A stretch of DNA of 34,203 bases from a virus. The notes below the pieces were generated by a model. The model had not been told where the DNA came from and ran no database searches. It saw only the letters and a program-made list of their open reading frames with translations. The DNA is taken from the IMG/VR virus record IMGVR_UViG_3300044798_000068, positions 1 to 34,203 of that record, one strand, 5' to 3'. This document shows positions 1-34,203 of this stretch, piece after piece (position 1 is the stretch's first letter; each line of letters begins with the position of its first letter). The position numbers and the translations under genes are program-made.

Positions 1-7
1 GACTGCG

Positions 8-217
8 TCAAGGGGCAAGTGAAATCGCCTCTGACAGTGCGCGGTGAATCGCGATGGCGTCCCGCGCGTCGAGTCCTGATCCTGTGCTGGCTGCGATCTG
101 GGCGGCGGTGGCCCAGGCGCGCTGGCGGTGTGGCTCCAGGCGGGTCCACTCCGCCGTGGCCAGACTCCAGCCGCACTCCTTTAGATAGACCTCGTAGAGG
201 GATTGGCCCGTTGACAT
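8..217 (-). CDS. Small hypothetical phage protein
   Basis: This encodes 69 residues, begins with ATG and is complete at its 3' end. It has the look of a widespread type of small phage protein: an early LYEVYLKECGW stretch, then a short acidic and aromatic segment and RQRAWATAAQIA. I know no function for that group. It lies leftward, opposite to the late genes and in the same direction as the operon at the right end of the window, so it may be an early gene. No good Shine-Dalgarno is visible upstream of the ATG. It could be a chance ORF, but the composition is protein-like and not arginine/proline-biased like the shadow frames nearby. Confidence 0.5.
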   Translation of the reverse strand: MSTGQSLYEVYLKECGWSLATAEWTRLEPHRQRAWATAAQIAASTGSGLDARDAIAIHRALSEAISLAP

Positions 218-830
218 GCTCTAGGGTAATGCAGCCAGCGTGCCAGCAATCCTGCGCTCGAAAGCCGAGCAATCTCGCCATTTGCCGCACCGTCTACTAT
301 CAGTTTCCTGATACTCGCCTCAGATTCCTGAATCAACGATTTCGCGCACTTAGGTTGTGCGCCTCAGATTTGTGAGGGGGGCTCCTTTGACTGTGGGGCA
401 CATCTAGGCGAGGACTACGTAGGCTCGCGGGCCGTTGTGGGGGGGGGGGAGAGCAATGTCGCGGTACGGGGCCAAGGAGAGGCGAACGGAGAGCAGCAGG
501 ACAGTAGGCGGCGCAGTAGTGGGCTCCGCTTTGACGCGATTGCCGAATGTGTGCGCCGTGCCAGAAGCGTCCTACACACTGCGTGTCCGGCGCCATCACG
601 TGGCCAGGTCAGAGGCGCGCACGCGTGAGGGACTTTCGCTCCAGTTTTTTTTAAGTGTCAAGAAAAAACGACATTACCGTCGCTGGCGGTGTGTCACGCG
701 GGAGGTAAGGCCGCTTACATTACAAGCCGCCCACATGTGCGCACTGTAAGGCGGCTTACCAATAGCGCCGCGTGAGCACACCTCGGCAGGAAAGCGCGGC
801 ATCCCCAGCCGCTCGTGCTATGCTGGCGGT
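218..830. other. Intergenic control region without a convincing gene
   Basis: About 610 bases lie between the leftward small gene and the rightward helix-turn-helix gene. Open frames exist on both strands (333-599 minus, 435-749 plus), but their products are arginine- and serine-rich and lack recognisable motifs, so I do not call them. The stretch holds a run of 11 G at 439-449, an A/T-rich patch around 645-668 (eight T, then AAGTGTCAAG and six A), two near-identical palindromes at 705-718 and 746-759, and two of three copies of a 12-base repeat. The A/T-rich patch has TTGACA on the minus strand but no good -10 beside it. The layout suits a promoter/operator region. Confidence 0.45.
705..759. 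promoter_or_regulatory. Operator-like palindrome pair
   Basis: GTAAGGCCGCTTAC (705-718) and GTAAGGCGGCTTAC (746-759) differ at one base of 14. Each has inverted GTAAG/CTTAC arms around four bases. Their centres are 41 bases apart, close to four helical turns. Between them, AAGCCGCC (724-731) is the exact reverse complement of 750-757, which acts as a third, inverted, partial copy and could form an 8-bp hairpin. The group lies about 70-125 bases upstream of the helix-turn-helix gene. That fits binding sites for a dimeric regulator, possibly the one encoded at 831; this is inference. Confidence 0.4.
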
Positions 831-1208
831 GTGCTCGCGAACCTAATTCGTGTTTCACGCCTCGCCCGAATGCTGGGCATCTGCCGTAGGACGGCGCGCG
901 ATTGGGTCGTGCGCTCTGGGTGCGAGATCGTGCGCGCGCCTCTCGCGCGCAACTCGATGCGCTCAAGCCCTGCCTATGTCACCACCGCACAAGCTGTCCA
1001 GGTCATAGACAGGATGCTCCCCCGCAAGTTAGACGCGCAGGCCAACGCACGCGCACGCCGAGCCGTCTGGCAGGCGGCAGCCGATCTCAAAGAAAGCACC
1101 CGCAACATCAAGCATTCCGGGACACCGGGGGGTACCGGGTCCGGCGACCCACCCCCAGAAACCGGCACTTCCCTCCGTCTGCCCGGGGACCATGGGGGGG
1201 GCTTTTGA
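831..1208 (+). CDS. Helix-turn-helix DNA-binding protein
   Basis: This encodes 125 residues from a GTG start. Residues about 8-35 (VSRLARMLGICRRTARDWV, then RSGCEI) read as a helix-turn-helix of the MerR/excisionase kind: a helix, a short turn at LGIC and a recognition helix RRTARDW. A basic stretch and a second helical part (TTAQAVQVIDRM, DAQANARARRAVWQAAADL) follow. The last 30 or so residues are glycine/proline-rich and look disordered. The GTG is needed to keep the first helix; the next ATG cuts into it. An extended -10-like TGCTATGCT (816-824) would place the transcript start at the GTG, so a leaderless message is possible. It may be a regulator binding the palindromes upstream. A small terminase with an N-terminal helix-turn-helix is the main alternative, as TerL lies 430 bases downstream. 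Confidence 0.6.
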   Translation: MLANLIRVSRLARMLGICRRTARDWVVRSGCEIVRAPLARNSMRSSPAYVTTAQAVQVIDRMLPRKLDAQANARARRAVWQAAADLKESTRNIKHSGTPGGTGSGDPPPETGTSLRLPGDHGGGF

Positions 1209-1229
1209 CCCACTATCCCATACACAATA

Positions 1230-1258
1230 TTGACACTCACGCACGTTTAGGGTACCTT
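1230..1258 (+). promoter_or_regulatory. Sigma-70-like promoter before the packaging genes
   Basis: A perfect -35 TTGACA (1230-1235) is followed, after 17 bases, by TACCTT (1253-1258), which keeps the T, A and final T of TATAAT. Transcription would start around 1265, directly at the ATG at 1267, which lacks a Shine-Dalgarno. It is the best promoter match I noticed by eye before the late genes and lies in the short gap after the helix-turn-helix gene. Confidence 0.4.
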
Positions 1259-1266
1259 ACAAAGTC

Positions 1267-1638
1267 ATGGGTAGTTCTGATCTGGCCACCATCCCAGAGC
1301 GGCAGGTTGCGCAGCAATTTGGGCGCATGGTAGCCGCGTCTGTGGCGGTCGTGGAGGTAACGGACAAGACTCACACGCTCGCGCGTGACAATGTGACTGG
1401 CGAGCTAATACGGCCAATGGGCATGTCTGACGCGGACTGGAATCTACATTGTGATGCCATGAGGTCGGCTAGGAACGCGCCGGTGTATCTGGTAGAGCAC
1501 TACAAGCGGGTCGAGACGGCGCAGAAGATAGCTGGTGCCCGCGGTGGCGACTTGCCGCCTGTTGCCGGGTACGTGTTGCACCTAATGGAGAAGAAGGTCT
1601 ATGACATAGTGGACGTGACGGTGGTAGAGGAGAAGTAG
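1267..1638 (+). CDS. Unknown protein in the small-terminase position
   Basis: This encodes 123 residues with no family I recognise. It sits directly upstream of TerL, with its TAG overlapping the TerL GTG by one base, so the two are co-translated. That is the usual place of the small terminase subunit, but I see no clear helix-turn-helix. The central part (MSDADWNLHCDAMRSARNAPVYLVEHYKRV, about residues 51-80) is helical and charged, and the end is acidic (VVEEK). There is no Shine-Dalgarno before the ATG and a promoter-like signal would start transcription at about 1265, so translation may be leaderless. The small-terminase role is inferred only from position. Confidence 0.6.
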   Translation: MGSSDLATIPERQVAQQFGRMVAASVAVVEVTDKTHTLARDNVTGELIRPMGMSDADWNLHCDAMRSARNAPVYLVEHYKRVETAQKIAGARGGDLPPVAGYVLHLMEKKVYDIVDVTVVEEK

Positions 1639-3155
1639 TGGCAGAGTCCTTGGTTCTCTATGCGCCGTCGGAAGTACAGAAGGAAGCTCACTATTGCGAG
1701 GCCCGCGAGATCCTATATGGTGGTACCCAGGGATGTGGGAAGACATGGTGGCTCCGATGGGATCCCATCCTCACCCAGGTTTACGATTGGAACGGGTCTC
1801 CAGGAGAGCACAGTCGTTTTCTGGCTGCTCGCGCCAGGGGCGAGGGCTTTGAGTCCAAGGGATGGGCACTCCATCTTCGCAGAACCTACAACGAGCTGGA
1901 ACAGACCATTCAGAAGGTGCTTGGGTTCATTTACAAGGTTGATCCAGGGGCGGTCTTCAACTCGAAGACCTACACGATTAAGCTAACATGCGGGTATCGG
2001 ATCCAGTTTGGGCACTGCAAGGATGATGAGGACTGGCGCCTCTACGACTCGAACGAGTATAGCCACATCGCGTTCGACGAGGCAATCCAGTTCTCGAAGG
2101 ACCAGTATGATGGTATCAGGCGCAGGTTGCGTTGTGAGGACCAACTACTTAATGCCAAGCGGCGTCTGGTTCTCGCCTCGAATCCAGATGCCCCCGTAGA
2201 AGGAAAATGGGTTAAGGATCGGTTCGTCGATCCAGCCCCCGACGGGCGCAAGATGCTTCGCACTCGGGTAAAGATGTCAGATGGCACAGAGGAGGACTAC
2301 TACCGCATCTTCTTTCCCGCGTTTCTATCGGACAACCCTGACCTGGAATTCCGCCGGCAGACCGAGATTGATCTCAGGACCCAACCTCATCACATCATGG
2401 AGGCTCGTCTGTTGGGCCGGTGGGATATCGTGGAAAACGGGTTCTTCGCCCACGAATGGGTGCCAAGTGTGCATCTCGTGAAGCCATTCCCGATCCCAGA
2501 TCACTGGCCCAAGGGGAGAGGTATGGACTGGGGGTACAAGAAAGCTTGCCCGACCATGTGGTTTACCAAGAATGAAGATGGCGACCTCATCATCTACCGC
2601 GAAGTCACGTTTAACCACAATGTCCCCGAGTTGAAGCGCAAGGATGCTCAGTTGGTGGCACTGGCGATCAGAAAGATCGAACAGGCCAATGGGGAGTGGG
2701 ACGACAGGCGAAAGTGTTCGAAACTCACTGGCCCCGCCGACTATCAAATCTGCGAGCGCAGAGGTGGTCAGGGACCAACCATCGAGGAAACGATGGCCAA
2801 CGAGGGCGTCTACTGGGTCAAGAGCACTAAGAACAGATACGCCGCTACGGCCGAATTGATCCGTAGGCTTAAGGACCGGCCAATCAGACCAGGGGCTCTC
2901 CCCGCTATTATGGTTTTCGACACTTGCGAGAATCTGAAGCGTATTATGCCTCTGATTCAGATCGACAAAAATGACCCCGAGATCCCTCTCAAGGATGACA
3001 ATGGTCACTGGCTCGAAACCCTCATGTATATCTGCATGTACTGCATGCCGAACGCCGCTAAGGCGGGTAGGAAGTTCGATGATGAGGATGAAGAGGACGA
3101 GTTGAAAGCTGCACGCATCCAGAAATGGCAGCAGAAATACGGATATGGGACATGA
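1638..3155 (+). CDS. terL: Terminase large subunit (packaging ATPase/nuclease)
   Basis: This 505-residue protein drives DNA into the procapsid and cuts it to length. The ATPase half shows a Walker A motif GGTQGCGKT (residues 28-36), a Walker B motif HIAFDEA with D147 and E148, and the coupling motif VLASNPD (178-184). The RNase H-like nuclease half shows D297 in GMDWGY and D368 in PADYQI, and E460 in HWLETLMY sits where the third acidic residue is expected. The length is normal for the family. The start is GTG, overlapping the previous stop (TAGTG). Its end overlaps the portal start as ATGA, so terminase and portal are translationally coupled. The acidic tail (DDEDEEDE, about 481-488) may contact the portal; that is inference. 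Confidence 0.95.
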   Translation: MAESLVLYAPSEVQKEAHYCEAREILYGGTQGCGKTWWLRWDPILTQVYDWNGSPGEHSRFLAARARGEGFESKGWALHLRRTYNELEQTIQKVLGFIYKVDPGAVFNSKTYTIKLTCGYRIQFGHCKDDEDWRLYDSNEYSHIAFDEAIQFSKDQYDGIRRRLRCEDQLLNAKRRLVLASNPDAPVEGKWVKDRFVDPAPDGRKMLRTRVKMSDGTEEDYYRIFFPAFLSDNPDLEFRRQTEIDLRTQPHHIMEARLLGRWDIVENGFFAHEWVPSVHLVKPFPIPDHWPKGRGMDWGYKKACPTMWFTKNEDGDLIIYREVTFNHNVPELKRKDAQLVALAIRKIEQANGEWDDRRKCSKLTGPADYQICERRGGQGPTIEETMANEGVYWVKSTKNRYAATAELIRRLKDRPIRPGALPAIMVFDTCENLKRIMPLIQIDKNDPEIPLKDDNGHWLETLMYICMYCMPNAAKAGRKFDDEDEEDELKAARIQKWQQKYGYGT

Positions 3156-5395
3156 TGGACAACGAAAACGACCCAACCACTGAATCTATGGACCCGTCCG
3201 CCGAAGAACTTGGCGAATCTGGCATCCAGCCCGCGGCGACTGACAATCCACTCCAGCCGGGGCTACTTCTCCCTGATGATGTGACCAACCTAGTCCCGTA
3301 CTTGCTCGAAAAGGCACAGTCAGACCCAAAGGTGAAGAAATTCATCGACAAAGACCTACCGGAGCAGGTTGTGAAACACTTTAACGAGGATTGGGACGCC
3401 AGTAAGGGCTGGCGCGAGAAGCGCCTCGAACGTATGAAACTCTTCCTTGGGGCACTTGAACCAAAGACTTTCCCCTTCCAGAACTGCGCCAACATGCACG
3501 TGCCGATCCTCGCCACCCGCATCCTACGGCTAGCAGCCCGCGTGTGGGCGGAGATTTTCAAGCAGGGACAACCTGTGTTCTCGGCTCAAGCCAGTTCTGA
3601 ACTAGGGGAGGATCGCGCCGACCTAATCACGAAGCACGAGAACTGGCAGTTTAGGCATGAGATCCCAGACTTTCCTAAGCAGGTCATGCGGGCACTGATC
3701 GAGTTCTTCCGTGATGGGGACTGTATCTTTGATTCTCGCCGTGACCTAAGCCGGAACGTGAACGTCCACGAAAGTCTCAATTGTAACGAGTTCGTATACC
3801 CGTACACTCGCAAGTCGACGGCCCCAGACATGTCCGATGTCCCGAGGAAGACGAAGATCCTATTCCCGTACAAGCGCGACCTCAAGAAGGCGGAAAAGGA
3901 CGGATTTTACGCACAGGTGGATGATGTCACGGCCGAGGATGGTACCCATGACATCGATCTCGAACAGATCGTGAAGGACGCCGCAGATAGGTTCGAGGGG
4001 AAAGACAGGAGCGAGCATCTCTCCGATGCCCCGTACTATCTACTGGAATACCACGGTTGGACGACATTCCCATACCAGGATGAAGAGGTACCGATCATCG
4101 CAGTGGTGGATGGAAGGACGAGAATACTACTTGGGCTCTACAGTCGCTATTACGACGACCCAGCAGACCGTTCACGATTCGACCAACAGACTGCAGAACA
4201 TCAGCAGTACATTAGTGCCATCGGGCGCTATCAGCACGCTATGCAACTCGAACAGAAACTCCTAACTGCACTGCAGCAACCAGGTGTCCCGTCAGATGAG
4301 TCCCTAGCCGTTGCTAAGCAGGTAAATGTTCAGCGCCCACAACCGCCCATCGCTCCCCAGTGGCTCACTGGAGACATGGAAGGCCCACTGCCATGCAAGC
4401 AGAAGATCATCGAACGGTTTTCCCATGGCACATGCATCGAAAACCCCGATGGCTCCCATGGGTTGGGATTAGGGATGTTACTCATGCCTCACCAGGCCGC
4501 AGCAAATATCCTCCTCAATCAGTTCATCGACCAGGGGACTCGCGCCAATACCGAGACTGGGTTCATGCACGAGAACTTTAAGTTAGATCCTGGTGTGAAG
4601 ACCATCAACCCAGGTGAGATCCTTCGCGTCCGTGGGGTTCCGCCGGACCAGATCGAAAAGGCGTATTACCCGCTCAAGCCACCGCCTGCCAATAGTCAAC
4701 TCCTCCAGGGAGTGAGTATGCAGGAGAATGCTTCCGATGGTATCACCTCGGCCCCAGACGTACTGTCCGGGCAGAAGGAAGGCGACGAGACGTTCCGCGG
4801 CCAAGCGACTCGTGTAGAGCAGGCCACGAAGCAACTTACCGTCTTTGCCTCGAACTTCATCATGGTCTTGAATCAAGTGGCCAAGAACAACGGACTGTTG
4901 AACTACCAGTTTCTGCCGGATAGTAAATTTCAGGACGTAATGGATCCGGCTACCCTTAAGTCTATGAATATTAAGGTGACAAGGGAGTTGTACCGAGGCA
5001 GTTACGACATCACCTTTTCGGCCGATTTAAGTTTCTCTAGTCGGGCAGCCAAGATTGCCGAGTGCGACGATGCCCTCGGAATGGTAACGAAGGGTATCCC
5101 TGCCCAAATCGCTTCGCTCATCTTCCCACCCACCATGTTCGCCGTCATTGCCAAGAATTGCTTCAGGGCGCGCGGCATGTACGACCTCGCCGGGCTCGTC
5201 CTAAGCGATCGGGAGATCATGGCAAAAGTACAGCCAGCTCCACCTGGGATCCCTGGAGCACCTGGGGTTCCATCTCCCGGAGCCCCACAACCACACCCAA
5301 GCGTCCCGTCGGGCGCACCAACCAATACCCCGGGCGTCAGGCCACCTATGCGGCCAGACATCGGAGTCCCCACCGAAGCGGCCCCAGGCCAATAA
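3152..5395 (+). CDS. Portal protein (large, P22-like type)
   Basis: This encodes 747 residues from the ATG at 3152, which overlaps the TerL stop as ATGA; the ATGs at 3125 and 3155 are alternatives. The portal is the dodecameric ring at the vertex through which DNA enters and leaves. Evidence is its position after TerL, its length (P22-type portals are about 700 residues or more), and the middle and later part with alternating helical and strand segments, including a long segment with DGITSAPDVLSGQKEGDETF and an acidic/glutamine-rich RVEQATKQL. The N-terminus is acidic. The last 60 residues are a proline/glycine-rich, collagen-like tail (PGIPGAPGVPSPGAP), probably flexible. No protease domain is fused to it. 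Confidence 0.85.
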   Translation: MMDNENDPTTESMDPSAEELGESGIQPAATDNPLQPGLLLPDDVTNLVPYLLEKAQSDPKVKKFIDKDLPEQVVKHFNEDWDASKGWREKRLERMKLFLGALEPKTFPFQNCANMHVPILATRILRLAARVWAEIFKQGQPVFSAQASSELGEDRADLITKHENWQFRHEIPDFPKQVMRALIEFFRDGDCIFDSRRDLSRNVNVHESLNCNEFVYPYTRKSTAPDMSDVPRKTKILFPYKRDLKKAEKDGFYAQVDDVTAEDGTHDIDLEQIVKDAADRFEGKDRSEHLSDAPYYLLEYHGWTTFPYQDEEVPIIAVVDGRTRILLGLYSRYYDDPADRSRFDQQTAEHQQYISAIGRYQHAMQLEQKLLTALQQPGVPSDESLAVAKQVNVQRPQPPIAPQWLTGDMEGPLPCKQKIIERFSHGTCIENPDGSHGLGLGMLLMPHQAAANILLNQFIDQGTRANTETGFMHENFKLDPGVKTINPGEILRVRGVPPDQIEKAYYPLKPPPANSQLLQGVSMQENASDGITSAPDVLSGQKEGDETFRGQATRVEQATKQLTVFASNFIMVLNQVAKNNGLLNYQFLPDSKFQDVMDPATLKSMNIKVTRELYRGSYDITFSADLSFSSRAAKIAECDDALGMVTKGIPAQIASLIFPPTMFAVIAKNCFRARGMYDLAGLVLSDREIMAKVQPAPPGIPGAPGVPSPGAPQPHPSVPSGAPTNTPGVRPPMRPDIGVPTEAAPGQ

Positions 5396-5414
5396 CAATC
5401 CCAAGGAGTGAGAA

Positions 5415-5690
5415 ATGGCTGAGTTCAAAACACAGAAAAGTTCCTTCGCAGAGTACGAAAAGGACATCGTGGAAGAGTGGTTGAGCCACCCCTGCATGTC
5501 CCGCTTCATCAAAATCCTTGAAGATTCGGTTAAGGAAACAAGGGAAATCGTTATCCAGATCGCGACCCTTTCGGAAGTGCTCGATGTTGGCTTGCCTGGG
5601 AAGATCACATCTGCCGGCACCGTCATCATGACGCTTGAACGCGTACTCGATCTCATCAAGGAGGCGGACAGCTATGCTAAAAGCGTCTAA
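5415..5690 (+). CDS. Small helical protein of unknown function
   Basis: This encodes 91 residues, preceded by a good Shine-Dalgarno (AAGGAG at 5403-5408). It lies between the portal and the GroES-like gene. The sequence is almost entirely amphipathic helix (YEKDIVEEWLSHPCMSRFIKILED, then VKETREIVIQIATLSEVL) with one PGK turn. I do not recognise a family. The place in a packaging/head operon suggests a role in head assembly, for example a small assembly factor, but nothing in the sequence proves this. Its end overlaps the next gene by 17 bases. Confidence 0.7.
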   Translation: MAEFKTQKSSFAEYEKDIVEEWLSHPCMSRFIKILEDSVKETREIVIQIATLSEVLDVGLPGKITSAGTVIMTLERVLDLIKEADSYAKSV

Positions 5691-6189
5691 CGCAATTCCT
5701 GATCTACTCATGAGGCGCGTCCAAGAACTCGACATCCCAGCGTGGCCTGGCCAGGCGTGCTTTGAGCGAATTATCGTGTATCGAATCCCAGACGACGGAT
5801 CGGCTAGCGAGACATTCGCGAAGGATGGGGTCATCATCAAACCGGAATACCGGCGAAAGGTAGACAAGGAAAGGAGCCCGCGTGGCGTCGTCGTCTCGGC
5901 AGGCCTGGCAGCCATGGACGTGCTCGTCAGCAATGGTATGCAGATCGGGGAACTGGTGTGGTTCGCCCCACACGTCCCCTTCCGCTTCGAGGTAGGCAAG
6001 CGCGCCGGCGGAACCCCATGGGAATTCTACTTCATGAATGTCGGCGATATCGTGCTTTCCGAGGATATCTTGCAGCGCGTTGTCGACGCGGAACTGAAGT
6101 TAGAACGCAGGATGAATGGCCCCGTTTGGCAGCACATCTACAACGGAAACCCAAGAACCGAACCAACCCATACTCCAGATGAATCGTAG
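5674..6189 (+). CDS. GroES-like co-chaperonin candidate
   Basis: This encodes 171 residues. The ATG at 5674 is chosen over the upstream in-frame one because AAGGAGG (5658-5664) stands nine bases before it. Residues about 29-135 follow the order of a GroES fold: CFERIIVYRIP resembles the first GroES strand (LHDRVIVKR), DGVIIKPE resembles the mobile-loop GGIVL, RGVVVSAG resembles RGEVLAVG, MQIGELVWF resembles VKVGDIVIF, and FYFMNVGDIVLSEDIL resembles the closing strand before DILAIVE. It is longer than bacterial GroES (about 97 residues), with N- and C-terminal additions. Phage co-chaperonins such as T4 gp31 help fold the capsid protein in host GroEL. Its place between portal and capsid genes fits that role. 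The match is by eye and the sequence is diverged. Confidence 0.6.
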   Translation: MLKASNAIPDLLMRRVQELDIPAWPGQACFERIIVYRIPDDGSASETFAKDGVIIKPEYRRKVDKERSPRGVVVSAGLAAMDVLVSNGMQIGELVWFAPHVPFRFEVGKRAGGTPWEFYFMNVGDIVLSEDILQRVVDAELKLERRMNGPVWQHIYNGNPRTEPTHTPDES

Positions 6190-6197
6190 GAGTGACA

Positions 6198-7088
6198 ATG
6201 ACCAAAGAACGCGAAGACGAAGTTGAGGAATTCGAAACCACAGAAGGCACTCCCGCCGACGACCAGCCAGAGATTTTGGTCAAGGACCAAGATGGGCAAC
6301 CCGTCGTCGAGGTGCGTCCTGGTTCCCGCAAGGAGGAACGCGAACGTAGACGCGCCGATGAAGTCCGCAAGATCATCGAGGAGACCCAGCGACCACTGCG
6401 CGACCAGCTCACCTGGCTAGTCAGTCAGCGGCAATCCCCAGCCCAGCAGCCCGCCGCGGTGCCTGTGGCTGTTCCCCCCGGGGTTGACCCGGAATGGCGC
6501 AAACTCGTCCAGGACCAGACCCGCATCGTGGCTCTCGTGCGCGCATCGAATAGCGCAGAAGATATCCAGAAGCTAGAAGAGGAGTGGCATAACGCCGAGT
6601 ATAGGAAGGGGGAAATCATTGCGTTAAAGACAACGAAAGCCATGCGTGAACAACTTGCGCGTGACAACCCCACACCGGAAGACCCTGTGCATAAGATGGC
6701 CCGATCTGAGTTTCTTGACGTGCTTAACTACGGGCCAGACGCCACGGCCTACGCAAGTGGCTTGTTCCTGCAGGAGAAGGCCAAGGCGTCTCGTGAGCGT
6801 CGTCCATTCGACGAGATGGCCACTCACAGGGCGGTGCTACTCAGAACGGCCGAGGATTTCTCGATCCGCCCCAAGGCCCTCCCGGCGCGAAGTTCGGCCC
6901 AGCAGGGCAGATTCTCAAGTCCTGGTTCCAGCTCCACTGGCGCTGGCGCTGGCAGTGGCCCAACCAGGGCACTTACAAAACCGGAACGCACAATGGCCAT
7001 AGCGTTTGCTGATCGGGGCGTACCCGAGGACAAGGCGTATGCCGCGTGGTCGAAGATGATGGGACCCGAGTACTTCCGAGAGACGTAG
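6198..7088 (+). CDS. Putative scaffolding protein
   Basis: This encodes 296 residues from the ATG at 6198, five bases after AGGAG; a GTG at 6192 is an alternative. The N-terminus is very acidic (EREDEVEEFETTE). A charged, coiled-coil-like region follows (about 45-75, with RKEERERRRADEVRKIIEE), then a P/A/Q-rich linker, more helix, and a serine/glycine-rich segment before a C-terminal helix (LTKPERTMAIAFADRGVPEDKAYAAW). Acidic, helical proteins coded between portal and major capsid protein are typically scaffolds, which shape the procapsid and leave. No protease motif was seen. A terminator-like hairpin lies directly downstream. Confidence 0.6.
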   Translation: MTKEREDEVEEFETTEGTPADDQPEILVKDQDGQPVVEVRPGSRKEERERRRADEVRKIIEETQRPLRDQLTWLVSQRQSPAQQPAAVPVAVPPGVDPEWRKLVQDQTRIVALVRASNSAEDIQKLEEEWHNAEYRKGEIIALKTTKAMREQLARDNPTPEDPVHKMARSEFLDVLNYGPDATAYASGLFLQEKAKASRERRPFDEMATHRAVLLRTAEDFSIRPKALPARSSAQQGRFSSPGSSSTGAGAGSGPTRALTKPERTMAIAFADRGVPEDKAYAAWSKMMGPEYFRET

Positions 7089-7106
7089 TACGCAGTGAGT
7101 CTGGGG

Positions 7107-7134
7107 GCCATCTTTCGGGGTGGCGCTCTTTTTT
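7107..7134 (+). terminator. Rho-independent terminator after the scaffold gene
   Basis: GCCATC (7107-7112) pairs with GGTGGC (7119-7124), with one G-T wobble, around a six-base loop (TTTCGG). The sequence GCTC and then six T (7129-7134) follow. It stands 18 bases past the scaffold stop, so it may separate early head genes from the abundant head proteins downstream. Confidence 0.55.
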
Positions 7135-7299
7135 CTGGTCAGGAGCGGGAATCTGTGTAACTTTTGTCGGTGAAGCTATTTCCTGGCGTCTCGTCGCGCT
7201 GTACGGAACCTAGCCAGAGACGAAGTTGCTCTTTCCCGGTGGCCCTCGCCTACTGCGCGGAACCGAGCGTTCAACCCGCGAGGGAGGAGTGAACGCGAA

Positions 7300-7710
7300 A
7301 TGGCCACAGCAGAGACAGCAGAACGAGTAGACCCGCGCACACGTCGAATCCAACCCGGCCAAGCTGGGCAAATCCGCCATAGTCGCTTTGACAGGGTGTA
7401 CAAGTTGGCGAATCCAGGAGATCCAAACCATGGTCTTCAGATCCACCTGGACACCGGATGGGAAAAAGTCAACGGGGTGAAGGGCGGAGATCCAGAACGG
7501 ATTTTCGGCGGGAATGTTGACGCGAATGGGCTCGTATCCTTCAATGGTCAGGTTCTAATCTGGCTGGACAAGGTAGAGTTCAATGAGCGTGAGGCTGAGA
7601 AGGCTGTCATTCGCCAGGCGCGTGAAGTGAGACGAAATAGTCCCGGCGGCATCGATGGAGTCACCGACGCCAATGGCGCGCCGGCGCAGAAGACCAAACT
7701 GGAAATGTAG
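7300..7710 (+). CDS. Head-region hypothetical protein
   Basis: This encodes 136 residues with a good Shine-Dalgarno (GGGAGGAG near 7282-7289). I do not recognise a family. The N-terminal 25 residues are charged (TAERVDPRTRRI), the middle looks beta-rich (HGLQIHLDTGWEKV, LVSFNGQVLIWLDKVEF), and a charged helix (NEREAEKAVIRQAREVRR) follows before a flexible end. It stands just before the decoration-like and major capsid genes and after a terminator, so it probably belongs to the head module. The 211 bases before it (7089-7299) hold the terminator and no gene that I can support. Confidence 0.6.
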   Translation: MATAETAERVDPRTRRIQPGQAGQIRHSRFDRVYKLANPGDPNHGLQIHLDTGWEKVNGVKGGDPERIFGGNVDANGLVSFNGQVLIWLDKVEFNEREAEKAVIRQAREVRRNSPGGIDGVTDANGAPAQKTKLEM

Positions 7711-7718
7711 GAGACACC

Positions 7719-8360
7719 ATGGCACAAGTACTTCCACGTCGTCCCGGCTTGAATTTCGCCGGGTTCTTTGCAAGCGGGGGCCTTGGGACGCCTCCGATTG
7801 TTTGCCTGCCCGTCATCACGGCCCAGACCCTGGCCATGTTTGAAGGTGACGCACTGACCAAGGCGTCCGACGGCTCCGTGTACCCTGCTACCGCTGGCGA
7901 CACGAACTGCATCTCTCACGTCATGGTGAGCGTGAAGCAGTACAAGGACGCGGGCTCCGGTGCTCCCCGCACTGGCGCATACCTGCCTGCGGCAACGGCC
8001 TACACTGGCTCGATGGACCTATCCAATCGGTTGTGCAGCCTCGTGCTGTGTATCCCGACGGACGGATGCCTGTTCGAGATCGAAATCCCCACGGCAGCGG
8101 CCACCAGGGTTGCAGCCCAGGCCCTCGTTGGCCAGACTGTCAACCTGCTCGCTACCGCTGGCACCACCGCCAACGGTCAGAGCGGACACACCACGGACAC
8201 CGTGGCGAACTTCAAGGCTCCTGGAAGCGCAACTTCTGGGCAGCTCCTGCTGGTGGGAATCCCCCAGTACGACCTCATGGGGCGTGTGAATGACCCAACG
8301 GCGACTTATTGGAAGGGCACCTTCCGAGTCAACCCCGCTCTGCTTGGCAGCTACATCTAG
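7719..8360 (+). CDS. Putative head decoration protein
   Basis: This encodes 213 residues, eight bases after the previous stop, with TAGGAG as Shine-Dalgarno. The sequence is rich in G, A, T and short beta segments (LAMFEGDALTKASDGSV, RLCSLVLCIPTDGCLFEIEI, SGQLLLVGIPQYD). The early phrase of the form 'GDALTKASDGSVYPAT' resembles capsid decoration and fibre-tip domains in which such a strand pattern recurs. Position directly before the major capsid protein is typical for a decoration or head-stabilising protein. Four cysteines are present. Function is inferred from context; I cannot name a family. Confidence 0.5.
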   Translation: MAQVLPRRPGLNFAGFFASGGLGTPPIVCLPVITAQTLAMFEGDALTKASDGSVYPATAGDTNCISHVMVSVKQYKDAGSGAPRTGAYLPAATAYTGSMDLSNRLCSLVLCIPTDGCLFEIEIPTAAATRVAAQALVGQTVNLLATAGTTANGQSGHTTDTVANFKAPGSATSGQLLLVGIPQYDLMGRVNDPTATYWKGTFRVNPALLGSYI

Positions 8361-8375
8361 GAAGGACGAACTACC

Positions 8376-9305
8376 ATGGGATCACTTGTAACAAGCAACC
8401 CTCTCTGGAAGGCAATGAAGAAGACCCTCGATGGCATCACCACCGAGGACCACAGCCAGCGCCAAGTCTGCATCGGCAAGAACAAGCTGTGCACCAAGGA
8501 AACGATGGAAGACGGTTATGCCGACGACATCGAAACTGCGGGTACCACGTTCCTCGTCGAGAAGGAGCAGGGCAAGCCAATGGCTTCTCAGACCATCATC
8601 GTAGGTGGCACGAAGCGATACCTCCCCAGGACGCTGGCCCTCAAGATCCCCATCACCGAAGAGGCGATGGAGGACTGCAAGTACAAGAAGATCATCGATG
8701 CATCAAAGCGCCTCCAGAAGTCCGCATGGAATACCGAGGATGTAGACGTTGCTTCGCTGATGCTTGCTGGGACGACTAGTATCCAGGGTTATGACCAGGT
8801 AGCACTCTTCTCGACCTCGCACGTTCTGGCCGGGGGCGGGCTCGCCTCAAACTGCCTCATTTCCGCGGTCGGTGGTTCCATCGTCGGTATGACGCCCAGC
8901 CAGGCTGCTCTCCAGCAAATGCGGGTAGCGGCTACGTTGATGCCAGGACCGAACGGTCTTCCCGATGGCAAACGGTTCACAGGGATCACGTTCCCGGAGA
9001 TCCAGCTCGATCTGTGGAAGAACATCACTGGCTGCGCGGGTTCTGTGGGCAACAACTTCAACGACATCAACACCACCAAGGACTACAACCTAGATCTGAT
9101 CCCGGTCTACTGGTACGACGCCGTGTCGCCCACGTTCTGGGCTGGTCTGACTGACGCCGATGATGGTATCCGCTATCTCGTGAGGCGTCCTATCCGAAGT
9201 AAGGTATGGGTCGACAACGATGCCGAGGTAGCATTCCACGCCATTAGTTACCGCGCCGACCTTGGCGTGAGTAACTGGCGTTGCACCATCCTTGGTGCTC
9301 AGTAG
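8376..9305 (+). CDS. Major capsid protein, HK97-fold type
   Basis: This encodes 309 residues with a strong Shine-Dalgarno (AGGAAGGA). It forms the capsid shell. The order of segments fits HK97-fold capsid proteins close to the Mu gpT-like group: an N-terminal arm with NPLWKAMKKTLDG, an E-loop-like region (GYADDIETAGTTFLVEKEQGKP), RYLPRTLALKIPITEEAMED beginning the spine helix, DVASLMLAGTTSIQGYDQVALFSTSH, and a C-terminal domain of beta segments (IRYLVRRPIRSKVWVDNDAEVAFHA, then YRADLGVSNWR). No protease or extra N-terminal scaffold domain is present; the separate scaffold-like gene lies upstream. It should be the most highly expressed gene here. Confidence 0.85.
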   Translation: MGSLVTSNPLWKAMKKTLDGITTEDHSQRQVCIGKNKLCTKETMEDGYADDIETAGTTFLVEKEQGKPMASQTIIVGGTKRYLPRTLALKIPITEEAMEDCKYKKIIDASKRLQKSAWNTEDVDVASLMLAGTTSIQGYDQVALFSTSHVLAGGGLASNCLISAVGGSIVGMTPSQAALQQMRVAATLMPGPNGLPDGKRFTGITFPEIQLDLWKNITGCAGSVGNNFNDINTTKDYNLDLIPVYWYDAVSPTFWAGLTDADDGIRYLVRRPIRSKVWVDNDAEVAFHAISYRADLGVSNWRCTILGAQ

Positions 9306-9314
9306 GAGGAATCC

Positions 9315-10307
9315 ATGAACTCGCAAGCAATACTTTACGGGAACAACCCGCCTTCTCGGATCAACTTCACTCGGCCGATCGATCTCTTGGGTAGTTACGC
9401 TACCCCAGCGGCCGGCCGGGTGTTTGTTGTCCGCGGTGACGGGACTTCGGTGCTCAACTACGATGATCAGTACACGTCGATGCTTCCATCGTCGACCCCT
9501 GTGTACGCCTCGGTGTTGTCGGTACTGGCACTCGCCGTTGCAAATCGCGGAGACACCATCCTGGTGTTGCCAGGCCACACCGAGAACATCGCCGGGGCGG
9601 ACGCTTGGGCGTTTGTTGCTGGGACTAAGATCGTCGGCATCGGTTGGGGGACTCTCATCCCGACCTTCACCTTCACGGGAATCACCACGTCCCTGGCTCA
9701 AGTGCTCATGGATTCGGCAAACTGCTCGATCAGCGGCTGCCGGTTCCTGTGCGCTGGGCCGGCCGGGACAACGGCTCTGACCGTCACGGCACCGTTCGTG
9801 ATGTCCGGGGCCGGGTGTTCGCTGGTTGACTGTCAGTTCGAGATTGGGATCGATGCGGACCAAATCTGTACGACCTTTATCACGTTCTCGGGAGCCAACT
9901 GCGTGTTCTCCAGAAACCGTGTGGAGACTGCGGCCGTTGGCGCGGCCATCACCGACGCCGTTGTCATCGCGGCCGGGGCTCACTACCTCGTCATGGAGGA
10001 CAACTTCATCAAGGCCACCCTCGGAGCGGTCGGGACTGGAGTCGTTCGCACGTCAGGAGCTGCCACGAACGTCCTGATTCGTCGCAACTACATCCACGCC
10101 TGGCTGGCCAACAGCACCATTGCGATCAACTTCGGCGCGACGGCGAGCACTGGTCAGATCACCGATAACCTCCTTCGCATCGAGAAGGGGGACGATATCA
10201 CGTCGGCGCTCACCCTGAACGCCGCGAACGACATCACGGCAAACGCCAACATGGTGTGTAACCTGAAGAACACGACGGCCATCGCAATCGGGGTCGTCAC
10301 CGACTAG
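9315..10307 (+). CDS. Beta-helix virion protein next to the capsid gene
   Basis: This encodes 330 residues and follows the capsid gene by nine bases (TAGGAGG before the ATG). After an N-terminal lead, residues about 60-320 show the repeating short strands of a right-handed parallel beta-helix, for example CSISGCRFLC, CSLVDCQFEI, CVFSRNRVET, YLVMEDNFIKA, VLIRRNYIHAW and GQITDNLLRI. The phrase NRGDTILVLPGHTENI is one I associate with phage proteins coded just after the capsid gene. It has no signal peptide or catalytic residues that I can point to. Probably a head-surface fibre or decoration protein that may bind glycans; a strong terminator ends this unit directly afterwards. Confidence 0.65.
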   Translation: MNSQAILYGNNPPSRINFTRPIDLLGSYATPAAGRVFVVRGDGTSVLNYDDQYTSMLPSSTPVYASVLSVLALAVANRGDTILVLPGHTENIAGADAWAFVAGTKIVGIGWGTLIPTFTFTGITTSLAQVLMDSANCSISGCRFLCAGPAGTTALTVTAPFVMSGAGCSLVDCQFEIGIDADQICTTFITFSGANCVFSRNRVETAAVGAAITDAVVIAAGAHYLVMEDNFIKATLGAVGTGVVRTSGAATNVLIRRNYIHAWLANSTIAINFGATASTGQITDNLLRIEKGDDITSALTLNAANDITANANMVCNLKNTTAIAIGVVTD

Positions 10308-10314
10308 ATTTCCT

Positions 10315-10372
10315 GGGCGGGGGGCAGCCAAGGCGTCACTCCCCGCAACCGCTTCCCGCCCTTGTATTTTTT
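10315..10372 (+). terminator. Strong rho-independent terminator after head genes
   Basis: GGGCGGG (10315-10321) and CCCGCCC (10355-10361) form a perfect seven-base-pair stem. Inside it GGGG and CCCC can pair as well. TTGTA and then six T (10367-10372) follow. It begins eight bases past the stop codon of the beta-helix gene and ends just before the zinc-ribbon gene, so it closes the capsid transcription unit. Confidence 0.75.
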
Positions 10373-10383
10373 CTGAGGGAATC

Positions 10384-10614
10384 TTGCCAACCATCGGTCG
10401 CAACTACCAAGGCCCACTTCATAACTACACGGAGAAGTGCGACTATTGCGGTGTGTTCTACCACCGCACCGACCTGACCGGCCCTGACGCAGATGGGTGG
10501 CTCAGGTGCTCAGATTGCAGAACCGGGCTCACCTTGAGCGAGCTTGCGGACATCGCGGCCATGAATGTCGGCGAAATCCAACCCATCGAGGGCAAAAAGC
10601 GAGAAGGCGTATGA
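10384..10614 (+). CDS. Small zinc-ribbon protein
   Basis: This encodes 76 residues from a TTG start, with GAGGG just upstream in the tail of the terminator. Two CxxC pairs, CDYC (residues 19-22) and CSDC (42-45), separated by about 20 residues, form a classic zinc ribbon. The ends are unremarkable. The stop overlaps the next ATG (ATGA), so it is coupled to the head-tail adaptor gene. Small zinc-ribbon proteins are common in this place in phage genomes; their job is not known to me. No other in-frame start (ATG or GTG) lies upstream of the zinc ribbon, so the TTG is the only choice. Confidence 0.65.
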   Translation: MPTIGRNYQGPLHNYTEKCDYCGVFYHRTDLTGPDADGWLRCSDCRTGLTLSELADIAAMNVGEIQPIEGKKREGV

Positions 10615-11315
10615 CGGTATCGGCTAACCCAACACCGGACTTCGAACGCGACCAGATTCTGACCTCTGCGATCCGCGTCTGTGGGCTCATTACCGATGGT
10701 GAACCCCCGTCATCCGACCAGATCGCCCAGGCTGCATTCCATCTTAACCTAGCGCTCCAGGAGGTACAGGCCGAAGGGCTCGTGCTTACGACTGTTACCA
10801 GGACCACCCTAGCGCTCGTAGCCGGGACGGCCGAGTACACACTACCTTCGGACGTGATCGATGTAGAACTTGGTCAGGATGACGCCGTCGGCTCCATCAT
10901 TAGTGCCACCGGGACGGCGGAAACCATCGTTAAGACCTTGAGTCGTGGCGAGTGGATGAACCTGGCCGTGAAGAATGTTCCCGGTCCGCCATCGCGGGCC
11001 TACGTCGAAAAGAAGGGCGCCACCAGTATCGTGTTCTGGCCGGTACCAGACTCCTCGGTTTCCACGTTCCGATACTCGAAGGTGACGCTGCTGCGCGGAG
11101 CGGACACCGGGGTTGTGACCATGGAGACGCGCCGGACTTGGACCTCGTATCTAATGTATGCCACGGCTTCTGGGGTAGCATTCGACAACAGTATGGCCGA
11201 GAAGGGGCAATTGTTTATGGGCATCGCCGAGAAGAAGTTCAACAAATGTAAGGCTGGTGACACCCAACATGGAACCATCAGATTCTCCGTAGGCCACAAC
11301 GCGAGGAACTGGTAA
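10611..11315 (+). CDS. Head-to-tail adaptor (gp4 / tail-tubular A-like)
   Basis: This encodes 234 residues from the ATG at 10611, with GAGAAGG upstream and an ATGA overlap with the zinc-ribbon gene; a longer in-frame start at 10497 is unlikely. The N-terminal half is helical (SDQIAQAAFHLNLALQEVQAEG), followed by a strand pattern TTLALVAGTAEYTLPSDVIDV that I know from podovirus connector proteins of the P22 gp4 and T7 gp11 type. The C-terminal half is mixed and ends in a helix/aromatic stretch. Such proteins form the ring below the portal and receive the tail. The family assignment rests on this pattern and on position before the gp10-like gene. Confidence 0.65.
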   Translation: MTVSANPTPDFERDQILTSAIRVCGLITDGEPPSSDQIAQAAFHLNLALQEVQAEGLVLTTVTRTTLALVAGTAEYTLPSDVIDVELGQDDAVGSIISATGTAETIVKTLSRGEWMNLAVKNVPGPPSRAYVEKKGATSIVFWPVPDSSVSTFRYSKVTLLRGADTGVVTMETRRTWTSYLMYATASGVAFDNSMAEKGQLFMGIAEKKFNKCKAGDTQHGTIRFSVGHNARNW

Positions 11316-12055
11316 TGGCCTCCGCACTTGAACTTTGCCTCCAGGAATGGTTGTATTACTGTGGCGTCCGAGATGAGACGGGCGCACCTGTAGCGAGCGG
11401 TCATATCTACTTCTACGAGCCGGGGAGTACTGCAACTGCAATCAGTGTCTACTCTGGCATCGCCGGGACTCCGCTCGCCCAACCCGTAGCGCTCGACGCT
11501 GCCGGCAGGGCGGAGGTTTACGTTGCCACGAAGTATGAGTGTAAGGTCGTGGACGCGCTGGGTTCAACGAAGCGCCTCGCAGTGAGGAGCGGCGGGGCAT
11601 CGGGGCCATTGACGGCTGTACAGTTTGGAACCGACATGGACCTGGACACAGCACTGGTCGCTATCGCCGCGTTCATGGCGGCATCCGCGGTAACTCCTCC
11701 AGTCAGTACGGTCCATACCGAGACGCAATCTGTGCAGAATCCGACATTCACAATCGACTCATCAAAGACTATCCAGTACCTGCGTGCGACTTATAGCGGC
11801 GTGAGTGCGACGGCCACAATTGCAAACCCGGCGGTTGCTCCAACAGACTATGTTCAATACACGATCATGCTGCATGGACACGACGGGGGAGGTGGTGCAA
11901 CCTCCATAACGGCAGTGGTTTTTGGTAGTAAGATCCTCGCAACAGCACTGACCACATGCTTGACCCTGAAGACTTATTCGGCGGAATTCGTGGCAAGGAA
12001 CGGGTACTTGGTGCAGGTAACGCCGTGGTATACATCGACAGATTGCAATGGGTAG
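11315..12055 (+). CDS. Fibre-like structural protein
   Basis: This encodes 246 residues. The stop of the adaptor gene overlaps its ATG (TAATG), and GAGGA lies upstream. Residues about 20-75 (GAPVASGHIYFYEPGSTATAISVYSGIAGTP and following PVALDAAGRAEVYV) match the N-terminal domain common in phage tail fibre and spike proteins, where a 'G.IY.Y..GT.T....Y.D..G' pattern precedes 'NPV.LD..G.A.V.L'. The rest is threonine/alanine-rich beta sequence ending in a helix-poor C-terminus. It sits inside the neck genes, so it may be a neck fibre or a short tail fibre attached near the adaptor. No enzymatic motif is seen. Confidence 0.6.
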   Translation: MASALELCLQEWLYYCGVRDETGAPVASGHIYFYEPGSTATAISVYSGIAGTPLAQPVALDAAGRAEVYVATKYECKVVDALGSTKRLAVRSGGASGPLTAVQFGTDMDLDTALVAIAAFMAASAVTPPVSTVHTETQSVQNPTFTIDSSKTIQYLRATYSGVSATATIANPAVAPTDYVQYTIMLHGHDGGGGATSITAVVFGSKILATALTTCLTLKTYSAEFVARNGYLVQVTPWYTSTDCNG

Positions 12056-12064
12056 CTGGCCATC

Positions 12065-13618
12065 ATGGGTGACTCACAACTAGCCAGTATTTCCTTCTCG
12101 GGTTCGGAGGACAAGAGTGCCACCGAGCTAGGGGGGGCAATCCCGTTGGTCGTGAATGCTATCCCGGATTCTTCGGGAGCGGTTCGACGGAGACCTGGCG
12201 TCACTCCGTGGGATGGGTTCGACGATGCGACATTCCCATATGACTATAATGTCGCAAATGCCGCGATCATCGGGATGATGCCATTCGGCGACGTGCTGGT
12301 TTTCGTTACGGGGGCGCGTGAGTTGTACGCACTGACCCCGGGGGGAGTGGTTCAGGCGTTGTCCACACGCGGCGCCGAAGGTACCCTCCTGGCCGGCGCC
12401 GCCAGACCGTCGATGATCGCTGGACGACGATTGATGGTGGTCGCTGGTGGAGCGCAAATCCAGACGTGGGACGGGGCGAGTTTGCAGTCGCGCCGTCTTC
12501 TCAACACGGGCGACGGCGTAGACCCTGCCCCAAGTTACCCACCCCCGGACGCAGCATTCCTATCCGCCATCGCGCAGAGACTCGTTGCATGCCCGCCAGG
12601 GATCTCTGGGCAGATTTGGTGGTCTGGGCCACTGGAGAACTACGAGAATTGGGACGCTGCCCTTGGTGGCGCTAGCTACATCCAGGCGGCGGCAAAGCCT
12701 GACCCCATCGTCGCCATGCTCGATAACACCAACGAGGTGTTTGCCTTCGGGGCGGAGACACTTCAGGTATTCGCGCCAGCCGCGCTTGCCGTCGACGTGA
12801 ATGATCCAAATGTTCTCCTCGACTTCGCGCCGAGCAGAACCATGAACCTAGGGACCGTCTCACCATACTCCGTAGTGGCCATAGATGATATGTTCGCCAT
12901 GCTTGATAGACAGCGACGGATTGTCATCACCGATGGGCGGACGTTCAAAGACGTGTCGGTCCCCGTCGCGCAGATTTTGCGCGACCTTACCTCGATAACG
13001 GACATGTGGGGATTCCGAATGCGGTTTGGCCGCTTCGACTGCCTCATATGGATGTTTCCAACAGACGGGTTCGGGCTCATCTATGACGCGAATACGTCCA
13101 AGTGGGCTGAGTGGCGCTCCTATAAGTGGCCAACCACAACTAGCCCGAATACCCCCCCCACCATTACATGCGCCTACAACTGGGCCGAAAAGTCCCTGTT
13201 TCTAGTCGGGACATCCGATGGCAAGATAGCGCAGCTCGACGACTTGGCTTCGACTGACGGTTGGAGTGGCAGTTTTGCACCAATCATGGTGGAACTCGTG
13301 AGCGGATTCACCGACCACGGCTCCACCTCACAGAAGCACTGCAGGACCCTGATGCTCAAGTTCAAGCGCACCTGGGCGGCGCTACCGGCGACTTCTCCTG
13401 GGCTCAGCCCGAGTGGCCATGTCCGGATCTCGAAGCGCGACAACCAAGGGACGTGGCATATCGTCAAAGACATAGAACTTTCGACGAACCCGAACCCATG
13501 CGTCCAGCTGCGTAGCTTGGGTGTTTATAGAACGAGGCAATGGAAGGTGGAGTATACTGGGCAGGATGAGATTCAACTCGTGTCAGCCCAGGAAGAGTTC
13601 GAAATTCTAGGAGCATGA
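12065..13618 (+). CDS. Tail accessory factor, P22 gp10-like
   Basis: This encodes 517 residues. It resembles the P22 gp10 (packaged DNA stabilisation) family: an early FSGSEDKSATELGGAIPLVVNAIPD with RRRPGVTPW, then repeats of beta strands typical of the propeller-like part (LVFVTGARELYALTPGG, RRLMVVAGGAQIQTWDG, NTNEVFAFGAETLQVF, MLDRQRRIVITDGRTF, DCLIWMFPTDGFGLIYD). P22 gp10 is about 470 residues. It sits below the gp4-type adaptor and keeps DNA inside the head before the tail is completed. No convincing Shine-Dalgarno precedes the ATG; an A/T-poor leader and coupling to the gene before are likely. It overlaps the next gene's earliest possible start by four bases. Confidence 0.65.
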   Translation: MGDSQLASISFSGSEDKSATELGGAIPLVVNAIPDSSGAVRRRPGVTPWDGFDDATFPYDYNVANAAIIGMMPFGDVLVFVTGARELYALTPGGVVQALSTRGAEGTLLAGAARPSMIAGRRLMVVAGGAQIQTWDGASLQSRRLLNTGDGVDPAPSYPPPDAAFLSAIAQRLVACPPGISGQIWWSGPLENYENWDAALGGASYIQAAAKPDPIVAMLDNTNEVFAFGAETLQVFAPAALAVDVNDPNVLLDFAPSRTMNLGTVSPYSVVAIDDMFAMLDRQRRIVITDGRTFKDVSVPVAQILRDLTSITDMWGFRMRFGRFDCLIWMFPTDGFGLIYDANTSKWAEWRSYKWPTTTSPNTPPTITCAYNWAEKSLFLVGTSDGKIAQLDDLASTDGWSGSFAPIMVELVSGFTDHGSTSQKHCRTLMLKFKRTWAALPATSPGLSPSGHVRISKRDNQGTWHIVKDIELSTNPNPCVQLRSLGVYRTRQWKVEYTGQDEIQLVSAQEEFEILGA

Positions 13619-13620
13619 CC

Positions 13621-14004
13621 ATGCAAGGTGACGATCTCTACAGCGGAATGGCCCTCGGCGGAGCAGCGAGCGGAGCAGCGAGCGGAGCGATGATCGGGAG
13701 TTCGCTCGGCCCATGGGGCGCGGCGGCCGGTGGATTGGTGGGGGGGGGTCTCGGGCTATTCACCGGAGCGTCGGCCAACTCTCAGCGCGATCAGGCTGCG
13801 GCCACCCAGCAACAACGCATGGCGCAAATTATGGCCAACATGCGCGCCATGGGGCAGACGAACTACGACGCCCACATCGCGCAGCTTGAGAAGGCGCTGA
13901 ACTTCTATGCGCCCGCCCAGCAGGCTTGGAGCGATGCCTATAGCCCGGGGACAGGCCCGGCCAAGACCGGCCAGGGCGACTGGGCCAACACGGGGGTCAA
14001 GTAA
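13621..14004 (+). CDS. Glycine-zipper protein, ejection-protein type
   Basis: This encodes 127 residues from the ATG at 13621, which has AGGAG seven bases upstream; an overlapping ATG at 13615 is too close to it. Residues about 10-50 form a glycine/alanine-rich helix (ASGAASGAMIGSSLGPWGAAAGGLVGGGLGLF) with regular small residues, the pattern of a membrane-inserting glycine zipper. The rest is helical with many glutamines (QRDQAAATQQQRMAQIMANM). Proteins like this in podovirus genomes are often packaged in the head and injected to form a path through the host membrane. A run of nine G (13740-13748) falls inside the zipper. Confidence 0.6.
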   Translation: MQGDDLYSGMALGGAASGAASGAMIGSSLGPWGAAAGGLVGGGLGLFTGASANSQRDQAAATQQQRMAQIMANMRAMGQTNYDAHIAQLEKALNFYAPAQQAWSDAYSPGTGPAKTGQGDWANTGVK

Positions 14005-15719
14005 TGGCCACCGATTATACTCAGATGACAGACCCGTCCACCGGGCTCCCTTTCGCTTCGCAGGCGGAGGGCGAAGCGTGGAGCGCGGGGCAGAAGGCGG
14101 CCCATGCGGCAGCCGGGACCGCCGCCGGGACGGCCGGGACAACGGCAAACTTCGCCGGCAACCACAACACCACCTACGACTTTAATTCCGGGAACAACAC
14201 CGCCATCTACTCTGACCCAGGTTCTGGGTACATCTACTTTGGTGGAGCTGGGAGCGGCCTCAACGGCGGGAGCAACTTCACCGAGAGATTGGAGAACGGT
14301 TCCTACACACCATCTGGAGCCGCCGGGTACATCGACCCGGTAACCGGGCACATCGTCTATGGGGAAGGATCCGCCCCAATGACTATGGGTTCAAATGGGG
14401 AGAAAAATTATGCGAAAGCCCCGACAGGAGGTACCAGTAGGGAGTACTACTACAACCAGGACTACGGGTTAGGTTCGAGTGCGCTTGGCATTATCCCGCT
14501 CATGAGAGATGCCCACGGGATGCCAACGAAATACTATGCCGGGACTGGCACAGGCGGCGGGATGTTGTTCGACGACTTGGCTTCGGCTCAAACCGCCGTC
14601 GCTGCTTACAAGACGTGGTACGACGGCCAACACCCAGCGGGGACCTCGGGCACACAGATTGCCCCCACCGCGGTAACCACCCCCGCCGCGGCAACCGACG
14701 CGGCAACCACCGTGGGCACCCTCGCCGTTCCAGGGGTGGGTGAGAATTACTATGGAGCCACCCAGGATCTCTACGGTCAACCGACCAACGCGCAGAAACT
14801 CCTAGACGCCACGACCACTGGTCCGACCAACGCGCAGAAACTCCTAGACGCCACGACCACTGGTCCGTCGAACGCGCAGCGCGCGTTCGACACTAGCACG
14901 AACCAGCCATCTGATCAGGAACAACTATGGCAGAAGTACAGCGGGATCTACCAGAACCCGGACTATCTGAAGGACTACTATGCCCGCGCACAGCAAGCAG
15001 CCCAGACCACGCTCGATAGAAAGTCGGCAACGGCCGGCTGGGGAGACAGTGGCGCAGCAGCGAAGGCCACGGGCAACCTAGGGGCCGTATATGGGGATGC
15101 TGCCATCAAGGGCCTAGAAGCGTTCTCGACTACGGGCATGGGGCTCGCTGGGGCATCAGATTCAGGACGCACGGCAAGGACGAAACTCTATGGGGATCTC
15201 GCCTCGGGGGCAGACACGTCCAACCTTGCCCAGCAGGGCGTCTTGACCTCGCGCGCCTCGGGGGCAGACACGTCCAACCTTGCCCAGCAGGGCGTCTTGA
15301 CCTCGCGCGCCTCGGGGGCAGACACGTCCAACCTTGCCTACCTTACAAGTGGGCAGACTTCCGCGGACAATGCCGAAAGTCTGGCCATCACCAGAATCAC
15401 CGGGGGGGTTGACCGTGCCACCCAACTCGCGCAGGACCAGTCCGCACTCGTCTTGGCTGGGTTCAAAGATGCAGATGCTCAACAGTTCTCCACTCAGCTC
15501 GCGACCCTTCAGGGGGAATGGACAGCAGCCGGTCTAACGGCGCAGCAGCAGTATACGAAGGCCACGGAACTGGCGGCGACGTTCGGGCAGGTCAGCAACT
15601 CAGCACTGAACTACTGGCTTGGCACGAAGTTTGGGGTCAAGACGCCTACGTACAGTTCGTCGACTCCGATGTCCACCACTTTGCCAAGCGTTCAACTTAC
15701 CTCTCCATCTGGGACGTAG
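14004..15719 (+). CDS. Large low-complexity internal virion protein with repeats
   Basis: This encodes 571 residues; its ATG overlaps the previous stop (TAATG). Alanine, glycine and threonine dominate. The N-terminal 200 residues are aromatic/glycine-rich with Y-x-Y patterns. Two blocks of exact tandem repeats are present: TNAQKLLDATTTGP (14 residues) twice, about residues 261-288, and ASGADTSNLAQQGVLTSR (18 residues) twice plus a partial third, about 400-445. The rest is helical (LTAQQQYTKATELAATFGQVSNSALNYWL at the end). I do not recognise a family. Position between the gp10-like gene and a giant membrane-like protein suggests an ejection (internal) protein. No enzyme motif is seen. Confidence 0.6.
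   Translation: MATDYTQMTDPSTGLPFASQAEGEAWSAGQKAAHAAAGTAAGTAGTTANFAGNHNTTYDFNSGNNTAIYSDPGSGYIYFGGAGSGLNGGSNFTERLENGSYTPSGAAGYIDPVTGHIVYGEGSAPMTMGSNGEKNYAKAPTGGTSREYYYNQDYGLGSSALGIIPLMRDAHGMPTKYYAGTGTGGGMLFDDLASAQTAVAAYKTWYDGQHPAGTSGTQIAPTAVTTPAAATDAATTVGTLAVPGVGENYYGATQDLYGQPTNAQKLLDATTTGPTNAQKLLDATTTGPSNAQRAFDTSTNQPSDQEQLWQKYSGIYQNPDYLKDYYARAQQAAQTTLDRKSATAGWGDSGAAAKATGNLGAVYGDAAIKGLEAFSTTGMGLAGASDSGRTARTKLYGDLASGADTSNLAQQGVLTSRASGADTSNLAQQGVLTSRASGADTSNLAYLTSGQTSADNAESLAITRITGGVDRATQLAQDQSALVLAGFKDADAQQFSTQLATLQGEWTAAGLTAQQQYTKATELAATFGQVSNSALNYWLGTKFGVKTPTYSSSTPMSTTLPSVQLTSPSGT
14784..14867 (+). repeat. Two exact 42-base tandem repeats in a structural gene
   Basis: The units at 14784-14825 and 14826-14867 are identical over 42 bases and encode 14 residues each (TNAQKLLDATTTGP). 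A degenerate third copy (TCGAACGCGCAG...) begins at 14868. The reading frame is kept. Complete base identity means recent duplication or strong conversion, or an assembly effect. Confidence 0.85.
15201..15338 (+). repeat. 54-base tandem repeats, two and a half copies
   Basis: The units at 15201-15254 and 15255-15308 are identical; the first 30 bases of a third copy (15309-15338) are also identical. Each unit encodes 18 residues (ASGADTSNLAQQGVLTSR) in the same frame. They lie in the same gene as the 42-base repeats. Confidence 0.9.
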
Positions 15720-15722
15720 CCC

Positions 15723-17759
15723 ATGAACCAGTACGGTCCACCAAATCCTGTAGGAATCTTCGGTCCTGGCACACAGCCATCGGCGCCGAGTTTCGTTCCC
15801 CAGATCGCGTCGCTTGGCGATTTGATGGACTCCATCACTCAGCGCAGGATCCAACTTGAGAAGATGGACCGCTCAGATGAGGCGCTGGCCGAGAAGGAAG
15901 CCTACGGTCGTCGCAAGCAAGACATCATTGAGAAGAAGAACGACGCCAAGGACGAGTTCGAGCGCCAGAGACACAACCAGGAAGCGCGCAAGACAGACTA
16001 CGCCGCCATCGGTTCCGGACGCAACCCTGGAACGTCCGTCCGGTGGGTAAATGGCCAGCCCGTCACGGTCAAGTGGAAGTACACCGGCGATGCTCCCACC
16101 CTGGCAGACCCCCCCCCCCAGGAGACTGCCCCGGACGCTCAAACTGCACTAGACACTCAGACCGCGCCGGGGCCGACCGCGCCGGGGCCGGCCCCTACTC
16201 CTACGCCATCGGAACCGCAGGCTCCCCCCCAGGAACAACCGCTGCCACTTGGTGGACCCGCTGTGATGAACTTGCCGTTTGCCTTGGCACAGCGCCATCT
16301 CCCACCTCCGGTGGCTACGGCATCGCCCGACGGGACGACCCAGGTTGACCCTCAACTTGATGCTCTCATAGAACGCGCGCCGCCTCCCCAGGAGCCAGCC
16401 CCGACCCTCCAGCCACCCCCGGCGTTGCCGCCAGCATCACCGGCCTCGGCGACTACCCCAACGCATGACGGCTCCGCCACGGCCCAAACTGGCCCACAGC
16501 CTCAAGCGAACGCGCTGTTTGTGCCAGGCCGCGATATCCGCGGATCGGCCATGCAGATGCCGAGGAACCCAGCCGGCGGGCGGTGGGTGGCCACGTCTGA
16601 CGACGGTACCGAGGTAGACAGCGTCGACCCAGGCGAGGCCCGCGCTGCACGAGCGGACGAAAACCGACGCGCCATAGCTTCCACCGATGCCTTACTCGCG
16701 GACCCATCCACGGAGATTAACCCGCAGCTCCTCCACTACCTACTGTCTAAGAAACAGGCCTTGCTGGCCGATATGTCACCTGCTGAAATCAATCAGGTGT
16801 ACGGACAGCAGCAACGGGCGGAACTTCAGGGCAACCAGATAGCCAGCACCGAGGGGATGCAGGATAAGAGTCTCGCGTCCATGGCGGAGCGTTCGGCCAA
16901 CCAGCTCGCCTCGAAGGAGAAGCTGGCCACAGCCAAACTGGCGGCCAAGAAGTACCCGCGAACCGGCTCACCTGGGCAGGTCAGTCTGTCAGGGTTGAAA
17001 CTCGCAGCGCAAGGCGATGGTGACTTCATCAGTATCCCAACGACCAACAGAGGGCTCCCGCAGCCCAATAGGCTTATCGCGCAGGTGACTTCGGATTGGC
17101 GCTCATGGGCAGGAGATCAGGATCTGAAGACGCAGATGAAGGGGCTTCGTCGTCTCTCCATGGCCCAGAACAACATCGACGCGAATGGTCCGCACTCCGG
17201 GGTAGTGAATATTGAGGCGGTCTTCAACTACCTTGGGTTCCTCCGAGGCGGGGTGCCTATCCAAAATGAAACCAAGGAGATGATCTCCCACCGCCGAACT
17301 TGGGGGGACTGGTTTCACGGGTTTCTTGCCAACGCTCCAGATCTCGCCGTGCTCAACGCCAAGTGGGAAAAGGGCGAAGAACTTACGATGGAAGAAACCA
17401 ACAGGGCCATCAACAAGATGTCGCCAGGGGAGCAAGCGCGTATCCGTGAAGGCATCATGGAGTCGAAAAAGGTCATGGTTACGCAAGTCGCCGCGTCGCT
17501 AAACCCATTCTCCAAGCGGTACGCCAACATGACCGGGCCAGGAGGCCACCTACTCAGACAGGCCGCCGTCTCCCTGGTGAACACGGAACTTGAGGCAGCT
17601 GGACTGCCACATGACTATAACCCGTTCACGGATACGAGATCCACCGGCGAATCGCAGTTCCTGAAGCGAGAAGGCGAGCAGGCGGGTGGAAGCCCAGGCG
17701 AAGCCAAGGGCGGGAAGCTCTCTGACCAGCAAATGCTCGATGCTCTGAAGGGGTTGTAG
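15723..17759 (+). CDS. Proline-rich internal virion protein
   Basis: This encodes 678 residues. The first 100 residues include a charged, coiled-coil-like helix (ALAEKEAYGRRKQDIIEKKNDAKDEFERQRHNQ). Residues about 130-270 are extremely proline/alanine/threonine-rich (PTAPGPAPTPTPSEP and similar) and must be unfolded. The rest alternates charged helices (NRRAIASTDALLADP, MAERSANQLASKEKLATAKLAAKKY) with a compact C-terminal part. No known family is recognised. By position it is an internal or ejection protein. An 11-base C run (16109-16119) and a 7-base C run (16224-16230) lie in the proline-rich part, so slippage could change the reading frame. A weak start region, with no clear Shine-Dalgarno, follows the previous stop. 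Confidence 0.6.
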   Translation: MNQYGPPNPVGIFGPGTQPSAPSFVPQIASLGDLMDSITQRRIQLEKMDRSDEALAEKEAYGRRKQDIIEKKNDAKDEFERQRHNQEARKTDYAAIGSGRNPGTSVRWVNGQPVTVKWKYTGDAPTLADPPPQETAPDAQTALDTQTAPGPTAPGPAPTPTPSEPQAPPQEQPLPLGGPAVMNLPFALAQRHLPPPVATASPDGTTQVDPQLDALIERAPPPQEPAPTLQPPPALPPASPASATTPTHDGSATAQTGPQPQANALFVPGRDIRGSAMQMPRNPAGGRWVATSDDGTEVDSVDPGEARAARADENRRAIASTDALLADPSTEINPQLLHYLLSKKQALLADMSPAEINQVYGQQQRAELQGNQIASTEGMQDKSLASMAERSANQLASKEKLATAKLAAKKYPRTGSPGQVSLSGLKLAAQGDGDFISIPTTNRGLPQPNRLIAQVTSDWRSWAGDQDLKTQMKGLRRLSMAQNNIDANGPHSGVVNIEAVFNYLGFLRGGVPIQNETKEMISHRRTWGDWFHGFLANAPDLAVLNAKWEKGEELTMEETNRAINKMSPGEQARIREGIMESKKVMVTQVAASLNPFSKRYANMTGPGGHLLRQAAVSLVNTELEAAGLPHDYNPFTDTRSTGESQFLKREGEQAGGSPGEAKGGKLSDQQMLDALKGL

Positions 17760-17760
17760 C

Positions 17761-20010
17761 GTGAACATCAAGGACCTCGAAGGCATCAGCAACGAAAAGC
17801 TTCAGTTCATCGTAGACAACGGCGATCCAGAAGGGCAGCTACACCCGCTCGCCGTGCAGGTGCTACAGGCTCGCGCTGGTACGGGGACACCACAAGACCT
17901 TGAGCGACCGGCAGAGCAAGGCGTTCCCGCTGGAATCGCGCGCCCCCCCGGCCTTCCCGTCCAAGCCACAGCCGCGCAGCTCCACGCCGACCCGAAGGCG
18001 GCAGCAGAGCGCAGCATGCTTCCACTTCCACACCACGGCGTACGTCAGTTTGCCGAGGACACCACCGCAGGCCTGGCAGGTGGGCTGTACTCCGGAGTCC
18101 CTGGCCTTGCTGCTGGCCTCGAAGCAGCCGGCGAGCTTGGCGATGCACTGGGAACAGGTGGAGCGCACAACATCTTCCCGAGACCTGGCCAGATACGTCG
18201 CGCCATGGATGGGTCGCCGCTGGGTTCTGTTGTGTCGTCTGTGGTCGGGGCGGCTGTGCCACTCGTTGGGCAGACCGGGCTTCTCGGCAAGACCGCCAAG
18301 GTGGTTTCAGACGCTTTCTTGGCACCCGCCGCCAACATCTACCAGAACCTCGCTGGAGAGGCTCCAGGCCTCACCAGGACTGTCGTAGCGGGCGCCGGGA
18401 CTGGGATGGCCATCGGCGCAGGAGAGGCGGCTATCCGTCGCGCACCAGCGGTGGCCAAGGCCCTTGGGAAGGTTCAGTCCGGCCAGCCTGTGACCGACCA
18501 GGTCCCGCCCGTGGACATTGGCAACGAACTACTTATCCCGGGAGCTTTGGGGGGGGTCTCTAGCATTCTTCCTGGCAGTTCCTCTTGGGCCACGAACCCG
18601 CGAACCCAGAGGGGACAGCGGGCCGCTCTCTTCGCGCGAGACAAGGCGTCCGGAGCGCACGAGCAGGAACCACTACGAAGCCTTATGGAAGGGCAGGCAG
18701 GCATCGAGCAGGCGAAGAAGATCGCCAACGAGAGTTACCAGGACCAGCTCCCAGCGCTGGAGCAGCCGGTGCTCGCCCAAGAGCGCAGAGCTATCGGGGA
18801 GCTGGAGCGCGATCGCGACACGTTCAAGGCATTCGCCATGCGAAGCCGCGGGGTGGCCGCAGACGAGACTTCGCGGGCTATCATGAGCAAGCTGGAGGCC
18901 CAGAGGACAGCAACGCACAAGACGCGCGAAGCGGACATGCAAGACCTCGACGAGCGCACCGCCAGGCAGCTTTTTGACACGTCGGGGTTCTTCGGCAAGA
19001 CGGTGGAGCTGATCGGCGGCTTCAAGAGCGAAGGGGGCCACGGGGCGCTCCTTCCCAATGGCAGAGCGCTGGCGACTGCCGCGAGCGAGTTGCAGGACTT
19101 CCTACCCCAGAACGGCGCGACCATGCGCGACTTCAGGAACGCCATCAAGTACACTAAGTCGAAGGCGCAGTCAGGCACCGACGAGCAGCGCTGGCCCTAC
19201 GAGATGCTTCTCGGCGAGCTGAAGGCGCACACCAAAGCCGTCGACCCGACCGGGAGCGGAGACTCGCCAGGGCTGTATGCGCAGTCCAACGAGCGATTCA
19301 GGACCGACACCAATAGGCAGGAGCGCACGAAGCAGATCGTGTTCGGTGGACCCGAGGAGGCTAAGGTCGAGTTGTCGCCGCAGGTTGAGGCCCGTGGTCG
19401 ACGGGGGCTCATGCAGCTTGGGGATGGGACAGCCTCCGCTATTGCCAAGATCCCCCACCGCGAAGAACTCATCGCGAACGGTTACGGCCCCGAGGTCGAA
19501 GCGATGGAAGGCCGCCTGCGCGACATCGAGCAGATGTCCTACGAGACGCAGCAGTGGCACGACGATGCCGTGGCCGCGGTGAAGGCCGACGTGAAGGCGA
19601 GGTTGGTCGACATCAGTCGAGAACTCCAGCCGCAGACAGATGCAATTCTGGAGTCGAAGGTTGCACAGGAGGCCTCGAAGCTCAGACTCAGTGGGCTCAC
19701 CCGCCCCCTCACAGAAGCCGCGCTCGGCGCGACTAGTCATTCGCCCGTCTACGCTGGCGCGCGCGCCGCCGACGCGGCCGACAAGATTGGCGGTCGCATC
19801 GCACAGCCCATCGCCTCGGCCATTGCCTCGCACTCCCCGGACGCTTCGGTCCTGCGATCTTCGATCCCGGGCATGATGGGCATCGCCACAGAAGTCTCGC
19901 GCGGGCCAGCTTCAAAGAGTATGATCGACGGGGCGCGTAAGCAGCGAGAACGCTTCAAGAACTCGATAGGCTCCACGTCGGAGTACCTCAAGAAACGATT
20001 GTTCCAATAG
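17761..20010 (+). CDS. Large ejection-type protein with membrane-like helices
   Basis: This encodes 749 residues from a GTG one base past the previous stop. After a 100-residue N-terminal part rich in proline and alanine, residues about 95-240 contain glycine/alanine-rich apolar stretches (TTAGLAGGLYSGVPGLAAGLEAAGEL; LGSVVSSVVGAAVPLVGQTGLLG; TVVAGAGTGMAIGAGEAAI) that look like membrane-inserting segments. The rest is long charged helices. This is the profile of the largest podovirus internal proteins, which exit with the DNA and build a channel across the cell envelope. I see no lytic transglycosylase motif in it. Family naming is not possible by eye. Confidence 0.65.
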   Translation: MNIKDLEGISNEKLQFIVDNGDPEGQLHPLAVQVLQARAGTGTPQDLERPAEQGVPAGIARPPGLPVQATAAQLHADPKAAAERSMLPLPHHGVRQFAEDTTAGLAGGLYSGVPGLAAGLEAAGELGDALGTGGAHNIFPRPGQIRRAMDGSPLGSVVSSVVGAAVPLVGQTGLLGKTAKVVSDAFLAPAANIYQNLAGEAPGLTRTVVAGAGTGMAIGAGEAAIRRAPAVAKALGKVQSGQPVTDQVPPVDIGNELLIPGALGGVSSILPGSSSWATNPRTQRGQRAALFARDKASGAHEQEPLRSLMEGQAGIEQAKKIANESYQDQLPALEQPVLAQERRAIGELERDRDTFKAFAMRSRGVAADETSRAIMSKLEAQRTATHKTREADMQDLDERTARQLFDTSGFFGKTVELIGGFKSEGGHGALLPNGRALATAASELQDFLPQNGATMRDFRNAIKYTKSKAQSGTDEQRWPYEMLLGELKAHTKAVDPTGSGDSPGLYAQSNERFRTDTNRQERTKQIVFGGPEEAKVELSPQVEARGRRGLMQLGDGTASAIAKIPHREELIANGYGPEVEAMEGRLRDIEQMSYETQQWHDDAVAAVKADVKARLVDISRELQPQTDAILESKVAQEASKLRLSGLTRPLTEAALGATSHSPVYAGARAADAADKIGGRIAQPIASAIASHSPDASVLRSSIPGMMGIATEVSRGPASKSMIDGARKQRERFKNSIGSTSEYLKKRLFQ

Positions 20011-20018
20011 GAGAAACC

Positions 20019-20429
20019 ATGGGTCAGCAAGACTTCCAGAGAATCAAGATCGCAGCGCCGGACGTCCCGGCGGGCAACGGCACCGTGACCCTGTTCGACT
20101 CCACGGTACATCTTAAAGGTGGTCTTGCCCAGAATGGCATTGGCCGTATTCAGCTTTCCTTCCCTGGGCTGGACCAGGCAAGCGCCACGGCCGGGCTCAT
20201 TGGCTACTCCAGTCCTAACAAGGGTGCCACATGGTATCCTTTCAAGTTTGGCGACACGAACATGCCCAGGACAGTGGCAGCAGACACTGGCGCCGATCAT
20301 GATGCGTATGACTTCTTTGTGGGGACCGAGGACGACGTGAAGTTTACGCTTACTGTTGGGGGGACCGCGCCGGTGGTATGGTATCCACTGATCTTCGCTC
20401 AGGTTGGTAACGTCCACAGCGGGACATAG
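20019..20429 (+). CDS. Small beta-rich virion protein
   Basis: This encodes 136 residues after a good Shine-Dalgarno (TAGGAG). It is compact and beta-rich (NGTVTLFDSTVHLKG, GRIQLSFPGLDQ, DDVKFTLTVGG, APVVWYPLIFAQVG) with no signal peptide and no cysteines in a binding pattern. It stands between the ejection proteins and the tail fibre genes, so it may be a fibre-base or tail-tip protein. I do not recognise it. Confidence 0.6.
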   Translation: MGQQDFQRIKIAAPDVPAGNGTVTLFDSTVHLKGGLAQNGIGRIQLSFPGLDQASATAGLIGYSSPNKGATWYPFKFGDTNMPRTVAADTGADHDAYDFFVGTEDDVKFTLTVGGTAPVVWYPLIFAQVGNVHSGT

Positions 20430-20431
20430 AT

Positions 20432-22174
20432 ATGGGGTTCCTCCCGCGCATCAAGGTAAAGCAGCCAGTCTCCGACCGACAACCGGGCGGAGACTCCTTG
20501 CTCCCTGTGATGCAGAAGGAACTTTGGCCATTTTTCCAGCAGGTTCGCAAGGTTCTGAACTGGGCCGTGGACTGGCTCGGGCTCGTGGGGGTCGACGATA
20601 CCGATACCCCAGGAACGCTTTGGGACAAGCTTCTGGTCGGCACTGGGCTTACCAAGACAAAAACGGGCATCACAGGGATGCGTACCTATACCCTCGACGC
20701 CAACGCGACGGCCATCGTAGACACCATTGTCAACAACCCGACGTTGGTGCAGATTTTTCAGACCACCGTAGTCCAGACCGTTGACCCCGCCGTCGAAAGT
20801 ACCTATCTCTACTCCGCCCTTGTTCCAAACCCACTGTTTCGTACTCCCGTGAGAGCGCTGTCTGCGATAGGGCAAGGTTATGGATTGAATTTCGACCAGT
20901 GGGAACCGATCGGCGGGCTCTTCACCTGGAGGGGGCTCTTCGACACGCAGGTTTATGGCTACGGAGTTGGTGGGGCCAATTTTCCGTTGGCCGTTGATGA
21001 TCGATTCGTCGTCGTCGGTTCGGTCAGGACTGGTTACGATCCGGGGATCTACGACGGCACCTATGAGATCGTGATCGCAGGTGAGGATGGAGTGTCGCCC
21101 GCGGTGTTCCGCCGCACCTCGGACGCCAATACCTCGGCTACCCTGTGCGTGGGAATGGTCACGCAGATTACGGGCGTAGGCGCAGCCAATGAAGGGAAGT
21201 TCTACACCGTTGGCAGCAATGGGGGCGACGATATCATCCCCGATACCACGGCGATCTCATGGGTTGTGTCGGACACCCGCGGGAGCGCCGACGCCTACAA
21301 TCTGCTGACTGCCGCGCAGGTTTCTGACCCCGCTGTCAGCACGGAGACCTTGTCGTACTCTATTACCTACACTGGCCCTGGAGAGGCCGCTTTCCCCGAC
21401 GACTTCGTTTCACTCGTCGGGGTGCCTGGCCTGAACGCGCTTCCAGCTGGGCTCTACGGCCATCAGATCGAGGGCGCCTGGCTGCTGGACTATGACCCCG
21501 CATTCACAACCACGATCAAGGCAGTCCTCATCGACTGCGATACCGGCGGGCTCCCGGAAATTCTCGTCGCAGAATCGCCCCCCATCACGGCCACAGCTCC
21601 CGCTCCACTCACGTTCCAGGGGAATCTTGCCGCGCCCTACACGTCCTCGCCGTCGAAGCGACTGCTCCTCGAGTATCGCATCAGCACCGACTCGACAAAT
21701 CCGGTCACGCTATACCTGCTCTACAACAGCCCCAACCGGAAGACCTGGGTCAAGGTCCCATTCCGACTCACGAGCGGCTTCTCCTCGGTGCCGGCCGGGG
21801 CGATCACTCCAGGACTGTTCCAGCCGGGCGAGGCGAGCGTGACCACCGTAGCCGGGATCATCCCAGCCCCAACGTCAAACTCGCTCAACGTGACCGTCGA
21901 TGCCGGGCTGGTAGTCAATGGTATGCAGACGGCAGGGCTCATCCCAGGCACGATCTTCTGGCTCACGTTTATCACCGCCTGCAAGATTGCCAACGGCGCA
22001 GCCGTAAGTGCCGGAGAGGCGCCATTCTACCTTCAAAACATGGCTGGCTCGCCGATGGACATTGATTGGAACGATCTCATCCCACAGACAGGCGGGCGCA
22101 TCGGCGTGCAGTACAAGACATCAGGAATTCCACAGGCCCCATGTTTCCAACTCGTAGCAGGACCAATCTCATGA
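20432..22174 (+). CDS. Putative tail fibre protein
   Basis: This encodes 580 residues, starting two bases past the previous stop. The N-terminal 60 residues (SLLPVMQKELWPFFQQVRKVLNWAVDWLGL) form an amphipathic helix that may be the attachment part. The remainder is beta-rich and glycine/threonine-rich, with sections such as GIYDGTYEIVIAGEDG and LTFQGNLAAPYTSSPSKRLLLEYRI. No enzymatic motif is recognised. Together with the downstream genes this forms the receptor-binding module. Its stop overlaps the next start (ATGA at 22171-22174), so the two are coupled. Confidence 0.6.
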   Translation: MGFLPRIKVKQPVSDRQPGGDSLLPVMQKELWPFFQQVRKVLNWAVDWLGLVGVDDTDTPGTLWDKLLVGTGLTKTKTGITGMRTYTLDANATAIVDTIVNNPTLVQIFQTTVVQTVDPAVESTYLYSALVPNPLFRTPVRALSAIGQGYGLNFDQWEPIGGLFTWRGLFDTQVYGYGVGGANFPLAVDDRFVVVGSVRTGYDPGIYDGTYEIVIAGEDGVSPAVFRRTSDANTSATLCVGMVTQITGVGAANEGKFYTVGSNGGDDIIPDTTAISWVVSDTRGSADAYNLLTAAQVSDPAVSTETLSYSITYTGPGEAAFPDDFVSLVGVPGLNALPAGLYGHQIEGAWLLDYDPAFTTTIKAVLIDCDTGGLPEILVAESPPITATAPAPLTFQGNLAAPYTSSPSKRLLLEYRISTDSTNPVTLYLLYNSPNRKTWVKVPFRLTSGFSSVPAGAITPGLFQPGEASVTTVAGIIPAPTSNSLNVTVDAGLVVNGMQTAGLIPGTIFWLTFITACKIANGAAVSAGEAPFYLQNMAGSPMDIDWNDLIPQTGGRIGVQYKTSGIPQAPCFQLVAGPIS

Positions 22175-23547
22175 AACGAATCGCGCGCATTCTTTTCGCC
22201 ATCATCCTCGGATTCGCCACCGCCAACCTGGCCGCCGCGGAAAGCTCATCCGGCTTCGCCTACGTCTGCTCGCCGACTGGCAAGTTGTGCCTCCAGCAGT
22301 TCCCCAATCTCAGCCTGTACGCCGGCGCCGGCGTCGCCTACGTCGGCACCGGGACCACGACCAGGACCGCCACCGGCACGGGCATCTGGATCGGCACTGG
22401 CACTGCCAGCCTGACCCGAACCCAAAGCGCATCCGGGACCGCCACCACAACTACCACCGGCACCGGCACGTATTCCACGACTCAAACGTTATCGCATACC
22501 ACTGTTCTGACGAACACGATCACCCTCACGGGCACCCTCGCGAAGACATTTACGCTCACTTCGGTCCTGACCATCACGGTGACCGGCACCGGGACTGCCA
22601 CGGCCACGGGGTCGTCCTCCGGGACTGGAACTCTTTCCGGCTCGGCTACTGCGACCGGATTGGCATCGAGCACCATGACCGGGACAAAAACTGGAACCGC
22701 CACGATCACGGGGACGTGGGCGAAGACCTGGACCGGGAGCGGGACCTGGACCTTTACCGCGACGGCTTCAGCGGGCAAGACCGTGAGTGCCACCGTCACG
22801 GTCACCACCAGCGCCACCGGCACTGCCACCGGCACCGGCACTAAAACCAGCACTTGGACCGCCACGTCGGCATCGACCGCCACGAGCGCAACCATCGTCA
22901 GCAGTCCAACCATTTCCGGCGCGCCCGATAGAACCACCCTGCCCCGCGCCGCATCTGCTGTCCCGCAGACTGGTGGCGCACCCCTATGCTCTGCTTCGGA
23001 CCACGTGCATCCTCTGGCCGACGTGGTGGGGGGAGATCGCTACCTGATGGCAGTGACCGAATGCCCTGCGTGGGCGACGCAGTACGCGCCCTACGTCTCG
23101 GACCCAACGTGCCTTGACGATGTCGCCTCGCCCACGTTGATCCTACCAGCCGTGTTCACCACCACGATCTCTGGCGGAGTCTGGACGCTCGCGACGTACA
23201 AGCAGCAGAATGGCTGGATCCCGCCTGGCAGGATTGGGATCTGGGTGTGGCTCAAGTCGACTAGCGTCGCGATAGTCCAGTTTGATTTCTACACCTGCGA
23301 TAGCTCCGTGCCGGGGACTTGGCTGGGAGGCACCTATTTTGCCGTAGGCCAAGCCAGCCAGGATTGGACGTACCTGTACGATGCGGTCTCGCTGCCCTAC
23401 GGCGTCATCCTGACCAGTCTACAATTGCTGTGTCTGGTCGTGACCGCGACGACACCCGATGGAACGCCGACCGTGACCCTCGGGACCACGATGGCACACG
23501 CAACGCGAATCAACGGGCCATTCTACTCACCGGAACCACTGCCGTAG
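22171..23547 (+). CDS. Exported threonine-rich repeat protein with tail-fibre motif
   Basis: This encodes 458 residues from the ATG at 22171, which overlaps the previous stop (ATGA); a longer in-frame ORF from 22066 would overlap the fibre gene. Residues 1-23 form a textbook Sec signal peptide: KRIAR, then ILFAIILGFATANL, then AAA before E24. Residues about 58-240 are a threonine/glycine/alanine/serine repeat with alternating T-x-T strands (for example TGTGTATATGSSSGTGT). That pattern fits a beta-helix or beta-solenoid like those of ice-binding or adhesin proteins. At residues 275-282 ASDHVHPL matches a motif I associate with tail fibres. The C-terminal 170 residues are a beta-rich domain with several cysteines. 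A secreted or surface fibre is the best reading; the reason for a signal peptide in a virion gene is unclear. Confidence 0.6.
   Translation: MKRIARILFAIILGFATANLAAAESSSGFAYVCSPTGKLCLQQFPNLSLYAGAGVAYVGTGTTTRTATGTGIWIGTGTASLTRTQSASGTATTTTTGTGTYSTTQTLSHTTVLTNTITLTGTLAKTFTLTSVLTITVTGTGTATATGSSSGTGTLSGSATATGLASSTMTGTKTGTATITGTWAKTWTGSGTWTFTATASAGKTVSATVTVTTSATGTATGTGTKTSTWTATSASTATSATIVSSPTISGAPDRTTLPRAASAVPQTGGAPLCSASDHVHPLADVVGGDRYLMAVTECPAWATQYAPYVSDPTCLDDVASPTLILPAVFTTTISGGVWTLATYKQQNGWIPPGRIGIWVWLKSTSVAIVQFDFYTCDSSVPGTWLGGTYFAVGQASQDWTYLYDAVSLPYGVILTSLQLLCLVVTATTPDGTPTVTLGTTMAHATRINGPFYSPEPLP
22330..22890 (+). repeat. Coding repeat region rich in ACCGGCAC-like units
   Basis: The threonine/glycine stretch is encoded by degenerate repeats of ACC/ACG/ACT and GGC/GGG codons, giving many ACCGGCACCGG-like words (for example around 22458, 22584 and 22816). 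The complementary strand reads as an unbroken valine/proline frame, which is why an apparent leftward ORF (22482-22937) is only a shadow. Confidence 0.6.
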
Positions 23548-23565
23548 AAAACAGGAGACGTAAAC

Positions 23566-25299
23566 ATGCCGATCTACAATATTCCGCCTCCCGCGCTCGC
23601 CACCGCTAGCACGCAGGGAGCCGAAACCGCGGCCGAATACCAAGAGAACCGCGACCAGCTCCCCATTACCGCCGCCGACGCTCTGTTCCTCCATTCCGGG
23701 CTTCCGTTCACCAGCGGCGAGGCGATCACTGCGGGGTATGCCACCGGCCCCAAGAACGCATCGGGAGTGCCCAAGCTCTACCGGGCCAGCGCGGCGTCTG
23801 CCAGTACGCCCGGAATCTGCGTCGGCATCGCCACCGCGACCGTAGGCGCGGCCGACCTTGCCATAACGGCGCAGTCGATGGGCCGCTCCGGGGTCATCCC
23901 AGACGCGGCCTGGGATGCCGTCCCCGCCGTGACCGACGTGGATAAGCCGGTCTATCTCAGCAAAACTGCCGGGAAGGTTACACTCGACGTTTCGGCCTTC
24001 GCGACTACCGACAGGGTACAACAGCTCGGGGTCCTCGACGTTGGCGGCACCGGGGCGTGCAGGATTCTAATCGACATTCTCGGGAATCTCACGGCCACGC
24101 AGGCGCAGGCGCTGGCTTTGCTCAGCGGCAACAACACGGGCGACGAAACCAAGGCGACGATTGCGGCCAAGACGGGCATCACGGCGGCGCAGATGGACCT
24201 TGTTGCACTCGGTGCAAAGTCAGCCATCGCGGTCACGCTGAACGCGTTCAACACCTGGGCCGATGGGCAGACAATCGTCACGCCAACCGTGGGGTCAAAG
24301 ACCTTGCAGGTGACTACAACGGGCGATATCGACATCCGCGGGTTGACCGAGACGCAGGCCAAGGCCTTCCTGGCCAACTACCTTTCTACGGCTGCGGGCT
24401 CCGTGGTGGACGTTTCCATTGTCGGTACATCCTCGACCATGACCGTGACGGCGAAGGCCTACGGCTCCACGCTTAACGGCACGGTCATTTCCGGCACGGT
24501 GCTCGTTGGGTCGGGGACGATGGTCCTCGGGCTGGCCCCACAGGTCAGCAACCCGCCTGCTCTCGCCACCGCCGTCTCGCCGGGGGCGATGCCTGCGACC
24601 GATCTCACTCAAGCGCAGATGAATCGGGTCTCCGCCGCGCTGACTGCTGGAGGGTGGACGGTTCCACGGATCATCTACTCGGCGGCAATCACGGCGGCTG
24701 CAACGGTGGTTGTTGGCGGGGCCGGGGCTAGCCCAGCAATGGCGAACCTGGTGTCGTCTCGAAAATACACGTTTCTATTGCAACTGAACGCCCAGGTGCT
24801 TGCCACTGCCAATGTCATGTACCAGGCGAACGGATCCGACGCCAACGGCTTCAGCACGTACATCCTGGACAACAACGCTACGCCGGGCAACGCAGTCGGA
24901 CTGTACGGGGCGGGTGTGTTCAACAACAAGGTCCTCGCCTCGAAGTTCGTAATCGAACCACGGGTAAACGGCGTCTCGTTCACAGCCGGATCGGGGAAGC
25001 AGGGATCATCGTCGGGGCTTGGCGCCGTCTTTCTGACCACCGGCTACACCACGACGGACTATACGTCGATCACGGTAAACCTCGGAGCGAACGCGCGCAG
25101 GGGATACCTGACGGTAATCGAGGAGACTCCGGCGTCCGCGGTACTCACGTCGAGTTATTACCTCCCCGATGTAGCAAATGACTTTGACCCGTCGGTGACT
25201 GGGCTGGCGGGAAGAGTGGGCGCCCAGGTCGGGACCATCGACGAGGCCAAGGCGTGGATCAAAACCGGAACGGGCACCACAGATTGGACGGCGATCTAA
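23566..25299 (+). CDS. Putative tail fibre protein with fibre-shaft repeats
   Basis: This encodes 577 residues with a good Shine-Dalgarno (CAGGAGAC). Residues about 50-170 (GEAITAGYATGPKNASGVPKLYRAS; VDKPVYLSKTAGKVTLDVSAFATTDRVQQLGVL; GTGACRILIDI) match a tail-fibre domain I know as 'GEALT.G ... PYYLS...G.LT ... VQRLG...ATELL.D'. Next comes SGNNTGDETKATIAAKTGI, then a threonine/serine-rich shaft, and at the end AKAWIKTGTGTTDWTAI, a common fibre C-terminal ending. No signal peptide is seen. It is probably a receptor-binding fibre of the virion. Confidence 0.65.
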   Translation: MPIYNIPPPALATASTQGAETAAEYQENRDQLPITAADALFLHSGLPFTSGEAITAGYATGPKNASGVPKLYRASAASASTPGICVGIATATVGAADLAITAQSMGRSGVIPDAAWDAVPAVTDVDKPVYLSKTAGKVTLDVSAFATTDRVQQLGVLDVGGTGACRILIDILGNLTATQAQALALLSGNNTGDETKATIAAKTGITAAQMDLVALGAKSAIAVTLNAFNTWADGQTIVTPTVGSKTLQVTTTGDIDIRGLTETQAKAFLANYLSTAAGSVVDVSIVGTSSTMTVTAKAYGSTLNGTVISGTVLVGSGTMVLGLAPQVSNPPALATAVSPGAMPATDLTQAQMNRVSAALTAGGWTVPRIIYSAAITAAATVVVGGAGASPAMANLVSSRKYTFLLQLNAQVLATANVMYQANGSDANGFSTYILDNNATPGNAVGLYGAGVFNNKVLASKFVIEPRVNGVSFTAGSGKQGSSSGLGAVFLTTGYTTTDYTSITVNLGANARRGYLTVIEETPASAVLTSSYYLPDVANDFDPSVTGLAGRVGAQVGTIDEAKAWIKTGTGTTDWTAI

Positions 25300-25838
25300 T
25301 GAACTGGAAATCACTGCTAGGAGCAGCAACGCTGGCGGGTATTCTCGGGGCCACTGGCGGGCAGCTTTTCAACCTCGGGAACTACGGCCCCGTCGTCCAC
25401 AACTACTCGCTGCCGAGCACCGACGACGCATTCAAGGTGGCCAGCACGGCGGCGAGCAAAACCGTCTTCACTCTAGCGACCGATCAAAAGCTCATGGGGC
25501 TGTGCCTGACGCCTAGGACGGCATTCGCTGGCACTGGCATCTCGGCAATATCCTGCTCGGTTGGGACGGCGACAGGGGGCAACGAGGCCATCTACGTACC
25601 GCTCCTGGATGTCATGCAGACGACGGGGACCAAGTGCGTCGGGGGACTCTACAGCGGTTCAGACTTGGCGACGCCAGACACCAATAAGGCCGTCGTGGTC
25701 TATTGCACCGCCACCGGGGCATCATTCGGCAACGGGGCGGCCACTGTACTTACACAGGGCGCCGTCTCGGTTTCGATCATCACTGTGCAGCTCCCGGCCG
25801 CAGCGGTGGTGGGGACGCCCGGACTGGACGGCGGCTAA
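25299..25838 (+). CDS. Small fibre-region protein with N-terminal hydrophobic segment
   Basis: This encodes 179 residues. The ATG overlaps the previous stop (TAATG), so translation is coupled. Residues 3-22 (WKSLLGAATLAGILGATGGQ) are hydrophobic and glycine-rich. With a single basic residue at position 4, this is either a weak signal peptide or a membrane anchor. The remainder is beta-rich with four cysteines (LCLTPRTAFAGT, SAISCSVG, GTKCVGGLYSG, VVVYCTATG). I do not recognise a family. It may be an accessory of the fibres on either side. Confidence 0.55.
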   Translation: MNWKSLLGAATLAGILGATGGQLFNLGNYGPVVHNYSLPSTDDAFKVASTAASKTVFTLATDQKLMGLCLTPRTAFAGTGISAISCSVGTATGGNEAIYVPLLDVMQTTGTKCVGGLYSGSDLATPDTNKAVVVYCTATGASFGNGAATVLTQGAVSVSIITVQLPAAAVVGTPGLDGG

Positions 25839-27712
25839 TGCGCTTGGCGCTGGCGCTCATGGTGGCATTGTGGGCGATTCCGGCGCGGGCTGCGCAATAC
25901 TACATCGCCACGACAGGAGACGACGCGGACCCTTGCACGCTCGCTGAGCCGTGCCTGACCATCCCGCACGTCCAGGCCGTGATCAATGCTGCGGCGGCGG
26001 ACGCTGACGTGGTGACCAGCCTAAGAGGCGGGACGTACACGGTGGCGGCCGGGCTTGAATTCGTAGCCGCTGACTCGGGCTCCGCTGGCCACACCAACGT
26101 GTGGCAATCGTACCCGGGCGAGAACGCGATCATTAGCGGCGGCGTCACCATCACGGGATGGTCGGCATTCTCAGGGGACATCTTTCGCGCGGCGGTGACT
26201 CCAGGGTGGACGTTTCGCCAGCTCTACGTCAACGGTGTGCATGCGCAGCGGGCGCGCGGGGCACTGAACCCGGCAGGGTGGGTCAAGACCGCCACTGGCT
26301 ACACGGCGCCAGACGGCAGCATGGCCGCATGGGGGAACAAGTCTGCCATCGAGATTGTCACCTATCGCGGCTGGGAAGTCGCTCGATGCAAGGTATCCAC
26401 AATAGTAGGCGACGCAGTGACCATGGGCGACCCGTGCTGGCACAACTACCTCTTCGCTGTGAACAACTACGGCCTGAACGCGGTGCCGAGCTGGATCGAG
26501 AATGCCTATGAATTGATGGCGTCTGGTTCGTGGTATCTTGACGCTGCGGCGAACTACGTCTACTACTGGCCGCCGAGCGGCTCGATGTCCGGGTTGACCG
26601 TCATCGCTCCGAAGGCAGCGGCACCCCTCGTGAGTATCAGCGGCGTCGCTCGCCTGTCGCTCGTCAACCTGACCATCGAGCATTCCAACTGGCTCGACCC
26701 CGACGATGCCGATGGATACGTGGGATGGCAGAGCGGGAACATGTTCACCACCAGTGGGACAGCCCTGCGCATGCAAGTCGCATCCGTCGCGGTGAACAAT
26801 TCCAGCAACGTGACGCTTTCTCAGCTCACATTGCAGCACCTAGGATCGCGGGCGATTGCCGTCTATGGAAACAGCCACGATGTCACCGTTGCGAACAACG
26901 CCTTCATCGACAACGCGGCCGGGTCCATCGAGATTGGCCACGTCCCGCTTGACGACGTTTCGGTCAGCGGTCCAGGGCCTACCACTCAAGAGACGAACAT
27001 CACGGTTCGCGGCAACTCCATTCAGACCGGGAACGAGTTCGACTACTTCGACAATGGGGCTATTTTTGCTCCCTCGATTGTTGGGTCAACCATTGCCAAC
27101 AACGAAACGGGCCTTACGGACTGGAATTCCATCTCCATCGGCTGGGGCTGGCTGGGGACGGTTGCCTATTCGTCTAATAATTCCATCGCCAACAACACCA
27201 CGCGAGGGGCGTGCGCGAGGCTTACCGACTGCGGCAGCATCTACAGCAACGGGCCACAGTCGGCGCTAGACGGCCACGCGGACGGCCTGCGAGTTACGGG
27301 CAACTTCACCTCTGCCACAAAACAGTGTCTCTATCCCGATGCTGCCACCAACTGGGCGACCTGGACCGGGAACGTCTGCAATTCAACCGGCGCCTTTTTC
27401 GTGATCAACAACCCGGCCGCCAACGACGTTGTGATTACCGGAAACTACAGCAACGTGCCGAATTCCGTAGATTCAGGCACGGGCGACACAGTATCCCCCA
27501 ACGTCACCAACGCGGGCGTCGCGCCGTATGCATTCGGCACGGCCGCAAATGCCATTGTTTGCGGGGCTGGCGTCGGGTACGGGGTAAAGCCAGGCGCGCA
27601 GCCAAACGGCATCGCGCTACCCGCAAGCACCTGCACACCGCCAACACCCGCGACAGCCCTGTGGCCAGTGTGGGGCGACGCCAACAGCGGATTGTATTCC
27701 ACGCACCCCTAG
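25838..27712 (+). CDS. Exported beta-helix protein, glycosidase/depolymerase-like
   Basis: This encodes 624 residues from the ATG at 25838 overlapping the previous stop (TAATG); a longer in-frame ORF from 25703 would overlap the gene before. Residues 1-18 (MRLALALMVALWAIPARA) are a Sec signal peptide. The mature start AQYYIATTGDDADPCTLAEPCLTIPHVQAVINA plus YPGENAIISGG and FRQLYVNGVHAQRARG is the pattern of bacterial right-handed beta-helix proteins, including GH141-like glycosidases. Residues about 260-560 are clear beta-helix rungs (VTVANNAFIDN, ITVRGNSIQTGN, STIANNETG). A cleaving or binding role on host polysaccharide is likely, but I cannot point to a catalytic pair. It lies at the end of the tail module. 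Confidence 0.65.
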   Translation: MRLALALMVALWAIPARAAQYYIATTGDDADPCTLAEPCLTIPHVQAVINAAAADADVVTSLRGGTYTVAAGLEFVAADSGSAGHTNVWQSYPGENAIISGGVTITGWSAFSGDIFRAAVTPGWTFRQLYVNGVHAQRARGALNPAGWVKTATGYTAPDGSMAAWGNKSAIEIVTYRGWEVARCKVSTIVGDAVTMGDPCWHNYLFAVNNYGLNAVPSWIENAYELMASGSWYLDAAANYVYYWPPSGSMSGLTVIAPKAAAPLVSISGVARLSLVNLTIEHSNWLDPDDADGYVGWQSGNMFTTSGTALRMQVASVAVNNSSNVTLSQLTLQHLGSRAIAVYGNSHDVTVANNAFIDNAAGSIEIGHVPLDDVSVSGPGPTTQETNITVRGNSIQTGNEFDYFDNGAIFAPSIVGSTIANNETGLTDWNSISIGWGWLGTVAYSSNNSIANNTTRGACARLTDCGSIYSNGPQSALDGHADGLRVTGNFTSATKQCLYPDAATNWATWTGNVCNSTGAFFVINNPAANDVVITGNYSNVPNSVDSGTGDTVSPNVTNAGVAPYAFGTAANAIVCGAGVGYGVKPGAQPNGIALPASTCTPPTPATALWPVWGDANSGLYSTHP

Positions 27713-27739
27713 CCCCACAGCACCCAGACCGAAAGCACT

Positions 27740-28210
27740 ATGAGCGACCACCCCAAAGATCAAGTCACCACGGACGAACGGGCGGCGATTCGAGAAGAAT
27801 TGCGCGACGAAATCAGAGCCGAAAGCCGCTCGGCTCATCCCGCTGAATCTACCGAGGAGATGCGGCGAGTGGTTAGGGCAGAAGCGCGGCCACTCATTGC
27901 TGCAGCTGTTTCGAAGCATGCGACTGACTGCGAGCATGAGGGGCCACTCCATACGATGGTGGAACACCTTGGAAAAAAGGTAGATATCATGGATACACGA
28001 GCAAGCCAAAGAATGGACAAGATGGAAAACAGGCAGGCAGACGACTGGAAAGAGTTTTTGCTTGTACAGGCGGCGCTGAACAAGTATCTCGGAGAGCGCG
28101 ATTTCAAGCGGTGGTTCGTGCCCATAGTGGCCTCAATGGTTGGGTCATCGCTGGCCGCGGCTATCGTGATGTTCGTGCTCAAGCATTTTTTGTTCAGGAT
28201 GCCCCAGTGA
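27740..28210 (+). CDS. Coiled-coil protein with C-terminal membrane segment
   Basis: This encodes 156 residues. The first 60 are charged and helical (TTDERAAIREELRDEIRAESR), the middle is coiled-coil-like (HLGKKVDIMDTRASQRMDKMENRQADDWKEF), and residues about 127-150 (VPIVASMVGSSLAAAIVMFVLKHFLF) form one membrane helix with an arginine after it. It lies just before the lysis genes. It might be a holin-associated or inner-membrane spanin-like protein; no family is recognised and no Shine-Dalgarno is clear. The orientation, with long soluble part on one side, would place it in cytoplasm or periplasm depending on topology. Confidence 0.6.
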   Translation: MSDHPKDQVTTDERAAIREELRDEIRAESRSAHPAESTEEMRRVVRAEARPLIAAAVSKHATDCEHEGPLHTMVEHLGKKVDIMDTRASQRMDKMENRQADDWKEFLLVQAALNKYLGERDFKRWFVPIVASMVGSSLAAAIVMFVLKHFLFRMPQ

Positions 28211-28253
28211 CACTAGGACGCCCACAAGGTGAGATGTGGAAGGCGGTGCGGGG

Positions 28254-28472
28254 ATGATCGTGAGCCTCTGGAAGCGTTTCACGGAGTGGTTCTGGTTCTG
28301 GGTCACTTCGCGGCCGGCGATTTGTTGCACCTGCAGGCGAATCTACATCAGCGATTTCTTCTGGAATCCATGGTGGCGTGAGCCTGGCCAGGGCCAGGGT
28401 AAGCGGCTCGCGTGCTCGGAGAAGTGCTGCGAGAAGGCCTCGCCGGGGTCCACGGCGGAAGGTGGTCCATGA
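28254..28472 (+). CDS. Small tryptophan- and cysteine-rich protein
   Basis: This encodes 72 residues from the ATG at 28254; a GTG at 28236 is an alternative. Its stop overlaps the next ATG (ATGA at 28469-28472), which supports it as a real gene. The N-terminal third is aromatic (WKRFTEWFWFWVTSRP) and could bind a membrane. Cysteines are arranged as CCTC at about residues 24-27 and CSEKCC later, so a metal-binding site is possible. Function unknown. A possible seven-codon leader (ATG at 28234, stop overlapping this ATG) precedes it. Confidence 0.55.
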   Translation: MIVSLWKRFTEWFWFWVTSRPAICCTCRRIYISDFFWNPWWREPGQGQGKRLACSEKCCEKASPGSTAEGGP

Positions 28473-28831
28473 TCCACAGTGGCTTCTCCCGCAAGCACAA
28501 GCGGGACGCGACCCACGCGGAAATCGCCGAGGCCCTGGAGTCCTTCGGATGGTCCGTGTGGGACACGTCGAAGTTCGGGAATGACTTCCCCGATATGGTG
28601 ATAGGGCTCGGCGGGGTGACCGACCTGGTCGAGGCGAAGAGTGGCGAACGTGCTCGATTTAGCGAGGGGCAGAAGGAATTCGCAGAGAAGTGGCGAGGGG
28701 CGAAGGTTGTCAATCTGCCCTCGAAGCAAGCGGCCATCGAGTGGGCCACCCGCACGCGGCACGAGCGGAGACGCCAGAACGATGCGAAGGCATTGGCGGC
28801 GCTCCCAAAACGCAAGGAGAACGCGGCATGA
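28469..28831 (+). CDS. PD-(D/E)xK nuclease, VRR-NUC-like
   Basis: This encodes 120 residues, starting by ATGA overlap with the previous gene and with GGAAGG upstream. It shows the PD-(D/E)xK fold: FGNDFPDMVIG with PD at residues 41-42, and LVEAKSG with E55 and K57. Q68 in SEGQKEFAEKW and the strand AKVVNLPS follow, and the order helix-strand-strand-helix fits. The family is close to VRR-NUC and small resolvase-like phage nucleases, which cut branched or double-stranded DNA. Residues beyond 95 are basic. It lies among lysis genes and may act in DNA processing or in host-genome degradation; the role is inferred. Confidence 0.75.
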   Translation: MIHSGFSRKHKRDATHAEIAEALESFGWSVWDTSKFGNDFPDMVIGLGGVTDLVEAKSGERARFSEGQKEFAEKWRGAKVVNLPSKQAAIEWATRTRHERRRQNDAKALAALPKRKENAA

Positions 28832-28874
28832 AGCCGGAGCCACATCCCCCACGGGCCGGAGAAGGAGGAGACCA

Positions 28875-29444
28875 ATGGCTGATTTTGACGACTACTTCGA
28901 GGATCTGGAATCGCACGAGGGTTGCACCACGTGGCTCTACTGCGACTCGCGCGGTTTCGTCACGATTGGGATCGGCAACCTCGTGGCGTCCCCGAGTGCG
29001 TGCGCCAAGCTTCCGTTTCGGCGTTCCTCGGGAAAAATCGCCAGCGTCGACGAAAAGTACGGCGCGTGGGCGCGCGTGAACGACGCCTTCGACAAGGCAA
29101 AATCGGCGGCCTACTACCGTGGCCTAACAAACCTGCGCCTGACAGATGCATTCGTGCACGCGCTGGTGGCACACCGACTAGAAGCGGAGTTCATTCCCGG
29201 CGTCACTCGGCTGTGCCCGGGCTTCGCGAATTTCCCGCTGCCCGCCCGGCGCGCGCTCGTCGACATGGCCTACAACCTAGGCGTCGGCGGGCTGGGGATG
29301 TTCCCCCACATGCTCGCGGCGTGCAACGCTGGCGACTGGGAGATGGCGGCGCACCAGTGTCACCGCTCTACGTGCCGGGACATGAGAAACGCCTGGACCG
29401 CGCAGATGTTTATCGATGCTGACGCAACGCCCAACGTGCTATGA
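28875..29444 (+). CDS. Endolysin, GH24-type lysozyme
   Basis: This encodes 189 residues after a strong Shine-Dalgarno (AAGGAGGAGACC). It cleaves peptidoglycan to release the virions. The catalytic pattern of GH24 is complete: E15, D24 and T30 in the E-8-D-5-T spacing (ESHEGCTTWLYCDSRGFVTIGIG). The later ARRALVDMAYNLGVGGL and helices with DWEMAAHQC fit the helical lobe. The N-terminus MADFDDYFEDLESHEG is acidic and has no signal peptide, so release needs a holin. It is a normal length for the family. Confidence 0.88.
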   Translation: MADFDDYFEDLESHEGCTTWLYCDSRGFVTIGIGNLVASPSACAKLPFRRSSGKIASVDEKYGAWARVNDAFDKAKSAAYYRGLTNLRLTDAFVHALVAHRLEAEFIPGVTRLCPGFANFPLPARRALVDMAYNLGVGGLGMFPHMLAACNAGDWEMAAHQCHRSTCRDMRNAWTAQMFIDADATPNVL

Positions 29445-29465
29445 TCCCAGAGAAAGAAGGTGACC

Positions 29466-29663
29466 ATGTCCGTCCTATCCGTCGTGATTGCTCTCTGCGT
29501 TGTCGGGGTGCTCCTGTGGTTGATCAACTCCTACCTGCCCATGCAGCCGCCATTCAAGACCTTGGTCAACGTGGTTGTTGTGATCGCCGTGGTGCTGTGG
29601 CTGCTCTCAGCGTTCGGCGTGCTCGGCTCGATCAGCGGCGCGCGCCTGCCCCGCGTGCGATGA
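29466..29663 (+). CDS. Thivi_2564-family small membrane protein, holin-like
   Basis: This encodes 65 residues from the ATG at 29466 with AAGAAGG five bases upstream; a GTG at 29460 is less likely. Two membrane helices are clear: residues 2-23 (SVLSVVIALCVVGVLLWLINSY) and about 36-56 (VNVVVVIAVVLWLLSAFGVLGS), joined by LPMQPPFKTL. The pattern 'LLWLINSYLPM...LVNVVVVIAVVLWLL' matches the small Thivi_2564 family. These lie near endolysins and are thought to be holin-like; the holin role is context only. It follows the endolysin by 21 bases. Confidence 0.75.
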   Translation: MSVLSVVIALCVVGVLLWLINSYLPMQPPFKTLVNVVVVIAVVLWLLSAFGVLGSISGARLPRVR

Positions 29664-29694
29664 GGACCGCGAAAAAAACGGAAGGAGCGATCAC

Positions 29695-30000
29695 GTGAAA
29701 ATCAATCTGAACAAAATCCTTGCACTTCTCGGCGCCGTCGCCGAATTCGCTCCTGACGTGGCCGGCGCTTCCACCTGGCTCTCCGCACACGGAGTCGGGT
29801 GGGCATCCTACGCAGCTCGCGGTCTCGGTGTGATCGCGCTCCTGATGGCATCGCTACCCCAGATCATCAAGCGGCTACGCGCACCCCTGGCGCAACTTGG
29901 GCTTGCCACTCCGCCCGGCGCACAAGCCCCGTGGATCCCCGGCAGGGATCTCGCTGCCCCAACCCCAGCCCCAATCACCAAGGAGAACCCAAACCCATGA
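29695..30000 (+). CDS. Small membrane protein in the lysis cluster
   Basis: This encodes 101 residues from a GTG with GGAAGGAG upstream. The residues LLGAVAEFAPDVAGASTWLSAHG and then WASYAARGLGVIALLMASLPQII suggest one or two membrane helices, followed by a basic KRLRAPL and a proline-rich tail. The stop overlaps the next ATG (ATGA), so it is coupled to the lipoprotein. Holin or accessory of lysis is possible; no family is recognised. Confidence 0.6.
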   Translation: MKINLNKILALLGAVAEFAPDVAGASTWLSAHGVGWASYAARGLGVIALLMASLPQIIKRLRAPLAQLGLATPPGAQAPWIPGRDLAAPTPAPITKENPNP

Positions 30001-30113
30001 AGCGCATTCAAATCACCCTCGCAGCTATCGCTCTCGCCATTGCTCTCGCGTCCTGCAAGACCACACCGACGAACCCCGACAGCTTTTTAGCTGGGGCGAG
30101 CGCATCCGTGTGA
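29997..30113 (+). CDS. Tiny lipoprotein, possible outer-membrane spanin
   Basis: This encodes 38 residues, starting by ATGA overlap with the previous gene. Residues 1-19 are a type II signal sequence (MKRIQITLAAIALAIALAS) with a lipobox LASC and the lipidated C20. Only 18 residues remain (KTTPTNPDSFLAGASASV). That size and place match small outer-membrane spanins (Rz1-like), which finish lysis in Gram-negative hosts. It has only two prolines and no clear inner-membrane spanin partner, so the call is tentative. It ends the late operon, 14 bases before the end of the leftward operon. Confidence 0.6.
   Translation: MKRIQITLAAIALAIALASCKTTPTNPDSFLAGASASV
30074..30096. other. Hairpin at the meeting point of the two operons
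   Basis: CAGCT and AGCTG (30080-30084, 30089-30093) pair around TTTT, flanked by CCC and GGG pairs with a two-base bulge. It lies in the lipoprotein gene, just beyond the last stop of the leftward operon, so a leftward transcript would fold it soon after its end. No T run follows on the minus strand, so it is a weak terminator candidate at best. Confidence 0.3.
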
Positions 30114-30127
30114 CGACGGCCTGCAGG

Positions 30128-30391
30128 TCAGTAGCACGGTAGCTGCGAGTCAAAAACCGCCTCTTGCCGTGCGATCGCATCCTTCACGGCCAGGTGCTCG
30201 CCGGTGCGCCGAACGGTCGCAGGACGTGCATTAGGAGACTCGGCCCTAGGGACCTCTGGCGCGGGCAGCAGCGCCCCTTCTATGTCCGCGCAGTAGTCGG
30301 CGCAGTAGCAGGACTCGCAGCCGCAGCCGCGCCGCGACACCCGAGCCTCTAGCTGGGCGGCGATTGCGCGGAGAGTTGTGGCGGTGGCCAT
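30128..30391 (-). CDS. Small cysteine-rich protein at the operon end
   Basis: This encodes 87 residues from an ATG at 30391; a TTG at 30427 would add 12. A helical start (MATATTLRAIAAQLEARV) leads to a cysteine group CGCESCYCADYC (about residues 22-33), then a proline-containing middle and a helical end (EHLAVKDAIARQEAVF). The cysteine pattern suggests metal binding. No good Shine-Dalgarno precedes the start. It ends 14 bases from the stop of the late operon. Unknown function; it may instead be read as the continuation of the overlapping frame upstream. Confidence 0.4.
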   Translation of the reverse strand: MATATTLRAIAAQLEARVSRRGCGCESCYCADYCADIEGALLPAPEVPRAESPNARPATVRRTGEHLAVKDAIARQEAVFDSQLPCY

Positions 30392-30548
30392 GTGCGGAGT
30401 ATGGCCATATGTGGCAACGGCTTGCAAGCGAAGAGTGATTTAGCGCTTGACTGCCCACCCGCCGAGGTATCATCCTCTTGTCTGTAGTTAGTCCAGGATT
30501 CCAGAGATTTCCGCATACGCACTGGCACAGTCCAGCTTCGTTCTTCAC
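30246..30548 (-). CDS. Uncertain small ORF overlapping the operon end
   Basis: A 100-residue frame starts with GTG, overlapping the stop of the 30545-30697 gene (GTGA). Its first 45 residues (CQCVCGNLWNPG, then RMIPRRVGS) are protein-like with a CxCxC group, but the last 50 are arginine-rich and overlap the better frame of the 30128-30391 gene. Either it is a shadow or the true gene shifts frame into that one. Confidence 0.25.
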   Translation of the reverse strand: MKNEAGLCQCVCGNLWNPGLTTDKRMIPRRVGSQALNHSSLASRCHIWPYSAHGHRHNSPRNRRPARGSGVAARLRLRVLLLRRLLRGHRRGAAARARGP

Positions 30549-30697
30549 GATTTCCCCTCCGGCAAGTCCTCGCACTCATGTCTCAAACATTCAAAAGTCT
30601 CTGCCGCGCTCGAACACGCCTCGGCCATCCGTTTCATTTCCTCCTCAGCCTCGCGAATTGCGATTCGCAAACGCTCCCGTTTATCCGATTTGTTCAT
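30545..30697 (-). CDS. Small charged helical protein
   Basis: This encodes 50 residues. It starts 17 bases inside the end of the transglycosylase gene, with AAAGGAAAG five bases before the ATG. The sequence is almost entirely charged helix (KRERLRIAIREAEEEMKRMAEAC) with a short cysteine-containing C-terminus. No function is known. The same 17 bases around the start codon (GAAAGGAAAGCATGAAC on the minus strand) precede the gene at 32554, so the two share a translation signal. Confidence 0.55.
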   Translation of the reverse strand: MNKSDKRERLRIAIREAEEEMKRMAEACSSAAETFECLRHECEDLPEGKS

Positions 30698-31199
30698 GCT
30701 TTCCTTTCCGCTCCGCTCTGGCGCGCATCGCCCGCCAGAACCGCGCTACCGTGTCTACTATCGCTCGGCTGTATCTGGTGGACCCGCATCGTCTGTGCCC
30801 TGAGTACACGCTGAGCCCGCTGAGCCCGCCGCACATGGTGAGGCACCCCGCCAGGTGCCGCGCTGTCAGCTCAAGGTTGCGGTCAGGTTTGAGCAGGTCT
30901 TCCACGTCCGCGCCATGGGCTGCGCTCCCACCGACGCGAATCTGACCAAGACCGTAGTCCCCACGTCCGCTGCGAGCATCCGCGCGGCAGTGCGATTCGT
31001 GAGCGATGACCACCACCACCAGGACTGGGTGGAGTAGCCAACGGTGCGCCTCAGCGCCCACCACCGGCGCCAGGTACGCCGCGCGCGGGCCGCAGAGCAC
31101 GGTCAGTGCGGCCTCGGTGGTCGTCTCTGCGTGTGCCGGTCCGCACGTGGCCGTCAGGCAGATGGCGGCGCCGAGCGCGACGATAAACGCGCTGATCAT
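30681..31199 (-). CDS. Exported lytic transglycosylase, SLT type
   Basis: This encodes 172 residues; the ATG at 31199 overlaps the upstream stop (ATGA). Residues 1-24 (MISAFIVALGAAICLTATCGPAHA) are a Sec signal peptide. The catalytic region is HPVLVVVVIAHESHCRADARS with catalytic E68, followed by GDYGLGQIRVG, the usual 'GAxGLxQ' part of soluble lytic transglycosylases. The later NLELTARHLAGCL and SVYSGHRRC also fit. It cuts peptidoglycan from the periplasm, without a holin. It is encoded in the leftward operon with replication genes, unlike the late endolysin at 28875, so the timing may be early. Possible roles are cell-wall entry, host-wall remodelling or superinfection exclusion; these are inference. 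Confidence 0.75.
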   Translation of the reverse strand: MISAFIVALGAAICLTATCGPAHAETTTEAALTVLCGPRAAYLAPVVGAEAHRWLLHPVLVVVVIAHESHCRADARSGRGDYGLGQIRVGGSAAHGADVEDLLKPDRNLELTARHLAGCLTMCGGLSGLSVYSGHRRCGSTRYSRAIVDTVARFWRAMRARAERKGKHEQIG

Positions 31200-31384
31200 G
31201 ACCGGAAATTCCACTTGATTGTGGCCCCCTCCGGCAACACGCCTTCGGCGGCCGTCACGGTAATGCGCTCGCAATCAAAGGCAGCGTTGTGCACCTTGCG
31301 CGCGTAGAAATTCCGCACACCGAGGGCCTGCGCTTCGGCGGCGTGAAGGCGCTCCAGGTCCCCGTTGCTCATAGGATTGCTCAT
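31196..31384 (-). CDS. Small hypothetical protein
   Basis: This encodes 62 residues with a good Shine-Dalgarno (GGAGGG) four bases before the ATG. It overlaps the neighbours by four bases on both sides (ATGA), typical of a compact operon. The first half is helical (GDLERLHAAEAQALGVRNFYARK) and the second beta-like (CERITVTAAEGVLPEGATIKWNF). I know no family. Confidence 0.55.
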   Translation of the reverse strand: MSNPMSNGDLERLHAAEAQALGVRNFYARKVHNAAFDCERITVTAAEGVLPEGATIKWNFRS

Positions 31385-31563
31385 GTTCCCTCCAAATGTT
31401 CCGTGAACTCCGCGTCCCGCACCTCGCCGCTTCCCCGCAGTAGCCCATCCGGCCCTTGCTCGCAGTGCGGGCGCTCGATTCGGTTTCGCTCCGCCCAGTC
31501 GAGCATCTCGTCAAGCGACGTGAATGCGGGGGCGCGGCGGTAGGTGGTTGCTTGGGGCGCCAT
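31381..31563 (-). CDS. Small hypothetical protein
   Basis: This encodes 60 residues from the ATG at 31563, overlapping the upstream stop (TGATG). A longer in-frame start at 31665 would run far into the Lar-like gene. The sequence has an acidic helical centre (FTSLDEMLDWAERNRIERPHCEQG) and an acidic end. No family recognised. Coupled translation with both neighbours suggests a shared early role. Confidence 0.5.
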   Translation of the reverse strand: MAPQATTYRRAPAFTSLDEMLDWAERNRIERPHCEQGPDGLLRGSGEVRDAEFTEHLEGT

Positions 31564-32024
31564 CACGCGCACCGAATCCTCTGGCTTGCCTCGCCGTAGC
31601 TCTGCGCGCGCTGGAATCCCGGCGTGCCGTCCAGGCAGCCGTTGCAGGGCTCGCTCAGCCCGCACTTACAGAGCGGTCGCGGCGCCCTGAGGTCTTCCGC
31701 CTCGATGTAATGTCTGCGAATCGGCGAGGGAGTGGGCATGGGCGGAATCGGCGTAGGCGTTAGTTTCCCGAGTGGCTCGCAGTTCGCCTGTTGCAGATTC
31801 CACGCTGCAACTGCGCCCCGCTCTGTCTTCCCAAATTGCACCTTGCTCCCGCCACGGTGACTGGTCTGGCCGGCGGACTCGCACCGGACAGAAAACGGGT
31901 TGTTCACGTCGGGGTCGCGGTAAACCCTGGGGGAGCCGCCGCAGGAGGCGCAGGGGGCTGGCACGAGGGCGCCGATTACACGGTGTTCGTACGGGGCGAG
32001 TGAGCGGGTATCGGTCGAGGTCAC
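31563..32024 (-). CDS. Lar-like restriction-alleviation zinc protein
   Basis: This encodes 153 residues from a GTG overlapping the previous stop (GTGA). Residues about 22-76 (PAPCASCGGSPRVY, then NNPFSVRCES, then TERGAVAAWN) match the Lar-type 'CPFCGG...W.V.C..CG...SEAEAIAAWN' zinc domain. Cys 25, 28 and 48 are present, but the usual fourth cysteine is replaced (A51), so metal binding may use a nearby histidine (H56) or be lost. A second cysteine cluster, CKCGLSEPCNGC (119-130), follows a proline-rich linker. Lar proteins counter host type I restriction; whether this one does is inference. It stands in the leftward operon, where early anti-host genes are expected. Confidence 0.6.
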   Translation of the reverse strand: MTSTDTRSLAPYEHRVIGALVPAPCASCGGSPRVYRDPDVNNPFSVRCESAGQTSHRGGSKVQFGKTERGAVAAWNLQQANCEPLGKLTPTPIPPMPTPSPIRRHYIEAEDLRAPRPLCKCGLSEPCNGCLDGTPGFQRAQSYGEASQRIRCA

Positions 32025-32554
32025 GCGCCTCCCTCCCCGGTCCCTTCGAGCGCGCCCATTTCGTGCTCGGTTGGCACGGTGGCGGTACGAATGCCAGACT
32101 CATTGGGCGTCCCAAAGTTGATTTCTAGCCGGGTCCGCTTCAGGTCGACGACAATGTGTTCCTTGAGCGAAAGTCCAAAAAAAACCAACAGGCCAGCGCT
32201 ACATGGGGCCTCGAAATCGAAGGTGATTTCCTCGTGCTCTTGATCTTCATTCCCCACCACATAGGCTTTGGCCACCAGCCCATCGATGTCGGCGATTGAA
32301 TTCCCCATAGAGCCGGTGAATTCCGCCCTTGCGTGATAGGCGTTTATCGGAATCTCGCCTTTGTTGAGCACGCGCCCCTGGAGGTTGCGCAGAAGCTCGA
32401 TCCCAACCTGCCCCAAAAATACCGCTTCCTCGTGGCCAAAGGTTGTCGTTAAAGAGAACTGCAATCGGCGAATGACGGTGTCTGGGTGGTCGGGGTTCTT
32501 GCGCGCGGTTAGCTTGGCGCTCTTGAGCGAGGCTGAAAATATGATGTCGTTCAT
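32021..32554 (-). CDS. Conserved-looking hypothetical protein of the early operon
   Basis: This encodes 177 residues from the ATG at 32554 with AAAGGAAAG upstream; a longer in-frame start near 32890 would overlap two other genes. The sequence is protein-like throughout, with strands and helices (IIFSASLKSAKLTARKNPDHPDT, RRLQFSLTTTFGHEEAVFL, HEEITFDFEAPCSAGLLVFFGLSLKEHIVVDLKRTRLEINF). I know no family for it. It shares its translation-initiation sequence with the small gene at 30697. It overlaps both neighbours by four bases. Confidence 0.6.
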   Translation of the reverse strand: MNDIIFSASLKSAKLTARKNPDHPDTVIRRLQFSLTTTFGHEEAVFLGQVGIELLRNLQGRVLNKGEIPINAYHARAEFTGSMGNSIADIDGLVAKAYVVGNEDQEHEEITFDFEAPCSAGLLVFFGLSLKEHIVVDLKRTRLEINFGTPNESGIRTATVPTEHEMGALEGTGEGGA

Positions 32555-32802
32555 GCTTTCCTTTCGCCGCCCGTCGCGGCTTTCGAGAATTCGTCTTTCT
32601 TTGCGTCCAGTCTGTCTAATTTGTCGCACCTCCAGGTGATGCCCCGCTCGTGCCAGGGCAGTGTCTCCCAGCGGCCCTTGACCTTGATGCTGGCCATGCC
32701 GTGGTATTCGACCTCGCGCTCGGGCCTGACGCCGGTCACGGGGTTGGGCGCGTCGGAAAGGATGCGGATCTTGTCGCCCCTGTGGAGGCGGGAGTCTTTC
32801 AT
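32551..32802 (-). CDS. Small hypothetical protein after the helicase gene
   Basis: This encodes 83 residues from the ATG at 32802, preceded by a strong Shine-Dalgarno (GGAGG) and overlapping the helicase stop (ATGA). The sequence HRGDKIRILSDAPNPVTGVRPEREVEYHGMASIKVKGRWETLPWHERGITWRCDKL is beta-rich and basic, and may bind nucleic acid or protein. No family recognised. Its stop overlaps the following start (ATGA), continuing the chain of coupled genes. Confidence 0.6.
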   Translation of the reverse strand: MKDSRLHRGDKIRILSDAPNPVTGVRPEREVEYHGMASIKVKGRWETLPWHERGITWRCDKLDRLDAKKDEFSKAATGGERKA

Positions 32803-34203
32803 GCGTTTCCTCCGTCGTAGCAATTGGCTCGCATGTCCGGACCGTCGTACTCGTCGGGCGCAGCCCCCACGAATTCCATGTACTCGGCAATCCAATTGGT
32901 GTCAGCTAGCCCGGTCTTGCCGTTGCGCTGCTTCGCGATCACAAGCACACGCGGGCCGGACTTCCCGCGTGCCTTTTTGTCCTCTGGCGGGGCGTCGCAG
33001 TGGATGAAGATCACGACGTCGGCGTCTTGCTCAAGGGCGCCTGATTCACGAAGATCCGAAAGCTGTGGCATCCCGCCGCGCGCCTCGATGGCTCTGCTCA
33101 TCTGGCAAACCAGAATGATCGCAACCTTGAGTTCCTTCGCCAATAGCTTCAGCTCGCGCGACACGCACGCTACCTCGCGCTCCCGCGTCTGGGCGTTGAA
33201 AGATTTCTCCACCTTCACCAGCTGCGCGTAGTCGACCACCACGAGCGCGATAGGTTCATCGTCTGCTTTCGTAGCGCGCGCCCTGACCACCTTGGATACC
33301 CAGCGCCGAATCGTCGCGCATAACTTGGCCAGCGGTAGCGTTCGGTCGTCGATGTAGAGGGGGACATCGCTGATTGTGCCGGCCGCGTTTTGCAGCTTCC
33401 TCCACTCGCTGTAATCGAGGCTCCCGTTGACGATCCTCGACACCTCCACATGCGCCTTCATGCCAAGCTTGCGCTCGATGTTTTCCTGCACCGACATTTC
33501 GTGAGACGACAACAGCGCCGGGATCCCTTGGTCGACCGCTGCCCCCATGGCCTCTTTTATGACGGCCGCGGTCTTTCCCTCACCAGGCCGTGCCGCCCAC
33601 ACAATCAGCTGGCCAGCCTTGTATCCTCCGATGATTTTTTGCAGCGTCGAAATGCTCGACTTGACTGACTTTCCTTCACCGCGGGCGCGCTGCTCGATTT
33701 CATCGAGCGCCGCAGGGAGAACATCCCCCACCCGCTTCGGTTCGTTTTCGTCACCGTAGATTTCCAGCCTCGACACCTGTTCGCGAGCTAGCGCCATCAC
33801 CTCGTCTACCGGCTGGCGCGCGTAGCACTTCGCCGCTACCTCGGTGCACAGCTCAAGCATTTTGCGAAGCACGGACATCTGGCGGATCATGCCGGCAAAG
33901 TGCCCTACAAGCTGCATGACCTGCGCTTTCTGGGCAGCCGCGAATGACCACTCTTGCCAGCTCGGCTCGAATCGCCTGTTCATCCCGAGGGTCGCCACCT
34001 CGGCCCCCACGGAAATGGGGTCCATAGGGGCATGGCGCGCGGCCAGTTGAGAGATTGCGTGCCAGGCGTCCCGATGGGCAGGGACGAAGAAATCACTCTC
34101 CTGCAGCGAGCCTGCTTCATCCTTAGTCTCGGTACCGTAGACCAGCACGGATGCAATGACGGCCAGCTCGGCTTCGGGGTCGTGGGGTGGCGTCTGTGGA
34201 TTT
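32799..34203 (-). CDS. Replicative DNA helicase, DnaB-type (5' end outside window)
   Basis: The frame is open to the right edge, giving at least 467 residues. A GTG at 34148 is not the true start: 18 further codons in frame read NPQTPPHDPEAELAVIAS, the typical DnaB beginning ('PPH..EAE.AVLG'), so the start lies just outside. The N-terminal domain is followed by a RecA-like core with Walker A ARPGEGKT, Walker B ALVVVDYAQLV, and the late ESGALEQDADVVIFI motif. DnaB helicases ring and unwind DNA at the fork. It heads a leftward operon of small genes. Confidence 0.9.
   Translation of the reverse strand, partial: NPQTPPHDPEAELAVIASVLVYGTETKDEAGSLQESDFFVPAHRDAWHAISQLAARHAPMDPISVGAEVATLGMNRRFEPSWQEWSFAAAQKAQVMQLVGHFAGMIRQMSVLRKMLELCTEVAAKCYARQPVDEVMALAREQVSRLEIYGDENEPKRVGDVLPAALDEIEQRARGEGKSVKSSISTLQKIIGGYKAGQLIVWAARPGEGKTAAVIKEAMGAAVDQGIPALLSSHEMSVQENIERKLGMKAHVEVSRIVNGSLDYSEWRKLQNAAGTISDVPLYIDDRTLPLAKLCATIRRWVSKVVRARATKADDEPIALVVVDYAQLVKVEKSFNAQTREREVACVSRELKLLAKELKVAIILVCQMSRAIEARGGMPQLSDLRESGALEQDADVVIFIHCDAPPEDKKARGKSGPRVLVIAKQRNGKTGLADTNWIAEYMEFVGAAPDEYDGPDMRANCYDGGNA

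Follow-up and report, generated by a model that had tools for sequence, protein, structure and literature searches.

Tailed-phage fibre genes are usually read as parts of the virion, and the question raised by this locus is why several genes of such a module open with signals for export. The window (the whole 34,203-base IMG/VR virus record IMGVR_UViG_3300044798_000068) encodes TerL, portal and Hc3-like genes. The initial annotation reported that two of its genes begin with clear Sec signal peptides and a third with a hydrophobic segment, inside a tail-fibre cluster, and set three explanations side by side: secreted phage effectors or enzymes, membrane anchoring, or export of some fibres by the host. 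Genes of the window are named below by their first position, and the genes of its relatives are our own calls. The features are the following.

20432..22174, plus strand: non-exported fibre-like protein of 580 aa, without signal peptide; N-terminus conserved with the relatives G002 and G003
22171..23547, plus strand: predicted exported fibre-like protein of 458 aa, with signal peptide, YVC..LC segment, stalk, DHVHP and a C-terminal beta-rich domain
22171..22239, plus strand: predicted Sec signal peptide of 22171 (residues 1-23, cleavage AAA/ES), its position kept in the G002 homologue
22348..22935, plus strand: T/S/G-rich repeat stalk of 22171 (residues ~60-255, alternating T-x-T-x), common to G002
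23566..25299, plus strand: non-exported fibre-like protein of 577 aa, with a local homologue at the same place in the relative G001
25299..25838, plus strand: small protein of 179 aa with hydrophobic N-terminus, weak signal peptide candidate, 4 cysteines
25838..27712, plus strand: predicted exported GH141-type glycoside hydrolase of 624 aa, a right-handed beta-helix with the GH141 insertion domain
25838..25891, plus strand: predicted Sec signal peptide of 25838 (residues 1-18, cleavage ARA/AQYY); nearly all homologues have a signal peptide at a similar spacing to the domain
27227..27229, plus strand: Asp464 of 25838, aligned with the essential Asp523 of BT_1002
27338..27340, plus strand: Asp501 of 25838, inferred second essential GH141 residue (BT_1002 Asp564), Asp in 54/54 sequences

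The two N-termini described as clear Sec signal peptides are borne out. The protein of 22171 begins with MKRIARILFAIILGFATANLAAA, followed by a predicted cleavage and ESSS, and that of 25838 with MRLALALMVALWAIPARA, followed by a predicted cleavage and AQYY; both are strong by a rule-based scorer and homologues agree, with n-, h- and c-regions and a signal peptidase I site present in each. The scorer is home-made and is not SignalP; when checked, it found OmpA, MalE, Lpp and LamB, PhoA being missed by its first version. Scores were 10.7 for 22171 (the highest in the window), 9.4 for 25838 (revised rule; 7.4 earlier) and 6.8 for 25299, while none of the 25 other genes of the window scored. Since the scorer at its loosest setting also passes about 5% of arbitrary starts that have 60 open codons, single calls need the support of homologues. 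As 16 of 1017 arbitrary starts reach a score of 7, the call for 25299 (MNWKSLLGAATLAGILGATGGQLF) is by itself not beyond chance. The N-terminus of this protein is hydrophobic as described, but the signal peptide call is weak and the cleavage site poorer, and no homologue was found in viral contigs or INPHARED. We did not accept it as a certain signal peptide, its score falling inside the background.

All three start codons overlap the preceding stop, as had been claimed: the ATG of 22171 and the TGA of 20432-22174 share bases (ATGA), as do the starts of 25299 and 25838 with the TAA before them (TAATG). We also looked for homologues with a later start and no signal peptide; both the G002 homologue of 22171 and the GH141 homologues of 25838 retain the signal. 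That the starts are wrong, or the hydrophobic stretches functionless, is hardly credible, even with the background of about 5% under the loosest rule, given the conservation in homologues, the overlapping starts and the covariation of signal peptides with cysteines described below.

The assignment to a tail-fibre cluster holds by position and by synteny with relatives, although a family match is absent. The genes come after large cysteine-free virion-module proteins and before a phage lysozyme at 28821-29444. PHROGs and Pfam searches on the fibre-module proteins gave GH141 as the sole match, with zero matches for 20432 and 23566. No match to INPHARED was found by megablast of 15000-34203 or by tblastn of the 22171, 25299 and 25838 proteins, and scans of viral contigs with any of these three alone gave no confirmed match. 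In the preceding part of the window (13615-20429), five consecutive virion-module genes contain zero cysteine in 2263 residues, and their place and sizes suggest ejection proteins.

A search with TerL gave the close relatives G001-G003 (TerL 78-84% identical), whose fibre modules are mosaic and partly relocated. A 20432-type gene precedes an exported gene in the window, G002 and G003 (3/3 phages), the gene directly after the 20432 homologue beginning with a signal peptide in both relatives; a scan with the fibre N-terminus found only these two. In G002 the signal peptide gene follows directly, with the same 4-base overlap as in the window, and its product aligns end to end with 22171 (39% identical), retaining the signal peptide, the V-C-x6-C segment, the T/S/G-rich stalk and the C-terminal domain. 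At the equivalent place G003 has a signal peptide gene of 781 aa with 20 cysteines, which has one segment in common with the G002 protein, and the fibre-typical HVHP motif occurs in both 22171 and the G003 protein. An AlphaFold model of 22171 from two sequences was too poor (pLDDT 37) and was left unused. The position of the fibre pair differs: it lies between the homologue of gene 1267 and TerL in G002 and G003, but some 20 kb further on in the window (20432-23547), a module translocation between close relatives.

On the grounds of fold, insertion domain and catalytic pair, 25838 is predicted to be a GH141-type glycoside hydrolase. Pfam GH141_M matches it with E 5e-6 and 26.9 bits, just under the cut-off of 27, and the best phmmer match in the PDB is BT_1002 (5mqp; 4e-18). 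With the AlphaFold (AF2) model (pLDDT 84, pTM 0.87), Foldseek places BT_1002 (5mqp) first (E 2e-26, TM 0.74), far above all others, and a BFVD search returned generic beta-helices only. The GH141 family is functionally diverse, and the residues reported as essential in BT_1002 are D523 and D564 (PMC12786026). D464 of 25838 pairs with D523 in the phmmer alignment, the numbering offset of 5 being inferred from Q336, and D501 sits at the conserved YxD position and is equated with D564 by spacing and conservation, not by residue-level superposition. Asp464 is found in 53 and Asp501 in all of 54 sequences.

Scanning GTDB genomes with the GH141 core region, we found 62 bacterial loci. Nearly all of these homologues start with a signal peptide, in most cases some 220-260 residues ahead of a common point in the domain, which argues that this is the normal state of the family, kept by the phage copy. 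The GH141 proteins of two other phage backgrounds (L124 and L126) also bear signal peptides, and together with 25838 they form one clade (SH-aLRT 99), to be taken with caution because the branches are long. The bacterial secreted family would fit recently acquired cargo serving the host cell (lysogenic conversion) and not infection. This origin is very doubtful, since the three viral GH141 proteins, coming from different phages, group in a deep clade of their own, the reading frames overlap those next to them in the fibre module, and the searches made found the 22171 type in phage contigs only.

The cysteines bear on export more directly. In the window, 22171, 25299 and 25838 have 21 cysteines in 1261 aa vs 6 in 3420 aa of the other tail-module genes (p 5e-8), and across the window, G002 and G003 the exported proteins have 35 in 1763 aa vs 11 in 1767 aa of the adjacent non-exported fibre (p 3e-4). 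In 25838 there are five putative cysteine pairs, most of them missing from the bacterial GH141 enzymes: cysteines 184/200 are both present in 15 sequences, one of them in 1 and neither in 38, and 459/465 are a pair in the three viral GH141 proteins only. Even cysteine numbers are preferred in exported bacterial proteins (PMC7678975). In the fibre modules of other phages, the mature part contains an even number of cysteines in 35 of 38 signal peptide proteins (binomial 3e-8), vs 33 of 72 proteins without signal peptide (Fisher 1e-6). These p-values, and the one given below for the QSGxVTPGH family, are too small because the members are related, but the split holds across several unrelated families. 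Within the window group the number is even in 4/5 (10, 4, 8, 20), 22171 being odd (7). Enrichment and the even-number rule thus support the predicted export of the signal peptide proteins.

As to membrane anchoring alone, it is disfavoured by this cysteine evidence together with the cleavage-site-like motifs. Under that reading the N-termini would hold the proteins, unreleased, in the inner membrane, for assembly or as exclusion factors; the weak cleavage site of 25299 would agree with it, and phage membrane-bound exclusion proteins are known, such as P22 SieA (PMC10883804). Against this, 22171 (AAA/E) and 25838 (ARA/A) have good signal peptidase motifs, and in the GH141 relatives the fold begins right after such a cleavage site, so that we consider uncleaved anchors very unlikely.

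Signal peptide genes are also found in the fibre modules of other phages. In L124, which comes from a phage contig of 62 kb, and in L126, the GH141 gene adjoins other signal peptide genes of the fibre region. A 445-aa protein of L124 consists of a signal peptide and the C-terminal half of the tail-protein family phrog_5939 (1.7e-33). The INPHARED homologues that were checked are long tail proteins; they lack a signal peptide and have a long N-terminus where L124 has the signal peptide. A 1012-aa protein of the same contig has a signal peptide, then the 'QSGSVTPGHPSLW' N-terminal domain, and a C-terminus matching the S74 fibre chaperone at E 0.0019, under the Pfam cut-off; the signal peptide protein with this S74-like chaperone also has a weak long-tail-fibre match. 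Bacterial contamination was considered as the source of signal peptide genes and rejected, as TerL stands beside them in L126, and TerL, portal and Hc3-like genes in the window.

A scan for the QSGxVTPGH N-terminal domain gave 29 viral contigs. A signal peptide directly precedes the domain in 17 distinct proteins, the one of L151 scoring low, and 18 others start at the domain without it. At least two cysteines within the first 110 residues are found in 17/17 of the former vs 2/18 of the latter (Fisher 4e-8), and all 15 complete members with signal peptide have an even cysteine total. The second domain has both conserved cysteines in 13/13 aligned signal peptide forms, and glycine at both places in the long forms without signal peptide, L140 and L155. 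In this family, different from those of the window, forms without signal peptide exist in which the cysteine pair is absent too, which argues that the signal peptide forms are truly exported. Most QSGxVTPGH proteins without signal peptide have about 157 aa and are usually encoded just upstream of the signal peptide fibre (L132-L160), a candidate docking or assembly partner. The domain gave no convincing match in INPHARED and plasmids and none in 398 Pseudomonadota genomes, and the QSG[SN]VTPGH motif is absent from the exported proteins of the window, G002 and G003. Several contigs have signal peptide genes in runs, the longest of four or more, and in several QSGxVTPGH phages they make up much of the distal fibre region.

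Such proteins give partial substance to the suggestion that the host exports some fibres, since in other phages fibre-module proteins join signal peptides with fibre features (the S74-like chaperone, an N-terminal fibre domain). Export would then let virion fibres fold, assemble into trimers and become disulfide-bonded in the periplasm, and they would dock on virions as lysis opens the inner membrane and the wall. For the QSGxVTPGH phages this is a live rival, because the distal region is largely signal peptide-bearing and the domain is shared with the small non-exported upstream protein; the S74-like chaperone and the weak long-tail-fibre match point the same way, as does, for the window group, the HVHP motif of 22171 and the G003 protein. 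In the window, however, 20432 and 23566 lack signal peptides and are available to the virion, no N-terminal anchor of theirs recurs in 22171 or 25838, and 25838 is without any attachment domain, its beta-helix beginning a few residues after the predicted cleavage site. No precedent, and no report of signal peptides on tail fibres, was found in the open-access literature, subscription journals lying outside the search. We regard periplasmic maturation as unlikely though worth keeping in view, and as equally tentative the general proposition of a two-compartment assembly line in some tailed phages, with part of the receptor-binding fibres made outside the cytoplasm and joined to the virion only at lysis.

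For the window, soluble effectors are favoured because 20432 and 23566 are without signal peptides and 22171 and 25838 are without the N-terminal region of their neighbour. We suggest, with a probability of about 0.58, that the phage exports one or more fibre-derived binding proteins and a glycosidase acting on the host envelope. Of the explanations first offered, secreted effectors or enzymes is thus the one retained: it is well supported for 25838, with GH141 similarity, an intact catalytic pair and signal peptide-bearing bacterial relatives, and for 22171 it is the most fitting of the three. The host Sec system would export 22171 and 25838, and probably also 25299, from the distal tail-fibre module, the first two lacking the N-terminal anchor of the neighbouring fibre. 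As a secreted GH141-type glycosidase, 25838 would hydrolyse a glycan in the envelope or capsule of the host or in its biofilm matrix, and 22171, a putative fibre-derived stalked binding protein, would after export and oxidative folding be located in the periplasm or on the surface. Late in infection both may act on the polysaccharide of the surface, and once the cell has lysed also in the surrounding matrix, passage to the outside occurring at lysis at the latest; the effect would be to release progeny and to eliminate or mask the receptors of the dying host and its neighbours. Counting against this effector reading are the outer-membrane passage before lysis, which export across the inner membrane leaves unexplained, and the odd cysteine number of 22171.

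Exported phage proteins and beta-helix depolymerases are already known. The known GH141 enzymes (BT_1002, Xyn141E, the Wf141 endo-fucanases) are like 25838 in fold, insertion domain, essential Asp pair, Sec signal peptide and size, whereas 25838 is phage-encoded in a fibre module and about 20-31% identical to BT_1002, depending on the method. The beta-helix tailspike depolymerases (KP34 gp57, LKA1 gp49, AP22 gp54) are likewise phage polysaccharide enzymes among fibre genes, but they are virion parts, while 25838 has a signal peptide and no virion-attachment domain, and its fold has TM 0.74 to BT_1002 vs ~0.2-0.4 to their entries. Lambda Lom is an exported protein encoded among tail genes. Together with the T4 RI antiholin (an exported phage protein; PMC8385771), spanins and signal peptide endolysins, it is phage-encoded, exported and envelope-acting like the window proteins; unlike 22171 and 25838, none of these is a fibre-derived stalk protein or glycosidase, and none lies in runs of exported genes filling the fibre region. 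Similar in arrangement are L124, L126 and L132-L160 (IMG/VR), with cysteine-rich signal peptide genes in the fibre region, often adjoining endolysin genes. L124 and L126 have the GH141 gene in common with the window, but no sequence similarity of the signal peptide proteins to 22171 was found, and most of them have QSGxVTPGH, which the window lacks. No close relative of the signal peptide-bearing fibre-module proteins or the GH141 protein was found in INPHARED. What appears new, as a variant predicted from sequence, is the combination of signal peptide-bearing, probably disulfide-rich, fibre-derived proteins with a signal peptide-bearing GH141 in a fibre module.

If many environmental phages export such proteins, receptor-binding predictions from fibre genes would be partly wrong, and phages would have an exported layer remodelling the host surface. 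Soluble fibres or periplasmic fibre assembly would become directly testable, and phage GH141 proteins would be a new source of secreted glycan-active enzymes.

Some neighbouring genes of the other contigs deserve mention. Directly downstream of the exported stalk protein in G002, a 488-aa multi-pass membrane protein (L010:2057-3523, minus strand) resembles polytopic envelope glycosyltransferases by eye, a Pfam search giving no match, and it could modify the T/S-rich stalk. The late region of G003 has a papain-family cysteine protease gene (L011:8679-9476, minus strand; Pfam Peptidase_C1, 1.5e-7). On the fibre/lysis side of L152, L153, L159 and L139, further signal peptide proteins with the mature N-terminus ADMPVK or ADMPLK resemble, by eye, outer-membrane beta-barrels of Alphaproteobacteria and may point to the host group.
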